From Rufibacter hautae (GTDB lineage Bacteria; Bacteroidota; Bacteroidia; Cytophagales; Hymenobacteraceae), in assembly GCF_008271695.1 (NCBI RefSeq), contig NZ_VKKY01000003.1, positions 930,001 through 994,000 of the forward strand: DNA of 64,000 nucleotides, read 5' to 3'. The first letter of the stretch is position 1. Each line of letters opens with the position of its first letter. Below the pieces are notes generated by a model, which saw only the letters and a list, made by a program, of their open reading frames with translations, was not told where the DNA came from and made no database searches. Of the stretch, positions 1-64,000 are shown in pieces. The translations under genes were made by a program, and so were the position numbers.

Positions 1-2
1 TT

Positions 3-419
3 TTCTCAGACTACTATAGATATAAGAAGTGCTTTGTCTGGAAGGTCAAAAAGCAAACAGGTGAGCCTTCTACATTCAAATTGGGTTCACGAACCATTAC
101 TGTGCAGCGTAAGAACATTTGGGAAGACTACGGCACAAGGAAGCTCTTCATCCGCTGCTCTCCTTTAGAGACCGACAACATAAAAAGTGTTGCCCCAGAT
201 GTAGAGATACTGAAAGACTACAGCTTCGAGCGTTTGCTTCAGTACTGTACAACAAATAAAATAAAGAGAATTGGTTTGTCTCCATGGCTACGCCACAGCT
301 ACAATGGCTTCCTGAGCTATATCAAAGACAACGAAGAAAGATTTCCCTTCCCGCAGGAGTTAAATTTTTACCATTTAGAAAAAAATGACTTTAAGCAGTT
401 GTACGCCTTGGCTCAGTAG
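3..419 (+). CDS. Hypothetical protein, 5' end cut off by the window
   Basis: The reading frame is open from the first bases of the window and runs without a stop to the TAG at 417-419, so this is the C-terminal 138 residues of a longer protein. A TTG at 81 is in frame but need not be the start, because coding-like sequence continues before it. The product is basic and rich in aromatic residues. It ends with a stretch around FPFPQELNFYHLEK. I do not recognise the family. It points toward the convergent acyltransferase-like gene, with about 130 bases between them. Confidence 0.55.
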   Translation, partial: FSDYYRYKKCFVWKVKKQTGEPSTFKLGSRTITVQRKNIWEDYGTRKLFIRCSPLETDNIKSVAPDVEILKDYSFERLLQYCTTNKIKRIGLSPWLRHSYNGFLSYIKDNEERFPFPQELNFYHLEKNDFKQLYALAQ

Positions 420-546
420 TGGAAGAACAACTCAAAGGATGTCAAGGTTTCGAAGGCGAAATCGTAAGCATTTTCTTTATCAAGTTTGCAAAGGGCTAAG
501 AAGTGTTTCAATGCTTTTTAGCTGATGTTATAGTAAGTTTTTTTAT

Positions 547-1158
547 TTATTCAGTTTTGTGCTGTTCTATTAGTTCAAGCCTTTTTACAACACTATTTTT
601 CTTTAGTATGGTACCAGGGGATAAAACTGCATTTGCACCTATTCTGGAATTATCCCCAACCAGAGAACCGAATTTTTCCGTGCCTGTTTCAATTATTTCA
701 AAATCATGTACAACTGATATTTTCTTTAAAGCCCTTTCATTATAGTGATTGGCAGCAATAGAACCAGCTTCAAAATTAATGTATTTACCTAAGATGCTAT
801 TGCCAATGTAATTAAAATGGGCAACTGCGGTTTCTGAGCAAATGATACTACTTTTTATTTCACAGCCTGGTCCGACTTTAACAGCGCTATCAAGGTAAAC
901 GCCTTCTCTGAAATAAGCATTAGCCCCGATATAACAGTCTTTGTTTACTATTACTGGGCTTTTCATCACAACTCCTTTTTCAACTATAGCGGTTTTATGC
1001 ACAGCTATGCCATCCTCTATTATATAATCTTCGCCAAGATGTGAAATCATCTTACGCAGTATTTCTTTAAGATTGTCAGTTATCTCCCATGGCTGTAAAT
1101 CCTTTTGGTTGGGGAAAGTATCAGAAAAGCCTTGTATAAAGTCGTCTATGAGAATCAT
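547..1158 (-). CDS. Left-handed beta-helix (hexapeptide-repeat) transferase-like protein
   Basis: A 203-residue protein with an N-terminal helical segment (about 1-55) followed by hexapeptide repeats from about residue 56 to 190, visible as repeated small-residue/I-V turns such as IGANAYF, VGPGCEI and IGANAVL. The order of the repeats and the GSIAANH turn recall the acyltransferase half of GlmU and related nucleotidyltransferase-associated beta-helix proteins. It is therefore probably an acyl- or acetyltransferase acting on a sugar nucleotide, but no substrate can be named. There is no N-terminal nucleotidyltransferase domain. It stands alone on the minus strand, beyond a strong hairpin at 1346-1389. 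Confidence 0.6.
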   Translation of the reverse strand: MILIDDFIQGFSDTFPNQKDLQPWEITDNLKEILRKMISHLGEDYIIEDGIAVHKTAIVEKGVVMKSPVIVNKDCYIGANAYFREGVYLDSAVKVGPGCEIKSSIICSETAVAHFNYIGNSILGKYINFEAGSIAANHYNERALKKISVVHDFEIIETGTEKFGSLVGDNSRIGANAVLSPGTILKKNSVVKRLELIEQHKTE

Positions 1159-1345
1159 GAAAGCTTATTTGTTGATTAAGGATGGAAAACTGATTAAAGA
1201 TTATAGTATCTAAATTGGCTACAACTACTGTGTAAACGTGAACATACGCTTATCTGCACTTTGTGGGTAGTGGATGTTTAGTCATTTCCTTAAACTTATT
1301 TAAAGCTCGAGCCCTCTTTTTTCCCTATAAACTACCTGCAATATG

Positions 1346-1389
1346 AAGATAGTGCCATGAAAACACATTTGCTTTCATGGCACTATCTT
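1346..1389. terminator. Perfect 17-bp hairpin, probable bidirectional terminator
   Basis: Bases 1346-1362 pair perfectly with 1373-1389 around a 10-base loop. The arms begin AAGATAGTGCC and end GGCACTATCTT, with A-rich and T-rich flanks. It lies just after the stop of the decayed minus-strand reading frame (1418), where a terminator is expected, and could serve transcripts from either side. Confidence 0.7.
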
Positions 1390-1417
1390 TTGAATATCAA
1401 ATAAATCTAACAAATTT

Positions 1418-1917
1418 CTATTTCAGCATTGGTACAGGTAGTCCAATTTTGTTGAACACATGACCTAAGACATGCCTGAATAATGGCACATATGATGTGC
1501 TACATAGAAACGAATCATGAACCGTGGTAAATGTGTCACAGCCTTGATTGATGGCTTCTATGGCCATTATATCAACCAAATTGTTAATTCTAATCTTTGC
1601 AGAAGCTTCGGCAATGGATACGGCCTATTCTTACCATTAAGAATCTCACATGTTTTTACAAGGTTTGGATACAATAGTTTAAGCTTCTCCTTGCTTTTTT
1701 AGACACTGTTCATCATCGCTAAATAGTACCTTAAAACTTTTACTTTATTCTTGTTCATTTTCTTACCTATCAGTGAAAAGTCACTTATCATCATATGATA
1801 GACGGTACCTACCAGAGCAGCGTCAATGAACCTCCTGAAATCAGATTGGTTGTCATGGATTTGCTTTAAAAAAAACCTTATGGCGACCAGTTTATACTTC
1901 TTCATGTTCTTCTTCAA
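1418..1917 (-). pseudogene. Decayed C-terminal remnant of a protein with a VHDSF motif
   Basis: Read on the minus strand, 1917-1699 encodes a 72-residue open stretch. After a stop, coding-like text resumes in another frame (containing LYPNLVK, then GKNRPYPLPKLLQRLE). After another stop and shift comes AIEAINQGCDTF, then VHDSF, ending FNKIGLPVPMLK at a TAG (1418-1420). The pieces read as one protein broken by at least two stops or frameshifts. A VHDSF-like motif occurs near the C terminus of T7-type RNA polymerases and in family A DNA polymerases, so the ancestor may have been a polymerase-like gene of a mobile element. That assignment is inference. It lies just downstream of the primase-helicase gene. 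Confidence 0.5.
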
Positions 1918-1960
1918 CAGGTCTATACATACCTGCTCTGCGCCAGACTACAGGCTATTT

Positions 1961-4741
1961 CTAAAAAAGTGATACTACCATAGATTGGAATTCAACCTTC
2001 TTTGAGATAAGCTCTGTCTCTTTTATCCTGCCTTTAACGGTATAGGACTGACCGTTACGACTTCTGTCGAAGTAATAAAGAACTCCTAAGGTGTTGTTTA
2101 TATATGATTTTCCTATTGTGTCCAAACCACAGCTTTTTATCATAGCTCTCAACTTTTTACCACTGTAGGTAGTGTTATCCGTTAATAGTGATTCCAGATT
2201 CTTAAGGCGTTCATACTGCACCTGCACGTTGTCGTCCACCTTCCGTTCTGCCGTAATCTCTTTCTCTGCCAGGATATAGGTAATCCTGCTTTTGTTAAGC
2301 TCAAACAATGAATTAGAGGTAAGTAACGAAGTTTTATTCTTTATGTCTCTGCTGGTGAGGTAATTTGAAAGTAACCTATACTTTCGCTCTATCTCAACTG
2401 TGACTTTGTCTGTTGATTCATTGAAGATATGGGTACCAGACAAAATTGAGTCAATGACTTTCTGTGTCCTAACCTTTATCTCCGCACTGTTGTTTCTACT
2501 CACTTTCTTCAGTTGCTTGGATTTGCCCCTGTCCACTTCCACTGATTCATGCCCAATCTCAGTGAAGTGGTATTGGCTCAGGTAACGTTTCAATAACCTG
2601 ACGTTGCTCTTGACGTTATGGCACAAGGTCAAATAGTTTGCGTACAGGAGCCTGAAGTTGTCGGTGATGTAGTTCCCTTCATAGTCCTCAAAGACCATAT
2701 CATATCCTTTCACGATACTATCCGCTTCCAGGTAGGTGGAGCCGTAATGACGCACCTTGTTACGCTCATTCGCCTTCTCAAGCATCTGCTTCTCAATCTC
2801 AATGCGGTCTTTCAATCCAGAGATGTCACTCAGCTTTAACTTGCTGACCCTGTTTGAATGGATGATTTTGATTAATGGTTTGTCACTCCTGAACCTTGCA
2901 GTGAATTGGATGTAATCAATCAGGTCTGCGCTTCTCCCAAACGTGATTACTGGCTCTTTGTCGCAGTCCGTGATGTTTACACCCGCCTGTATCACGCATG
3001 TGGTCAAAAGCACGTCATAGCCTTTCAAACTGCTATTCTCCACAATACCCCTGTATTCTGCCTCTTCTTTTTTATCCCTGCTGATATAGGCCACATTGTA
3101 CCCTTCTTTTGTAAGGTATTGGTAGAGGTTATCCAACACGGATTTGTCGTTTTGATAGAAAACATTAAGTTTCATGGTGTCTATGTTGCTAATGAAGTAC
3201 TCTTTGTCCGTACTACCCTGCGAAAGCTCCACGATTTGGTATTCATAGTTGAAGCGGCTCTTTTTCTCGAAACTCAGTAGATTTTCAGGTGAGTAATACC
3301 CGTTCAGCGTGAGCATGCTTCCAGATAGGTAGATGATGTAGTCATACCTGGCCAAATTGCGCTGTATGTCCTGTACGGTCTTGTTCTTGAAGCCGTAATC
3401 AGACACCAATGAGTGCGCCTCGTCTATCACAAGCAGTCTTGAACCCCTTTCCTGAACCTTGGCGATGCTGTTGTAGCAGCAGGCCAATACATCCGCCTCA
3501 ACCTGTGCTGCGGTTAATGCCTTTTTGCCCGTTATGCCCGTGATATCCGTCTGCTGTTCCACAAGGGCGGTCGTGGGCATCAGTATGTCCGTCTTTAGTT
3601 GCATTTCCTTTGCAAGACGTTTAATGAGAGTGGTTTTTCCTGCGCCAGTCGGTGCGTCTATGAAGATAATGCGCTTTTCCTGAAGCTCGGCCTTGATGGT
3701 CTCTATATGCTCCGTCAGGTATTGCTGAACCTGTAGCTTAGCGGCCTTAGGAGGTTCTGGGATGTCATAGCAACTATAGTAGTTTTGCCAGTGATAGCGA
3801 AGTTTTTCTGGTATGGTAGCTTCGTTGTAATCGCTGGTATACCTTCTGTTGATGAATGACATTGTCTCTGCTACAGCTTCATGGAGCGTAATACCCCATT
3901 TCTTCAGCTTGCATATCTCCAATAGGAAGCTGTTCCTTTGTCCGTCTATCCAATCTAAACCATTTTCACGTAGCTGGTTTACCAGGCTATGGAAAACAGA
4001 ACTGACGGAGCCTGTATTTACGGCACTGTAATCTATAATTTCTAAATCCATTCCAGACTCATTGCCACTATTGCCCAAGGACCCTTGGTAGCGCACCATT
4101 AGCTGCTTTGTGTTGATACATGACGCTAAGGGATTATAGTAGGCGTCACGGTCATAGCTGAAGAAACATAGCCTTGAATAGTCTACACAACTTGGGTCAG
4201 TCGCTAAACCGAATAATCCTACCAAGTATAGTTCCAGGCATTTGTATACAATGGTGTGCTGGTTCTCATAGCTGTCCACGCAGATAAACAGCTTAACACC
4301 TGTGCCGCTCGGTGACCTAAAGGCGAGAAGGGTGTACTCCCATTTCTTGAGTTTTTTAAGAAAAGCAACTGTTTGTGCCGTTGTCAGGTTGTCAAAGTCG
4401 AAGCACATGATTTGGGTATAGGCCATTGGGTGGCCTATTTTCCTGTTTTCTTCGAAGTCTGCCGAGACGGTAAAGCTTGGCAGACCTTTCTTTATGAATT
4501 CATGCTTTGCTTTGTTGGTTACCCTTATGTGACTTATCTTTTTCTTATAATCATCCACACCATGTAGGTCACCTCCCAGCTTCACGACCTCATGAATATG
4601 TTTGATGGTGAGCGAGTGAGTCTTCTTATAAAAAGGGTCTTTGTTCAATTCGCATAGGCCATGATTGAAGTTTCTGTAAATGCTTATCTGCCTATTATTG
4701 TATGGTTTGTTGGTGTTTTCTTTTCCATCATTGATTGTCAT
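1961..4741 (-). CDS. Primase-helicase of mobile-element replication (BT4734/VirE-N-like plus origin-binding-type helicase)
   Basis: A 926-residue protein. Residues about 1-230 resemble the BT4734/VirE N-terminal domain seen in Bacteroidetes replication proteins, with CFDFDN and the FRSPSGTGVK turn typical of that primase-like fold. Residues about 360-640 form a superfamily 2 helicase: Walker A APTGAGKT near residue 367, DEAH (VIDEAHSLV) near 440, and a C-terminal helicase lobe with FTARFRSD. The arrangement recalls herpesvirus-type origin-binding helicases. The C-terminal 280 residues are not recognised. Its start overlaps the upstream small gene by 14 bases, so the two are probably co-transcribed. 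It probably replicates the island, or an ancestor of it, when excised. No separate replication initiator is seen. Confidence 0.7.
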   Translation of the reverse strand: MTINDGKENTNKPYNNRQISIYRNFNHGLCELNKDPFYKKTHSLTIKHIHEVVKLGGDLHGVDDYKKKISHIRVTNKAKHEFIKKGLPSFTVSADFEENRKIGHPMAYTQIMCFDFDNLTTAQTVAFLKKLKKWEYTLLAFRSPSGTGVKLFICVDSYENQHTIVYKCLELYLVGLFGLATDPSCVDYSRLCFFSYDRDAYYNPLASCINTKQLMVRYQGSLGNSGNESGMDLEIIDYSAVNTGSVSSVFHSLVNQLRENGLDWIDGQRNSFLLEICKLKKWGITLHEAVAETMSFINRRYTSDYNEATIPEKLRYHWQNYYSCYDIPEPPKAAKLQVQQYLTEHIETIKAELQEKRIIFIDAPTGAGKTTLIKRLAKEMQLKTDILMPTTALVEQQTDITGITGKKALTAAQVEADVLACCYNSIAKVQERGSRLLVIDEAHSLVSDYGFKNKTVQDIQRNLARYDYIIYLSGSMLTLNGYYSPENLLSFEKKSRFNYEYQIVELSQGSTDKEYFISNIDTMKLNVFYQNDKSVLDNLYQYLTKEGYNVAYISRDKKEEAEYRGIVENSSLKGYDVLLTTCVIQAGVNITDCDKEPVITFGRSADLIDYIQFTARFRSDKPLIKIIHSNRVSKLKLSDISGLKDRIEIEKQMLEKANERNKVRHYGSTYLEADSIVKGYDMVFEDYEGNYITDNFRLLYANYLTLCHNVKSNVRLLKRYLSQYHFTEIGHESVEVDRGKSKQLKKVSRNNSAEIKVRTQKVIDSILSGTHIFNESTDKVTVEIERKYRLLSNYLTSRDIKNKTSLLTSNSLFELNKSRITYILAEKEITAERKVDDNVQVQYERLKNLESLLTDNTTYSGKKLRAMIKSCGLDTIGKSYINNTLGVLYYFDRSRNGQSYTVKGRIKETELISKKVEFQSMVVSLF

Positions 4742-4949
4742 TTCGTTTAATTCGTTTTTCTGCGGCTATTATGGTCAGCCGCTCAACCATCTGCTCCGTG
4801 GGGAAGCTGTGCCTTACCATGGCAAGCACGTCATTGAAACTGGCGTTAAGGCCAGTAAGCTCCCTAATGGAGTTTTTCAAATCGCTTAGGTAAGCGAAGT
4901 TCTCTGGGGATACCTTCATGGTCTTCTCAGTTCTTTTGTTGATATGCAT
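4728..4949 (-). CDS. Small ribbon-helix-helix-like protein
   Basis: A 73-residue basic protein. The segment MKVSPENFAYLSDLK followed by a helix (FNDVLAMVRHSF) has the strand-helix-helix pattern of CopG/Arc-type DNA-binding or partner proteins. It overlaps the start of the primase-helicase gene by 14 bases on the same strand, which suggests translational coupling and a role in regulating or assisting replication. The in-frame ATG at residue 11 could also be the start. The family is not certain. Confidence 0.55.
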   Translation of the reverse strand: MHINKRTEKTMKVSPENFAYLSDLKNSIRELTGLNASFNDVLAMVRHSFPTEQMVERLTIIAAEKRIKRNDNQ

Positions 4950-5056
4950 ATTCTGTTTTAGTTTTTGGGTAGCCTTGCTACACTTATGTATATATCAACA
5001 AAGATTCATTCCATGAATGCAAATGGTAAGTAGCTCCCTGAAAGAGCCATGGGTAT

Positions 5057-5587
5057 CTAAGCCCATTCCAGTATCCTATCTAATTTGGTTACTCTGAGGT
5101 TATTCAGAAGGCGGATTATCTCGTTTATGTCACAGTCAACCTTTTGATTGAATACTGCCGCAGGTAACTGCGTCAATACCTGACCAGAGATTATTAAGGG
5201 TGTATCAATATTTGCCTTTATGACATTGAAAGACCTATTATCATATAGGTCAATTAGTTGGTCAATAGATAGGCCGTCCTTTTGATTTAGGTAGAAAGTG
5301 ACTACGCTTTCATTCCTGAATACCAACCTATTGTTAGGCACATCGAGGTACAACTTAATGCCAAGCTGTGACATAGGTATTCGTAGGTGGTTTCCTTTTA
5401 GTAGTCTTTTAGCCAAAGCATACCCCAATTTGTTGAACTCCACAATGTAATTCCTGTATCTGTGCATCAGGTTAAGGTAATCTTGTATTGAATTGATATG
5501 GCTTGTAAGTCTTAGGTTAGCCTCCATTCTTTTTAGTATCTGTATTCTCTTTTCCATGTCATTGTTATTTGATATGGCTTTGTACAA
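5057..5587 (-). CDS. Hypothetical protein next to the replication genes
   Basis: A 176-residue protein without signal peptide or membrane segment. Residues 10-65 are predicted mostly helical and basic (KRIQILKRMEANLRL), and the remainder is mixed. A second in-frame ATG at residue 11 is equally possible as the start. I do not recognise the family. It stands upstream of the RHH-like gene and the primase-helicase, on the same strand, and directly downstream of the palindrome-rich intergenic region, so it may belong to the replication or regulatory module of the element. Confidence 0.55.
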   Translation of the reverse strand: MYKAISNNNDMEKRIQILKRMEANLRLTSHINSIQDYLNLMHRYRNYIVEFNKLGYALAKRLLKGNHLRIPMSQLGIKLYLDVPNNRLVFRNESVVTFYLNQKDGLSIDQLIDLYDNRSFNVIKANIDTPLIISGQVLTQLPAAVFNQKVDCDINEIIRLLNNLRVTKLDRILEWA

Positions 5588-5618
5588 GGAAAAAAGATAA
5601 AGTTTTATTTAGCTTATA

Positions 5619-5639
5619 TATTTAGGATAATTCTAAATA
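5619..5639. repeat. Inverted repeat upstream of 5587 gene, possible operator
   Basis: TATTTAG (5619-5625) and CTAAATA (5633-5639) form a perfect 7-bp inverted repeat around a 7-base spacer, about 32 bases before the start of the minus-strand gene at 5587. The position suits an operator or promoter-overlapping site for that gene. Confidence 0.4.
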
Positions 5640-5673
5640 AGGTATTGGAAAAATGAGAGTTTGTTCGGCTCTG

Positions 5674-5768
5674 CCTTCTGGAGAGATTATGTGTGGGTGG
5701 TATGAAACAGTGCATTAAATTCTTTTATATAGAGTTAATTGCACCAAATCATACCACTCTGTAGAAGG
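5674..5768. repeat. Long interrupted inverted repeat (about 95 bases)
   Basis: Three nested pairs are visible: CCTTCT (5674-5679) with AGAAGG (5763-5768), GTGGTATGA (5697-5705) with TCATACCAC (5749-5757), and TGCATTAA (5711-5718) with TTAATTGCA (5735-5743, one extra T). Together they could fold into one long bulged hairpin. It lies in the divergent gap beside the replication genes. An origin, transfer origin or structured RNA are all possible. Confidence 0.5.
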
Positions 5769-5884
5769 AGAATGGCTTACGGTTTATAAGAAGGTCTGTG
5801 GATGTTGGCTTTTCCTTGAAACAAAGGAATTTGAGGCTTTCCAGTGATGTCAATCTCTACTGGAAGTATGGGGTTATTAAGCGT

Positions 5885-5917
5885 AGTCAGAATATTATAG
5901 TGTATAATATTCTGACT
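5885..5917. repeat. Perfect 15-bp palindrome in the divergent intergenic region
   Basis: Bases 5885-5899 (beginning AGTCAGAATATT) pair perfectly with 5903-5917 around the 3-base loop GTG. It is followed by A+T-rich DNA leading to the plus-strand gene at 6025. There is no T-run right after it, so it is more likely a protein-binding operator or a replication/transfer hairpin than a terminator. Confidence 0.6.
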
Positions 5918-6024
5918 GTTATTATGTTAGCAAAAAAAATTATTAAGTTCTAAAGAAATTTTAACTTAGCAATAAAACTTAATCATTTCCTACTGTATAA
6001 TGAAGGTATTTAACTTATTATATA

Positions 6025-6435
6025 ATGAAGGAAGAAAGAAAGAGTAGAGGCGATAAGACTAATGAAATGTTTTATAAACGATTAAATGATAATGATTTAG
6101 TAGTTATTGCAAAGAGCAAAGATGGAGAATATAAGTGCTGCTACGGCTCGAATTGTATGTGCAGTCAAATGTTATCAGACATTAAGTTGGTAGAGCGAGT
6201 CGTGTATAGGAGCATACGCAAAAAGAGGTTGTGCTTTAGATATATCAGAGTTGAAAAAGGAGAAGGCTATGGTGTGCATATTGAGAAATTCGATATCAGG
6301 TTAATGGATATATGTATGAGCCAGGAATCTGATTTAGAATTCAATCACGCAGGGTATGATGCTTTGTTAAGGAAATGGAAAATCAATACGGTGGTTGGTA
6401 AGAAACAAAGTAAGGTTAAAGAAACCACGAATTGA
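6025..6435 (+). CDS. Hypothetical protein
   Basis: A 136-residue, highly charged protein with a cysteine-rich patch (CCYGSNCMC, about residues 39-47) that could bind a metal. There is no signal peptide or membrane segment. I do not recognise it. It is the only plus-strand gene in the left arm of the island. It starts about 110 bases after the palindrome at 5885-5917 and is followed by a strong terminator, so it is a single-gene transcript that could encode a regulator acting on the palindrome. Confidence 0.5.
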   Translation: MKEERKSRGDKTNEMFYKRLNDNDLVVIAKSKDGEYKCCYGSNCMCSQMLSDIKLVERVVYRSIRKKRLCFRYIRVEKGEGYGVHIEKFDIRLMDICMSQESDLEFNHAGYDALLRKWKINTVVGKKQSKVKETTN

Positions 6436-6453
6436 TATTTAATGTCCATCATC

Positions 6454-6489
6454 AAAAAGAGCTTAACATGTATGTGTTAAGCTCTTTTT
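6454..6489 (+). terminator. Rho-independent terminator
   Basis: A perfect 15-bp stem (6454-6468 with 6475-6489, core GAGCTTAACA) with a 6-base loop ends in five T's. It follows the 6025-6435 gene and, read the other way, the WYL regulator gene (ending at 6548), so it can stop both convergent transcripts. Confidence 0.85.
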
Positions 6490-6547
6490 CGTTTTGTCTA
6501 AACTACCAACTCCAAAACGTAGGTACAACTAAATTCTACCTATCAGT

Positions 6548-7465
6548 TTAGTATTGCCCAAATGCTTTTTCATGGGCAGATTTTACATCCATGGCCAATG
6601 ATTCTGGTTGCAGTATCTTCATGCTGTCGCCAAATGAAAGCAATTCCATCATAAAGTCGTAGGTGATGCATAGGTTCAGGCTAACCCTTAACTCTTCATC
6701 ATTGCTGGTTATTATTTTCTGTGTGTGATGAAGCGGCAATGTCTTGATGTATTTACCTTGGAACGGGTCAAATGAAAGGATTATATCCTGCGGTACCTCA
6801 CCAAAAGGGCTTATGATACCGAAGAAGGTGCGGTACATTTCCTCGATGTTAAAATCATTTGGATACACAAATGAGAAGTTGGTGATTTCAAGGTCTGAAA
6901 GACGGTCAAGTGCGAAGCTTTTTATATTTCCGTCTTTGCTGTCTTTGGCTATCACATACCATCTGTTCTTAAATTCTTTCATGGCATATGGCTCTACCGC
7001 ACGGTTGCTGACCGCCTCTTCCCAGAATTTCTGATAGGTGAACCTGACTCTGAACCTATTTTTGATGGCATGCAGGAACCCGTAGAGGTTCTCCGTACCC
7101 TGTGGCCTGCGGGACTCCAAATGGACATATTGCCTAAGGTCATGGGCAAGGTTGAGCGAATTGAACATATCAAATGCTTCCAGCATCCTCTGGAAATTAA
7201 GGTTCTCTGACTCGGTTTGAATGATATGGTAACCTTTTCTTGCTTTGGAATACTCAATATCAATACCGAAAAGGTCCCTGATTTCTTTGATGTCTCTTTG
7301 GAAGGTGCGGATAGACATCTTGAAATCCAATGTATCATCCTGCATCTGAAGGTAACCGTACTGGTTCTCCATATAACCTTTCAGTTCTTCGTAGGTGGAG
7401 TAGGGCTTAGCCTTTAACCTACGAAGAACCATCAGGTAACGTGATATGTAACCCCTTTTAGACAC
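6548..7465 (-). CDS. WYL-domain transcriptional regulator
   Basis: A 305-residue protein with an N-terminal helix-turn-helix region (about 1-80), followed by a WYL domain (about 135-215) recognisable from KNRWYVIA and SFALDRLSDLEI, and a WCX-type C-terminal extension. WYL proteins bind ligands such as nucleotides or nucleic acid and commonly control defence genes (the BrxR/CapW type). It starts 6 bases after the stop of the DUF262 gene on the same strand, so the two form a transcription unit and it probably represses that operon or reports DNA damage or infection to it. The ATG at 7465 is used because it leaves this short spacing. Confidence 0.85.
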   Translation of the reverse strand: MSKRGYISRYLMVLRRLKAKPYSTYEELKGYMENQYGYLQMQDDTLDFKMSIRTFQRDIKEIRDLFGIDIEYSKARKGYHIIQTESENLNFQRMLEAFDMFNSLNLAHDLRQYVHLESRRPQGTENLYGFLHAIKNRFRVRFTYQKFWEEAVSNRAVEPYAMKEFKNRWYVIAKDSKDGNIKSFALDRLSDLEITNFSFVYPNDFNIEEMYRTFFGIISPFGEVPQDIILSFDPFQGKYIKTLPLHHTQKIITSNDEELRVSLNLCITYDFMMELLSFGDSMKILQPESLAMDVKSAHEKAFGQY

Positions 7466-7471
7466 TTGGTG

Positions 7472-9160
7472 CTAAATATTGTTAAGGACAAATTCAGAAA
7501 TCTTTGCTTTACGTTTAGTAATGTGGTCTTTAGACCAGATATCAGTGGCATCTGCCATCTGCTGGATTTCCCATTGCTGAGCCAGATGCTTGTATGTATC
7601 TCTTTTAATATTGAAAGGTAAATTTCCTATAGAGCAGTTATGGTTTTCAGACAGTAGCAAATAATTACCTATGCAATCAATAAACTGCTTCCTGAATTCT
7701 TCGTCATATTCATTGTATCCACTTGCTGGATTCTCTGTTTGTGGGGCAATATGCTCTAAATGAGGTTTTTTGATACTGTCATACCGTAAAGTGTATCCAC
7801 TTTTCCCTTGGCTACCAAGGTGATTCTCATATTTCCAAAGAAGATGTTTTGCAGTAGAATGTGAGATTTTACCCTGTATAGATTTATTTAATTCAGAGTT
7901 ATTCCAATATGACCACCACCATGATTCATTTGGTACATCCTTCATCCAGTCAATCCTGCCTATGATAGCGTAAACATCTGGGCTTCCCTGTGTGAATTTT
8001 TGATAGACATCATTGAGCCTTGATGCTAAATCAGCCTTGGTTTTTATTAGGCGATGGCGCAGTATGATAGATTCAAGGGAAGCACAAAGATGCCTTAACT
8101 CTTCTTTATCAATGTTAAAGGTATAAGCCTTGATGATGAAAGGAACAGCCAAGCCAATTCCTCCGAGGGTAACCAAAGAATGAATCTCAGAATATATCCT
8201 TTCATCCTTACTGAAGAATGTAGTAAGATGTTCAAAGCTTACAGCTAAAGAGCGGGTGAACTCTTTGATAAATGGTATGGGGTCTCCTTTTGATAGGATG
8301 CCTTCAATTTTATCAGTAGCATTTGCCTCTGAGAGGGAATTGAAATATACTCTCAATGTAAAGAGTAATACATCATCTTCTTTGATTTTGTATTCTATTG
8401 ATGAAATAGATTTATAAATTTTTTCAAATCTTTCTTTAATTTCCTCAATAAGAGCTGGCGTATCATCACCACCATATAGGTGAATATTATACATGAACTC
8501 AGCCTTTATGATTTCCAAATTGGATGGCTTTTTACCTCTGTTGTTCTGGAAAATGAACATCTGGATAGCTTCAGCCTCGTCAGTCACGGGATGGGTAGTA
8601 CACGAAGAATTTTGTACCGCATCTAACATCTTTGTTAGATATTCCTCATTCTTATCAGAAAGGCAAAGGGTGAAATAATCAAAGGCAGAAACAATACGTT
8701 TCGCTGATTCAGTTTCCAGCCCGTTCTTGTCAATCTTTGTATGGTCAACTACATAATCTCTGAATAGTTGCTTGTCATAATCTACGGTGTCAAACCTATA
8801 GAAAGACTTCTTTTTTATCATATAGTCAATTGAATCTTCCTCTGCTTCGGTTAAGCTTCTAAGTGACCTTAATCGTTTGAATAATGCAGAAAGGAATATG
8901 ACTATAGTAGTAAGTCTTTGTTGGCCATCTATTACCCCGTATTCAGTGTCACTAATTTCCTGGAACAAGAAGTGTCCGAAATAGTAAGGTGTTTTGGTAG
9001 AGCTTTTTATGTAATCTTCTAAATCTGAAAGGAAAACATTAGTTTGTTTCAGTTTTTCTCCTGATTCAGTTTCTGTATCCCAAGAGTAGGCTCGTTGGTA
9101 GGTAGGAACAAAAATCTTGTTGCCCATCAAGACCTTTTTGATTGTAGTAGATGTTTCCAT
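7472..9160 (-). CDS. DUF262/DUF1524 (GmrSD-like) nuclease
   Basis: A 562-residue protein. The N-terminal DUF262 domain has the diagnostic DGQQRLTT near residue 79, a ParB-like nucleotide-dependent fold. The C-terminal DUF1524 domain has HLEHIAPQ near residue 470, the His-Cys/HNH-type nuclease signature. This single-chain arrangement is that of GmrSD type IV restriction enzymes, which cut modified (for example glucosylated hydroxymethylcytosine) phage DNA, and of related defence proteins. The modified-base specificity cannot be read from the sequence. It precedes the WYL regulator gene and lies 123 bases after the AAA gene. Confidence 0.85.
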   Translation of the reverse strand: METSTTIKKVLMGNKIFVPTYQRAYSWDTETESGEKLKQTNVFLSDLEDYIKSSTKTPYYFGHFLFQEISDTEYGVIDGQQRLTTIVIFLSALFKRLRSLRSLTEAEEDSIDYMIKKKSFYRFDTVDYDKQLFRDYVVDHTKIDKNGLETESAKRIVSAFDYFTLCLSDKNEEYLTKMLDAVQNSSCTTHPVTDEAEAIQMFIFQNNRGKKPSNLEIIKAEFMYNIHLYGGDDTPALIEEIKERFEKIYKSISSIEYKIKEDDVLLFTLRVYFNSLSEANATDKIEGILSKGDPIPFIKEFTRSLAVSFEHLTTFFSKDERIYSEIHSLVTLGGIGLAVPFIIKAYTFNIDKEELRHLCASLESIILRHRLIKTKADLASRLNDVYQKFTQGSPDVYAIIGRIDWMKDVPNESWWWSYWNNSELNKSIQGKISHSTAKHLLWKYENHLGSQGKSGYTLRYDSIKKPHLEHIAPQTENPASGYNEYDEEFRKQFIDCIGNYLLLSENHNCSIGNLPFNIKRDTYKHLAQQWEIQQMADATDIWSKDHITKRKAKISEFVLNNI

Positions 9161-9283
9161 GTGATAGTGATTTTTTATTAAGGGTTAGAGAAAATAGGAG
9201 AATAGTACTGTTTGCCTTATAAGGTACTTTAGGGGCTATTACGTACTTGAAAGCCTTTTCTAAAAGTATGTATATTTTAAATG

Positions 9284-10432
9284 CTATATACTAAAACCAA
9301 TAAGCTTTTTGCCCAACGAATGCTGGTAGTCAGCTTCTTCATGGTTATAGATGGCAGTCAATGCCATGGGGATTTGAAATGTCACCGATAAACTAAGCTT
9401 CTCGGAAAGAGCATTTGCTTTTTCGGTTTCCAATTCCTTGAATTCGTACCGTGCAATCAGCCTACCTTTCCTTAGCAATGCGCTATCTATCTTGGAGATG
9501 TCTGTGTTAAAAGAGCAAATAATTTGGATGTTTAGGCAGTCTGATAGAAGGCCATCGGAGATATTCAAAAGTGCTGATACCGCTGAGCTTCCATTTCTTT
9601 CTCTGTCTACCACGATGTTTTCCGCATCCTCAATCACGAACACTGAGTTCGGGTTGGCCATCAAGATAGGTAGTAGGTCGGGGTTGGTGATGGCAGTGGC
9701 CATGGAAGGCGGAAGAAAAATAACATTCTTCTTCAGAGAAGACACCAAATAACGGATGTAAGAGGTCTTACCTGTGCCTGGCTTACCGTGCAGCAGGACA
9801 ATACCTTTGTCGTTGTTTTTGGAGAGCCGTTTGAGAATCGTTTGGTGAACATCTTTGAAATCACTGTTATAGTTGTCTTCAATATTCAGTTTAGGCTTTA
9901 AAACCTTAAGTGTTTTTGAGACGATTCCTTTGCTTGATTGTACCAGCACAGATATCTCTGGTTTCCTTCTTTCTTTACGTTTTCTGAATTTGCGGATTCC
10001 CTTGATGATTTCCTCAATCTTGGTGATAGCGGTTTTCCTGAACAGGAACCTTACTACCGAAGAATGCGTGTCAAAGTCTACGAGCAGGTCTTCATATATA
10101 AAGTAGAAGATGTCGTCTAATTCGGCTTTCTTGCCCTGGTTGAAATATATTTTGTTATAGAATGAGTCTTTGACCTCAGTACCATACATTCCATTGAACC
10201 ATGAATTAGCTTTTTTGCAATCTATCTCTATCTCATGGATGATATTGGGGATTGAATTGAAATGAGCAATAAACAAAGCCAACTCATTCAGGTATCCGCA
10301 ATGACGCTCTGCGAACACCTCAGAGATTTTCATCTTTGAAGTTGTCTCTTTAAGGTTAAAACATTCTGGTTTGTAAGTATTTAGGAAATGTCTATTCGGT
10401 TGCATTTGAGTCTTACTATTAATATGCACCAA
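9284..10432 (-). CDS. BCS1-like AAA ATPase
   Basis: A 382-residue protein with about 190 unassigned N-terminal residues and a C-terminal AAA domain: Walker A GKPGTGKTS near residue 219, Walker B-like VFVIEDAE near 260, sensor-1 type CSFNTD, and the arginine-bearing segment LLRKGRLIARYEF. The closest match by eye is the BCS1-like group of AAA proteins. Such ATPases occur in bacterial defence operons as partners of membrane or nuclease effectors. It lies 62 bases after the coiled-coil membrane protein gene and shares its strand with the RecQ-like gene, so the three may form one system. Confidence 0.75.
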   Translation of the reverse strand: MVHINSKTQMQPNRHFLNTYKPECFNLKETTSKMKISEVFAERHCGYLNELALFIAHFNSIPNIIHEIEIDCKKANSWFNGMYGTEVKDSFYNKIYFNQGKKAELDDIFYFIYEDLLVDFDTHSSVVRFLFRKTAITKIEEIIKGIRKFRKRKERRKPEISVLVQSSKGIVSKTLKVLKPKLNIEDNYNSDFKDVHQTILKRLSKNNDKGIVLLHGKPGTGKTSYIRYLVSSLKKNVIFLPPSMATAITNPDLLPILMANPNSVFVIEDAENIVVDRERNGSSAVSALLNISDGLLSDCLNIQIICSFNTDISKIDSALLRKGRLIARYEFKELETEKANALSEKLSLSVTFQIPMALTAIYNHEEADYQHSLGKKLIGFSI

Positions 10433-10494
10433 AAGTAAGATATCAGAACGCCAAAGTATGTCGCTATGAATCTGTATAATATATATTATTCATT

Positions 10495-11202
10495 TTAAAG
10501 AAGGTAAGCCAAAGCAGCTAAGCTAAGTATACTTCCAACTACACCAATGGTGGAAAGAGTAGCTATAAGCAGATATTTTTGAAGTTTTAAGCCTTTTTCA
10601 GTTTTTATCTCCTGCTTGCGGAAATTATCCTGTAGAATTGAGATTGATTCTTTTAAACTTTTGTGTTGAGAAGTAGATTGCTGGTTTATACCCGTTATCT
10701 TTTCTAATATTTCTATTCTGGTTGTTTCAAGCTTTTCTGATATTTTTAGGCTGTTCGAATCTTGTGTTTTTCTGAATGATGAAGCCTGTTCAATGAAGGC
10801 ATTATTCAACTCAAATTTTAAATTACCTATTCTATCTACACAGTCTTCGAAAACTTCCTTGACATCTAAGAAATTAGTATGAAACTCTTCCTTAGTGATA
10901 TTCTTATAATCACTAAATGCTTCACCTATATGGGATGAAAGCTTTTTTGCCTCATTGTCCATCTGCTGTACAGAAGCTTCTAATTTTGAAAGAAGGTCCT
11001 CAATCTTAGCAGATTTAAGCTTCATATCAGCTTCTAACGTTTCCGTATATTCCTGAGAACTTCTAATAAAGGCATCAACCTCAGCTATTACACGGTTAGC
11101 GTTGCCAGTATTTGTAGAGGTAAGTTCGTTTATGCTCTTAAGCCTTTCTAACTGCTCAATTAGATTTTCAAATTCTTCTTGTACTTGGATGGTAGCCTCC
11201 AT
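10495..11202 (-). CDS. Coiled-coil protein with a C-terminal membrane anchor
   Basis: A 235-residue protein. Residues about 5-205 are a nearly continuous heptad-type coiled coil rich in E, K, Q and S. Residues about 212-234 form one hydrophobic helix (LLIATLSTIGVVGSILSL), giving a tail-anchored membrane protein. The ATG is separated by a single base from the stop of the RecQ-like gene, so expression is almost certainly coupled. The architecture suits a membrane sensor or effector working with the helicase and perhaps the AAA protein downstream. I know no named family for it. Confidence 0.7.
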   Translation of the reverse strand: MEATIQVQEEFENLIEQLERLKSINELTSTNTGNANRVIAEVDAFIRSSQEYTETLEADMKLKSAKIEDLLSKLEASVQQMDNEAKKLSSHIGEAFSDYKNITKEEFHTNFLDVKEVFEDCVDRIGNLKFELNNAFIEQASSFRKTQDSNSLKISEKLETTRIEILEKITGINQQSTSQHKSLKESISILQDNFRKQEIKTEKGLKLQKYLLIATLSTIGVVGSILSLAALAYLL

Positions 11203-11203
11203 T

Positions 11204-14200
11204 TCAGGATATTTTGTTTAAATATGAATTTAGTCTAAAAACAGTTCTGTTAAGTAGCAATTCGTCTGTTAACGGTGCTATAAGTGGTTGGATGGCAGGA
11301 TTTATGTCCAATACTTTGTTATTGAAAATTTGAATTAGGTGCTTAACAGATGCCCAATCTTCAATTTGCAGCAATCTTTTGAATCCCTTTCTGTAAAGCT
11401 GGATGGCTTGACTTACCAATGGGCGGGTATTTGACATCTCAATAGAATCAGTCTCTTTAGTATCTAAAGCAAACAGACTGTAAGATGTAAGTAAGTCTAT
11501 ACTGGCATTTTCTTCTGTCATTGAAATACGAAGGTTTGCGCATGCTCCACGTAGGTGCTTAGCATTATCAATCTCACCGCCAAGCCCATCTGGTGGTTCT
11601 GAAATATAATCTAAGTATTTCCTTACAATCGCTGTACTTTCCAATTTTCCACCATCAGTATCCTTTGGTAAAAAGTCTATTCTGGCATACTTAGATGTGA
11701 AGTAGTAGATAATATTATCTCTGAAAGCTTTATCTCCTTGCTCAAAGCCAATGTTACACAACCCTTGCATATAATCTATCGAAAGCTTTCTCTTTTCAGA
11801 AATGACTTTGTCAATAAATTCTATCAAAGTGTAAAGTACCTTTTCTAAAATTGAGTCTTCTTCACTGTCCTCCACTTTCGCCATCCACTCATTTGTAGAT
11901 TGATTGCCCAAATACCGTTTTAAATAAGTCCTAAAATGTTTCTTGTACTCATTCTCGGTCTTGGCTTTAAATCTTACTTCTATAAAACTACCTACATAAT
12001 CAATGACATAATCATCTATGATACCAGCCAATGACAACCTGTAAATAGCTCTTTGTGTATCAGCAGAGTTCCTGATGTTGTAGTAGTTGTCCTTTAAATA
12101 GCTAATAGTATTTGGGTTAAGACTTAACTCTTGGGTGAAAGCAGTAAACTTTCCATACTGATACCTCAAGTTTTCTATGAAGTCGAATTCGCTTGAACTG
12201 AAATTATAAGCAGCCCTTATAATCACTTCTTCAAATTCTTTATAGCCAACACCTACCAGCACATCTTTCATTTTGGTGATGGTGTCATTTGCAAAGCCTA
12301 TTTTAAGACTGTAACTTTCCTTTTGCTCACTTTGCAAAAGTGTTTTAATGCCATCAGTAGATTTTGTGTTCAACCACTCAAAGTAGTTTCTATTAGGTAC
12401 TTCCTTTTGAATTATGCTTTTAGCAAAATCCAAAATTTCATTTGCCTTGCTAATATCAAAGTTTTTTACTGCGTCAGGATAGCTTTTTAAAGCTCTTTCC
12501 AAATCAATATTCCCAATCGTGATTCTTTTAGACTGGTCATCTTTCCATGGGCCATTAACATAGATATACCTGTCTTTGTAAAGCTTCATAGAACCAACTT
12601 CTGGAAACTTATCCTGAACCTGCCGCTTTAGAACATTCACATAAAAGTTGTCTTCATATTTAACTTCTTCTAACAGTTCATTTATGATTTGCTTTTCTCG
12701 TTCAACCCCTTTGAAAGCGTTTCGGTAGAAGTCGTAATTGGTTTGGATGTCAGAAGGGTGGTATACAATAGAACAGATAGATGGGTATCCATCTCTTCCT
12801 GCTCTGCCTGCTTCCTGGTAGAAGCTTTCAACCGAATTAGGGAAGGAGTAATGGATTGAATACCTTATGTTGGGTTTGTCTATACCCATGCCAAAGGCTT
12901 TGGTAGCTATCATCAGATTTGACTTGTTCCTGATGAAATCATCCTGGTTCTGGTAAGACAGTTCTGCTTGACTCTCTATGCGGCTATCCTTAATGGTATC
13001 ATCATCCGAGCCACCAAAGAAGGTACCTGTTTTTAAATAGGTGAATTTCTTAAGGTAATCGTTAAGAGAAATAACACCATTAGCGAGCTTATTAGATTTG
13101 GTTGGGCAGAAGATTACCCCAGCATTCTGGTATCTGTCATTTGATAAATGGAAGAAATTTTCCTTTGGCTCAAAATATCCATAAGCATTTTCATGCTTCT
13201 TTATCTTTTCGGGTAGCTGTTCTATAGTTCTCTTGATGATAGGATACTTTAGTTCACCTAACGCTTTTTCACGTTGCCAGTACTCCATATCCTCGTGAAT
13301 AGGAGAATCTACTTTTAGTATTTCAAAGTTCAGTTCCTTTCTATCAATAGCTTCCGCTGGCAAGCTAACTATGGCATTTTCTGATATATCCAACTCTCTT
13401 TGCACATCCGCCAACACATCGAAAGAAGCCGTTGCGGTTAATCCGTATAGCGTCAGATTGCCGCTTTTGGATATACAAAATCTTTTAAGGTTTTGGGCGA
13501 GTTTTAAATAGGTATGTCTAAAATCATGACCCCATTCTGATACGCAATGCGCTTCATCAATTACAGCATAACTGTAATACACTCCGTTATTTTTGCAGCT
13601 GTATAGTGAATTTCTAAATACCTCAATCTGAAAGCGTTCAGGTGAGACGAAAAGAATCAAAAATTTACTTTCAGTAAGCATTTCAATGTTCTTCTGTCTT
13701 TCGTCCTTAGTATTGAAAGAGTTGATATAGGCTGTTTTTGTAATGCCGTTCTCATTCAGCTTATCATATTGGTCTTTCATCAAAGAATTGATTGGGTCAA
13801 CGACAATGGTGACCCCAGGGTGCAGTATAGCACAGATTTGGTAAGTAAGGGATTTACCACCACCAGTTGGAAGTAGCCCAATTACATCTTTACCCTGAAT
13901 AGCTCTGTTGATAATGGCTTCCTGACCTGCCCTAAAATTGGTTTTCCTGAATATGTTATTCAGGAAGTATAACAGTCCATTTTCCTGCTTTTTGGTTTTA
14001 TATTGAAAGTGCTGTGTGTATTTACTGTCAACTTCCTGCTCTATTACTTTACCTAAGGCAGCATAATTAATCCGCCTATCTGTTAGTACCTTATCATGAT
14101 AATCCTTTTCTGTGTCATGGGCAACAAAGCTGGTAACCACTTTACAAGCTTTATCTTCTGCATTTGTGCTAATAAGTATTGCACCAGCACCTGGCTCAAT

Positions 14201-14821
14201 CAATGGTATTTTAGCTTCGTTTGTGTGTGCCAGCGAATTGAGTGCTGTAAATAAGTCGTTTAAGTCTTTAGTGATTGCATTAGATAGATATGGTTGAATG
14301 CCTTTTATTTGGACATTTACTACTCTATCATACTCACCATCAAGAAGTGCTAATAAAATGGTAGTTTGTATCTGGGCGGCAACAATGAGGTCTGTTAATA
14401 CTTGATATAGAGCCAAGTATTTTGAGCCGAGTTCAACAACATCTTCTTTTGAATATGTGTTAAAATGGGTTAGAAGATGACATGCAGTCACTTTCTCTAA
14501 ATTTTCAAAGAAAGAATCATCAAACTTAGCTGATATTATTCCTCTATCTTTTTGAAATCCTAAGAAAGCTCCCTGGAAGTGGGTCTCTGCAATTGATGTA
14601 CTTAGACTTATAGAAGCTCTTGCTGGTATACCTCTGGTTATGATGTTCCAAGCTACTTTCAATAAGGGCGCTGCATCATCATAGTTGATAAAATCGGGTA
14701 GATTAGATATAGTGAAGTATTGGTAATCTGCATAGAACTTGCTTAGAATATCATCGCCTACTATTTGACGTAGCCGTTCATTAAGTTCGTCAACATAATA
14801 TCCTGCACGGAAAACGGTCAT
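11204..14821 (-). CDS. Large RecQ-like helicase with extra N- and C-terminal domains
   Basis: A 1205-residue protein. The helicase core (about 285-700) has Walker A PTGGGKSLTYQ near residue 320, the RecQ-type motif VIDEAHCVSEWGHDFR near 423 and motif VI QEAGRAGRDG near 673. Ordinary RecQ proteins are about 600-700 residues. Here about 285 residues precede the core, and about 500 follow it that show neither an obvious zinc-binding nor an HRDC domain. It is therefore probably a specialised defence helicase and not housekeeping RecQ. It is followed, one base away, by the coiled-coil membrane protein gene, and preceded at 71 bases by the metallopeptidase of the type I operon. Confidence 0.75.
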   Translation of the reverse strand: MTVFRAGYYVDELNERLRQIVGDDILSKFYADYQYFTISNLPDFINYDDAAPLLKVAWNIITRGIPARASISLSTSIAETHFQGAFLGFQKDRGIISAKFDDSFFENLEKVTACHLLTHFNTYSKEDVVELGSKYLALYQVLTDLIVAAQIQTTILLALLDGEYDRVVNVQIKGIQPYLSNAITKDLNDLFTALNSLAHTNEAKIPLIEPGAGAILISTNAEDKACKVVTSFVAHDTEKDYHDKVLTDRRINYAALGKVIEQEVDSKYTQHFQYKTKKQENGLLYFLNNIFRKTNFRAGQEAIINRAIQGKDVIGLLPTGGGKSLTYQICAILHPGVTIVVDPINSLMKDQYDKLNENGITKTAYINSFNTKDERQKNIEMLTESKFLILFVSPERFQIEVFRNSLYSCKNNGVYYSYAVIDEAHCVSEWGHDFRHTYLKLAQNLKRFCISKSGNLTLYGLTATASFDVLADVQRELDISENAIVSLPAEAIDRKELNFEILKVDSPIHEDMEYWQREKALGELKYPIIKRTIEQLPEKIKKHENAYGYFEPKENFFHLSNDRYQNAGVIFCPTKSNKLANGVISLNDYLKKFTYLKTGTFFGGSDDDTIKDSRIESQAELSYQNQDDFIRNKSNLMIATKAFGMGIDKPNIRYSIHYSFPNSVESFYQEAGRAGRDGYPSICSIVYHPSDIQTNYDFYRNAFKGVEREKQIINELLEEVKYEDNFYVNVLKRQVQDKFPEVGSMKLYKDRYIYVNGPWKDDQSKRITIGNIDLERALKSYPDAVKNFDISKANEILDFAKSIIQKEVPNRNYFEWLNTKSTDGIKTLLQSEQKESYSLKIGFANDTITKMKDVLVGVGYKEFEEVIIRAAYNFSSSEFDFIENLRYQYGKFTAFTQELSLNPNTISYLKDNYYNIRNSADTQRAIYRLSLAGIIDDYVIDYVGSFIEVRFKAKTENEYKKHFRTYLKRYLGNQSTNEWMAKVEDSEEDSILEKVLYTLIEFIDKVISEKRKLSIDYMQGLCNIGFEQGDKAFRDNIIYYFTSKYARIDFLPKDTDGGKLESTAIVRKYLDYISEPPDGLGGEIDNAKHLRGACANLRISMTEENASIDLLTSYSLFALDTKETDSIEMSNTRPLVSQAIQLYRKGFKRLLQIEDWASVKHLIQIFNNKVLDINPAIQPLIAPLTDELLLNRTVFRLNSYLNKIS

Positions 14822-14892
14822 GGCTAATTGAATAGAAGTTTGTCTTATAGTAAGCTTTAATTGCTGTTAGTTCTAAGTGAAAGCAAGGTAAA

Positions 14893-15621
14893 TTAATAAC
14901 CCCAATCACTATGCGACACAGGTAAACGGTTCAGTTCATCTCGGTGCTGCCGCCAGTTGGGCATGAATTGGTTCATATAAGCCATGAACTGGTTGTTATG
15001 GTGGCGTTCCAATAGATGCACCAGTTCATGGACGATGATGTATTCCAGGCAGGATTTGGGCTTCTTAGCCAACTGAAGGTTCAACCAGATACGCTTGTCG
15101 TCGATGTTGCAGGCTCCCCACTTGGTCTTCATCTGCTTAACACCCCAACTATTGGCTTTCACGCCAATCGCCTTTTCCCACTTCTCCATAAGCTCAGGAA
15201 CATTAGCCTTCAATTGCTTGCGATACCACTCTTTCAGCACCTTGGCCTTCTCTTCTCGGCTTGACCCAGGTCTTACATAAAGGTTGATTTGGCGGTTATT
15301 CTTGAACTCTACCTTGTTAAAACCATCTCGTTCAATCACGTTCAGTAGGTAACGCTGGCCGAAAAGGTAATGGCTCTCGCCAGAGATGTACTCCCTTAGT
15401 GTCTCCCGTTCTTGATTCTGGAAGTTTTTGATATGCTTCTTTATCCAGCCGAGCTTGGAAATGGCAAAGAGCCTGATAACCTCACTGTCTGTATGCGATG
15501 GTGCTGCCAATCGAACCCTACCTGTTGGCGGGTAAACCGCCAAGTGCATGTTCTTTATTTCTTTTCGTATTATGTCTACCTCTATGTTTGCTATCTGAAT
15601 CGTTTCCTGATTAGTACTCAT
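14893..15621 (-). CDS. YgjP-type (DUF45/M48) metallopeptidase of the type I R-M operon
   Basis: A 242-residue protein with the zinc protease motif HELVH followed by LLERHHNNQF near the C terminus (about residues 198-212) and the upstream WGACN region typical of YgjP/DUF45 proteins. Genes of this family are often found next to hsdR. Its start lies within the last 11 bases of hsdR, so it is translated from the same message. In such operons it is thought to process or regulate the restriction complex, but its substrate is unknown. Confidence 0.85.
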   Translation of the reverse strand: MSTNQETIQIANIEVDIIRKEIKNMHLAVYPPTGRVRLAAPSHTDSEVIRLFAISKLGWIKKHIKNFQNQERETLREYISGESHYLFGQRYLLNVIERDGFNKVEFKNNRQINLYVRPGSSREEKAKVLKEWYRKQLKANVPELMEKWEKAIGVKANSWGVKQMKTKWGACNIDDKRIWLNLQLAKKPKSCLEYIIVHELVHLLERHHNNQFMAYMNQFMPNWRQHRDELNRLPVSHSDWGY

Positions 15622-18600
15622 TCTGTGCTTTGATGATTTCCATTAGTGCCTTCGTCTTCTCTTCATCCTTAAGTATTGCCTTTACTGCCAGCATCAGCTT
15701 CTTTTCTTTCATGAAGTGTTCTCGCCAATCATCAAGTTTGTTAGCCTGAATCACACTGTCCACCGCCAGAGCCAGTACTTCGTCTTTGTCCAGGTTATCG
15801 TACAAAGCACGTTTGGCATTGGTAGTAAGGGAAGAAGGGTAGTCAGAACCCTTAGAAGATTGCTCCACTTGCCCCGCCAGCTTAGCTATCTTTTCAAGAT
15901 ATTCTTTGTAGGCAATGACTGCTTCTTTCCTTTGCTTTATGAGTTCATCCAGCAATGCTGACATCTTCTCATAATATTTTGGGTTCGCATCAGACTTCTC
16001 GATAATCGCCTTCCGCATGTTGTTCTCGATGGTTTCCGCCATCGCTTCCTGCTTCTTCTTATCATTTTTCTTGTACTCACCTTCATCCTCGTTCACCTGA
16101 AGGATAAGCTGCACCAGCGATTTGTTTTCGAAGTCAGATATCTTCTTGCTGCTGTTGGCGGACAGGTACATGTCCATCAACTGGCGCATTCCTGGCTCAA
16201 AGCGTTTCATGTCTAAGTAATCACCGCTGGCGTTCTTGATGGTATCCCGCAGGTCAGAGTAGTATTTTACATCCTCCCTGATTTTATGCGCTTGCTCTGC
16301 TGTGTAGCCTGCCTTCTCCATCTCATTAGCGATGTTTACATAGGCTCGCATCAGCGTGGCAGTGGCTTTATAGAGAGCAACACGCTTTTCTTCGGTATTC
16401 CTTAAATCATCTCGGTTCTCGGTGTTGCCGCAGAAGAAACGGATGAAGGTCGGCTCGTCTTTCGGGAAAACGGGTTCACACATGGCTTTAACCGCCTCCA
16501 AGGCAGTGTCCAAGTCTTCTCGGCTTTTTTCCAGACGGTCAACCAGCAAACCTTTCACATCATCTGAATCATAATCATCCAATGCACCCGAGGTATAGTC
16601 TTTGATGGACTTTTTAAGGCTCTTGAACAGGTCTTTGTAGTCAATGATGTAACCGTAGTCCTTATCTTCTGTATCGACTCTGTTCACCCTACAGATGGCT
16701 TGGAACAAGCCGTGGTCTTGCATGCTCTTGTCAATGTAGAGATAGGAGGCTGACGGTGCATCAAAACCTGTCAGCAATTTATCAACCACAATGAGCAGCT
16801 TCATCTTTGCAGGTTCTTTCTTGAACTTAGTTTTAACCTCGTCCTCAAATACATCTGGTGCCTTACCGTTAAGCATTTTCTGGTAGACTTCGTATTGCAA
16901 CAGCTTGTCGGTAGGGGAGCCTTCGCCCGTTTCTTCGCCTTTTATATCGGCTGCCGTGGGATTATAGGAGGTGATGATGGCGCACTCTTTGAAGCCCACG
17001 CTCTGGAACAGTTCATAGTACTTGCATGCTTGGTAGATGCTGCCAGATACCAGCATGGCATTGCCTTCACCGCTATTAAGGCGTGGTTTTGTTTTAAAGT
17101 CTTTGACGATGTCATATACTATTCTTTCAAGCCTTGACTTGGAGCCAAGCACCTTTTGCATAGTACCCCACTTCTTTTTTAGCTCCACCTTTGCAACATC
17201 AGTCAAGCCTTTGGTTTCTGCGTCAAACCACTCGTCTATGCTTTGCTGGTCGGTCACGAACTGCTCCACGTCACGGGCTTCGTACAGCAAGTCCAGTACC
17301 ACACCATCCTCTACGGCTTCATCAAACTTGTATGGGTTGCCGATGTAGGGACCGAATATCTCAATGCTTCTCTGCTTGTCTTTTCTGAGCAGGGGAGTAC
17401 CCGTGAAACCGATGAACATGGCATCAGGAAGTATGGCTTTCATGGCATCATGCAGCTTACCCGATTGTGTGCGATGGCATTCATCTACGAACACGTAGAC
17501 ATCGCCTTTGGCTTTGAAGTCCTGCGCTAAGTTTTGTTTAAGTTCCTCGATGTAGGAGTTGATGTCACCTTCTTCTGACTGCCGACCGAACTTATGCACC
17601 AGGCTACAGATTAGCCATGGTTCCTTTTCGTTCAGCACACGGAGCAGGTCTTTGCCGCTGGTGGTGCGGTAGATGTTCTCGTCCACCCCCAGAAAGAGCT
17701 TCTGTATCTGGTCGTCCAACTCGTCTCGGTCGGTGATGATAAGCACACGGCTGTCCTTTACGTTCTCCCGAATCCACTTGGTGAGCCATACCATGGTAAG
17801 GCTCTTGCCGCTGCCCTGCGTGTGCCAGATGATACCGCCTTCTCGTTCATGCACGTGCTGTTGCGCAGCTTTTATGCCGAAAAATTGGTTGGGGCGGCAA
17901 AGTTTTTTTATGCCGCCATCGAACACCACGAAGTCGTGAATCAGTTCTAACAGTCGTTCCTTTGCGCATAGCACCGATAGATGTTTGTCCAGCAGGTAAT
18001 CATACTGCTTGTCGCTTTCCTCTTTCCAGCTTAGGTAGTATTTCTCTGGTGTTTCTATGGTGCCGTAGCGCAACCCCTGCGTATCATTACCCGCCAGCAC
18101 CAACTGCATGGTGGTGAAGAAACGCTGAATGAACTCGGGCTTCTGATTGTCAAGGTTCTGGCGTATACCCTGCGTGACACCGCACTTGCTGCGCTTCAGT
18201 TCCAGCACGCCAAGTGCAATGCCGTTGACGTAGATAACGATATCTGGTCGTTTATTATGCTTGCCTTTCACCGTTACCTCTTCGGCAATGGCAAAATGGT
18301 TCTTGTGTGGTTCTTTCCAGTTGATTAACCAAACCGTATCCTTGTTTTTGCCTACTTCCTCTTTGGCGGATACACCATACCGTAGCATGGTGTAGACTTC
18401 TTTATTGGCAGTATACAAACCGTTTGTAAGGTCTGAGGCGGCTTTGGTAAAGATGTCTATGGCTTTGTTTGCCAACGTAGCCGAATAGCCCTGCTGCATC
18501 GTTAGGAAATTGAACAGCAACCCCGTTTCTATGGGTTGTGTGCGCTCTTCCTTTTCCCAATCACCTAAATAGGTGTAGCCAAGCCCCTGCTGAAACAGTG

Positions 18601-18652
18601 CTAATATACGGTCTTGGGTTTCTTTCTCTGGTTTACCCACATGGTTGCTCAT
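15611..18652 (-). CDS. hsdR: Type I restriction enzyme R subunit
   Basis: A 1013-residue motor and nuclease subunit that translocates and cuts unmodified DNA in complex with HsdM and HsdS. The N-terminal PD-(D/E)XK nuclease shows RPDIVIYVNG followed by LELKRS (about residues 135-155). The helicase has Walker A TQGSGKS near 280, DECHRTQSG as motif II, and the C-terminal helicase lobe with RVNRVD. The C-terminal 350 residues are helical. The length is normal and no frameshift is visible. It overlaps hsdS by 4 bases and the metallopeptidase gene by 11. Confidence 0.95.
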   Translation of the reverse strand: MSNHVGKPEKETQDRILALFQQGLGYTYLGDWEKEERTQPIETGLLFNFLTMQQGYSATLANKAIDIFTKAASDLTNGLYTANKEVYTMLRYGVSAKEEVGKNKDTVWLINWKEPHKNHFAIAEEVTVKGKHNKRPDIVIYVNGIALGVLELKRSKCGVTQGIRQNLDNQKPEFIQRFFTTMQLVLAGNDTQGLRYGTIETPEKYYLSWKEESDKQYDYLLDKHLSVLCAKERLLELIHDFVVFDGGIKKLCRPNQFFGIKAAQQHVHEREGGIIWHTQGSGKSLTMVWLTKWIRENVKDSRVLIITDRDELDDQIQKLFLGVDENIYRTTSGKDLLRVLNEKEPWLICSLVHKFGRQSEEGDINSYIEELKQNLAQDFKAKGDVYVFVDECHRTQSGKLHDAMKAILPDAMFIGFTGTPLLRKDKQRSIEIFGPYIGNPYKFDEAVEDGVVLDLLYEARDVEQFVTDQQSIDEWFDAETKGLTDVAKVELKKKWGTMQKVLGSKSRLERIVYDIVKDFKTKPRLNSGEGNAMLVSGSIYQACKYYELFQSVGFKECAIITSYNPTAADIKGEETGEGSPTDKLLQYEVYQKMLNGKAPDVFEDEVKTKFKKEPAKMKLLIVVDKLLTGFDAPSASYLYIDKSMQDHGLFQAICRVNRVDTEDKDYGYIIDYKDLFKSLKKSIKDYTSGALDDYDSDDVKGLLVDRLEKSREDLDTALEAVKAMCEPVFPKDEPTFIRFFCGNTENRDDLRNTEEKRVALYKATATLMRAYVNIANEMEKAGYTAEQAHKIREDVKYYSDLRDTIKNASGDYLDMKRFEPGMRQLMDMYLSANSSKKISDFENKSLVQLILQVNEDEGEYKKNDKKKQEAMAETIENNMRKAIIEKSDANPKYYEKMSALLDELIKQRKEAVIAYKEYLEKIAKLAGQVEQSSKGSDYPSSLTTNAKRALYDNLDKDEVLALAVDSVIQANKLDDWREHFMKEKKLMLAVKAILKDEEKTKALMEIIKAQNEY

Positions 18653-19956
18653 ACCAGTCTGGTTTTTCCTGTTAACAGTTCCTGCATCATACCCTGCTTA
18701 ATGCTCTGATACTTAGCTTTCTTCTTTTGTAGGTTTTTAATTTCGGCATCCATATCAGATAAGATTGCAGCAATTGACTGTTGCTCCCTTATGTTTTTAG
18801 GAAAAGAAATTTTTATTTTATCCAGCCGCTTTCTTTGGATTCCTTGAGCGGTCGAACCAGTAGCATTTAGCTGTAACTCATTTTGGAAAGCATCGGAAAT
18901 CATATAGTGATAAAGGAAATTATCATCTACTAAATTGTTGGTTTTAATTAACACAACCCTTTGGCTTAAGATATACTTTCTATTATCGGGTATTTGCGCA
19001 ACGTTGCCCAATGGAGCTTCCATTGTTAAAAGAACATCTCCCTTTTTACAAGAGCCTTGTTCCATCCATCTGCCATAAAGAGCTTCACTTCCATAGTAGC
19101 ATTCTTTATTGAAATCAATTCTGCCCATTTGAACATTGTTTGCAGATAAAGCAGGAATTTCACCACCGCCCCAATCCATGTTTAACTTTTTAGGAGTTCT
19201 TCCTCTGTAATCAATATATTTTGATACTACATGAATGAAGTTCTTTTCTTCCCACTCACCCTCAAAACCAGATAACCGATTACCGCCTTGCTTTGGAGAT
19301 ATAAGCAGTTGCTGCATCGCACCTTGTTTGATAGCTTCCTTTTTGGTAATAAGCTTATCTAAGTTGCTGACTAAAGCATCTACATCGGTTAGCGATTTTG
19401 CAATGGCTTTTTGCTCTGCGAGTGTTGGTGGAATTGGAATAAATAAACTGCCATATTCAATGCCGTTTATACCAGGTTGTCCACTTCGCATGGACATAAC
19501 TGCGACCCAATTCCAATATACTTTAGTTTGAAGAAATGCAGCTAAGTATCTTGAATCTATTACAGTAGTATCAGGTGTAATTTTTATAAGGAAGCCTGCA
19601 TACACTAAAATTCCATCTTTTGGATTATAATGGTAGGATTTTCCTACACTTGCCCCTGTTCTTGCAAATACAATTTCACCTTCTTTTAATATATACCTCT
19701 TCCAATCTGGATTATTCACAGATGCTTTGCCAGAATGGATGTACTCTCCTGAATCAGAAATGTCAGTTATTCTAAGATATTGAGGTAGACTTTCGCTGAA
19801 TTCAACTGCTGGTGCATTGATACCATAAGTTGGGCTATCAGCAATCAAGTTTTTTAACCGAACAACTTCCCAGTCTTGCGGTATAACACCGACTTCCGTT
19901 TCTTTGAAGCCATTGTTTACCTTTATTTTAGTTTTTATATCTTCTAATAACTGCAT
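18649..19956 (-). CDS. hsdS: Type I restriction enzyme specificity subunit
   Basis: A 435-residue protein with two target-recognition domains. The first starts near residue 20 (VGVIPQDWEVVRL) and ends with a central conserved helix (PPTLAEQKAIAKSL). The second starts near 230 (FEGEWEEKNF) and ends with a second helix (NIREQQSIAAILSDM). Each half should recognise one half of a bipartite DNA site. It overlaps hsdM by 13 bases and hsdR by 4. The recognition sequence cannot be deduced. Both halves look intact, so the system is probably functional. Confidence 0.95.
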   Translation of the reverse strand: MQLLEDIKTKIKVNNGFKETEVGVIPQDWEVVRLKNLIADSPTYGINAPAVEFSESLPQYLRITDISDSGEYIHSGKASVNNPDWKRYILKEGEIVFARTGASVGKSYHYNPKDGILVYAGFLIKITPDTTVIDSRYLAAFLQTKVYWNWVAVMSMRSGQPGINGIEYGSLFIPIPPTLAEQKAIAKSLTDVDALVSNLDKLITKKEAIKQGAMQQLLISPKQGGNRLSGFEGEWEEKNFIHVVSKYIDYRGRTPKKLNMDWGGGEIPALSANNVQMGRIDFNKECYYGSEALYGRWMEQGSCKKGDVLLTMEAPLGNVAQIPDNRKYILSQRVVLIKTNNLVDDNFLYHYMISDAFQNELQLNATGSTAQGIQRKRLDKIKISFPKNIREQQSIAAILSDMDAEIKNLQKKKAKYQSIKQGMMQELLTGKTRLV

Positions 19957-22760
19957 ACAAATCCCATTTTTTGAAGGTGGGCATTAACATTAGTTGTTAA
20001 TTCAGAAACTATACTGTCTATTTCGCTTAATGTGATGTCATAGCGCTCAGCCAGTTCTTTGATTCTGTTTGTCAGGTTATGAGAGATATCATCAACTTCA
20101 ACTTGTACAGTAGCATGGAGTGTAGCCAGCCACTTATCATCCACCACCAGCACTTTCACTTCATCAGGAGTCAGTTGCTTATACTTTAGTAACACCATTT
20201 CTTCCAGTGTCTTGTATGCATTCTTTATGCTGTTGGCTGCGTGACCCATAGCTTCCAGTTGCCTTATTAAAGTCTGTATCGTTCTTATCTCAGATAAGTA
20301 TTCTCCTTGCTGACCCAGAGAAAGCTTTGTGTAAAGCTCAGAGATAAGATTTTGCCTTTGTGTTTTAGCGACTTTCTTCAAATGCGTTTGTTCAGACACT
20401 TTCGCTAAGTACTTAGTTAAGCAATTAACCTCTACTATCAATGCATTAGGCGTTGATGTTACGGCAACAGTATTGGTGTGAAACAATCCAGTCTGTCCGT
20501 TAGTGTTAGAAGGGGATGCTGCTTGCAGCTTTTGCAATTCAACCAATCTTAATTCTATACCGCCCTTTGCTAACTTGCCTTTGGCATTCAGACACTTGTC
20601 GAAATAACTGGCAGTAGCTTCTCCTTGCTCAAGGTTAGTGAGATTGGTTTCGCATTGCTCCAATGCCGCTATTGTTTCCTGATAGTCAGCATATGAATCT
20701 TTGAAATGGGCAGCGAAAGCCAGGTTCTCATACTCTTCCAGCTTGCTGCCAAGCTCAGCTTTGTTTACCTTGCCGCCTTCAGCATCCTCAAAAATGCCAT
20801 CTTCCCCGCTGTTGTCTTCTACAACCGTATTGAACACGTTTTGCAGGTTTTCCAGTTCGGTTTCCTGTTGCTGAATGGCTTGCCACTCTTCTGCGAAGTA
20901 GCGGTTGACCACCAGCGGTTTCGGCACAAGGTCACTGTCAAGAATAGGGTACTTTTTGCCTGGATTCACCACACGCAGTTTTGCTACCCAGCCTTCTTCC
21001 ACAATCAGGTAGGCATCATCCTTCATGGTATCATTCCAGTAGTTCATAAGATGCTGGTAAATGACATATTTGTTCACCAGAGGCTTGTTGGTATATTCTT
21101 CCAACAGAGATTCCGCCACTTGGTAAATGAGTGCCTTAGGCTTTGTGTTTTCATCTATACCCAACAGTACAGGCTTGTTCTTCTCTACCCATGTATGGAA
21201 CACCGTTTCCATTTCCTGGCTGAAATCCTTGAATTCTGGGTGAGAGAAAATAGTTTCTTTTATCTCCGTTGCATCAATGTTGAGTTGGCTGTAACCATCA
21301 CGCAACGGAGCGTATATCTCAGCCTTCAGCGATGGATACACTTCCCAAAAGCTGTTCAGTGAATCAATGTCTGCATTCGGAATCCCACCGTTCAGGTGCG
21401 CATCCAAGTCATGGATGTCTTCGGCTTCCTGCGTGTCAATATATCGAGGGATGTTCAGGTTGAACTCATTCGCCTGTATCTCGGCAAACGGCACGAAGCG
21501 GGCATATTTTTCAACCGTGGTGTTTTTCTTGAAGGCATCCACGATGTTGTGTACATCCTGCTCACGGAGCCTGTTCTTGTTACCGTCTTTGATAAAGCCT
21601 TTGCTGGCATCAATCATGAAGATTCCTTCACGGGTGTCAGCACCCTCTTTGTCCAACACAATGATACAGGCAGGTATACCCGTGCCGTAAAACATGTTGG
21701 CAGGTAAACCTATGATGCCTTTGATGTACTTGCGCATAATCAGATTCTTACGGATGGTCGCCTCTGCATTGCCCCTGAACAGCACCCCGTGCGGCAGGAT
21801 AACCGCAGCCTTGCCTGTGCTTTTCATAGACGCCACAATGTGCAGCAAAAAAGCATAGTCACCGTTTTTGTCTGGTGGTACACCGTACTCTTTGAAGCGC
21901 TGGAATTCATCATCCATAGGGGAGATGCCGTTGCTCCAACTCTTGGTAGAGAAAGGAGGGTTGGCTACCACATAATCAAAACGTTTGAGCGAGCCATCTT
22001 TCTCTTTGAACTTGGGTGTAGAGATGGTATTTCCTTTCTCAATGGAAGCCTCTGGGTGGTTGTGCAGCCACATGTTCATCACCGCCAACGCTTTGGTGGC
22101 ATTGTCCATTTCTTGACCATATACGCTCAAGCCCTTAGGTGATTCCTGCACTACCTTCAGCAAAAGCGAGCCTGAACCACAAGTTGGGTCATACACTGAG
22201 AAGGAGGGGCTGGTCGCCTTGTCCACCTCAATGATGTTCGCCAACACCCTGGATACTTCGGCAGGAGTGTAGAATTGTCCTTTTGACTTGCCAGACTCAG
22301 TGGCGAAATGGCGCATCAGAAACTCATAGGCATCCCCCAGGATATCATCATCCTCAGCCCTGTTGTTTTTGAAGTTCAGCCCTTCATTTTCGAAAATGGA
22401 TATTAAGGAGGAAAGCTTGTCTACCTTGTCCTTCCCGCTACCCAGCTTATCATCATCATTGAAGTCGGTCAGGTCAATCGTTCCCGTTAACCCGTTCGCC
22501 TCCGCCAGCGGCTTGATGATTTTCTTGTTGATTTTATCACCGATTTCTTTATCACCTTTCAGCTTGACCATGTCCTGGAAGCTGGCACCTTCTGGTATCT
22601 CAATCAGCCCATCGGCTTTCCCTGCGTACTTGTCGGATACATATTTGATGAACAGCAACGTCAGCACGTAGTCTTTGTACTGCGAAGCGTCCATACCACC
22701 CCTAAGCTCGTCACAGCTTTTCCATAAGCTGCTGTACAGCTCTGATTTCTTAATCGCCAT
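19944..22760 (-). CDS. hsdM: Type I restriction enzyme M subunit with long C-terminal extension
   Basis: A 938-residue adenine N6-methyltransferase. An HsdM N-terminal helical domain (about 1-150) is followed by the SAM-binding motif DPTCGSGSLL near residue 190 and the catalytic NPPF near 268. The conserved core ends near 480. Another 450 residues follow, mostly helical and coiled-coil (LEEYENLAF, LEQCETNLTNLEQG), making it nearly twice the usual length of about 500. The extension may brace the complex or contact HsdS. The gene directly follows the XRE regulator (TAATG overlap of one base) and overlaps hsdS. Confidence 0.93.
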   Translation of the reverse strand: MAIKKSELYSSLWKSCDELRGGMDASQYKDYVLTLLFIKYVSDKYAGKADGLIEIPEGASFQDMVKLKGDKEIGDKINKKIIKPLAEANGLTGTIDLTDFNDDDKLGSGKDKVDKLSSLISIFENEGLNFKNNRAEDDDILGDAYEFLMRHFATESGKSKGQFYTPAEVSRVLANIIEVDKATSPSFSVYDPTCGSGSLLLKVVQESPKGLSVYGQEMDNATKALAVMNMWLHNHPEASIEKGNTISTPKFKEKDGSLKRFDYVVANPPFSTKSWSNGISPMDDEFQRFKEYGVPPDKNGDYAFLLHIVASMKSTGKAAVILPHGVLFRGNAEATIRKNLIMRKYIKGIIGLPANMFYGTGIPACIIVLDKEGADTREGIFMIDASKGFIKDGNKNRLREQDVHNIVDAFKKNTTVEKYARFVPFAEIQANEFNLNIPRYIDTQEAEDIHDLDAHLNGGIPNADIDSLNSFWEVYPSLKAEIYAPLRDGYSQLNIDATEIKETIFSHPEFKDFSQEMETVFHTWVEKNKPVLLGIDENTKPKALIYQVAESLLEEYTNKPLVNKYVIYQHLMNYWNDTMKDDAYLIVEEGWVAKLRVVNPGKKYPILDSDLVPKPLVVNRYFAEEWQAIQQQETELENLQNVFNTVVEDNSGEDGIFEDAEGGKVNKAELGSKLEEYENLAFAAHFKDSYADYQETIAALEQCETNLTNLEQGEATASYFDKCLNAKGKLAKGGIELRLVELQKLQAASPSNTNGQTGLFHTNTVAVTSTPNALIVEVNCLTKYLAKVSEQTHLKKVAKTQRQNLISELYTKLSLGQQGEYLSEIRTIQTLIRQLEAMGHAANSIKNAYKTLEEMVLLKYKQLTPDEVKVLVVDDKWLATLHATVQVEVDDISHNLTNRIKELAERYDITLSEIDSIVSELTTNVNAHLQKMGFVCSY

Positions 22761-22957
22761 TATGATTTTTTGTTAGATACTAAAAGTTCTTTCACGTCAA
22801 TATCCAGTGCCACAGCAATATCCATCAGCACTTCAAGTCTTGGCTGTTGCCTGTTTTGGGCGTAGGAATTGACCATGTTGTAGCTTTTGCCAATGCGTTC
22901 GGCAAGCCAAGTCTGCTTTATACCTTTTTCGGTCAGTACTTCTTTGATTCTGTTCAT
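22760..22957 (-). CDS. XRE-family regulator of the type I R-M operon
   Basis: A 65-residue protein that is essentially one Cro/C1-type helix-turn-helix (KQTWLAERIGKSYNMVNSYA). Its stop codon overlaps the hsdM start in TAATG, so it is the first gene of the operon and is expected to control it, like the C proteins of restriction systems. The region between it and the next gene upstream (22,958-23,079) should hold the promoter and operator. Confidence 0.85.
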   Translation of the reverse strand: MNRIKEVLTEKGIKQTWLAERIGKSYNMVNSYAQNRQQPRLEVLMDIAVALDIDVKELLVSNKKS

Positions 22958-23079
22958 TAAGATGAATATTGAAGTAGAGACCTAATATAGTATTAAGATT
23001 GTATAATATATCTTGTTTTTTGGGATATGCAGAAAGTGATTTTGAATTAGAGAGGGGTATCTTTATTCTGCAAAAGGAT

Positions 23080-24225
23080 TTAATCTTCTGTGTTTTCCAC
23101 TTCTTCACGAATCTTATCTATAAACATAGATGGATTCTTGCCTTTTAAAATACTGTCTAACCAATATGTCTCGAGTAAGCCTAATCCATATCCAGCTGCT
23201 ATTCCAATTGGACCTGCAATTGCTGCACCCAATGCAGTATTAACTCCAAATAGACTAATGTTTCTAATAAATTTTCCGCTATTAGATTCAAAAAATTTCG
23301 AATTTCCTTTTATTTCGTTAATATATTCTCTGGTTATTTCTTGGGCATTGTAATTTTCACTTACCTGATTTATCCATTTTCTAAAATATTTTGCAGTAGA
23401 AAGATGTCTGATTTTGATAACCTTATCAAAGTCTAATTTTTCGTTTAAATACAAGCTTTTTAAATTTGGTATATTTTCGATTGTGAGAATTTGTGAGGTA
23501 TTTGTCGAAACTTTTAATGCATCGCCAATATTTTTTAAATTATGTTCGCATATTTTATAATGTTCGTAATTTTCATAACTTTTGAAGTTGTACTTAGAAA
23601 GTACAGCTGTTTCCAATAATTTAGAACCCAGGTGTAATAATAAACTTCTTTGTTGTAAGTTTAATTGTTCTGGCTCAACCAAGTACGGCAAACCTAATTC
23701 TGCTAAATTATTCTGTTTATATGCATTAATAACAAAATTTGCGGAATCCGAAGAAAACTCCATTCCGTTTGGAATTATGAAGTTCTTAGAAGCTTTTCTT
23801 TTAAAGATTCTTTTCCTATCTCTATGGAATCCAAAAAGAGTAAGTGCTTTTTCAATATTATTTTCGGGGTCAAAATCTTCATCAGAAAGGGAGCCTGCAG
23901 CTAATGGAGGTTGACCAAACATAGCTGATTCATTATTTGTGCCATCTTCATTACGATTGCCAATACCTGTAACAAGTACTGGCGTCCAAATAATAAAGTG
24001 GATATAACCTCTTTCGATTAGCTCTTCAACCTTATTTATTCCTAATTTATCTAATAAAAAAATTAATGGAAAGCTAACTCTATTTGTGCTAATTGTAATT
24101 TTATCAAAAATTAATAATTGTTCAAATAAACCAGAAAGAATGTTCTCTTCTTCTTGAGGCGTTAGGCGAGTAATAGCGAAGTCATATGGTGAGCCAATTG
24201 TATTGTTGAAAACAGTGCTAATCAT
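23080..24225 (-). CDS. Orphan protein of unknown function with a glycine-rich hydrophobic C-terminal segment
   Basis: A 381-residue protein, markedly A+T-richer than both neighbours. Residues 1-325 are soluble-looking and unrecognised. Near residues 330-355 is a hydrophobic, alanine/glycine-rich stretch (LGAAIAGPIGIAAGYGLG), reminiscent of membrane-inserting or pore-type segments, followed by a short charged tail. It stands alone between the type I operon and the Gabija-like operon, with its own 88-base upstream gap. Its place between two defence operons suggests a defence role, but no family supports that. It could also be recent cargo. Confidence 0.6.
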   Translation of the reverse strand: MISTVFNNTIGSPYDFAITRLTPQEEENILSGLFEQLLIFDKITISTNRVSFPLIFLLDKLGINKVEELIERGYIHFIIWTPVLVTGIGNRNEDGTNNESAMFGQPPLAAGSLSDEDFDPENNIEKALTLFGFHRDRKRIFKRKASKNFIIPNGMEFSSDSANFVINAYKQNNLAELGLPYLVEPEQLNLQQRSLLLHLGSKLLETAVLSKYNFKSYENYEHYKICEHNLKNIGDALKVSTNTSQILTIENIPNLKSLYLNEKLDFDKVIKIRHLSTAKYFRKWINQVSENYNAQEITREYINEIKGNSKFFESNSGKFIRNISLFGVNTALGAAIAGPIGIAAGYGLGLLETYWLDSILKGKNPSMFIDKIREEVENTED

Positions 24226-24312
24226 TTTAGGATAGTTTTAATTTATCAGGGTAATAATCTAATCATTTGGTTTATTCAAAGACTGGTAATTTAATATTGA
24301 TTAAAAGTAAAA

Positions 24313-25149
24313 TTAAGTCATTATATTCCAAGTAATGCAATTCAAAATGCCACCCTCTAAAGCAATTTCGTTACTATCAACCGTTGCGATACTCACATTT
24401 GGGAAGAGTTGCCCAAACAACTTTACAGTTTCTTCGTCTTCTTTCTGACCAAAAACAGGAAGTACTAAGGTGCCTTTCATCTGAAGGAAGTTGATGTAGA
24501 TACCGTTGGCGTGTTTATCCTTTTTATTGGAATAGGGGTTGTAAGGTATCTCTACCCAATCAAGGCCAGCATTGTGCAGTGCAGACTTGACTAAAAGTTG
24601 AAAATCCTTTTTCTCCTTAGAGTAATCGTTTATAAGTACCGTCTTTTCATCCAGGAACCTGACCATCCCATCTGCATGGCCTGTGAAATCCTTTGGTTGA
24701 GTGGGTATAAAGATTAGCTGGTCAACTTGAAATAGCTCCTGTAGCTCTTTTATAAGCTTTTTTTCTGGAATATGTGGGTTCTCTGTAAAAACTCTTTGGC
24801 ACATGATAACCTTGTTCTTAGCTTTCACAACGTTGCCACCGTCAACCAGTATATTTGATTTCTTAGGCTGAAGGTTTATAGAGGTGCAAATGCTGTCCAC
24901 ATTAGAAATGGTCTTCTGCCATACCTTGGCCTGTAGGTAGCTCGGGTTGTAGACAAACTGGACGAATTCATCTCTGGTCACCTGGATAGGCATGTAATCC
25001 ACTGCCCAAACGTCTTTGGTGTTAGGGAGAAGTGAGTGTTCAATTCCTGCCTCTTTTAAGGTCTGCTCGAACCGCTGATAGAAATCTGGATACAGCTTCA
25101 GTAATGTGTCTGCCAGATATAGAAAGTTTGTTTGATTATCTGTAATCAT
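24313..25149 (-). CDS. Agmatine deiminase-family (guanidino-modifying) enzyme in a defence operon
   Basis: A 278-residue protein of the arginine deiminase superfamily. The catalytic set is present: an acidic DY pair in VWAVDYMP (about residue 51), DGGN near 104, the GHADG histidine near 160, and the nucleophile cysteine in GGILNCIT near 272. It is shorter than typical agmatine deiminases (about 350). True agmatine metabolism is doubtful because no polyamine genes are nearby. Its start overlaps the HNH gene stop by four bases (ATGA), making it the last gene of the operon with the GajA/GajB-like pair. It may modify a small guanidino metabolite or a protein arginine during infection. Confidence 0.8.
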   Translation of the reverse strand: MITDNQTNFLYLADTLLKLYPDFYQRFEQTLKEAGIEHSLLPNTKDVWAVDYMPIQVTRDEFVQFVYNPSYLQAKVWQKTISNVDSICTSINLQPKKSNILVDGGNVVKAKNKVIMCQRVFTENPHIPEKKLIKELQELFQVDQLIFIPTQPKDFTGHADGMVRFLDEKTVLINDYSKEKKDFQLLVKSALHNAGLDWVEIPYNPYSNKKDKHANGIYINFLQMKGTLVLPVFGQKEDEETVKLFGQLFPNVSIATVDSNEIALEGGILNCITWNIMT

Positions 25150-25682
25150 CTTGCCATCCTTTCTTTCCAGATAGCTTTGAAGACCTTTCCTATCTCTTTG
25201 AATTCATCGTAGGTGAAAGTATCAGTTTTTGCATTATTACACCAGTAGCAGCAGAGTACAACGTTCTCAATGTTCTCATAGAGAAGGTCTGGCACCTTAC
25301 GGTCATATTCAAGCCTTCTACCCCTGGTAACAATGCGCTTGGTATTTAGCTTTCCAGAATCGAGCAGTTCCGCTATTTCGTCTTCCGTGATGTCGCAGTA
25401 ATGGCACTTTCTTTCAAGGTTCTGGTACCAAGTGTAAAAATCCTCAAACACAGGAGTGAATTTCTTCCTTGACCATACAGCCCTTATTTTCGCTATCCGC
25501 TCCCTTTCTGGCTTTAGGTCTTCATACCATTGGGAGAGGGTTTGCCTTGATACATTTAGTTCTTTACTGATGTTTCCATATTTCAACCCACAGATTGAAT
25601 AAAGGCGTAAAAAATCTTTTTGTAAATCAGTCACTGAGGTATTTATATTGTGGTAATCCTTGACCTCTAATAATACCTGCAT
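25146..25682 (-). CDS. HNH-type nuclease with N-terminal helix-turn-helix
   Basis: A 178-residue protein. Residues about 20-55 form a helix-turn-helix (YGNISKELNVSRQTLSQWY). The C-terminal half has paired zinc ligands CHYC (about residue 94) and CYWC (about 150) framing the LEYDRK segment, which places the catalytic-type residues as in HNH nucleases. The final NNAKTDTFTYDEF is typical of the same family. The ATG overlaps the stop of the UvrD-like gene (TAATG) and its stop overlaps the deiminase start, so it is the third gene of a tight four-gene operon. It may be an additional DNA-cutting effector. Confidence 0.8.
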   Translation of the reverse strand: MQVLLEVKDYHNINTSVTDLQKDFLRLYSICGLKYGNISKELNVSRQTLSQWYEDLKPERERIAKIRAVWSRKKFTPVFEDFYTWYQNLERKCHYCDITEDEIAELLDSGKLNTKRIVTRGRRLEYDRKVPDLLYENIENVVLCCYWCNNAKTDTFTYDEFKEIGKVFKAIWKERMAR

Positions 25683-27097
25683 TATTTTTTATAGGGGCTA
25701 AGAATGTAGCTGTCACTTAATAAAATAAGCTTCTTACAAGCTCTGGAAAGAGCAACATAAAAGTTTTTATGACACTTGAATTGTTGTGCGTTAAGTATAA
25801 TTACTGTTTCAAATTCTAAGCCCTTTGTTAATAAGGTAGTACCAATGCATCTTCCATAAATTTTCCTGCCAACCCTGCGAATGCTATTTCGCTTGCTTAC
25901 CATTGACTCAAATACAGAGGTGGTGTCTTGTTCGGCAGCAATGAGAGCTTTGCATAAGGTAGAGAATAATTCTTTCCTATAGCATTTCATTCCAGGGAGA
26001 GACTGGATTTCCCTTAGAATTTCAGCTATAAGCTTAAATGAAATCCCATTCCTTAGGGTATTAAACATGTTCATTAATGGAAGAACCCTTGCTTTGTCGG
26101 ATGGTAGAGTCTTTCTTTTTAAACCAGTTGCATTGAACCATAAATTAAGACCTGTGGTGCTGAAGAGTTTGTTGCAAATTTCCATTATCAAAACCATAGA
26201 GCTTTCTTCGGTGATAGCATCTAATCTTTTGGACAACGCATAGAAGTCTTTATGGTCAATTGATTCTATAAGGCGGCAGGTGTTGTTGAAGCTTTTGATA
26301 AACTTCAACCTTGGCTCTATCCTGGCTGATTCTGGGTGAATAACCAGGATACTTTCCTCTGTGGTCAATAGCCTCAATATTTTCGTGTGGTTATTTTTGT
26401 AGAAGTCTTTTGTTATTATAGTCTCTATTGATGCATAATTTCTAAGGTCAATTGAATCCTTTTGTAAAAGCATCCTTCTGATAGTATCTAAATCACTCCC
26501 TAACTTCTCGTTATTACCGTTCTTCCACCTCCATGGCTCAGACAAATCAAACCGATTACCCAAAAAACTTCCCATGATGTCTGCGCTGTTCATATCTACC
26601 AATGACTCTCTCCCAAATTCGAAGATTCCCTGTAGGTAATCGCCAAGGAGTCTCGTGGGTAATACATCTGATAAGCAACTGACAAGGTTATGGTGTTCTA
26701 TTGTGCAGTCTTGGTATTCATCTACAAATAGCCCCGTATAGGTACAGGTAATTACTTTTTTAACAGGCTTTAACCTCAAGAGCCGTGTTGCGTTGCTGAT
26801 AATGTATGGATAGTACCGCTTATCGTCTTGGCTCGGAATCTCGTCCGCTTTACAGAAGGCAAACACATACTTTTGAGCGAAACTTGTTATAGTTTCGATA
26901 CTGTATTTGGCGCTTGAAACATCAGATTTTTTAAGCTTTTCTTTTATGGAGGCAACTCCTGCATGAGTGTGAGTTAAAATCAGTTGTCTGCCTACTGTAT
27001 GTTTAAGAGATTCAGCAATTGTATGAGTCTTACCATAACCCGCAGGTGCTATGAGCATACTCTTTTCCCTGGATGTAAAATCCTTTAGGTCAATCAT
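25682..27097 (-). CDS. GajB-like UvrD/PcrA-type helicase of a Gabija-like system
   Basis: A 471-residue superfamily 1 helicase-like protein: Walker A APAGYGKTHT, motif II FVDEYQDC near residue 120, motif V LLTKGLEFE and motif VI YVALSRA near the C terminus. Size and motif set match GajB (about 490 residues). I choose the ATG at 27,097, which overlaps the preceding gene by 8 bases. An in-frame ATG nine codons earlier (27,124) would overlap more and adds only a short, unconserved tail. In Gabija, GajB assists the GajA nuclease by sensing DNA ends or nucleotide depletion. Confidence 0.82.
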   Translation of the reverse strand: MIDLKDFTSREKSMLIAPAGYGKTHTIAESLKHTVGRQLILTHTHAGVASIKEKLKKSDVSSAKYSIETITSFAQKYVFAFCKADEIPSQDDKRYYPYIISNATRLLRLKPVKKVITCTYTGLFVDEYQDCTIEHHNLVSCLSDVLPTRLLGDYLQGIFEFGRESLVDMNSADIMGSFLGNRFDLSEPWRWKNGNNEKLGSDLDTIRRMLLQKDSIDLRNYASIETIITKDFYKNNHTKILRLLTTEESILVIHPESARIEPRLKFIKSFNNTCRLIESIDHKDFYALSKRLDAITEESSMVLIMEICNKLFSTTGLNLWFNATGLKRKTLPSDKARVLPLMNMFNTLRNGISFKLIAEILREIQSLPGMKCYRKELFSTLCKALIAAEQDTTSVFESMVSKRNSIRRVGRKIYGRCIGTTLLTKGLEFETVIILNAQQFKCHKNFYVALSRACKKLILLSDSYILSPYKK

Positions 27098-28763
27098 TGT
27101 CAATCCAGTTAGACATACCTTCAAGTTGCTGTTTGAGTCTGTTGTCGCCCATATTGATTAATGAATCACAACAGGTAGTACCCAATAATTCACCCAGGCT
27201 AATAGTTTTAAACCATGACTTTTTCTTGGCTGTTTCACCCAATACATGCCTTATATCATTATTTTCGATATCTAACCAATTTGATTCTAATGTACCAAAC
27301 GGTTGGTATCTGGCTTTGACACTATCCATCAACGAACCACCTAAAAGTGTAATTTGATGGTTTACCAATCCCTTTACAGCATCCCAGGGTAGGTCTTTGA
27401 AAATCTGCTGCTCTATACTGAAGTTATCTTCACAGTCTATGATTGTAATGCCCTTTCCCCTTAATTCAGATTTTTTCTGATGAACTTCTTCATCATCGGA
27501 ATCGCAGAAAATTGATACTTGATAGCCTGCTTTTAAGAAACCTTCAGCATATTTAATCTGGTTTGAGCCTTTGCCTGTTGCGAAACGAACGCCTTTGATA
27601 GAAGCATTGTCTTGACCGTTCGATATTCTGTAGGTATTTAATGCTCGTAGGATTCCAACCTCTGTCTCACCTTCGCAAATCAATACCCTTTTGGCAAAAA
27701 AGGCTTCTGGGTTTGCCCTGAGAACTGGTTGCAAGGTTGAGTCAAACTGAAATAGTTTGGTATCATTCTTAGCCATCTTAAATAGGTTTTCGGCACTCAG
27801 TTCTACTAAGACATCTCTTGAATGTGTAGTAATAAATATCTGCCCTTTATTAATATCCCTAAGAGTCTTGGCAAGATGTTGCGCCCTGTCTGGTTCTAAA
27901 CCTTGTTCTATTTCATCAATCAGCATTATGCCTCCTGATTGGCTAAGCTCACTTTGAATGGCTATGGATATCAGCCTTTTTGAACCTTTTCCTTTTAATC
28001 TAATTGGTAAGCCGTCCTGATGTAAACAAACCCTTCCATCCTTGAATGTAAGGTCTCGGCTATCAATTGTGGTTTTGATATCAGTAATTTCAACGCCAAG
28101 CATTGAAGCTGAATTCTCAATCTTCGTAATGATTGGTGATAATTGGGTGAATGGGCTATCGTCAATTTTATCTTTTGCCTCTCTTAAAGCCTCAATGATA
28201 GCTTCATTCCCCTGTATTGACTTACCACTTTCTTTCTTAAGTAAGGAATGTAAAGGGCTTCCCTGGTTCCAGGAAAAGTGCCTGTCAATAAAATCAGACA
28301 CCATGAACATCTCTAAGCAGGCTCTATCACTTGCCTTTATCTCCAAAGGTTCCTGCCTGCCATTTACCACGCACCACTTTGGCTCTAAATCCTTTTCGAC
28401 CGTCAGCCTAATAGTTAAGCACTCTCTCTGTGAGTCTTCAATATTGTCATGGATTTGATTTGTGCTTTCATCAATTACTCTTACATATAACCCATATTTG
28501 TCCTCCTGTAAAAGTCTTGGTGGAAGGTCATAAACAGTTACTTCAATCTCTATACTTGTCTCCACATTGCATCCATGGAAATCTGAATCATAGAATTGTA
28601 GATTCCAACTTCCGCATAGGACGTAGGAAATGGCTTCCAATATTGTTGATTTGCCAGAATCGCCTCTTCCAATGATGCAGATAAATTCTGAAAAGCCGAA
28701 AACTTGTTCAAAATTGGCGATGCCTCTAAAATTTGTGATTTTGAGAGTATGTATTTTTGCCAT
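27090..28763 (-). CDS. GajA-like OLD-family ATPase-TOPRIM nuclease of a Gabija-like system
   Basis: A 557-residue protein. It has an SMC/ABC-type ATPase (Walker A GRGDSGKST at residues 32-40, signature-like LKGKGSKRLIS near 250, Walker B MLIDEIEQGLEP near 275, and the H-loop ITTHSRD). A TOPRIM nuclease follows, with LICEGETE (catalytic Glu, about 365) and FCDSDDEE (DxD, about 410). This is the class 2 OLD arrangement, which is defined by a UvrD-like gene next door. Length and order match GajA (about 580 residues). GajA nicks DNA and is held in check by nucleotides. It is the first gene of the operon. Confidence 0.85.
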   Translation of the reverse strand: MAKIHTLKITNFRGIANFEQVFGFSEFICIIGRGDSGKSTILEAISYVLCGSWNLQFYDSDFHGCNVETSIEIEVTVYDLPPRLLQEDKYGLYVRVIDESTNQIHDNIEDSQRECLTIRLTVEKDLEPKWCVVNGRQEPLEIKASDRACLEMFMVSDFIDRHFSWNQGSPLHSLLKKESGKSIQGNEAIIEALREAKDKIDDSPFTQLSPIITKIENSASMLGVEITDIKTTIDSRDLTFKDGRVCLHQDGLPIRLKGKGSKRLISIAIQSELSQSGGIMLIDEIEQGLEPDRAQHLAKTLRDINKGQIFITTHSRDVLVELSAENLFKMAKNDTKLFQFDSTLQPVLRANPEAFFAKRVLICEGETEVGILRALNTYRISNGQDNASIKGVRFATGKGSNQIKYAEGFLKAGYQVSIFCDSDDEEVHQKKSELRGKGITIIDCEDNFSIEQQIFKDLPWDAVKGLVNHQITLLGGSLMDSVKARYQPFGTLESNWLDIENNDIRHVLGETAKKKSWFKTISLGELLGTTCCDSLINMGDNRLKQQLEGMSNWIDND

Positions 28764-29096
28764 TCCTTATAATTTGTTACAGTCTGCATAGAATTACCGA
28801 ACTGTCTTTTTATTGTATTAAATATAGGGAATATATGTTGATGTCTATTAGTGACTGTAAGATATAGGGTAGACGTACGTTATCTCAACTGGCTTAGGCT
28901 CCTTCACCCAATATTAGAAGGTTGTAGAAATATTAGGCCAAGTGCTGGTTGCTGTGAAGTATTACGAGTAGTTGTCCTGGCTAAAAACCAATGGTGTATT
29001 GGTGAATGTAGGTGCCAAAAGGTCAAGTTTTATTACTGACAATATAATATTGCTGATAATAATGTTGCTTTACATTTACGAAAGTGGCATTAGGTA

Positions 29097-29519
29097 TTAT
29101 TCAAGTACACTATTAATTCTGAGCTTTCTTATTAAAGCCACATCCAAAAAATGCTGCTTGTGACCCTTGACCAAATCAGAAACTTCAGTAGTTTTCTTGT
29201 CGCTAAAATAAGCAAGGCAGCAACCCACCTGGTAGGACATCTCGCATATTACAAGTCTATTGAATTTTTTATGATGGTAGTAGTTGACCGAAGACATGTC
29301 TTCTATGCTGTAACCTTCCATTTCATGCCAACCAATCAATTCAATGGTATCCATTTCAAGCCTCTGAAGCTTGTTGTCTGAAATAATATAGAGTGCGTCA
29401 CCTTTCCTGACCTTATAATCTGTATCATTCGCATACATCAACCTGAGGTTATTTTGTGACGCTTTTTCCATAGCAACCCTGTCAATCGCTAAGACTGCAT
29501 CCTTTAACTGTTTGTTCAT
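29097..29519 (-). CDS. Hypothetical protein
   Basis: A 140-residue soluble protein of mixed composition, without signal peptide, membrane segment or motif I can name. It follows the tandem paralogue pair (29,556-30,330) on the same strand after a 36-base gap, so the three are probably one transcript of small accessory genes. Confidence 0.5.
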   Translation of the reverse strand: MNKQLKDAVLAIDRVAMEKASQNNLRLMYANDTDYKVRKGDALYIISDNKLQRLEMDTIELIGWHEMEGYSIEDMSSVNYYHHKKFNRLVICEMSYQVGCCLAYFSDKKTTEVSDLVKGHKQHFLDVALIRKLRINSVLE

Positions 29520-29555
29520 TTCATGTTCTTTTCTTTTTAGATACTAAGTGTTTGG

Positions 29556-29960
29556 CTAAGAAGTCCAACCCATGTGTTTGTCCAATAATCTTGAAGATGC
29601 CCTGTTCCAAATCTGGCATCTTGCATCACAAATGGTACAAGCTGTTTCCTTAAAATCAATATTATAACAGTTGCATCGTGAGTTTTTGATGATAGTGCTT
29701 CTGTATTCCTCTTTTGTCTCTTCATCAATTTCTTGGGTTAGACCGTTGTAATCAACCCAGAGATAGTTGTCTTGTTGGTCTACCGCTACAGTTCTGGTGG
29801 CACCTTCTTCAAATTTGAAGATATGCAGGAAGGCAGGTGCCACAATGGTTCTTCTTTTGGAAGAGTGAATGCCGTAGAAGTTTTTTGATTCATCCATCGT
29901 TTTGTATAGTAGCTCTTCCTTATCATGGAAAAGTATCTCGTTTATCAGTATGTATACCAT
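29556..29960 (-). CDS. Hypothetical protein, paralogue of the upstream gene, with C-terminal cysteines
   Basis: A 134-residue protein. Residues about 15-85 align with the upstream 122-residue protein: LLYKTMDESKNFYGI here against VVYKTYDSDNQLYGL there, then IFKFEEG against IFPFAKNG, then DNYLWVDYN against GEYVWVGLD. The C-terminal 45 residues differ and contain five cysteines (CNCYN, then ACTICDARC) that could bind a metal. The gene is separated by a single base from its paralogue (29,962). The function is unknown. Confidence 0.55.
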   Translation of the reverse strand: MVYILINEILFHDKEELLYKTMDESKNFYGIHSSKRRTIVAPAFLHIFKFEEGATRTVAVDQQDNYLWVDYNGLTQEIDEETKEEYRSTIIKNSRCNCYNIDFKETACTICDARCQIWNRASSRLLDKHMGWTS

Positions 29961-29961
29961 A

Positions 29962-30330
29962 TTAGTTTATCTTTTTAGTATTTGAGGTGTAATCGTCATA
30001 ACCCATGAAAACCTCTGTTTTTTGGGTTCCTACCTCTGCTGAGTTTGTGATAGATGCATAGAAAGTAGACCATACCAATTGCTCACCTTCCTTCATTTTT
30101 GATTCATTAAAGTCTAAGCCTACCCATACATACTCTCCATTTTCAGTTATAGCGGCAGCTTGACCGTTCTTGGCGAATGGAAATATTTGTGTGTAAGTAG
30201 CATCAAGGCATTTTCCGCAATCCTCAGATGGCATGTATAAGCCATATAATTGATTGTCACTGTCATAGGTCTTGTACACCACAACCATTTCCTGTTTATA
30301 TAAAAGCTCTTTGAAAAGCACATTTTCCAT
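29962..30330 (-). CDS. Hypothetical protein, paralogue of the downstream gene
   Basis: A 122-residue protein, the first of a tandem duplicated pair. It has the same strand-rich core as its neighbour (YKTYDSDNQLYGLY, IFPFAKNG, EYVWVGLD) but no cysteine-rich tail. There is no signal peptide and no recognisable family. The duplication suggests interacting partners or divergence under selection. Confidence 0.55.
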   Translation of the reverse strand: MENVLFKELLYKQEMVVVYKTYDSDNQLYGLYMPSEDCGKCLDATYTQIFPFAKNGQAAAITENGEYVWVGLDFNESKMKEGEQLVWSTFYASITNSAEVGTQKTEVFMGYDDYTSNTKKIN

Positions 30331-30445
30331 CTTATCTGATTTGTTTTAAAGTATATATCAGATTGGTAAGACGAAAAGTCGAATTGTGTGAAAGTGGTAT
30401 TTAGGCTTTCAGGGTTTTATATATAGATAAAACAATCATACATAC

Positions 30446-30625
30446 ATGACACACAGTTACAGGCTTGATGAACAGACGAGCTTCAGGATTCAGGAAATAC
30501 AATTAATCCTGGCAAAGAAGCTGAACAAACGAATAAGCAAGAAATTTATAATTGACAAGGCCATTCTGGTTCTTCAAGAAAAAATGGAATTGATGGTGGA
30601 GGCCAGACAAGATGGAACAGAATAA
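30446..30625 (+). CDS. Small helical protein, ribbon-helix-helix or antitoxin-like
   Basis: A 59-residue reading frame from ATG 30,446 to TAA 30,625. The product is basic and helical, with a strand-like start (SFRIQEIQLILAKK) and a helix ILVLQEKMELM, which suits a small ribbon-helix-helix or antitoxin-like protein. It overlaps the next gene by 14 bases, which argues that it is real and translationally coupled. The partner has no recognised toxin fold, so calling the pair a toxin-antitoxin module would be speculation. Confidence 0.5.
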   Translation: MTHSYRLDEQTSFRIQEIQLILAKKLNKRISKKFIIDKAILVLQEKMELMVEARQDGTE

Positions 30626-31025
30626 GCTTCTGATACAGTATCCACAAATACCTGCCCTACATAACAAGGGTGATGTCTTTCTTGCCCTGCCAGAATCTTT
30701 TATGTTTCAGAAGAATGGAAAAGAATTGGTATTTGAAATATCTCAGGTGCTTGATGAAGGTTTGGTAGCGGTCAACATTGTCACTGCCGTTGATGAATAC
30801 CAGAATGTAGTAGTGAGCTACTTCTCAAGTGCTGAGCCTATGGCAGTAAATGAATTGACCGTGCTGTTGATTTACATGGATGTAAATTCTAATCTGTTAA
30901 GACCGTTGACTGTGTTGGTGAATATCTTCGAGATAACCAAAGAACCAGCAACACCTGTGGGAGAACCAGGGGGATACCAATATTTTCTGCCCTTCAATAA
31001 CTGGAATGATTCCGCTACACCGTAA
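30612..31025 (+). CDS. Hypothetical protein
   Basis: A 137-residue, mildly acidic, beta-rich protein without signal or membrane segment. It starts inside the preceding 59-residue gene and forms a pair with it. It ends with the aromatic and proline-rich segment PGGYQYFLPF. I do not recognise it. Confidence 0.5.
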   Translation: MEQNKLLIQYPQIPALHNKGDVFLALPESFMFQKNGKELVFEISQVLDEGLVAVNIVTAVDEYQNVVVSYFSSAEPMAVNELTVLLIYMDVNSNLLRPLTVLVNIFEITKEPATPVGEPGGYQYFLPFNNWNDSATP

Positions 31026-31116
31026 TCCAAAATGAGTCAATTTAATAAATAATGGCAGGATTTGGAATTCTAATGTTTAGTTGTTAACTTTGTGTAATAA
31101 TTAAACAATTATAGTA

Positions 31117-31350
31117 ATGATAATAACTATTGATACAACCAGGGAAACTACGCCTGCCAAATATGCCAAGAGAAAGGGCGTGACAGTTGCGGCTGTCACA
31201 AACTGGATAGCACGTGAGCAGATAAAGCATAGACATATAGAAGAACTTGGTTTGACCCTGGTAGAGATTGACAGCGAGGAAGATAAGATAAAGGAGAGAA
31301 GGAGAAGGATAATAGAGTCATTCCTTAGGGAAGAGAAAGAGAATAAATAG
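31117..31350 (+). CDS. Small helix-turn-helix protein, excisionase-like
   Basis: A 77-residue protein with a winged-helix/MerR-like N-terminal pattern (PAKYAKRKGVTVAAVTNWI, then LTLVEID) and a very basic, charged C-terminal tail. The size and layout fit excisionase or AlpA-type recombination directionality factors, or a small regulator. It lies 790 bases before the serine recombinase gene and on the same strand. Confidence 0.55.
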   Translation: MIITIDTTRETTPAKYAKRKGVTVAAVTNWIAREQIKHRHIEELGLTLVEIDSEEDKIKERRRRIIESFLREEKENK

Positions 31351-31382
31351 TAACCAATACTTATATTAAAATAAATAACTGA

Positions 31383-31958
31383 ATGGAAAACTGGCAAAAA
31401 AAACACGCTGAACAGCTTATCACTGAAAATTTAATTCGATACGGTAATCATTTTTTCAATACTGACATAAATGTCAACCTCAATTTCGAACGAGAAGAGG
31501 TTGAAGTAACAGTAAAGGAAAAAACTTGGAGAAGTAACAGTAAGAAAAAGAGGAAATCAGAAAAATCATTAGAATCTGTTCTTCTGCGAAAAGAGGATAG
31601 AACTTACTATTTGCCTTATAGCTATTACACTTACCAGTATGAATCTGCAATTAAGGAGGATTTCAACTTTGAGGTAGGTTTAATCCCCGATGACTCAACG
31701 AAGGAGGTTAAGGTACATTTGAAATTCTCTGAATTAAGATATAAGAAAATCAATTCTAATGATGAAGGTGCGACCTATTACGACACCCACCATTATCTAT
31801 ACTCTGATAGATTTTTAAACTATATCTATTTTTATGTCAAAGGCGATACTATAATATTAGACAAGGATAACATCCAGCGCAATAGGTCGGACTACAGTCA
31901 GGCAGAGTTGCAGTTGAAGACCAGGAAAGACAAGATAAACTTCGTATTAGAGGATTGA
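31383..31958 (+). CDS. Hypothetical protein
   Basis: A 191-residue protein rich in lysine, glutamate and tyrosine, with a basic linker (SNSKKKRKSEKS) near residue 50. There is no signal peptide or membrane segment. It begins 32 bases after the helix-turn-helix gene, probably in the same transcript. The function is unknown. Confidence 0.5.
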   Translation: MENWQKKHAEQLITENLIRYGNHFFNTDINVNLNFEREEVEVTVKEKTWRSNSKKKRKSEKSLESVLLRKEDRTYYLPYSYYTYQYESAIKEDFNFEVGLIPDDSTKEVKVHLKFSELRYKKINSNDEGATYYDTHHYLYSDRFLNYIYFYVKGDTIILDKDNIQRNRSDYSQAELQLKTRKDKINFVLED

Positions 31959-31968
31959 TTTTTATAGG

Positions 31969-32053
31969 TGAACCTCAGGCTTGTTTCAATTCAAATCTGA
32001 AAGTTGCATATATAATATTCAACAAAGCTTGTATTGAAGGTAAGTGAGGTTCA
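31969..32053. repeat. Inverted repeat upstream of the serine recombinase, possible res-type site
   Basis: TGAACCTCA (31,969-31,977) and TGAGGTTCA (32,045-32,053) are perfect 9-bp inverted copies 67 bases apart, directly before the recombinase gene. Two direct copies of GCTTGT lie between them. Resolvase sites are usually placed here, but no subsite consensus can be confirmed. Confidence 0.4.
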
Positions 32054-32140
32054 AACATAAAGGGGTTGAAGAAACTCTATTTAGATTCAGTTGATGTAAA
32101 CACTACATTCCAAGTCTTAAAGCTCAAAGTAAAATTAAAT

Positions 32141-32704
32141 ATGAAAGTTGCCCTATATTTTAGAATCTCAACTCTGAATCAATCCAATGACACCCAAAAG
32201 GCAATTTTGGTTGACTATGCCCAAAGGAACGGGTATGAGTATGACCTATATGAAGAAGTGGAAAGTTCTCGCAAAACCAGGCCAGTGAAGCAACAGCTTC
32301 TGGCTAAGTTGAGGGCAGGTGAGTATTCAGGTGTTTACATCTACAAGCTTGACCGTTGGGCAAGAAGCTCCACAGAACTAATCTTGGAGGTGACGGAGCT
32401 ATATAATAAAGGGGTTGGTTTTGTGTCTTTAAGTGACCAATTAGATTTCTCTTCGGCAACTGGAAAGCTTATGTTTCAAATGCTAAGTTGCTTTGCGGAA
32501 TTTGAGAGAAGCCTTATCTCGGACAGAACAAAAGCTGCACTTCAAAGAAAGAAAGAATTGGGGGTTCAGCTTGGACGGAGGCCAGGTTCAAAGGATACCA
32601 AGAAGAGAGAGACCAAAAATTACAAATTGCGTGAGATGCGCAAGCGTAAAGCCATTGATGAATCAAAAGGTATCTTTAAGCCTTTAGAAGAATACATTTT
32701 ATGA
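32141..32704 (+). CDS. Serine recombinase (resolvase/invertase family)
   Basis: A 187-residue protein with the catalytic domain of the small serine recombinases: YFRIST with the nucleophile serine near residue 10, then the KLDRWARSS segment, the dimer-region GKLMFQMLSCFAEFER, and a short basic C-terminal DNA-binding tail (LGRRPGSKD). I choose the ATG at 32,141. An earlier in-frame TTG (32,066) would add 25 residues ahead of the conserved start. It probably resolves or inverts DNA at a nearby site. A candidate is the inverted repeat just upstream. Confidence 0.88.
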   Translation: MKVALYFRISTLNQSNDTQKAILVDYAQRNGYEYDLYEEVESSRKTRPVKQQLLAKLRAGEYSGVYIYKLDRWARSSTELILEVTELYNKGVGFVSLSDQLDFSSATGKLMFQMLSCFAEFERSLISDRTKAALQRKKELGVQLGRRPGSKDTKKRETKNYKLREMRKRKAIDESKGIFKPLEEYIL

Positions 32705-32729
32705 TTGTTTCAGATTTTATTACCGCATG

Positions 32730-32757
32730 AAATGCCCATCTTATATGATGGGCATTT
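32730..32757 (+). terminator. Rho-independent terminator of the serine recombinase gene
   Basis: A perfect 11-bp stem (32,730-32,740 with 32,747-32,757, core ATGCCCATC) with loop TTATAT is followed by TTG, 26 bases after the recombinase stop codon. Confidence 0.8.
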
Positions 32758-33101
32758 TTGCTTTACAGGCATAATCAAATAATACTCCCCCCAAACAATC
32801 AGACATACTCCAACCATGGCTTTACTGCTTCTGGGTCTACCCAACCTCCCCTGTAAAGCGACATCAAATAAACGTTCGTTTATTTGGTGTTTGAAAAAAG
32901 TAAGAAAACCTAAGTAGTAGGAGGAAAGGCTTACTATGTTACCTTCAATTAGATACTTACTTTCTAAAGATTGTTTATTGCTAACCAGCACCTATTAGGA
33001 TAGCATAGCAGAGAAAGCATATAGATACTTACAGCATTACAAATTCGTATTCATAGCCCTGCAACTACCGTACAACTAATACATATCAACAGATTTAAAA
33101 T

Positions 33102-33974
33102 TTGAAGACCATAAAGTTTCATAAAACTGAGTGCGGAGTAGACTTCCTGCTCAACGTGCGCTCTGGCGATGAACTATTAGAAGAATACACCCATACTGAT
33201 GTATACAACACTGACTTTTTTGAAATTCTGTTTTTCAAGGAAGCCAAAGGGCAGCTAATTCTGAACCAGCGGACAATTGACATTGCCGACAACACCATTG
33301 TTTTCATATCCCCCTACCAGAAGAGGCAGTGGAGAATGGACCCTCATCATCTGGATTTTACCCTGCTTGTTTTCCAAGAGGATTTTCTAAACGATTTCTT
33401 TGCCGATAAGCTATTCACTTATCGCCTGCTCTATTTTTACCAGTTGGACTACCCTCTGAGTATGACTGTCGATAGCGATGCCATGCAGAAAGCCTGTGGA
33501 ATACTAACTGAAATCAAATCTGAACTCATAGCCACCAAACTGGACAGTGAGCATATCATCCGCTCACTCCTGTACTACCTGTTGCTCAAACTCAACAGGG
33601 ATTACGCCACCCGAAACAACCTGCCGCTCGAAAAGCCTGAGAACAGCTACGCATATCAGTTCAAGAAGCTTTTAGAGGAACATATCAATGAGAAACAAAG
33701 GGTTAATGAGTATGCATCGCTCCTTGGCATCAGCAGAGTAACGCTCAACAAGGCGGTACAAGCGCAGTTTAACGTCACCGCTACCCACCTGCTCAAGCAA
33801 AGGCTACTGTTTGAGATAAAGAATTACCTGATTCACTCAGACCTCACTGTTGCGGAAATTGCCCATATACTGAATATCTCTGAGCCTAATCACTTGGTCA
33901 GGTTCTTTAAGGCGCAGGCAGGCCTTACCACTTCTCAATTCCTGTCCGATTATCAAAATGGTATGACTTCGTAG
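33102..33974 (+). CDS. AraC-family transcriptional regulator
   Basis: A 290-residue protein with a cupin-like N-terminal domain (about 1-150, strands ending VFISPYQKRQW) and two helix-turn-helix motifs in the last 100 residues (VNEYASLLGISRVTLNKAVQ and VAEIAHILNISEPNHLVRFF). The frame begins at a TTG. No ATG precedes the conserved region nearby. It lies 74 bases before the metallo-hydrolase gene on the same strand and probably regulates it. This pair has a G+C content more like the chromosome than its surroundings, so it may be cargo. Confidence 0.85.
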   Translation: MKTIKFHKTECGVDFLLNVRSGDELLEEYTHTDVYNTDFFEILFFKEAKGQLILNQRTIDIADNTIVFISPYQKRQWRMDPHHLDFTLLVFQEDFLNDFFADKLFTYRLLYFYQLDYPLSMTVDSDAMQKACGILTEIKSELIATKLDSEHIIRSLLYYLLLKLNRDYATRNNLPLEKPENSYAYQFKKLLEEHINEKQRVNEYASLLGISRVTLNKAVQAQFNVTATHLLKQRLLFEIKNYLIHSDLTVAEIAHILNISEPNHLVRFFKAQAGLTTSQFLSDYQNGMTS

Positions 33975-34048
33975 CGTTTTGTTAGTAAGCAATGTCTTGT
34001 ATGCCTCTACCTTTGTATCAAAACAAAGGACTTTAAAATCAATACGAT

Positions 34049-34816
34049 ATGGCAACAAAAACAAGTATTCAGTTAGTCAGAAATGCTACATTGGTAATCA
34101 ATTATGCTGGTCAGAGAATTTTGGTTGACCCAATGCTGATGCCAAAAGACACTATAGACTCATTTACTGGAAAGGCGAGAAATCCTATGGTGGAACTACC
34201 GATGCCTATTGATGAAATCATAAAAGACATCGACCTGGTGCTGGTTACGCACACCCATCCAGACCACTTCGACCCTGCCGCAAGTGAGGCTCTGGACAAG
34301 TCCGTTAAGCTGATAAACCAACCTGCCGATGAAGAGTATTTTCAGAATGCTGGCTTCACCAATGCCGAGACGGTAAGCGACAGTACTGAATGGAACGGCA
34401 TCAGCATCCACAGAACTGGTGGGGAGCATGGAAGCGGTGAGGTTTTAAAACACATGGGTACAGTATCTGGCTTTGTGCTGAAAGCGGAGAATCAGCCTAC
34501 TGTTTACATCGTGGGTGATAGTATCTGGATTGAAGAAATTGAGCAGAGCATTCAAAAGTTCAAGCCAGATGTTATCGTGACTAACTCGGGTGGTGCAGCT
34601 ATGCCAGGATTCGAAGACACACTTATTCTAATGGATGAAGAACAGACGATGTCTCTGATAAAAGCAAGCAGTGAGGCTAAGGTTGTGGCCGTGCATATGG
34701 AAGCGCTGGACCACTGCCGCACAACAAGAGCATCGCTGCGGCAGGCTGCGGAGAAGTCTGGTATCGTAAACAGCAAATTGCTTATCCCACAGAACGGGGA
34801 AGAGGTAGCATTATAG
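34049..34816 (+). CDS. Metallo-beta-lactamase-fold hydrolase (UlaG-like)
   Basis: A 255-residue protein with the metal-binding motif THTHPDHFDPA near residue 71 and further histidines (GGEHGSGE, VHMEALDH). The simple fold, without signal peptide, fits cytoplasmic UlaG-like hydrolases. The substrate is unknown. It follows the AraC regulator and is closed by a strong terminator, so the two genes are an independent cargo unit within the island. Confidence 0.85.
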   Translation: MATKTSIQLVRNATLVINYAGQRILVDPMLMPKDTIDSFTGKARNPMVELPMPIDEIIKDIDLVLVTHTHPDHFDPAASEALDKSVKLINQPADEEYFQNAGFTNAETVSDSTEWNGISIHRTGGEHGSGEVLKHMGTVSGFVLKAENQPTVYIVGDSIWIEEIEQSIQKFKPDVIVTNSGGAAMPGFEDTLILMDEEQTMSLIKASSEAKVVAVHMEALDHCRTTRASLRQAAEKSGIVNSKLLIPQNGEEVAL

Positions 34817-34936
34817 GTTGAACATTAATTCGTTTTACACAGCATTGATTGTCTGGAAGCGTGCTATGAGTTCTTCATCAGCACCTGACATGTGTGACTT
34901 GTGCTATATAATCGCTCAGTTTACTAATGCAATTAA

Positions 34937-34964
34937 GATGCCTGCCTCGAAAGAGGCAGGCATC
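34937..34964 (+). terminator. Rho-independent terminator after the metallo-hydrolase
   Basis: A perfect 12-bp G+C-rich stem (34,937-34,948 with 34,953-34,964, core GCCTGCCTC) is capped by the stable tetraloop GAAA and followed by TTTGTT. Confidence 0.88.
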
Positions 34965-35313
34965 TTTGTTATGATGGCGACCTTATAGCCCTGAACAAAT
35001 AGAATACACTAATAATGCTTTACGACTCCCTTTGACAATACGAGCAGTCAAGTAACGTAACTCATTGGCAGATGATGAAAACTTACTTAGATATCTTTAA
35101 TGACTTATGTGACCGTGCTACACAAAGTAAAAGCCGTTCTACTTTATCAATGACAGTAGACAAGGTAACATTCGTTATTTTAACATAGCTTTTTGCATAT
35201 GTTTTATCTTAATTTGAGTAATAGCTCACCTAAGTTTTATTGTTGCCGAATAATCCTGGTTCATTGGACAACAACTTATACTCTTATCAGGCAAATTCTT
35301 AATCCTATATTCA
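34965..35313. other. A+T-rich gap before the Argonaute gene
   Basis: About 350 bases without a supported gene. Short open stretches look like chance. The promoter of the Argonaute operon must lie here, but I could not single out a convincing -33/-7 pair. Confidence 0.4.
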
Positions 35314-37311
35314 ATGAGTGGTTTATTTCTGAACTTTTACCAAGTAGAGGTTCCATTAAAAACAATACCTATAAACTTTGTTAAGTACAGTTCATATTCC
35401 ACCAGAGAAGAGTTCCAAGCTTTAAAAGCTGTATACCCTAATTGTATCTTCTACCGTGAGGATGATAGGATTCTAATTTGGTCAATCAATGGTACTGCTG
35501 ACTACCCTAAAGGTTGTCAGCAGGCAATGATAGATTTGGAGCAAAAGCCAAAGGTGCTTTCCAAGATTTTAGAGACCTCTATATTAGGGTATCTTAATAG
35601 TATCAACAAATATAAAGTATCAAAAAACAGACACACAAGCACCTGGGAAATACTATCACCGAAAGATATTTTGGGTGGCACCATACAAGGACTGACAGTA
35701 AAGCGGATAGTCCATTTCTCGCCATGTTATTTTAGAAAGGATAATAAACTCTTAATAGGTTTTTCTCTGTCTACTTCCCTGAAGAATTCATTTACATGGA
35801 GTAAATCTGATTTCGAGAATCATGGTATTGATGTGCTGGGTCTGAAAGGTGATGATGAAAGAATTTTTGCCAACAAGCAGTCTATTAAAAGATTCTTAGA
35901 GGCGAGAGGTGCTGAAGCCAATTATGATGTGGCTTTAAAATCTGAAAATGATAATTCCACTTCTTTTGCTTTAATAGATAAGTTTTACAACTGGATTTCA
36001 AAGAACAAGGCTAACATTACCCTACCGTTCGACCTGGATATAAACTCAGTTAACAAGCGATTTCTGCCGTTCGAAAACGAGCTGATTAAATCTGAAATTA
36101 TAGCAAAGCCCCAAAGGTACTTTTATAGTAATAGAAGAAATACACAAGGTCTTACATACTATGACCAAATGGTAAAGGCTTACCAACCCTTCTCTTTAGA
36201 GCTTTTTCAAAACAGAAACCTAAGTCTTGGCTTAATCTGCCCACTGGAATACCAGGGTGAAACTGAGGGTTTCGCTAAAAAGATAGAGTTGAAATTAAAA
36301 GAAATATTCCACTTCAAATCAATAAGCTTTGTCTTCAAGACTATCAATGGGAAGGATGTTGAAAGCTACAAGGACGTCTTATACGACTCAGATTTATTGA
36401 AATGTGACTTAGTGTATGTTATTGTTAACCAAGCCCAAGAGAAGCTGCTTCCGAATATCTCCCCTTATTACGTCTGCAAGGCAAAGCTCATAGGGAATGG
36501 TATACCAACACAAGACATCCAGATAGAAACAATAAGACAAAATCTTTCAGGCTTCACCCTTACGAACATCTCTTTGAATTCTTATGCCAAATTAGGTGGT
36601 ACGGCATGGACAATCGAAAAAGAAGACAAGCTAAAGGACGAATTAGTAGTAGGCATTGGTTCAACTGTTTCTGAGAACGGTCAATTTGTACTTGGTATCG
36701 CACAAATATTTCACAACGATGGCAGGTATATGACAGGTGATTGTTCACCCCTTTCATCATTCGAGAATTATGCAGAGAACTTAGAGCATCACCTTTACAA
36801 AGTACTTCTTCCATTGATTGACCAAATGAATGGGTCAGGCAGATTCCGACTAATATTCCATTTGTTTAAATCTGCAAGTGAGCAGTATGAAATCAAGGCT
36901 ATTAGCAACCTTAAAGAAAGGCTGTCTGGATATAACTTTGAGTTTGCATTAGTACATCTTGCATATGGCCACAACTTTAGACTCTATTACAATGATGGGA
37001 GGAATGCAATAAGCACTGGAACCTATATTCAGTTATCTAAATTATCCGCTCTTCTTCATTTTTTTAATAAAAGTGATTTACCTCTTAAAATAGAATTGGA
37101 TAGCCGTTCAACATTCACAAGTTTGTTCTACCTCTCCAAACAGGTTTTTTGGTTCTCGCACCTTTCCCACAGAAGTTATATGCCATCCAAAAGAACAGTT
37201 ACTATCATGTACCCATCGCTAATGGCCAGAATGACGGAGGAATTGAAAAAGGTTGATGGTTGGGATTATGACAGACTAAAAGCGGTAAGCGATAAGTTGT
37301 GGTTTATCTAA
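35314..37311 (+). CDS. Prokaryotic Argonaute, long type with inactive PIWI domain
   Basis: A 665-residue protein. The C-terminal half has the MID-PIWI pattern of Argonautes: YYVCKAK (Y386, K389) and PTQ (Q400), then NSYAKLGGTAW with K426, which form the pocket for the 5' end of a guide. The PIWI domain starts with VVGIG, where G449 sits in place of the first catalytic aspartate. I cannot find the remaining D/E/D/H set, so slicing is probably lost. About 280 residues precede MID, so it is not a short pAgo. It is closest to inactive long-B pAgos, which use guides to find invader nucleic acid and switch on an associated effector. The next gene, overlapping by 13 bases, supplies a nuclease. Confidence 0.85.
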   Translation: MSGLFLNFYQVEVPLKTIPINFVKYSSYSTREEFQALKAVYPNCIFYREDDRILIWSINGTADYPKGCQQAMIDLEQKPKVLSKILETSILGYLNSINKYKVSKNRHTSTWEILSPKDILGGTIQGLTVKRIVHFSPCYFRKDNKLLIGFSLSTSLKNSFTWSKSDFENHGIDVLGLKGDDERIFANKQSIKRFLEARGAEANYDVALKSENDNSTSFALIDKFYNWISKNKANITLPFDLDINSVNKRFLPFENELIKSEIIAKPQRYFYSNRRNTQGLTYYDQMVKAYQPFSLELFQNRNLSLGLICPLEYQGETEGFAKKIELKLKEIFHFKSISFVFKTINGKDVESYKDVLYDSDLLKCDLVYVIVNQAQEKLLPNISPYYVCKAKLIGNGIPTQDIQIETIRQNLSGFTLTNISLNSYAKLGGTAWTIEKEDKLKDELVVGIGSTVSENGQFVLGIAQIFHNDGRYMTGDCSPLSSFENYAENLEHHLYKVLLPLIDQMNGSGRFRLIFHLFKSASEQYEIKAISNLKERLSGYNFEFALVHLAYGHNFRLYYNDGRNAISTGTYIQLSKLSALLHFFNKSDLPLKIELDSRSTFTSLFYLSKQVFWFSHLSHRSYMPSKRTVTIMYPSLMARMTEELKKVDGWDYDRLKAVSDKLWFI

Positions 37312-38336
37312 AGGAGGTCATTAGGCATAATAGAGATAGCATACTTAATCAAAAAACTATTGAGTCAGTCGCATACCTGTCTCTAACAGAACCAGTGGAA
37401 TTGGACAACCATGATTTTGACCTATCTCCTGAAGAGGAAGTATCACTGAGTGGTTATAAGGGTAAGACAGTGGATGCGGATATAGTCAAGGCGATTATGG
37501 GGAAACGAGCATTGAAGGGTATTGACGCGACCTCAAATATTTATAAGTTTTCTGGTCTTTATCTCGCTTCTAAAGTAAATTTAAAAGAACACCTTAAGAA
37601 TAAATACCAGATAAGTGATTTGCTTCAGAAGTACTTTCTCACAAAGGTTGAACCTGCCCTTCTTGACATTCTAAGGGGTGAGCTTGACAAGCACAGTGAT
37701 GATATTGCCCTATGCTCTATTAAACGTGTTCTGGATTGTGGAAACGTTTTGGAGGCTGAACTTGATGCGTCTATTGATGGGCTGACCAACAATGGATATG
37801 ATGTCAAAACACAGATTCTACTTGAAGATTTGGAGAAGACGCTACTCAGAGTTAAGTATGTAAACAAAAGCTCAGATGACATTGTGCGGGATGTTCTATA
37901 CAACTTCAGCAATGCAATTCAAAAGATTATCAAAGACAGAAGAAAGGGACATGCTGCATTCAATATAATGGACGAGTATGATGTCCAAGACATATTGTAT
38001 GTTATTCTGAAATCAATATTCCCTAACCTACGGGATGAAGACCCAATACCCAAGGTTGGTGCAAAGTCAACTAAAATTGACCTTATTCTAAGGGAAGAGC
38101 GGATTTTGATAGAGGTTAAAATGATTAAACAAGGTGATTCTAACGAAACCCATTTTATTGAGCAGCTAAAGGTTGATTTTGAGTCTTACCATGAGTGCAA
38201 ATGGCTTGACAAGTTGTTCTGCTTCGTCTATGACCCTTACAAAAAGACAAAAGACATCTCCAATTTTAACGACTTGAACGGAAGCAGAGTAAAAGGTGAC
38301 CACGGCTATAATGTAGAAGTTATAGTCAGAAACTGA
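37299..38336 (+). CDS. PD-(D/E)XK nuclease, probable effector of the Argonaute
   Basis: A 345-residue protein. The first 230 residues are helical and unrecognised (probably the contact with Argonaute). The C-terminal third is a PD-(D/E)XK nuclease with D261 in KIDLIL, then E272-V-K274 in ILIEVK, followed by a helix with a conserved-looking glutamine (FIEQLKVDF). The GTG start at 37,299 lies inside the last 13 bases of the Argonaute gene, so the two are coupled. Nucleases encoded beside inactive long-B pAgos degrade cell DNA after activation (abortive infection). That role is inferred from the gene pair. Confidence 0.8.
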   Translation: MVYLKEVIRHNRDSILNQKTIESVAYLSLTEPVELDNHDFDLSPEEEVSLSGYKGKTVDADIVKAIMGKRALKGIDATSNIYKFSGLYLASKVNLKEHLKNKYQISDLLQKYFLTKVEPALLDILRGELDKHSDDIALCSIKRVLDCGNVLEAELDASIDGLTNNGYDVKTQILLEDLEKTLLRVKYVNKSSDDIVRDVLYNFSNAIQKIIKDRRKGHAAFNIMDEYDVQDILYVILKSIFPNLRDEDPIPKVGAKSTKIDLILREERILIEVKMIKQGDSNETHFIEQLKVDFESYHECKWLDKLFCFVYDPYKKTKDISNFNDLNGSRVKGDHGYNVEVIVRN

Positions 38337-38379
38337 ATAATTCATAATTCCTCGTCCTTTTAATACAGCCAAAAGCTTT

Positions 38380-39015
38380 ATGAGAATTACACTTAATCAA
38401 CTTCAGGATGAATATGAAAGCCTTTTGGACGGTCCGATTCAAAAGGAAGAAGTTTATCATCAGTTTTTTGTTAAATATCCCATATTCCTGCCATTATGGA
38501 GACCATGCAATAATATAGTCTATACAAAATTGAATTTTTCCACTCAGCATCAAGTAGATTTTGCCTTCGCAAGAGAAAATACTCCTGGGCTAACCTGGTG
38601 TTTTATTGAAATAGAGAAGCCTACCCACCGACAATTTACGAAGAGTGGAAATCCTACGAAGGAACTAACCCATGGCTTAAGGCAATTACATGATTGGCAA
38701 GAATGGGTCAATATTAATAGAACACAAATAGAAAATTACTTTCCCTTTCATGATAAACTTAAATCAAGTAGACTGGCTAAACCAGAGTATAAACTTATTA
38801 CAGGTAGAAGAGAGAATGCAGAAGGAAACCCGTTGATTGAAAATTTGGCGCCATCTTTTATTGAAATCATTTCTTTTGATAGATTGAAAGAGAATTTGGA
38901 ATATCCATATATCAATTATAAAGAGCCAATTAAGGTATGTAGTTTTGTTAATGGTAAAAATAAGGTACTATCAAAATTTAAAATTAACTACAGCTATTCA
39001 ATTGAGTTAGGGTGA
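38380..39015 (+). CDS. Shedu-like (DUF4263) nuclease
   Basis: A 211-residue protein matching the DUF4263 nuclease of Shedu SduA: VDFAF (D60), then WCFIEIEKPTHRQF with E77, E79 and K80, then GLRQLHDW with a catalytic-type glutamine. The preceding FFVKYPIFLPLW segment is also typical. Full-length SduA proteins carry an N-terminal sensing domain. This one is almost only the nuclease domain, so it would need another protein for recognition. It starts 43 bases after the Argonaute-associated nuclease gene, on the same strand, and may be a second effector in the same operon. Confidence 0.78.
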   Translation: MRITLNQLQDEYESLLDGPIQKEEVYHQFFVKYPIFLPLWRPCNNIVYTKLNFSTQHQVDFAFARENTPGLTWCFIEIEKPTHRQFTKSGNPTKELTHGLRQLHDWQEWVNINRTQIENYFPFHDKLKSSRLAKPEYKLITGRRENAEGNPLIENLAPSFIEIISFDRLKENLEYPYINYKEPIKVCSFVNGKNKVLSKFKINYSYSIELG

Positions 39016-39059
39016 TTATTCTTTAACTTTTTTATTTTAATGATTTTTTAGGTTATATC

Positions 39060-40578
39060 ATGTTTGGAAAAGTATTGTCAATTGTTCCTTATGTACCAAT
39101 TGAAAGTAAAACATATTATGGTGAGACAAGGGTAAATGTTGTTGATTCAAATTTTAAAAGAATAGTTTTCGATGGTGGTAAAACTACATATTATTTTTTT
39201 TGATTCTAGTTTTGAAGATTTGATTATTGAAAATCAGGAAAATATTGAGTTTGAAGAGGTGAGTTTTCATTTTTTTGGATGTGTTATTAATGAAATAAAC
39301 ATAAGTAGAATACAATCTAAAAATATAAGTATTCATTTTGCAAGCTCTATTTTATCAGGAAAAATTAACGCAAATCATTTGAAAGGTGTTTCATTTAATA
39401 ATTGTTTGTTAAAGGATTCAATATTTCTTATAAATCAAAATAACATTGATATCTCCTATACTGAAGAAAATATATTCCCACTTGTATGGAAAAAAGTACT
39501 TAGGAAATTAAGAGTTAAGAGCTTTTTAGAAGCAGTTCCTGAAAGTCAAAGATATTATATTGATAGTGCAAAGAAAATAAGTTATAGAACTAATGAAGTT
39601 AAGAGGGATAAGGATGGTGTTTATTATGATAAGTATCAAAGAAACTCTTATTATAAAATTGGATACTATTTAAATCCTGATGAAAGAGAATTGCTTAATA
39701 TCAGTCTATCCATTGATTATACCCAAGAAAATGAAGATGTATTAACAAAAATTAATAATTCATATTTAAACTCATTATCCTTTTCAGGCTATTCAGGTGG
39801 TAAAGTATATGTTGAAAACTGTAAGGTTGAAAATTTGTATATAAGAGAATATTCTTCTAAAGGAGAAACTACCTTTTTTAATGTAGGCCCATTAGGATTG
39901 GTAGAGAAGGAGAATAAAATTGAAATTTATAAATCAAACTTAGATAATACATGGTTTGACGATATTGATTTTACTAAATTCAAGATTGTTTCATTTTATA
40001 GAACTAAGTTTGGTAAGGCTGTCTTCACTTCATGTGCCTTTCCAAATGATTATACAAGCTTTGATAAATTTAAGAGTTTAGAAAATGTACATTACCCTGA
40101 TAAAAAATCTGATAGCTATTATAAAAATCAATATGAAATATTTTTACAGTTAAAAAGTATGCTTGAATCAACAGGTAATTTTTATGAATCTCAAAAGATG
40201 CAGGCTATCTCTAACGAAGCCCTTAAGCAAATTAAACATATATCTTCTTGGGATAAATTGATACTTTGGATTAATGGTAAATCAAATAATCATGGTTTGT
40301 CAATTAAACTTCCATTAATGTATTTTTTTTCTTTTTCAATTATCCTTTATATAATTTACTTAATGAGTTTAGGGAGAATGTTTAATAAAAATGATGTTGA
40401 TTTAAATTTGGTTGGTTATTATTTTTCATTTATAGATATAACACATCGGGTAGATTTTCTTGCAAATAAAGAGGAATTTAATCCAATTTCTTTATGTGTT
40501 GACTTTTTTAATAAAATTATTTCTGGCTTTTTTATTTTCCAGTTTGTATCTGCATTCAGGAAATATGGAAAAAAGTAG
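39060..40578 (+). pseudogene. Pentapeptide-like membrane protein, reading frame broken at a T8 tract
   Basis: An open frame from ATG 39,060 encodes 46 residues ending KTTYYFF and stops at a TGA within the tract of eight T's (39,194-39,201). One frame over, 39,172-40,578 encodes 468 residues starting within the same region (FFDSSFEDLIIEN). With seven T's the two join into one protein of about 505 residues. The joined protein has an N-terminal repetitive region resembling pentapeptide/right-handed helix repeats (NCLLKDSIF), a middle part with YIREYSS and FTSCAF repeats, and two membrane helices near the C terminus (PLMYFFSFSIILYIIYLM; IISGFFIFQFVSAF). It could be a real break, a phase-variable switch or a sequencing error. 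It is a possible membrane effector. Confidence 0.6.
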
Positions 40579-40762
40579 TAGATAAATTTTGAGTGACTCC
40601 TGATTTTATTTAAATTTTAAAGCCTCACTCTTGTTTCCACTCTATATATTCTCAATTTAATTACTGCTTTATTGAATATTTATATAGAGAATACATGTGT
40701 ATTATTAAACTGAGTAGTATACCTTATGCCTACTTTCTCAAACCGTTAAATTTAAATCAATA

Positions 40763-41389
40763 ATGGGTAGGGATGGAGCAAAAGACTTTACAAGTCCATT
40801 GTGCAGAGCAGATGCAACACTTAAATCTGGGCAGGAGAAGCTGACTTTTAATGGTCAGGAGCAAAACTTTTCTCTACTTGATTTTTGGAAATGGAGCGTC
40901 TCCGACATATTAAGCAATGCCACAAGAGGGCGATTGGCAGAGTTTATCGTAGCTACCGCAACAAGCATTGATATTAGGCAGGTAAGGAATGAATGGGGTG
41001 CCTATGATTTGGAAACACCCAACGGAGTTAAGATAGAGGTCAAGTCAGCAGCTTACCTACAGTCATGGGAACAGAATAGGCTCTCTACAATTTCATTCAG
41101 CACAAAGCTCTCCATGCCTTGGGATTGGGAGATAGACAAGCGTTCTACAGTTGCTGTTCGCAGTGCGGATGTCTACGTCTTCTGCCTACTTCATCATGAA
41201 GACAAACGGACAGTAGACCCGCTGAATATGAATCATTGGGAGTTCTATGTACTGGCTACTGAAGAACTTAACAACTACAAAAGAAGCCAGCACTCAATCA
41301 CCTTGAACTCTTTGAAAAAGCTAACTAATGCAGTTCTGTACAATGAGCTTGACCAGGAAATTAAGGAAAAAGATAAGTTGAATCTATAG
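40763..41389 (+). CDS. PD-(D/E)XK-like nuclease, restriction-enzyme-like
   Basis: A 208-residue protein. The core has RGRLAEFIVATA (a helix with E), then AYDLETPNGVKIEVKSAAYLQSW, which fits the D-x(n)-E-x-K arrangement of PD-(D/E)XK nucleases. The composition is like that of the Argonaute block rather than of the A+T-rich genes on either side. No methyltransferase lies nearby, so it is not a simple type II system. It may be a stand-alone nuclease of a defence system shared with the following small gene, 13 bases downstream. Confidence 0.55.
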   Translation: MGRDGAKDFTSPLCRADATLKSGQEKLTFNGQEQNFSLLDFWKWSVSDILSNATRGRLAEFIVATATSIDIRQVRNEWGAYDLETPNGVKIEVKSAAYLQSWEQNRLSTISFSTKLSMPWDWEIDKRSTVAVRSADVYVFCLLHHEDKRTVDPLNMNHWEFYVLATEELNNYKRSQHSITLNSLKKLTNAVLYNELDQEIKEKDKLNL

Positions 41390-41402
41390 TGGATAATAGT
41401 AT

Positions 41403-41918
41403 ATGGCAAATGTTAGCGAGGTAATAGCGGGTATCGAAAACCGAGTAAATTATAACAAGAAACAGGGTGTAACGGTTAAAAAATATGTTTTAGATAGTAA
41501 TTATAATTTAACAGAGTGCGGTCAACCTCACGAGCCTTTTAACTTGAGTCAAATTTTTGTTTATACTTTTTATTATATACTTGAAACCCATGTAACTATG
41601 GGAGGGAACATTTACTGGAAGCCAAACTTTGAATTGCTGTTTCTTAATTATAATAATGAAGAAATTGAACTTGAAGCAAATGGGTGGAAAGTTATAGACG
41701 TTCAAACTTTTGGGGAGGATTATAATTATCCCCAAAAGCAGGATATTAAGTTTAGGTTGCAAGATTTACTCGGTGGTAAAACGGATTGGCATAGTAATAA
41801 GCAAATGTATGGAGGCTACGAAGAAGTCTTTAGAGATAAAATAGAATACATAGTTTATTGTTTATTGCAGGCATCTGAGTTTGATAGTGTAGATGCTTAT
41901 GTTAACTCAGGTAATTGA
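41403..41918 (+). CDS. Hypothetical protein paired with the nuclease-like gene
   Basis: A 171-residue acidic protein rich in Y, N and E, without signal or membrane segment and of unknown family. It follows the 40,763-41,389 gene after 13 bases and is probably translated with it, so it may be an inhibitor, sensor or partner of that nuclease. Confidence 0.5.
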   Translation: MANVSEVIAGIENRVNYNKKQGVTVKKYVLDSNYNLTECGQPHEPFNLSQIFVYTFYYILETHVTMGGNIYWKPNFELLFLNYNNEEIELEANGWKVIDVQTFGEDYNYPQKQDIKFRLQDLLGGKTDWHSNKQMYGGYEEVFRDKIEYIVYCLLQASEFDSVDAYVNSGN

Positions 41919-42042
41919 ATTTTAAAAGGTATCTATAATTTATATGTATAAAACTACCACTATTCCTTTGCTTTTGGCTATGTGTATTAATAGTTATTGA
42001 TATTAAGGTGTTATTTGATATTTAATATAGTAATCAATCGAA

Positions 42043-42903
42043 ATGAAATTTGGAATAAGAAAACCTTCTTTTAAAAAAAGAATAGCAGCACGAACTTCAT
42101 GGAAAAGGTATGTCAGACATAATCTTGGATTAAAAGCTCCTAAGGGGTTTGGCATATTTACTAATCCTAAAAAAGCTATTTACAATTATGCTTATAACAG
42201 GACTTCGGTAAGTGTAGATAGGTTGTTTAAAACTTCTAATAAATCAAAAGGGAGTGGTGGTAGTTTTGTTGCTGCGGTTATTTCTTTATTTCTTCTTGCC
42301 ATACTACTAAACTTTGTAATTGAAAATTGGATTGTTATATCAGTAGTTATAGTAATACTATTGGTTCTTTATCTTATTTTAAATAATTATAACGAAAAAA
42401 ATGACCCCATTAAAATTGTAATGGTATTTTATGAAAAGAAAGAATATGACAATGCAATAAGTTTTCTAAATGGCGAAATTACAAGAGACCCTAAAAATGT
42501 AGTTCTAATTGATTTGTTAGCTTCCGTTTATGCAGAGAACAAAAACTATGGTAAAGCAGTAGAAAATTTTAATTTATTATTGTCTATGCCACTGGATGAT
42601 AGTTTTTTAGAACAGATAACTAATAAGCTTTGTTCGGTTCACTTAAACCAAAATATGCCTGATAAAGCAGAATTGTTATTTAACGCAAGAGTTTATAGGA
42701 AAAGAAATTTATCAAGTGATATGTTAAGTATCGCTTTGAGCTTGTCAGATTACTATATTAAAATAAACGATTTCTCAAAAGCTAAAAGATTATTAGATAA
42801 AATAATAAAATCAAAAGTTCCAGAATTTAATAGTCCTATCAATAGGAGTGATAATTTTACGATAAGACAAACTGCACTGCAATATTTATCAAAAATTAAT
42901 TAA
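42043..42903 (+). CDS. Membrane protein with TPR-like repeats
   Basis: A 286-residue protein: a basic N-terminal segment (about 1-70, FKKRIAARTSWKRYVRH), two adjacent membrane helices (about 76-118), and a cytoplasmic or periplasmic C-terminal half of helical repeats (YEKKEYDNAISFLN and ENKNYGKAVENFNLLL) with TPR spacing. Very A+T-rich. It looks like a membrane-anchored scaffold. There is no clear link to its neighbours. Confidence 0.6.
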   Translation: MKFGIRKPSFKKRIAARTSWKRYVRHNLGLKAPKGFGIFTNPKKAIYNYAYNRTSVSVDRLFKTSNKSKGSGGSFVAAVISLFLLAILLNFVIENWIVISVVIVILLVLYLILNNYNEKNDPIKIVMVFYEKKEYDNAISFLNGEITRDPKNVVLIDLLASVYAENKNYGKAVENFNLLLSMPLDDSFLEQITNKLCSVHLNQNMPDKAELLFNARVYRKRNLSSDMLSIALSLSDYYIKINDFSKAKRLLDKIIKSKVPEFNSPINRSDNFTIRQTALQYLSKIN

Positions 42904-42948
42904 TTGCTGTAATATGTCTTTGTTTTAGGTTGGATAAAATGATAAATA

Positions 42949-43509
42949 ATGAATATGCCTAAATTGAGATACCAGTATTCAAAATTTATCCTTTTGCTAT
43001 TGATGGTTATAGGCTGTACGCCCTCTTACTCACAGAAATTCGAAAGTGATACTTACTCTAAAGAAGAGCTAATCAAACTCAACCAAACGTACATTAAAGT
43101 ATTAAGGGAGCATCGGAGCAAGGCTGCTGGTATGGAAGTAGTAGTTAAGTTTGATACTGCGACTATGTACACCGCACATGCTTTTGCTTATAAGTTAAAA
43201 GCAGAAGGTAGGATTGGTCACCCGCCTTCTAACATAATAAACAAATACGGGGTGGCTGAAATTTGCCAAGGATTGAGTGCGGACGCACTTAAGTATTACC
43301 GAGACAGAAACTACGAAGCCCTTGCACGGTACGTCTACATGGTTTTCTCCTTTTCTCCAGGACACGCCAAGATTCAGCGCAGTTCAAAATATCTTTATAT
43401 TGGTGTTGGATGTAACAACCATGCTTTCGTAGCAAGGCTTAGAGATAGTCCAATGCCCAAGGAGCTTGCGGAGAGCGAAAAGCAAAAGCTTTCTATGCAT
43501 AACTTTTAA
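42949..43509 (+). CDS. CAP-domain (SCP/PR-1-like) lipoprotein
   Basis: A 186-residue protein with a lipoprotein-type leader (FILLLLMVIGC, cysteine near residue 24). A compact CAP-like domain follows: a helix with THAFAYKLKAEGRIGH, a central SFSPGHAKI (the conserved SxGH), and a strand IGVGCNNHAFVA. CAP proteins are secreted or surface proteins of varied function. The stop overlaps the end of the convergent integrase gene by four bases. It may help the element's host at the surface, or simply be cargo. Confidence 0.65.
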   Translation: MNMPKLRYQYSKFILLLLMVIGCTPSYSQKFESDTYSKEELIKLNQTYIKVLREHRSKAAGMEVVVKFDTATMYTAHAFAYKLKAEGRIGHPPSNIINKYGVAEICQGLSADALKYYRDRNYEALARYVYMVFSFSPGHAKIQRSSKYLYIGVGCNNHAFVARLRDSPMPKELAESEKQKLSMHNF

Positions 43510-44999
43510 ATAGATTTCTCTACTTCCTTCATCTCTTTTAACATTCTAATTTGGTTTACTTTTGTGGTTATAACCTTTGCGGTAGTGTTTATATCCTTTC
43601 TTTTGTACCCTTGAAGTACCTCGCTATCCTTGCTACCCAGCATATCTAATATGGTTTGGTCTTCACAGCCTTGAAGTTTCCAATAGTTGATGAATCGTCT
43701 GCGATTACAGTGAGACGAAAATAGGTTGTACTTATAATCTGTAATGGTCTCTTTTTTATCGAATCTCTCCTTAATATGGGAAATAGGTTCTTGATGTAAG
43801 TCGTATTTTTTATAAAATTCTTTCAATAAAGATTTTATGTCTCTATTATATACGGCTTCGACTACGAAATCTAATTTATTAGAGTAGCGACTCAAGATTT
43901 CTTCAATGCGTGTGTCTAATGAAAAAGGTATCACAAACTTACCTTCATTCTTTTCAGTTTCCCCAGTCAATACCTTTTCACTACCCACTTCAGTGATTTT
44001 CCAGGATGATGCATATATGTCTCCGTACCGTAAACCTGTACAGCATTGGAATATAGTTATGTCTATAAGTCTTTTTTTAGACTCTGTTAGTTGACTTCTG
44101 TATTCATTATATAAAAGTTCAATCTCATTATCTTCAAGATAGATTATATCGTCTTTGGGCTTTCTATAAACTGGATAGGTTTCATATACCAGATTTACAT
44201 TTTTGACATTCTTTATCCTTCTACACCAGTTAACAAACTGTTTCAATTTTTTGACTTGCCCTCCAAAGGTATTATTGACAATTTTTGCTTTGCCTTTCAT
44301 CCTGTTGAACATTAAGTAAGTTCCATATCTGCTATAAAAGTCAAAGTCTAACTGTGAAAACAGAAGTGGCGTGTTGGTCTGCTGACTAAATTCTAAAAGA
44401 TTAGAAACCCAAGATTTGTACTGTTTAAAAATTGGTCTGTTCTCATACATCCTTGGAAATTCAATCAGTAGCTTCTTGAATTCTACCTCTTCTTCATCAA
44501 GTTCTATAATAACACCTTCAGCTTTGAACTGCTCCAACTCTCTATTTATGTCGCTGAGTGTCTTTGTCAGAACTTGTTTTTTCTCAATTGCTTCCTCAGC
44601 GCTAAAGATTGAATGAAGTTTTCTTGCCTTTACTTTAGTTTCTTCTCTTTTAACAATAGCTTCCTGCTTAGCCTCTTCCGCTTCTATTTCTTTTAGTCTT
44701 TTAAGATATAAGGCTTTTACTGTTTGAAAGGACTTGTCATTAGATGTTTTAGCCACACTTTCTAAAACTTCGCAATGCGTAAGAATGAGTTTGTTGAGAA
44801 GGTAATAGTTGGACTTGGTTCCCTTCATCAAACCAGAGATGGTGTCAAAGTCATTTTTATCAACTGCTATGACTTTGCCATCAGAGGTTTTTAATGATAT
44901 ATTATTAGGAACTCCACCTATGGTGTACCTAATAGTTAATGGGTATAATCCGCTTTTGTTCTTCTTGGTAGTAAGTGCGCCCTTGATTGTGAAACTCAT
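43506..44999 (-). CDS. int: Tyrosine recombinase (integrase) of the island
   Basis: A 497-residue integrase of the Bacteroidetes type. An N-terminal arm-binding domain (about 1-100) and a long helical insert (SIFSAEEAIEKKQ) precede a core-binding domain (about 160-270). The catalytic domain has the first arginine in TGLRYGD (about 323), the SHCNRRRF box (about 426) and the nucleophile tyrosine in LQGYKR (about 465). Its start lies about 140 bases from a tRNA-3'-end-like sequence, the usual place for such an integrase, so it presumably inserts the island into that tRNA gene. Confidence 0.92.
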   Translation of the reverse strand: MSFTIKGALTTKKNKSGLYPLTIRYTIGGVPNNISLKTSDGKVIAVDKNDFDTISGLMKGTKSNYYLLNKLILTHCEVLESVAKTSNDKSFQTVKALYLKRLKEIEAEEAKQEAIVKREETKVKARKLHSIFSAEEAIEKKQVLTKTLSDINRELEQFKAEGVIIELDEEEVEFKKLLIEFPRMYENRPIFKQYKSWVSNLLEFSQQTNTPLLFSQLDFDFYSRYGTYLMFNRMKGKAKIVNNTFGGQVKKLKQFVNWCRRIKNVKNVNLVYETYPVYRKPKDDIIYLEDNEIELLYNEYRSQLTESKKRLIDITIFQCCTGLRYGDIYASSWKITEVGSEKVLTGETEKNEGKFVIPFSLDTRIEEILSRYSNKLDFVVEAVYNRDIKSLLKEFYKKYDLHQEPISHIKERFDKKETITDYKYNLFSSHCNRRRFINYWKLQGCEDQTILDMLGSKDSEVLQGYKRKDINTTAKVITTKVNQIRMLKEMKEVEKSI

Positions 45000-45140
45000 T
45001 TTTCTGGTTTGTAGCTATTATCCAATAATATATGCAGAATCAAAGTTAATTAAATTGTCACTAAAACACACGTGTATTGTCACTAACAGTGGATAAAAAA
45101 ATAGCTTTAAGGTATATTTAAGGGGTTTTGTTTAGTGGTG

Positions 45141-45159
45141 TGAATCCCAGCGGGATCAC
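45141..45159 (+). other. Probable attR: 3' end of a tRNA gene
   Basis: TGAATCCCAGCGGGATCAC reads as the end of a tRNA: the 3' part of a T loop (GAAT), the 3' T-stem strand CCCAG and an acceptor strand CGGGATC with discriminator A. The matching 5' part of a tRNA is absent upstream, and a terminator follows directly. This is how an attachment site looks when an element has entered the 3' end of a tRNA gene. The isoacceptor cannot be determined, although an arginine tRNA is plausible. Confidence 0.55.
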
Positions 45160-45164
45160 TTTTT

Positions 45165-45196
45165 AAAGCCTCTCATTTTTGAATGAGAGGCTTTTT
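45165..45196 (+). terminator. Rho-independent terminator after the tRNA fragment
   Basis: A perfect 13-bp stem (45,165-45,177 with 45,182-45,194, core GCCTCTCAT) with a 4-base loop is followed by TTC and T-rich DNA. It probably terminated the original tRNA transcript. Confidence 0.85.
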
Positions 45197-46153
45197 CTAT
45201 TTTGTAGTCTGGGGCTTTGCGCGAATAATAGCTTCGGCACAGCCATATCCTTCCCGTTAATATTGTGAATACAGCCTAGTTTTTGGGAATAATCCTTAAA
45301 GCGTACACCTTCTCTGTTTCTCTATCCTTTAAATACAAAATCCTAGGCCATTATAAAATTGACCAACTGAAGGGTGAAGTAGAGGTAGCTGCTGCTTCTG
45401 GTAAGTTAAGGTGGCTTAGCTATTGCACACCTCAGCTAGGCTATCAAGTCTTTCTTAGATAAGCGGAGCAATAAGGGTGCTTGGTAAGTAGCTTTTCACT
45501 TTACTTCTCAACTTTTCTACTTTTTAAACCAGGTTCATAGCAACAGACGCTTCTGTTCGGCTTCTCTGGGCTTATGTTGGGTAAGCAAACTCCTCAGGAA
45601 AGGAGCCTTTTTAACGTCTGGGAGCAGGCAGTAATAAGGTAACTTATTTTTAATATGAAAGATGAAACCTTTTGTGCAAGAGCCGTTTATAATTGTTTGC
45701 AACTTCTTGTTCCCCCTACAAGAGGTAAGAGTCTTCAGTCGGTTTAATTAGGCTATGCTTTACAAAAGGGCCCTGAGTTAGCGTAGCTTGAAAAGCAGTC
45801 CTTAATTTTCTCATTAGATTTTCAATTGGCCTTTTGCTTATGTTGGAATTAGCGAGTTAAGGTAATGCTTTAAATAAACTATTGTTGATTTGATAATTAC
45901 ACACACTCAATTGGTTAAGTGAACGCAATTATTTAAAAGTAAAGCTTGGGTTATAGGTTAAACTATCAAAAATAACCTCAAATGCAACTAAGGCTAAATT
46001 TTACTATTAATATGAATTAACTAATATTAAAATTTAAATTATGGACAAAATCAATAATTATTTCAGATTAAAATTTAAAATAATATGTGAAAACAAAACT
46101 TAACTAATAAATTATTGTATATTTGGTTTAGGGAATAAGTAAATGAATTGTTT
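45197..46153. other. About 950 bases without a recognisable gene
   Basis: Only short chance frames occur. The last 200 bases are very A+T-rich and hold two identical copies of ATTAAAATTTAAA (46,026-46,038 and 46,067-46,079), 41 bases apart, and a TATATTTG (46,118-46,125) that fits the Bacteroidetes TAnnTTTG -7 element, about 29 bases before the kinase start. No clear TTTG -33 element is seen, so the promoter call is tentative. Confidence 0.4.
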
Positions 46154-48220
46154 ATGAAGTCTGCTCCAATCATCGTAGAAGAATCTCAAAGTCTGAATGA
46201 GTGGCAGTCCTTGCAATTCCCAAGAACTGCCAGCAATCCTTTGTATTCTAAGCATTTAGAAGGAATAGACACGCTATTTAGAATACCTCCTTCGTTTTTA
46301 ACGCTCAGCAGTTTTGGCCAGTTTATAAAGTCTTTTCTTGCTGTCGCGAAAGAGCAGTGGTTTTCTCTGCTATCCAACTCAACTGATAAACTCTGGAAAA
46401 GGAGGATGATGGGTGTAAATGAGACGCTCCCCATAGGAGCGGCTTTTCAGGAGGTCTCTGATTCTTCTACCGGGTTCTATGTTTTCAGAGATTATTCTCT
46501 TGAACATATGGAGAGAGGAAAGGTGTTTGGTGGTCATTCATCGTTGACGGCACCAGCCCAATATTGCCTACAGAGATTTGAAGGGGCTTCTAAATTACCT
46601 TTTATCTCTTTCCATCAAAGCTTCAACTCAGGCCAGGTGCAAACCATTGCCCGTTATAACAAGATAAGTCAAGTGCAGCAGACAGGTTCCTTAGGGGCAG
46701 AGGTGGGATCTTTGTTAGAGGCAGGCTTCTGGGAGTACACACCAGACTCTGGGGCTTTCTCCTGCTCTGAGTTTGTATATGAATTATTGAATATTCCGGA
46801 CTCCATTGCCTTGAACGGCTTTGAGGCACTTTTGCCTTTTCTAGCACTAGAAGGGCAAGCGAATTTGATTCATGCCTGGGAAAACCTAGTGATGAATGGC
46901 GAGGAACTCAATTGCTTGGTAGAGGTCTCAAACAATGCAGGTACCTTCTGGGTGAGAGTGAAAGGCAAGGCCATCACTAAAAACCTGAAGGGAGCCAAAA
47001 TCATTGGTACCATCCAAGATGTGACGGAGTATGTTGTAAAGGAGAAAACCCTAATCTCTGAAAAAATAGCAGCAGAACATGCCGCGCAGTTGAAAGCTGA
47101 GTTCGTCTCCTACATGAGCCATGAGGTCCGGACTCCGCTCAATGCCATTATGGGGCTTACGTACCTTCTATTGCAAGAAGACGGTATGAAAGAGGAGCAT
47201 AAGGAAAACTTAAACTCCATCCATTTCTCCTCCCAAAGCTTACTTGCTTTAATCAACAATACCCTTGATTACTCTAAAATGGAGGCTGGGAAGGTTGAGT
47301 TGGAGAAGGTGAACTTCCATTTGAAAGACCTGCTGAAAAATACGCACCAAGCGCTTTGCCTACGGTCTATGGAGAAAAAAATCAATTTTGACCTTTCTAT
47401 TGATCCGCGCACGCCATCAGAGGTGGCAGGGGACCCTGTCAGGTTAATGCAAATTCTAAACAACCTGCTGAGTAATGCCATCAAATTCACGGACCATGGC
47501 TCCGTAAAATTAGGGGTGGAGGTAATTTACCAGAATAACCAGGAGTGGGTTCTGGAGTTCTCCGTAACCGACACTGGGATTGGTATACCCTTAGACAAGC
47601 AGGAAAGTATTTTTGAAAGCTTTACACAGGTAAACTCCTCTACCCACAGGCAATATGGTGGCACCGGATTGGGCCTTTCCATTACCAAAAATTTGGTGGA
47701 ACTCCATAAAGGAAGTATCCAGGTGAAAAGTGTACCGGGTGAAGGTTCTCGTTTTTCCGTTAGGTTAAGGTTTGTAAAACCTCAGGCGTCTTTGGTTACG
47801 CTTCCAAAGAGCGGTGGCAACAAAATTCCTTTTACAAAATTGAGGGGAGTGAAGATTTTGGTTGTAGATGACAATGTCATGAACAAAACGGTTGCAACTA
47901 AATTGCTTACCAACTGGCACGCGGAAGTTGACACCGCAGAAGATGGTCTGGTGGCTTTAAGCAAAATGGATTTGGCCGCGTATGATCTTATTTTGATGGA
48001 CCTTTACATGCCTAACCTTGACGGTTTCCAAACCGTTTCAAAGTTGCGTAAAGCTGGGCATCGCCTTCCGGTGATTGCCTTAACAGCCAATGCAAGCGAA
48101 GGTGAACGCAAAAAGATTTTTGAGGCAGGCGTAAATGACTACCTCACCAAGCCCTTCGTTCCTCAGGATCTATTCAATAAATTACTGCAGCACTTAGACT
48201 CAAGCAAGATTCTTAATTAG
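46154..48220 (+). CDS. Hybrid sensor histidine kinase
   Basis: A 688-residue protein without membrane segments: an N-terminal region of unknown type (1-185), a PAS-like domain (about 190-295), HisKA with phospho-acceptor H323 in MSHEVRTP, an ATPase domain with intact N box (NNLLSNAIKF), DTGIGIP and GGTGLGLS, and a C-terminal receiver with D616 in LMDLYMP. The start is the ATG at 46,154, two codons inside a TTG-started frame. It is the first gene beyond the island and the only apparently active kinase among the four signalling genes that precede the exopolysaccharide operon. Confidence 0.9.
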   Translation: MKSAPIIVEESQSLNEWQSLQFPRTASNPLYSKHLEGIDTLFRIPPSFLTLSSFGQFIKSFLAVAKEQWFSLLSNSTDKLWKRRMMGVNETLPIGAAFQEVSDSSTGFYVFRDYSLEHMERGKVFGGHSSLTAPAQYCLQRFEGASKLPFISFHQSFNSGQVQTIARYNKISQVQQTGSLGAEVGSLLEAGFWEYTPDSGAFSCSEFVYELLNIPDSIALNGFEALLPFLALEGQANLIHAWENLVMNGEELNCLVEVSNNAGTFWVRVKGKAITKNLKGAKIIGTIQDVTEYVVKEKTLISEKIAAEHAAQLKAEFVSYMSHEVRTPLNAIMGLTYLLLQEDGMKEEHKENLNSIHFSSQSLLALINNTLDYSKMEAGKVELEKVNFHLKDLLKNTHQALCLRSMEKKINFDLSIDPRTPSEVAGDPVRLMQILNNLLSNAIKFTDHGSVKLGVEVIYQNNQEWVLEFSVTDTGIGIPLDKQESIFESFTQVNSSTHRQYGGTGLGLSITKNLVELHKGSIQVKSVPGEGSRFSVRLRFVKPQASLVTLPKSGGNKIPFTKLRGVKILVVDDNVMNKTVATKLLTNWHAEVDTAEDGLVALSKMDLAAYDLILMDLYMPNLDGFQTVSKLRKAGHRLPVIALTANASEGERKKIFEAGVNDYLTKPFVPQDLFNKLLQHLDSSKILN

Positions 48221-48719
48221 AAAGGTATGCGCTCAAACTGCTAGAGGTAAGAGTTCTGTTAATTGAAGTCGCCGACCTGAAGAAGGAAAGTTTTAGGCAT
48301 GGTGCTCTAAAAGATTCATATTTATGTGACACTCTCAGAGAAATTGCTACAAAATAGCAACCTGAGCTAATGCAACTGGAGTAGGAGAATGCAAGCGTCC
48401 TTTAAAATAAGGGTTCATTAAGCGCATGCAAAACAGACCAATCCTTTTCTTCCTACTTAAGCTAACCCCTTTCAAGTCTTTAACTAAAACTGCTGTTCCC
48501 AGCTTTGGGCATTGGGTGATAGCAGCCATCAAACTAGTATAGAACGTATTTAATGAAATGATACAAAAGTACAAGCTGCGCGAAATACGGATTCTTGAGA
48601 AAGAAGCTGATAATTGAGGATGTATGATGCAAAAACAGTTAACTATAATCCAAATTCTTTCTTAAATTAGCATAAGATGGTAGTTAATTGATTTTATTCA
48701 ATGTTTATTCCTGAGCCGC
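48221..48719. other. Intergenic region, no gene seen
   Basis: About 500 bases between the hybrid kinase and the sigma-54 activator. A minus-strand frame at 48,347-48,574 (75 codons) has no recognisable features and no neighbour on its strand. I treat it as chance. The promoter of the activator gene should lie near the end. Confidence 0.4.
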
Positions 48720-50099
48720 ATGTCTAGTTTGCAAAATGACTCTTCTGAAAAAATCTTTGTGCTTGAAGATGATCTTTGGTACTCACAGTTCCTGAGTTAC
48801 CATCTCTCATCCAATCCAGACCACCAGGTAGAAGTATTCAATTCAGTGGAGGAGTTTCTGGGCCGATTGACAGAAACACCTTCCATTATCACGCTTGATT
48901 ACCATTTGCCTGCTGTTACGGGCGAGGAGGTTTTGCTTAAGATTCTGGAAAAGAGCCCTAATTCGTACATCATTGTTATTTCTGGACAGGAAGATATCAG
49001 AAAGGCGGTGAGCCTTATGAAATTGGGAGCCTATGATTACATCGTTAAAAACGAGGAAACCAAGGACCGGCTTTGGAGTATTGTTGAGAAGATCAAGCAC
49101 AACAGAACCCTTAAACAGGAAATAGAGGTACTCAGGAAAGAGGTTAAACAAAAGTATACCTTGGGGAGTGACTTGGTAGGGTCTTCTGAGGCAATTAAGA
49201 AAGTCTACCAGTTAGTTGAAAAAGCGGCAGCCAATAGTATCAACGTAACCGTAACCGGAGAAACCGGTACGGGAAAAGAACTCATTGCCAAAGCCATCCA
49301 CCTCAATTCAAAAAGAGCCAAAATGCCCTTTGTGGCAGTGAATATCGCAGCCCTGCCTTCTGAACTGTTGGAGAGTGAATTGTTTGGCCACGAAAAGGGC
49401 GCTTTCACGGGGGCTACGTCTCGTAGGGTTGGTAAGTTTGAGGAAGCAAACGGTGGTACCCTTTTTCTGGACGAAATTGGGGAAATGAGCTTTAACCTAC
49501 AGGCCAAGTTGTTGCGCGTTTTGCAGGAAAGGGAGGTTACTCCCGTAGGTTCTAACAAAAGCATTCCGGTGGAAGTTAGGATCATCACGGCTACCCACCG
49601 GAACCTATTGGATGAGGTGAAAAGAGGTAACTTCAGAGAAGACCTTTTCTACCGGTTGCTGGGTATCCAGATCCATTTACCGCCCCTTCGGGATAGAGGC
49701 CATGATGTTCTATTGATTGCCAACAAGGTGTTAAAGGATTTCTGCCAGCAAAACGACATGGAAGAAAAGTCTTTCAGTTCAGATGCTCAGCGGAAGCTTC
49801 TGGGGCACCCTTACCCAGGCAATGTGCGCGAATTGAAAGCTGTGGTAGAACTAGCGGCTGTGCTCTCGGATTCTAAGGTAGTGACCGATGCTGATATCCA
49901 GTTGCAGAAGGCTGTCTCTGCCTCTTCTTCGGAGGAAAAAACCTTGGATGAATATATCCACGAGACGGTACAGAAATTTCTAGATAAGTATAATTACAAT
50001 GTGGTTTATGTGGCTGACAAGCTCAAGGTGGGAAAGTCAACTATTTACCGGATGATTCAGAAGGGAGATGTCCTTATTCCGGAACAAAAGAAATACTGA
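48720..50099 (+). CDS. Sigma-54-dependent response regulator (NtrC family)
   Basis: A 459-residue activator: receiver domain (about 1-120, phospho-acceptor Asp in TLDYHLPAV), AAA+ domain (about 150-390) with Walker A GETGTGKE at 181 and the sigma-54-contacting GAFTGA near 227, and a C-terminal Fis-type helix-turn-helix (VAVYV-type segment VADKLKVGKSTIYRMI). All activation motifs are intact, so it should drive sigma-54 promoters when phosphorylated. It probably takes phosphate from the neighbouring hybrid proteins and controls the exopolysaccharide operon downstream. Confidence 0.92.
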   Translation: MSSLQNDSSEKIFVLEDDLWYSQFLSYHLSSNPDHQVEVFNSVEEFLGRLTETPSIITLDYHLPAVTGEEVLLKILEKSPNSYIIVISGQEDIRKAVSLMKLGAYDYIVKNEETKDRLWSIVEKIKHNRTLKQEIEVLRKEVKQKYTLGSDLVGSSEAIKKVYQLVEKAAANSINVTVTGETGTGKELIAKAIHLNSKRAKMPFVAVNIAALPSELLESELFGHEKGAFTGATSRRVGKFEEANGGTLFLDEIGEMSFNLQAKLLRVLQEREVTPVGSNKSIPVEVRIITATHRNLLDEVKRGNFREDLFYRLLGIQIHLPPLRDRGHDVLLIANKVLKDFCQQNDMEEKSFSSDAQRKLLGHPYPGNVRELKAVVELAAVLSDSKVVTDADIQLQKAVSASSSEEKTLDEYIHETVQKFLDKYNYNVVYVADKLKVGKSTIYRMIQKGDVLIPEQKKY

Positions 50100-50347
50100 C
50101 TTTTAGAATAGAGACCTCCTGACAAACCAAAAGTTAAAAGGTTTTACTTTGGTTAGAAAGCTTGAAAGCTTGAATGACCCACATTGCAATCATAACATCA
50201 ACTCATAACCATCAAGCATTAAGTACATCTGTTTGCCAGTCATTTCAACTGTAAGCAGGTCTTTGAGTGAATACAAAAACAGTCAGGGATAGTCTTTCCT
50301 ACTAAGGATTGCTATAGAGGGGATGGGGAAATTGTTGTTAAAAAGTT

Positions 50348-52225
50348 ATGCAATTTATTTATCAAGTTTTCCAGGAAAGTCCCAACCCCACCTATATAAA
50401 GGATTCAAAAGGGAAGATCATCTGGGCGAATGACGCTTACGCTCAATTACATGGTACCAGTTTACCCCAGATTTTAGAAAAAGGGGCACTAGACTTTGAC
50501 TTCTCCTATGAAAGGGATATAGAGGTATTAAGCTCCTATGGAATAAATGAAATTGAGGAGTTCTTCAAACTGGAAGACGGAAGAGGAGTTTGGTACCTCA
50601 CGGTCAAGAAAACAGTTGACCAGGAAAATGGCACTCGCTGTTTGTTCTCCACCTCCACAGAAATAACCAATCTTAAAGAAACCATTCAGGTTGCCGAAGA
50701 CTCATTTGCTGCCAAAGAGAAGTTTTTGGCAGAGGTGAACAGAGAATTGGAGGCTCCTATTAATGCCATCATCAGCTTGGTGAGGCTTTTAAAACAAACC
50801 TTTATCAGCAAAGACCAGAAAAGGTACCTGAATTCAGTCCTTTCCATATCAGATTATATACTCGATATTCCTAAAGACGTTTTAGAGTACGCCAGGGTAG
50901 AAGCCGGCATCGTAGATTTAACCACGGAAGTGGTGGATGTGGTAGCGTTTACCAATGGAATAGTTCAGTCAGTTGCTTCTAAGGCAACTGAAAAAGGGGT
51001 GACCATTAGGTTTGTGGAGCCAACAGCAACATTGCCTACAATTGAGATCAACCCTGTTTATCTGAGTCTTGTCTTGGTGAAGGTCATCAGGTGCGCCATC
51101 AGGTACACTAAAACCAGAGAAGTTGTATTCTCTATTCAGCAGAAACAAAGGGTAGAGAACATGCTGTACCTGCAATTCTCCATCAGGAACATAGGGTTGG
51201 ACCAGAATTCAGAGGATTTGGCCAAACTGTTCGATTCAGAGAACAATTTCTACGGAAACGAGAAATATAAAAGAAGTGGTGTTGATTTGGGAGTTTACAC
51301 CTGTAAAAAACTTATTGAGCTGCAAGGTGGGAAGGTTTGGTTAGACAAAGACATAAAGCAAGAGGCCAGCATTGAATTCACGCTCTCTTTCCCCATTGTG
51401 CAAAGCCAAGCATCAGAGAATAGCTATGTCCCTGCCCTAGATAAGAGCATTCACCCTGAACATTCTGTCGAATTGAAGCTGCTTTTAGTAGATGACAATG
51501 AAAGCAGCCAAGCATTGGTGAAGCACCAGATCCAGAACTGGGATACCAAAATTGACATAGCAGGCACCGGTGAAGAGGGAGTCAAACTTGCCTCTAAAAC
51601 TGTCTATGATTTGATTTTAATGGATGTAGAATTGCCCGGCATGGATGGGTTTGAAGCGACGTCTGCCATTAGGGAATCAGAGGGTCCAAACCAGCGTACA
51701 CCTATTGTGGCATTTACCACTAATCCAGGCAACATTGACCTGGAGGAGTTCAAGGCTGCCGGGTTTACGGATTACCTCCGGAAGCCTTACCATGCCTTTG
51801 ATTTATACCTTTGTATCTCCCGGAACACAGGTCATTATGCCAGCGAGCAACTAAAAAACAACAAGGAAGATAACGAGAAAGAGCAGTTGCTATATGATTT
51901 CTCTGGCTTGGGAAACATGGCAGAAGATGCGGTCTTTATCAGAAAGATGCAGAAGCTTTTCATAGACTTGGTGCCAGGCCAGATCTCAAAGCTATCCCTT
52001 GCTATTCAGCAAAAAGACTGGGAAACCGTAGCACTCATTGCGCACAGTCTTAAATCCACCTATGGCAACATCAAGGTGGTAAAGGCCGCGGAGGCAATGA
52101 AGAAGATTGAGCAGATCTCTACCTCCAGGACTAACCTTTCAGAAATCAACAGGCTCATGGGTATTGTAACCGAGACAACCCAGAAGGTGGTGGAAGTCTT
52201 TTCCAGAGAACTGGATTTAGCTTAA
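50348..52225 (+). CDS. PAS / kinase-dead hybrid protein with receiver and HPt domains
   Basis: A 625-residue protein: PAS domain (1-115), a HisKA-like region in which the phospho-acceptor His is replaced by R132 (VNRELEAPINAI), and an ATPase-like region without the N-box asparagines (VLVKVIRCAIRYT) or the DxGxG motif. It therefore should not bind ATP or autophosphorylate. The receiver (D426 in LMDVELP) and the C-terminal HPt domain (H566 in AHSLKS) are intact. It should act as a phosphorelay intermediate, taking phosphate from another kinase (such as the 46,154 gene) and passing it to the activator or the single receiver. About 250 empty bases precede it. Confidence 0.85.
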   Translation: MQFIYQVFQESPNPTYIKDSKGKIIWANDAYAQLHGTSLPQILEKGALDFDFSYERDIEVLSSYGINEIEEFFKLEDGRGVWYLTVKKTVDQENGTRCLFSTSTEITNLKETIQVAEDSFAAKEKFLAEVNRELEAPINAIISLVRLLKQTFISKDQKRYLNSVLSISDYILDIPKDVLEYARVEAGIVDLTTEVVDVVAFTNGIVQSVASKATEKGVTIRFVEPTATLPTIEINPVYLSLVLVKVIRCAIRYTKTREVVFSIQQKQRVENMLYLQFSIRNIGLDQNSEDLAKLFDSENNFYGNEKYKRSGVDLGVYTCKKLIELQGGKVWLDKDIKQEASIEFTLSFPIVQSQASENSYVPALDKSIHPEHSVELKLLLVDDNESSQALVKHQIQNWDTKIDIAGTGEEGVKLASKTVYDLILMDVELPGMDGFEATSAIRESEGPNQRTPIVAFTTNPGNIDLEEFKAAGFTDYLRKPYHAFDLYLCISRNTGHYASEQLKNNKEDNEKEQLLYDFSGLGNMAEDAVFIRKMQKLFIDLVPGQISKLSLAIQQKDWETVALIAHSLKSTYGNIKVVKAAEAMKKIEQISTSRTNLSEINRLMGIVTETTQKVVEVFSRELDLA

Positions 52226-52587
52226 TAGGTGCCGGTTAGCTGCCGCATTGTCATAGCAAAATTGTAGGTCATGCCTGCTCAGCTATCCATAATTACATTT
52301 TAGGGCTTCCTTTAAAAATATAGGCTATAAATGTAACTTGTTTGTAAACCAACAAGATCCTCTTACAAGCTCTTAACCCAACCTTAGAGCAGAGTTTATC
52401 TTCTTTCCTATCCCGTTTCTCTCCTCACTATAATCTGCAAAACCAATCTCTTTCCCAGTCTGAAACATGGTTTCCTAAAATGGGAGAATTGTTTAGGCCT
52501 TGTTGGTGTAATTATACTCTTCTTTTAAAATTTAATACATTATCAAGGTTGGCACGGTAATTTCATAGTTAATATAAAAAAGATAAA
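52226..52587. other. Intergenic region upstream of the biosynthesis operon
   Basis: About 360 bases without a gene. It holds the candidate sigma-54 promoter at 52,551-52,566 and must contain the regulatory sites of the operon that starts at 52,588. Confidence 0.5.
52551..52566 (+). promoter_or_regulatory. Possible sigma-54 promoter (-24/-12)
   Basis: TGGCAC (52,551-52,556) with the sequence TTTCA nine to ten bases further on resembles TGGCAC-N5-TTGCA. The GG is present and the -12 GC reads TC, one mismatch. The ATG of the receiver gene is about 22 bases after it, and a sigma-54 activator is encoded 2.5 kb upstream. Confidence 0.4.
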
Positions 52588-52968
52588 ATGAAACAGTGTA
52601 TTTTAATTGTGGACGATGAGCCTACTATAGGATTGATACTGGAACATTACTTCTCCAAGGCATACCAGGTGGTGGTTAAGTCAAACGGAAAGGAAGCCAT
52701 GGCTTGGTTAGAAGAAGGACATCATATTGATGCCATTGTTGCTGATTTTGAAATGCCTTTCATGAACGGCTTAGACTTCATCAGACAGCTTAGGGCCAGT
52801 ACTCTTTTCAAGGATATTCCATTGATCATGTTGTCAGGAAAAGAGGAGTCCAGAAATAAAATCCTTTGCTTAAAGAGTGGAGCTGATGATTACATGATCA
52901 AGCCATTCAATCCTGAGGAATTGGAGATAAGGATTAAAAATGTTCTAAAAAGGGTGAAAATCTCTTAA
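52588..52968 (+). CDS. Single-domain response regulator
   Basis: A 126-residue CheY-like receiver with the acidic pair in VDDEP (residues 8-9), phospho-acceptor D53 in IVADFEMP and the KPF lysine (about 108). There is no output domain. It is the first gene of the biosynthetic run, 11 bases before the sugar transferase, whose N terminus is a receiver-like domain, so it may act by protein contact with it. It is probably phosphorylated by the HPt protein upstream. Confidence 0.9.
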   Translation: MKQCILIVDDEPTIGLILEHYFSKAYQVVVKSNGKEAMAWLEEGHHIDAIVADFEMPFMNGLDFIRQLRASTLFKDIPLIMLSGKEESRNKILCLKSGADDYMIKPFNPEELEIRIKNVLKRVKIS

Positions 52969-52979
52969 CGCGGCAAGAA

Positions 52980-54140
52980 ATGAGGGTTGTTTATCTTTCA
53001 CCAGACATTCAGGAAGCAATTGCATTTGAGTCGGAGTTTGGCTCAGGCATCGAGATAAAGCATTTTGATAATCCTAAGCTTTTCTTGAGATCCTTGGAAA
53101 AAGGTGACCGCTATGACCTCATTATCAATGCAGCCACGCCAGGGTCTCCCTTAGGAATAAATCTGCTGAGAACGATCAAGGAAAAATTTGCTTCTGACAC
53201 ACCCGTGATCTGGTTAGCAAACACTCCCGTTCCTCCCTCTTTGCAAAGGATGTTGATGGCAGCAGGTATCTCAGATATTTTCTACCAGAATCCAGACAAA
53301 GAGAAGCTAACCACCAGAATCAATTATTTGGTAAGAGCTAACAAAATGGACGCAAATTCTAGACCTAACAGTGTCTTCGCCTACAAATACCCTTTAGGGA
53401 AAAGAGTATTTGATATTGTGGTGGCCTCTACGGCTCTGATATGCCTTTCTCCAATTTTGTTGATGATTACCCTTCTTATAAAGCTGGAGTCTAAAGGCCC
53501 TGCCTTTTACTATTCCTACCGGGTAGGAACGGGGTTTAAGATTTTCAAATTCTGGAAGTTCCGGTCTATGCGCCAAGATGCAGACCAAATGCTTGACTCT
53601 ATTAAAGTATTAAATCAATACCAGAGTTCGGCAGGTAAACTCGAGGAGAACATCTTCTCAATCTGTGCCAACTGCGAAAAAGAAAGCACAGAATGCATAA
53701 ACAAATTGATAGATGAACAAGGGCAGATCATCTGTGAGCACCAATACATTGAGTCAAAGAAAAACAAGGTAGGGCCCGCTTTTATAAAAATAGCGAACGA
53801 CCCCAGGGTTACCCGGTTTGGCCTGTTTCTCCGGAACACCAGCATTGATGAATTGCCCCAGCTATACAATGTGCTGAGAGGGGATATGTCCATAGTGGGG
53901 AACCGACCGCTTCCCATCTATGAGGCTGAAAAGATAACCACCGATGAATACGCAGCGCGATTTATTGCTCCGGCCGGTATTACGGGCCTGTGGCAGGTAA
54001 GTAAACGCGGCAAAAAAAACATGTCTGAGGAAGAACGGAAGGCCTTGGATATTGAATACGCCCAAAAGTTCTCTTTAAGAAAAGACCTCTACATTCTGCT
54101 TAAGACAGTCCCGGCTATGTTTCAAAAAGAAAATGTTTAA
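52980..54140 (+). CDS. Initiating sugar-1-phosphate transferase with receiver-like N-terminal domain
   Basis: A 386-residue protein. Residues 1-120 have the fold pattern of a receiver (VYLSPDIQEAIAF, DLIINAATP) without the acidic triad or the phospho-acceptor. Residues about 140-380 are a bacterial sugar transferase that loads the first sugar phosphate onto undecaprenyl phosphate: one membrane hairpin helix (about 142-165), FWKFRSM, DPRVTRFG, LPQLYNVLRGDMS and GITGLWQ. Between them C229, C232, C239 and C252 form a possible metal site. The usual four N-terminal helices of WbaP/WcaJ types are missing. It starts the exopolysaccharide pathway. Confidence 0.9.
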   Translation: MRVVYLSPDIQEAIAFESEFGSGIEIKHFDNPKLFLRSLEKGDRYDLIINAATPGSPLGINLLRTIKEKFASDTPVIWLANTPVPPSLQRMLMAAGISDIFYQNPDKEKLTTRINYLVRANKMDANSRPNSVFAYKYPLGKRVFDIVVASTALICLSPILLMITLLIKLESKGPAFYYSYRVGTGFKIFKFWKFRSMRQDADQMLDSIKVLNQYQSSAGKLEENIFSICANCEKESTECINKLIDEQGQIICEHQYIESKKNKVGPAFIKIANDPRVTRFGLFLRNTSIDELPQLYNVLRGDMSIVGNRPLPIYEAEKITTDEYAARFIAPAGITGLWQVSKRGKKNMSEEERKALDIEYAQKFSLRKDLYILLKTVPAMFQKENV

Positions 54141-54145
54141 CCAAA

Positions 54146-54895
54146 ATGAATATGAAAAAAATTTCGCTTGCACTTTTATTAACCCTGTATGGTCTGGTAG
54201 CCTCTGCCCAGACTGCTCCAAGTAAAGGAGCTGATTGGGAAAAGAAGCTCTTCAACTCAGAATACGCCCTGCCTATTCTTATTGAAACAGCCCTTGCCAA
54301 TGCACCAGAGTTAGAGAATGCAGATGCCGCCAGATTGGCTTCCATGGAACAAAGAAAGATTATCCGTAAAAACTTCTATAGTGGCTTCTCCATCAATTCC
54401 TCTTACACATACGGCAGTATGAATAACTGGAATACCAACGGAGAACCCGTGAATTCCTTTAATGCCTTTGATGCCCCGTTGCGCGCCCGGTATACCATGG
54501 GCTTGTCAATGTCCCTACCCCTAGGCCAGCTCCTAAGCCGCCACAACACCATCAAGAACCAGGACTTAGCAGTAATCCAGGCCGAGGGCAGCAAGAAGCT
54601 AACCGAAAAAGCGGTACGGATGCGGGTGATCAACTTATACCAAAACCTTAAGATGGCTAAAAACCAGCTTGAACTGCAGCAGCAGGCTTACCAGACCGCA
54701 GTCGTAAGCCAAGAGATTGCTAAGAAGCAGTTTAAATCTGGTGAGATCATGATAGACGCCATGTCTAATGTGCAGCAGGCCCACACCAGTGCTGCCACTG
54801 CACTCCAAACAGCGAAGGTCAACTATGAGACCCAGCTTTTAATGATGGAAGAAACAATCGGAACAAGACTAATCGACTTAATACAAAGCAAATGA
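54146..54895 (+). CDS. Short TolC-family outer-membrane protein
   Basis: A 249-residue protein with a signal peptide (MKKISLALLLTLYGLVASAQ) and one set of TolC-like helices (about 45-249; LETALANAPELE-type start and AEGSKKLTEKAVRMRVINLYQNL). It is about half the usual length of TolC proteins, which have two repeats. It stops four bases into the start of the chain-length protein gene, so it is co-translated with it. It is probably the outer-membrane or periplasmic partner of the polysaccharide exporter, replacing the usual Wza-type lipoprotein, which is not seen here. Confidence 0.8.
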   Translation: MNMKKISLALLLTLYGLVASAQTAPSKGADWEKKLFNSEYALPILIETALANAPELENADAARLASMEQRKIIRKNFYSGFSINSSYTYGSMNNWNTNGEPVNSFNAFDAPLRARYTMGLSMSLPLGQLLSRHNTIKNQDLAVIQAEGSKKLTEKAVRMRVINLYQNLKMAKNQLELQQQAYQTAVVSQEIAKKQFKSGEIMIDAMSNVQQAHTSAATALQTAKVNYETQLLMMEETIGTRLIDLIQSK

Positions 54896-57075
54896 GACCT
54901 TCAGAAATATTTAGACTTATAAATCGGAACTGGTTCATGCTGTTAGCAATCACCACGGTAACAGCGGCCTCTATCTTTTTCTTCACGCAAGACCAGGTGG
55001 ATGAATATAAATCAGGAACCACCATCTATACAGGTATCGCTTCTGGTTACAACATCAGTGATGTAACTGAAAGTAGCACCCAGTATAAAGCCGCTAAAGA
55101 CGGTTTCGCTAACCTGATCTCTGTTCTGGATTCAAGGGACCTCAGAGATGAGTTGGGTTTCCGCCTTCTAGCTTCTCACCTCATGTTGAAGAAGCATGAT
55201 CCAACCATCATAGGGGAAGAAGCCTACAACCAACTGGAAGAGCTGGTGCCGGCTTCTTTGAGAAGCAAACTGGTGGGGGCAACATTAGAAGAGACTTCCA
55301 AAAACCTCTCTGCCTACTACAATGCCACTCCCAGCAACCCTATCCGCGATGTGATGTACAACAATGACCTGGGATACTCTTCTGATGCACTAAGTTCTAT
55401 TGAGGCCAAACGGATGGGTGACAGTGATTTGTTATCAATCACCTACACCTTCCAGGACCCTGCGCAAACGAAACACACCCTGGACATGCTTACCAAATTG
55501 CTGTTCGAAAAGCATAGAACCTTGTTTACGGCACAGTCAGAATCGGTAGTGAACCACTTTGTGGAGGCCACCAATAGAGCCCAAGAAAGACTGAAGAACG
55601 CGGAGGAAAGCTTGCTCCGGTTCCAGGAAACCAACGGAATCATTGACTATAACACCCAGGTAGGTAGCACCACCACTGAGAAAAACACCTTGCTGGCCAA
55701 GGCCAATGACCTGGATATAGAATATGCAGGAGCCTCAGCTACCCTGAGATCACTAGAGCAGAGCCTTAAAGCCAGAGGGGTGCCAAACCTTTACAGCCAA
55801 GAAGTGCTGGCGCTCAAAAACAGACTTTCCAGGGTTACCACTGAGATCGTAGAGCTGGAATTGCTGAACAAAGGAAATACGAAAAGTGCACAGGCAGGAA
55901 GGTTGAACGAACTTAAGCAGGAAGCAGAAGATCTTTCCAAAAAGATGATGGGTTCTGTGGACAAGCACTTCAACAACACCCATACCATTCAGGGGTTGCC
56001 TACTACCAACCTGCTTAACGACTGGGTAAGAGCCACTTTCCTCCTGGAGGAGTTAAAGAGCAAGCGTAATCTGGTGAACAAACAGAGATCTGAGTACGCT
56101 CAGGAATACGCCAAGCTGATGCCGCTGGGCGATGAGAACAGAAAACTTACCCGTGAGGTAACAATGGCTGAAAAGGAGTACCTGGCCCAGTTAGACGGAT
56201 TGAACCAAAGTAAACTGAACCAGCAAAATATTGAGATGGCGTCACAGTTGAAAGTGATTGACCCTCCTTACATGCCAGGCAGCCCTACCAAGCTTACCCG
56301 CATCCTGCTGATCCTGTTCGGTTCTATTGGGGTGTTCTTGCTAACCTTCGGTGTGTTGCTGGCCCGTGAACTGTTGGATGACTCTCTGCGGAAACCATCT
56401 GTGGCTGTTAAAAAGATGGAATATCCAATCTTCGGGGTATTGCCTGCTACCCACAGCACCAGCCCTAAGCAACTGCAACTGGCTCAGAATGCCGAAGACC
56501 AACTGGCTAGACAGCTGATCCTGAAAATGAAGCAGAAGGATTCTTCTTACCCATATGTGGTGGGCGTGCTGAGCAGTATGTCCGGAGAAGGTAAAACAGC
56601 GCTCTGCAGAGCTTTGGCAAACAACCTAATCTCCATGGGCATAGAAACCCAGGTGCTGCACCCAGAAAGCCATAAAGGTTTGGTGAGCCCAGATGCCCAC
56701 AACAGCTTCTACTCTCCGCTACAAGGAGTGTTAACAGATGCCACTGTAGCAGATTTGGCCGGCTTGGATTACCTGAACAATGCAGTGGTGCTGGTAGAGT
56801 TCCCGGCAGTATTAGAAGAGACCTACCCTGTGTCTTTGTTCAAGCACCTGGATCTGGTACTGTTAACCGTGAGATCAAACCGAGTTTGGCAGCAGTCAGA
56901 CAAGACCATGTTTGAGAATGTTCAGAAAGTTACCAATGCCCCAATTGAAACGGTGTTAAGTTCAGTTCACCCAGACGATGCAAAAGAAATGGTGGTGGTA
57001 AGACCGAGACAGGTGATCCAGGATCAGAAAGTATTGCCTTCCCACAAAGATTTCCCTGCATTGGAAACAGTGTAA
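54892..57075 (+). CDS. Wzc/GumC-like chain-length protein with degraded tyrosine-kinase motifs
   Basis: A 727-residue inner-membrane protein: membrane helix near residues 15-32, a long periplasmic coiled-coil region (about 215-430), a second membrane helix near 470-490, and a C-terminal domain. The kinase-like part keeps Walker A (SMSGEGKTALCR, about 563), but the A' site (normally DxD) reads VLHPES and Walker B reads VVLVEFPAV without aspartate. There is no C-terminal tyrosine cluster. It therefore should regulate chain length or export, but not by autophosphorylation. It overlaps the TolC-like gene by four bases. Confidence 0.87.
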   Translation: MRPSEIFRLINRNWFMLLAITTVTAASIFFFTQDQVDEYKSGTTIYTGIASGYNISDVTESSTQYKAAKDGFANLISVLDSRDLRDELGFRLLASHLMLKKHDPTIIGEEAYNQLEELVPASLRSKLVGATLEETSKNLSAYYNATPSNPIRDVMYNNDLGYSSDALSSIEAKRMGDSDLLSITYTFQDPAQTKHTLDMLTKLLFEKHRTLFTAQSESVVNHFVEATNRAQERLKNAEESLLRFQETNGIIDYNTQVGSTTTEKNTLLAKANDLDIEYAGASATLRSLEQSLKARGVPNLYSQEVLALKNRLSRVTTEIVELELLNKGNTKSAQAGRLNELKQEAEDLSKKMMGSVDKHFNNTHTIQGLPTTNLLNDWVRATFLLEELKSKRNLVNKQRSEYAQEYAKLMPLGDENRKLTREVTMAEKEYLAQLDGLNQSKLNQQNIEMASQLKVIDPPYMPGSPTKLTRILLILFGSIGVFLLTFGVLLARELLDDSLRKPSVAVKKMEYPIFGVLPATHSTSPKQLQLAQNAEDQLARQLILKMKQKDSSYPYVVGVLSSMSGEGKTALCRALANNLISMGIETQVLHPESHKGLVSPDAHNSFYSPLQGVLTDATVADLAGLDYLNNAVVLVEFPAVLEETYPVSLFKHLDLVLLTVRSNRVWQQSDKTMFENVQKVTNAPIETVLSSVHPDDAKEMVVVRPRQVIQDQKVLPSHKDFPALETV

Positions 57076-57116
57076 GACTGCCTCAGGGTTATTTTCTAGA
57101 TGATTTTTCAAAAAGT

Positions 57117-57155
57117 CCTTCTCTCGCTTCTGGCCAAACAGGAGTTGAGAGAAGG
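57117..57155 (+). repeat. Inverted repeat between chain-length and polymerase genes
   Basis: CCTTCTCTC (57,117-57,125) and GAGAGAAGG (57,147-57,155) pair perfectly around a 21-base loop. There is no T-run after it, so it is not a simple terminator. A processing site or RNA stabiliser that sets relative expression is plausible. Confidence 0.5.
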
Positions 57156-57191
57156 TCTTAACCAACAAAAGCATTGATTTTCTCAGTGCAA

Positions 57192-58646
57192 ATGCGGACA
57201 AACATGAGTCAACTTCAGCTCTCTTCAGAAAGAAAAGCATTCAACCTCCTAATACCTCTCATTGCTTTAGTGGCTATTGGTATTGGCTGGCTAACTGCCC
57301 AATTCGGGTTTTGGGTGCCGGGCATCATGCTCAGCATTTTACTTGTTTTTCCATTCGTATTTTCAGTTTTCCAGCAGCCTAAGATTGGGGTGGTATCTCT
57401 GATCATTTACTCCTTCATCTTCAACCTACTTGCCAGAGAGATCGGGCATTTCCCCTATATCTATGTCGTGGAGGGGTTGCTGGTGCTTACCTGGTTGGCT
57501 ATTATCTTCCACAATAGAAAAGAGTACGACTGGACTAAGCTGAACAATGAGATTGTGATTTTAGGCGCCCTATGGACCTTGATTTACATCCTGGAGTTGT
57601 TCAACCCCGCAGGTTCAAACATTTTCGGATGGATGCTGGACTTCAGGTATCCTCTCCTTTGGATTCTGGTAATGCCGCTCTGCCTGATGATCTTCAACAC
57701 CAGAAAGGACCTCGATTTCTTCCTGATCCTGATCATTGTCATGTCTTTGCTGGCCACCTTGAACGGGGTGAAGCAGGTAAAATTCGGTCTTTCCCAAGCG
57801 GAGCAAACCTGGATGTCCGCTTCTGGTTACATGACCCACATGATCTTTGGGGAGTTGCGAGCCTTCTCTTTCTACACTGATGCGAGTCAGTTTGGTGCCT
57901 CCCAGGCCCACTTGTTTATCATTGCCTTGGTATTGGCTTTCGGGCCGTTCAAGTTTTGGAAAAGAGCGTTGTGCGGTTTAGCTGCCATGGCTTTCCTGTA
58001 TGGTGAATCTATTTCCGGTACCCGGGGCGCTTTGTTTACCATCTTCATCGGTTTGGCTGTGGTGGTTTTCATCACCAAGAACTTTAAGATCACCACCATT
58101 GCCCTGACCGTTCTGATCATGGGTTTCTGCTTCCTGAAGTTTACTTCCATCGGACAGAGTCACTTTGAGATCAGAAGGATGCGTTCTGCCCTCAGACCCC
58201 ACGATGCCTCTTTGAATGCCCGTTTCACAAACCAGATGAAGATTGAGAAGTACCTAAGCGGACACCCGTTTGGGGGTGGGGTTGGAGCCATTGGGTTTAC
58301 CGGGCGTAACTACAACCGAGGTACCTATCTGGCCTCTATTCCCCCAGACAGTTACTGGGTGAAGATTTGGGCAGAGATGGGAACTCCGGGCTTTATCCTC
58401 TGGATCAGTATGATGATGTACATCATCGGGAAAAGTTGCGGGATTGTCTGGAACACAAAGGACAGAGGGCTCAAGTTCAAGCTCACGGCACTCACGGCCG
58501 GCTTCACCGGGATTGTGATCAGTAGTTACAGTAACGAAATCATGAACATGATGCCTTCTTCCATGATCATTTTTGTGTCATGGGGCTTCATCTTCATGGG
58601 TCCTAAGTTGGATAAAGAATTAGAGCCAACAGAAGCCCATGCATAA
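57192..58646 (+). CDS. O-antigen ligase/polymerase-like membrane protein
   Basis: A 484-residue protein with about ten to twelve hydrophobic helices and a large periplasmic loop (SISGTRGALF, then HPFGGGVGAIGFTG, residues about 280-400), as in the Wzy/WaaL family that polymerises or ligates repeat units. I choose ATG 57,192. A TTG at 57,174 is in frame 6 codons earlier. The stop overlaps the next glycosyltransferase by 8 bases. It probably polymerises the exopolysaccharide. I saw no Wzx flippase within the window. Confidence 0.82.
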   Translation: MRTNMSQLQLSSERKAFNLLIPLIALVAIGIGWLTAQFGFWVPGIMLSILLVFPFVFSVFQQPKIGVVSLIIYSFIFNLLAREIGHFPYIYVVEGLLVLTWLAIIFHNRKEYDWTKLNNEIVILGALWTLIYILELFNPAGSNIFGWMLDFRYPLLWILVMPLCLMIFNTRKDLDFFLILIIVMSLLATLNGVKQVKFGLSQAEQTWMSASGYMTHMIFGELRAFSFYTDASQFGASQAHLFIIALVLAFGPFKFWKRALCGLAAMAFLYGESISGTRGALFTIFIGLAVVVFITKNFKITTIALTVLIMGFCFLKFTSIGQSHFEIRRMRSALRPHDASLNARFTNQMKIEKYLSGHPFGGGVGAIGFTGRNYNRGTYLASIPPDSYWVKIWAEMGTPGFILWISMMMYIIGKSCGIVWNTKDRGLKFKLTALTAGFTGIVISSYSNEIMNMMPSSMIIFVSWGFIFMGPKLDKELEPTEAHA

Positions 58647-59583
58647 ACCTTTGGTATCGGTTATCTCGGTGAACTACAACCAGGCGGCGGTTACCTGTGA
58701 AATGGTCTCGTCGCTGCGGAAGGTTACCTACCCAAACATTGAGGTGATTGTGGTGGATAACGCTTCGCCCACTGACGACCCTGGAATCATCCAGGAGCTG
58801 TACCCGGAGGTGAAGCTGATCAGGTCGGCCGTTAATCTTGGGTTTGCCGGCGGAAATAACCTTGGCATTGCGCAGGCAAAAGGCGAGTACATCTTTTTCC
58901 TGAACAACGACACGGAGGTTGCCCCAGATTTTCTGGAGCCATTGGTGACTCTTTTCCAACAAGACTGCCAAGCGGGGATTGCCTCCCCCAAGATCATCTA
59001 CTACGGAACAGACCGGATGATTCAGTACGCTGGCTCAAAGGGTATTAATCCCTGGACGGGCCGCAGCATTACCATCGGGCAATTTGAGCAGGACAACGGA
59101 CAGCATAATGCCTCCGCAGCTACCGTGCTTGCCGACGGAGCCGCCATGATGGTGCCCATGCGCATTATAAAGGAAGTTGGCATGATGCCCGAGTTGTATT
59201 TCCTCTATTATGAAGAACTGGATTGGTGTGAGATGATCAAACGCGCGGGGTATACCTGCCACTACGTGGCTTCCTCCGAGATCTACCACAAGGAATCTGT
59301 ATCGGTGGGCAAGGCCTCAGTGCTGAAAACCTATTACATGAACAGGAACCGGTTGCTTTTCATCAGAAGAAACATAAAGGGTTTGGCGCTCTGGACCAGC
59401 ATGCTGATTTTCCTTTTGGCGGCCATTCCTAAAAAAGCCCTTGGATTCGGCCTCCGCTTAGAGGGGAAGCACCTGAAAGCATTGGCTAGAGGTCTGTGGT
59501 GGAACCTGACCGCCCGCCATATCCATGACAACCGGTTTCCCGCAAAAAGCAAAGCCGCGGAACCAGAGTTGGCCATGCAATAA
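58639..59583 (+). CDS. Family 2 glycosyltransferase
   Basis: A 314-residue protein with the GT2 fold: SVNYNQAAVT start, VDNASPTDD, then LNNDTEV with the metal-binding DxE-type site and an EELDWCEM segment. C-terminal residues include a short hydrophobic segment (SMLIFLLAAIPKKALG) that may attach it to the membrane. It is probably a rhamnosyl- or other deoxysugar transferase type, but the sugar cannot be assigned. It is co-translated with the polymerase gene by an 8-base overlap. Confidence 0.88.
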   Translation: MHKPLVSVISVNYNQAAVTCEMVSSLRKVTYPNIEVIVVDNASPTDDPGIIQELYPEVKLIRSAVNLGFAGGNNLGIAQAKGEYIFFLNNDTEVAPDFLEPLVTLFQQDCQAGIASPKIIYYGTDRMIQYAGSKGINPWTGRSITIGQFEQDNGQHNASAATVLADGAAMMVPMRIIKEVGMMPELYFLYYEELDWCEMIKRAGYTCHYVASSEIYHKESVSVGKASVLKTYYMNRNRLLFIRRNIKGLALWTSMLIFLLAAIPKKALGFGLRLEGKHLKALARGLWWNLTARHIHDNRFPAKSKAAEPELAMQ

Positions 59584-59704
59584 GGAAGGCCGGCAATCAG
59601 ATTGGGGTATTAGCTCTGGATTGACTTCCAGTTATTCCCCAAAATAGACGGGTAGGAAGCCACTGGTTTTAGCCCTGATTTTTAGAAACAAGCTTAAAAC
59701 ACCT

Positions 59705-60904
59705 ATGGATTTTTTAGAATCAACAGCGAGTGTCATCCTTTACGTGATTGGGGCTTATCTCCTTTTCAACTGCTGCTACCTGCTGTTTTTCTCCTTGGTG
59801 AGCCACAAAAAAGCCAAGCCTTTGGTAGAGTTGCTCCCCATTGACCGAAGGATTTGCGTGTTGATTCCGGCTTACCGCGAGAACGAGGTGATTCTGGAGA
59901 CGAGCAAGGCGGCCGTCAACCACGCTTACTCGGGAGATTTTGATGTGTACGTCATTGCCGATGGCTTGCACCCAGAAACGATCCAGCAACTGAAAACCAT
60001 AGGCGTGGGCGTTTTGGAGGTGTTTTTTGAAAAAAGCACCAAAGGCAAAGCGCTCGCTGCCGCCCTTGAAGCCTTGCCGGAGAATGCCTATGATGTGGTG
60101 GCTATCCTGGACGTGGACAACATCATGGGGCGGGGATTTCTGCAGGAAGTAAATAAGGCTTTCTCTGCCGGCTACAAAGTGGTCCAGGCACATAGAACCG
60201 CCAAAAACATGGATTCCTCTTTTGCTTTGCTGGATGCCTGCAACGAAGAGATCAACAACACCATCTACCGGAAAGGACACTATGCCATCGGGATGTCCTC
60301 GGCCCTGATCGGGTCTGGAATGGCCTTTGATTTCCGGTACTTTAGAAAACTGCTCACGGGCATTGGCGAAACAGTGGGCGAAGACAAAGAACTTGACTTC
60401 AGGATTGTCAAAGACCAGGAGAAGATTTGCTACCTGAATGATGTTTTTGTCTACGACGAGAAAATTGAGAATGCGAAGGTATTCACCCAACAGCGGACCC
60501 GGTGGATAGCTGCCCAAATTGAGTTTTTGAAAAAGTACGCGTTTGAAGGTCTGGTTCAGCTTTTTAGAAACGGCAATTACGAGTTCTTCAACAAAGTAGT
60601 CCAGGCGTTTCTGGTACCCAGGATATTGCTCATAGGCGTACTGGGCTATTTCTTCCTGGCTTCCTTGGTGCTTCCCGTGGGACCATCTCCTAAGTTCTGG
60701 GCGATCTTACTAGTAATGTTGAGTGCGGCTTTGTTTATAGCCTTACCCGCACGGTTCTACCGAAACAAACAGCTGTGGAAAGCCATAGTACAACTTCCTT
60801 ATGCGCTTTTCTGCATGGTGAAGGCCTTGTTCCAGATAAAGAAGGCAAAAACCTCTTTCCTTTCAACTCCCCATACTGCCAAGGCAGTTTCAAATGAAAT
60901 TTAA
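59705..60904 (+). CDS. Membrane family 2 glycosyltransferase with QxxRW motif
   Basis: A 399-residue protein: N-terminal membrane helix (about 8-30), GT2 core with LIPAYREN, LDVDNIMG (DxD) and GEDKELDFR, then QQRTRW, the QxxRW motif of processive synthases and related enzymes, and two to three C-terminal membrane helices (about 300-360). It is therefore membrane-embedded and adds sugars on the cytoplasmic side. Whether it is processive cannot be told. About 120 empty bases precede it. Confidence 0.88.
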   Translation: MDFLESTASVILYVIGAYLLFNCCYLLFFSLVSHKKAKPLVELLPIDRRICVLIPAYRENEVILETSKAAVNHAYSGDFDVYVIADGLHPETIQQLKTIGVGVLEVFFEKSTKGKALAAALEALPENAYDVVAILDVDNIMGRGFLQEVNKAFSAGYKVVQAHRTAKNMDSSFALLDACNEEINNTIYRKGHYAIGMSSALIGSGMAFDFRYFRKLLTGIGETVGEDKELDFRIVKDQEKICYLNDVFVYDEKIENAKVFTQQRTRWIAAQIEFLKKYAFEGLVQLFRNGNYEFFNKVVQAFLVPRILLIGVLGYFFLASLVLPVGPSPKFWAILLVMLSAALFIALPARFYRNKQLWKAIVQLPYALFCMVKALFQIKKAKTSFLSTPHTAKAVSNEI

Positions 60905-60922
60905 AATTTAAATACCAAGAAT

Positions 60923-61012
60923 ATGCCATTCGAGATTTTCGCTTTCCCCGCCATCGTTTTCCTGTTGATTGGTTTCTTCAGCGGTCTGAATGCCTTCAGG
61001 AAGGACCAGTAA
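60923..61012 (+). CDS. 29-residue one-helix membrane microprotein
   Basis: An ATG-to-TAA frame encoding MPFEIFAFPAIVFLLIGFF-type sequence ending in NAFRKDQ: one hydrophobic helix (about 5-21) and a charged C-terminal tail. It lies in the 130-base gap between two membrane glycosyltransferases, starts 18 bases after one and ends 22 bases before the other, in operon orientation. The composition is clearly not random, but it is too short for certainty. Confidence 0.5.
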   Translation: MPFEIFAFPAIVFLLIGFFSGLNAFRKDQ

Positions 61013-61034
61013 TCCACTCTAAAACGCACTGATT

Positions 61035-62243
61035 ATGGATGTTTTGGAAGTGAGTCTTTGGATAGCCATTGCCATTGTGTTTTATACCTATGTGGGGTAT
61101 GCACTGGTGGCGTGGATATGGGCAAAGGCAATCGCTAGAAAAAGCAAGAGTACCCTTCTGAAAGGTTTTGAGCCGGAAGTAACGCTGGTGGTACCGGCCT
61201 ACAACGAAGCTTCCATTCTGGAGGACAAGATTGAAAACTGCCTGGCTTTGGCTTACCCAGAGGACCGATTGAAGATAGTCTTCATCACCGATGGCTCCAC
61301 CGATAATTCTGCAGAAGTCTTGGCGGCCTATCCGCAGATAACCCACCTGCATTCTCCCGTAAGGGGAGGGAAGGCAATGGCAGAAAACCGGGCCATGCAG
61401 TTTGTGCAAACCCCCTTCGTCATTTTCACCGACTGTAATTCCTTCTTGAATAAGGAAGCGGTGCAGGAACTGGTAAAGCACTACCAAGACCCAAAAGTGG
61501 GCGCTGTTTCCGGTGAGAAGAAAGTCATGGCCTTGGATTCTGCGCCAGGTGCCGGTGAAGGATTGTACTGGAAGTATGAGTCTTTCCTGAAGCGGTGCGA
61601 CTCTGAGATCTACAGCCTCATGGGCGCTGCCGGTGAGTTGGTGTCTTTCAGGTCCTCCTTGTTTCAGCCCTTGGAAAAGGATACCATCTTGGACGATTTT
61701 GTACAGTCCCTTAGGATAGTGGAGAAAGGATTCAAAGTGGTGTATGAGCCCCTGGCCTTCGCCTCGGAAACTCCTTCCACTTCCATCCATGAGGAAATGA
61801 AGCGGAAAGTCAGGATCTGTGCCGGTGGGTGGCAGTCTATGTTCCGGTTGGGCGGTCTATTGAATCCGTTCCACCAGCCGGTTGTCACGTTCCTCTACGT
61901 TTCACACAGAGTGCTGCGGTGGAGCCTGGCTCCTCTGATGCTGGCCATCTTGATCCCGCTCAGTTTTGCCCTGGCTTGGAAAGGAAGTGGGATGAGCGCA
62001 TTGCTGTTCGGGTTGCAGGTGCTGTTTTATTTCATGGCTTGGGTAGGTTGGCAGGCAGAAGCCAAGGGTAAGAAATCAAAGCTACTACTGTTGCCTCTTT
62101 ATTTTACCATCATGAATGTGGCGGTGTTTCTGGGTTTTTTCCGGTTCATTAGAAAATCGCAGCCAGCCGCTTGGGAGAAAGCCAGCAGGGCAGAAATCCC
62201 TACCATCATGGTGCATCAGAAAGACGTAAGTGAGGTAGTCTGA
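61035..62243 (+). CDS. Membrane family 2 glycosyltransferase
   Basis: A 402-residue protein with an N-terminal membrane helix (about 8-28), GT2 core LVVPAYNEAS, ITDGSTDNS and FTDCNSFL, an acceptor-site acidic ILDDFVQSLRIV, the KVRICAGGW segment in place of QxxRW, and C-terminal hydrophobic helices (about 285-375). It belongs to the same exopolysaccharide assembly run. The following gene starts 51 bases later. Confidence 0.88.
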   Translation: MDVLEVSLWIAIAIVFYTYVGYALVAWIWAKAIARKSKSTLLKGFEPEVTLVVPAYNEASILEDKIENCLALAYPEDRLKIVFITDGSTDNSAEVLAAYPQITHLHSPVRGGKAMAENRAMQFVQTPFVIFTDCNSFLNKEAVQELVKHYQDPKVGAVSGEKKVMALDSAPGAGEGLYWKYESFLKRCDSEIYSLMGAAGELVSFRSSLFQPLEKDTILDDFVQSLRIVEKGFKVVYEPLAFASETPSTSIHEEMKRKVRICAGGWQSMFRLGGLLNPFHQPVVTFLYVSHRVLRWSLAPLMLAILIPLSFALAWKGSGMSALLFGLQVLFYFMAWVGWQAEAKGKKSKLLLLPLYFTIMNVAVFLGFFRFIRKSQPAAWEKASRAEIPTIMVHQKDVSEVV

Positions 62244-62294
62244 ACCTGGCAGCAGAAAACGAAGGATATACGTGAAAATTAAAGCCAGAGAAAC

Positions 62295-62936
62295 GTGAGC
62301 ATCGTACAGAAGATAAAGACAGACCCCAGATTGAAAGCATTGGCGCTTTACCTGCTCATGCCAAAGAACCAGGCAAAGCCCAGGTGGTGGGTACGGCATT
62401 TCATGAATCCTTTTTACCATAAAAAGGAACATGATGCTGTCTTTCAATCGCATGCACGCTTAGATGTGCTGCCTTTCAACCCGTTTACGGTAGGCAAAAG
62501 CACGGTTATAGAAGATTATGCGGTCATAAATAATGGCATGGGCCATGTGCACATCGGGGCGAACACATTTGTGGGGCTTTTCGATGTCGTGATTGGCCCG
62601 GTCACCATTGGGAACCATGTTATCATTGCGCAACATGTGGTCATTTCTGGTTTAAACCATGGCTACGAGAAAGTAGGGATACCCATCAAAGATCAGCCCT
62701 GTACGGTTGGAGAGATCATTGTGGAAGATGAGTGTTGGATTGGGGCAAATGCAGTTATAACGGCGGGTGTGCGAATAGGAAAACACTCTGTGGTAGCTGC
62801 CGGAAGCGTTGTAACCAAAGATGTGCCCCCCTATTCAGTGGTTGGGGGAAATCCTGCAAAAATACTCAAGCGATATAACTCTGACACGGCCCAATGGGAA
62901 AAACAACAGACACTACAGAAACCAGTGCTTATCTAG
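62295..62936 (+). CDS. Hexapeptide-repeat acetyltransferase (Maa/NodL/WbbJ type)
   Basis: A 213-residue left-handed beta-helix protein: hexapeptide turns IGANTFVGL, IGNHVIIAQH (catalytic-type His in HVVISGLNHG), WIGANAVITAGVRIG, and the typical end VVGGNPAKILKRY. This class O-acetylates sugars using acetyl-CoA, so it may decorate the repeat unit. The frame overlaps the upstream-most possible start of the next gene by 43 bases, and by the more probable start (62,975) it is separated by 38. Confidence 0.88.
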   Translation: MSIVQKIKTDPRLKALALYLLMPKNQAKPRWWVRHFMNPFYHKKEHDAVFQSHARLDVLPFNPFTVGKSTVIEDYAVINNGMGHVHIGANTFVGLFDVVIGPVTIGNHVIIAQHVVISGLNHGYEKVGIPIKDQPCTVGEIIVEDECWIGANAVITAGVRIGKHSVVAAGSVVTKDVPPYSVVGGNPAKILKRYNSDTAQWEKQQTLQKPVLI

Positions 62937-62974
62937 AACAATGGTTAGGAAAAGAACTTGTGGAATTAACCGAA

Positions 62975-63787
62975 ATGGATAAACCTAAACATTATTTTCA
63001 TGAAGTAACCCTATTAGTGACGCATTACAACAGAAGCAGTTCACTGGAGCGTCTTTTGAAATCCTTTAAGGAGATGAATTGCGTGTTTGAGGACATTGTA
63101 GTGTCTGATGACGGTAGTAAGCCAGAGCATTTAGACGTGGTAAGGCAACTGCAAAAACAGTATGACTTTCAGTTGATCACCAGCCCGGTAAACAAGGGGT
63201 TGGGGCATAACATGAACAAAGGCCAGAATGCCGTCAGAACCGCTTACACTTTGTATGTGCAGGAAGACTTTGTGCCAAAATCTACTTTCCCGGCCCATTT
63301 CACAGATGGCTTGAAGATTCTGCAGCAGGAAAAGGAAATAGATCTGGTGCGTTTTTACGCTTATTTCAGATATCCGTACTTAAAACCCTATAAGAAAGGT
63401 TTTTCAGAAATGGTGTTCAAAGGGCAGCCTTGGTTCTCAAACCATTTGAAATTCTACCAATACAGTGACCACCCACATTTGAGAAGGAGCAATTTCTTTG
63501 AGAAGTTCGGGAGGTACGTGGAAGGGAAGAAAGGCGATATCACGGAGTTCAAGATGTGCCTTTCCTTTATCAAGAACGGCGGCAAAGGCGTGTATTTTGA
63601 GGAATTCTCCTCGCTTTTTGAGCAAAGGAACTCACCGGAAGAACCCAGCACCATGCAACGGGTGAATTGGCGGCAGCAACGGGTACCGGTGGTGCTTTTC
63701 TTAAGGTGGTGGTACCTCAAGGGCCGGATTCTTAAGAATGACCTGGCTTTGGCTTTAACCCAGAAATGTTTCCAAAATAAAGCTTGA
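62975..63787 (+). CDS. Family 2-like glycosyltransferase
   Basis: A 270-residue protein with the nucleotide-sugar fold LLVTHYNRSSSLERL, then VSDDGSKP and YVQEDF as the acidic metal-type site. No membrane helix is evident. I choose the ATG at 62,975 because the conserved fold begins a few residues later. An earlier ATG (62,894) would overlap the acetyltransferase gene by 43 bases. It is the last gene of the operon seen in this window. About 200 bases of A+T-rich sequence follow without a gene. Confidence 0.82.
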   Translation: MDKPKHYFHEVTLLVTHYNRSSSLERLLKSFKEMNCVFEDIVVSDDGSKPEHLDVVRQLQKQYDFQLITSPVNKGLGHNMNKGQNAVRTAYTLYVQEDFVPKSTFPAHFTDGLKILQQEKEIDLVRFYAYFRYPYLKPYKKGFSEMVFKGQPWFSNHLKFYQYSDHPHLRRSNFFEKFGRYVEGKKGDITEFKMCLSFIKNGGKGVYFEEFSSLFEQRNSPEEPSTMQRVNWRQQRVPVVLFLRWWYLKGRILKNDLALALTQKCFQNKA

Positions 63788-64000
63788 AAAGGCTTTGTTT
63801 AGTTTAGGCGAGCATGGAAAAATAGCTTTCTACTCACTCTAAATCAGGTAAATGTTCTGTTAAGGTTAAATAATATATAAAAACGTTATATTTTCTGATT
63901 ATTTATAGGCTGAATAAAAGAAAATATTTAAATTTATGATGATAAAGTTCATCTTGTGAATCAAAACGAAGCTTCTCATGAGAGTTATTAGTAATCCAGA

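Follow-up and report, generated by a model that had tools for sequence, protein, structure and literature searches.

A diverged BPAN-type pair of a compact, inactive long-B-type Argonaute and a PD-(D/E)XK nuclease in Rufibacter hautae

Introduction

BPAN systems were characterised by Song et al. (2023; PMC10620215) through EcBPAN, which consists of EcAgo and EcbAgaN. According to the passages of that paper used here, EcBPAN is guided by RNA, is targeted to DNA and degrades genomic DNA; EcbAgaN cuts ssDNA, dsDNA, plasmid and genomic DNA, and the system kills the cell. In the same passages, an N-terminal domain of EcbAgaN precedes its nuclease domain, and activity is lost in the mutants D298A and E309A-K311A. 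PDB entry 23wq contains 8 chains each of EcAgo and EcbAgaN. For long-B Argonautes in general, YK is given as the usual motif of MID in the part of PMC6299218 consulted. Reduction of PAZ is described as a known trend among them in the sections seen of a study in Nucleic Acids Res. (2024; PMC10954474), where the PAZ of RsAgo is said to be incomplete, and where an alpha-helical domain is described as common to long-B effectors, ahead of PD-(D/E)XK, HEPN, TIR or TM domains.

Here, we analysed a stretch of 64,000 nucleotides of the Rufibacter hautae genome (contig NZ_VKKY01000003.1, positions 930,001 to 994,000), hereafter the window. A preliminary description made from its sequence had proposed an inactive long Argonaute coupled to a PD-(D/E)XK nuclease, and had suggested that the nuclease may represent an undescribed effector branch. 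The first part of this reading stands, with the Argonaute of long-B type, and the second does not: the pair is a diverged BPAN-type pair, that is, a system of an already known kind, which belongs to a separate and compact branch.

Results

Organisation of the gene pair

Both open reading frames and the stretch of 13 bases that they share were found where the preliminary description had placed them (Table 1). To collect related loci, species genome contigs were scanned for two peptide patterns derived from the aligned Argonautes, a procedure that may pass over relatives lacking both patterns; 21 loci were obtained. These frames are not a product of chance, since all 21 loci keep both genes in the same order. 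The nuclease gene lies immediately downstream of the Argonaute gene in the window and in each of the 21 loci, which is the arrangement of BPAN systems. When the starts were set by alignment of the family N-terminus, the nuclease was found to begin with ATG in 21 of 21 related loci and with GTG only in the window. A public prediction of the window nuclease (P0001) has 311 aa, 34 short of the 345 aa considered here, because the GTG was apparently not used as a start.

Table 1. Features of the gene pair and of its surroundings (positions are those of the window)
Feature	Position	Strand	Basis or remark
Type I restriction-modification genes (REase, specificity, methylase)	15611-22760	-	PADLOC
Gabija GajB/GajA	25682-28763	-	PADLOC
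Serine recombinase-like ORF	32066-32704		by eye
Long-B-type Argonaute gene, 665 aa, catalytically inactive	35314..37311	+	ATG start; Pfam Piwi, PADLOC PDLC02395
N-terminal lobe of the Argonaute (N, L1, L2; PAZ predicted to be reduced or lost), residues 1-250	35314..36063	+	predicted model, inter-domain length
MID pocket for the guide 5' end, Y385-K389-Q400-K426	36466..36591	+	invariant in 55/55 and 20/20 rows
G449, first PIWI catalytic position	36658..36660	+	invariant G; on D of L070 in the alignment
L517-F518-K519-S520, expected site of the third catalytic aspartate	36862..36873	+	aligned with F-R-D-G of L070
Companion nuclease gene, bAgaN-like, 345 aa	37299..38336	+	GTG start; Pfam, PADLOC Aga_Helical-REase, EcbAgaN match
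Overlap of the Argonaute and nuclease genes, 13 bases	37299..37311	+	nuclease start codon across the Trp codon of the final W-F-I of the Argonaute
N-terminal alpha-helical region of the nuclease, residues 1-190, fast-evolving	37299..37868	+	helical in the model; low identity among relatives
PD-(D/E)XK nuclease domain, residues 195-345	37881..38333	+	
Catalytic motif D261...E272-V-K274	38079..38120	+	aligned with EcbAgaN D298, E309, K311
Short Shedu-like SduA, 211 aa, SduA_C domain	38380-39015	+	Pfam, PADLOC; 43 bases after the nuclease
Phage-integrase-like protein	43506-44999		Pfam

The Argonaute keeps the guide pocket and lacks catalytic residues

Residues 381-573 of the Argonaute matched the Pfam family Piwi (E = 1e-11, 45.1 bits, cut-off 28.9), and the PADLOC pAgo model PDLC02395 (version 2.0.0 of 2023, as for PDLC02411 below) fitted residues 1-665 with 978 bits. 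The closest solved relatives by sequence were EcAgo (2.8e-34) and RsAgo (about 2e-29), with AfAgo also among the nearest solved kin. A comparison of the predicted fold, which the preliminary description had proposed as a check, placed RsAgo nearest. RsAgo (5awh, 6d8p) is likewise an inactive long-B Argonaute, although its chains, of 758-791 residues, are longer.

In the single predicted model, residues 11-250 showed block pLDDT values of 81-94 and residues 161-244 contained no strand of 3 residues or more; the model was poor in the last 120 residues (pLDDT <50 at 546-595, 609-636 and 647-665). Positions 160 and 285 of the window Argonaute are separated by 125 residues, and the equivalent distance is 121-126 residues in the compact Argonautes, as compared with 157-183 in the longer long-B Argonautes (11 rows, of which L057 and L102 are near-identical). 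This shortening is in keeping with a reduction of PAZ, and the window Argonaute is predicted to have the reduced PAZ of long-B Argonautes.

The KLGG sequence and the Y-K-Q-K pocket of MID that had been recognised previously proved to be strictly conserved, since Y385, K389, Q400, K426 (at the start of KLGG) and also G449 were invariant in the 55-row family alignment and also across a wider set (20/20 rows). At the sequence level, the canonical YK motif of long-B MID domains, which would hold the guide end, is present. As a reference for the catalytic positions, we used the archaeal Argonaute L070, encoded by a haloarchaeal plasmid, which retains the aspartate and the F-R-D-G motif; it was chosen because 13 other Argonautes of the window's phylum (L013-L024 and L027), considered as active controls, all lack the first aspartate. 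In the MAFFT alignment, G449 coincided with the first aspartate of L070, and EcAgo has the same glycine when aligned with the window Argonaute. The third aspartate of L070 fell on S520 with the two-residue gap introduced by MAFFT, and on F518 in the ungapped alignment; neither residue is acidic, and in 20 of 20 rows position 517 is L and position 518 is F or Y. With G449 at the first position and no acidic residue at the third, these alignments indicate that at least two positions of the PIWI tetrad are lost. Hence the replacement of the first catalytic aspartate by glycine is confirmed, and the intact DEDX tetrad, which the preliminary description had named as evidence against its reading, is absent.

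The window Argonaute belongs to a compact branch

A tree was obtained from the MID-PIWI regions of 27 rows, which included only one long-A-like row and neither EcAgo nor RsAgo. Twelve further Argonautes of compact size (661-689 aa), each accompanied by this nuclease, grouped with that of the window (97/99), and this group was placed next to L053, an Argonaute of 692 aa (92/95, not starred). A second clade (98/98) was formed by longer Argonautes, with effectors that are nucleases according to PADLOC (L056, L057, L060 and L101-L103) or membrane-like or Aga_Unknown proteins (L055, L058, L059 and L104). The window branch appears to fall outside the clade of EcBPAN-like Argonautes, as judged by L101-L103, which have Helical-REase effectors, EcAgo not being a row of the tree. 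Given the long branches and this choice of rows (one long-A-like, none for EcAgo or RsAgo), the deeper order is unsure. Among the titles listed on BPAN, Argonaute and EcAgo, and on long-B pAgo since 2023, none deals with the compact branch.

The effector of L053 (positions 5685-6662 of that locus, 325 aa) has no Pfam or PADLOC match and shows one membrane-like segment by hydropathy; it is possibly a membrane-type effector of the compact branch. The idea that it shares the N-terminus of the compact-branch nucleases, as in an effector swap on one adaptor, found no support: its score of 15.0 lies below the maximum reached in 100 shuffles (18.9; mean, 12.2).

The companion protein has the catalytic domain of BPAN nucleases

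Residues 195-344 of the nuclease matched the Pfam restriction-endonuclease family DpnII-MboI (PF18742; E = 1.4e-32, 112.8 bits, cut-off 27). The PADLOC model PDLC02411 (Aga_Helical-REase) fitted residues 178-322 with 102 bits, and three Aga_Helical-REase models gave 102, 75 and 53 bits over residues 168-323. The sole solved protein matched by sequence was EcbAgaN, with 2.8e-7 in the single-sequence search (E up to 10) and 7.9e-10 in the profile search (E up to 1). D261, E272 and K274, which align with D298, E309 and K311 of EcbAgaN, occur in every row of both family alignments (50/50 and 20/20). The earlier assignment to PD-(D/E)XK nucleases is upheld by the Pfam match, this alignment and the conserved motif; by sequence, the protein is a member of this superfamily with a D-EVK motif, as in BPAN systems. 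Structural matches of the whole nuclease model in Foldseek were weak, none reaching E ≤0.001.

The N-terminal region is less conserved: over residues 1-190, identity to 12 close relatives is 42-47%, whereas over residues 195-345 it is 75-84%. By itself, the N-terminus of the window nuclease (residues 1-187/190) gave no PADLOC match, and only two Pfam matches touch this region, both below the cut-off: Ca_bind_SSO6904 (E = 0.008, residues 44-113) and DUF851 (E = 0.047, residues 167-243). The N-termini of the window branch were compared with 41 canonical bAgaN N-termini, namely that of L057 and those of 40 of 120 relatives among the matches listed, and hhalign returned E = 0.11 (20 rows) and 0.026 (50 rows), with a probability <2%. 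Whole-protein profile comparisons with canonical bAgaN gave E = 7.3e-15 and 2.8e-12; given that the N-termini alone have no credible hhalign match, these values are carried by the catalytic domain.

Two relatives of the window nuclease provide a connection. The nuclease of L044, from a Chloroflexota MAG, can be aligned end to end with that of the window (42% identity, 28% over residues 1-190). The isolated N-termini of L044 (E = 6.1e-8) and L045 (2e-4) match PDLC02411, those of L046-L049 and of the window do not, and the same model also matches the canonical bAgaN N-termini of L057 (4e-15) and L103 (5.2e-43). Another Helical-REase model reaches the N-terminus of the HEPN effector L061 (2.9e-4). 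Because PDLC02411 matches both L044/L045 and canonical bAgaN, the simplest reading is that the N-terminus of the window nuclease is probably a fast-diverging copy of the described alpha-helical domain of long-B effectors, the connection being made through L044 and L045 only.

An overlap of 13 bases recurs among long-B loci

With starts set by alignment of the family N-terminus, the overlap measures exactly 13 bases in the window and in 17 of the 21 related loci (18/22). In L048-L051 the genes are 2-3 bases apart, and in L049 an earlier in-frame start would restore the 13 bases. Wherever the overlap exists, the start codon spans the Trp codon of a conserved C-terminal W-F-I/L. The same overlap was observed, taking the first in-frame start, in 5 of 9 more distant long-B loci, whose effectors are membrane-like (L055, L059), a nuclease (L056), HEPN (L061) or SIR2 (L062); the values for the remaining loci are 4 (L057), 0 (L058) and -9 (L053), and the start in L060 is unreliable. 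As annotated, it is also present in 3 of 8 plasmid loci (L069, which is archaeal, L103 and L104). A simple cause is at hand: whenever the TGG of a C-terminal Trp follows a codon whose last base is A, G or T, a start codon is available. The recurrence of the overlap suggests a rule of translational coupling that would tie a toxic effector to its controller. In the passages of PMC10620215 that contain the word overlap, the term concerns other matters than gene overlap.

Distribution of the pair

The contigs of the 21 loci are labelled as Bacteroidota, Planctomycetota, Chloroflexota and Pseudomonadota, and include many MAGs, whose labels can err. Pairwise distances of the Argonautes and of the nucleases correlated over 20 loci (r = 0.97, a value reached in 0 of 10,000 permutations) and over the 13 closest (r = 0.89). 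With several phyla involved, the two genes seem to travel together, although adjacency alone would be expected to give the same correlation. Among 395 sampled genomes of the window's phylum, PDLC02395 (E up to 0.001) had matches in 25, three of them above 900 bits including the window's own, and PDLC02411 in 6; the broader pAgo_II model PDLC02379 had matches in 27 of 296 genomes. Public sequences yielded 229 matches for the Argonaute and 345 for the nuclease, of which the best 120 of each were listed. The Argonaute found no match in 50,697 phage records, and 9 of 72,556 plasmid records matched, none covering 80% of the query.

At L052 (Chitinophaga rupis, 6001-7892), the search recovered only the last part of the Argonaute, and the ORF of the nuclease continues into an integrase core domain; this pair looks broken by an integrase-type insertion.

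Genomic neighbourhood

The pair sits in a defence island that includes type I restriction-modification, Gabija and Shedu-like genes. SduA was considered as a third member of the system and rejected: of 52 loci only two, both from the window's own genome, matched it, and it was not found in the 21 related loci, whose flanks extended up to 6 kb per side and were in some cases shorter (the contigs of L033 and L051 measure 5-6 kb).

Discussion

EcBPAN resembles the window pair in that an inactive long-B Argonaute is encoded upstream of a PD-(D/E)XK nuclease, with glycine at the first catalytic position and a D...E-V-K motif. It differs in the size of its proteins (EcAgo, 731 versus 665 aa; EcbAgaN, 390 versus 345 aa), and the significant sequence match is restricted to residues 291-664 of the window Argonaute and 220-325 of the nuclease. 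The PADLOC model PDLC02395 fits the Argonaute end to end, and PDLC02411 leaves the N-terminus of the nuclease uncovered. The long-B systems in the sections consulted of PMC10954474 share with the window pair a helical region followed by PD-(D/E)XK, a reduced PAZ and an effector located directly downstream; however, the homology of the helical region with theirs is indirect. The differences from known BPAN systems are thus modest, and consist of a compact Argonaute branch with reduced PAZ that appears to lie outside the EcBPAN-like clade, and of a fast-changing nuclease N-terminus.

Very probably, the pair constitutes a BPAN-type abortive-infection system of the compact branch. By analogy with EcBPAN, the MID pocket would load short 5'-phosphorylated guides, probably RNA, which would pair with ssDNA of an invading plasmid or phage. 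Having lost its PIWI site, the Argonaute would not cut; instead, it would activate the nuclease encoded by the overlapping gene, probably through the helical N-terminus of the latter, and the active nuclease would degrade DNA indiscriminately, so that the cell is killed or arrested. Guide type, target, activation, coupling through the helical domain and cell death all follow the EcBPAN model in this outline, and kinship with EcBPAN favours the guide-triggered killing envisaged in the preliminary description. Since the window branch seems to fall outside the EcBPAN-like clade, guide, trigger and coupling may differ from those of EcBPAN.

The same genes and motifs would also serve a targeted system in which the Argonaute brings the nuclease to DNA matched by the guide, so that plasmid or phage DNA is removed and the host survives, and the presence of EcAgo and EcbAgaN in one solved entry is compatible with such recruitment. 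Nevertheless, this is improbable in view of the passages of PMC10620215 in which EcbAgaN cleaves every kind of DNA listed above, genomic DNA included, and the system kills the cell. A decayed or repurposed pair with no role in defence, for example in regulatory silencing of endogenous elements, would agree with the inactive PIWI and with the broken appearance of the L052 relative; against it stand the two open genes in the window, the nuclease motif, whose residues do not vary over 20 rows, and the other defence genes around the pair, and we consider it very improbable.

The proposal that the nuclease carries a sensor or effector domain of a new type at its N-terminus, and hence that the pair represents an undescribed effector branch, draws on the lack of PADLOC and canonical bAgaN matches for residues 1-187/190, the presence of just two sub-cut-off Pfam matches, the much faster change of this region relative to the catalytic domain and the Foldseek result for the whole model. 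We consider it quite improbable, because the isolated N-termini of L044 and L045 match Aga_Helical-REase, and both the N-terminal domain of EcbAgaN and the shared long-B helical domain appear in the cited parts of PMC10620215 and PMC10954474. The branch that had been called undescribed owing to its unrecognised N-terminus has a catalytic domain that aligns with EcbAgaN, PADLOC models match both of its proteins, and a long-B helical domain is already in print.

A BPAN-type assignment of the pair would extend the recently described suicidal, guide-programmed immunity to a compact branch with many public relatives, and would make a smaller pair of proteins available for DNase tools triggered by a target. 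More speculatively, and on balance doubtful, this could be a second branch of long-B Argonaute-nuclease systems, compact in form, in which PAZ has almost disappeared and the nuclease bears a rapidly evolving helical domain for coupling, and which acquired its PD-(D/E)XK effector separately from the EcBPAN branch; the overlap seen across several branches and effector types, with the start codon placed in the last Trp codon of the Argonaute, would make synthesis of the effector depend on a finished Argonaute.

Other reading frames of the window were also noted. The protein of 468 aa encoded at 39172-40578 matched nothing in PADLOC and nothing convincingly in Pfam (TPD1_C, E = 0.03); it shows hydrophobic stretches near its end by eye and is possibly a membrane protein. 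An ORF of 208 aa at 40763-41389 has a weak match to DUF6998 (19.3 bits, cut-off 27) and none in PADLOC. At 11204-14821, a protein of 1205 aa has helicase-type PADLOC matches (DpdF, 298 bits, over part of the length) and is possibly a defence-linked helicase.
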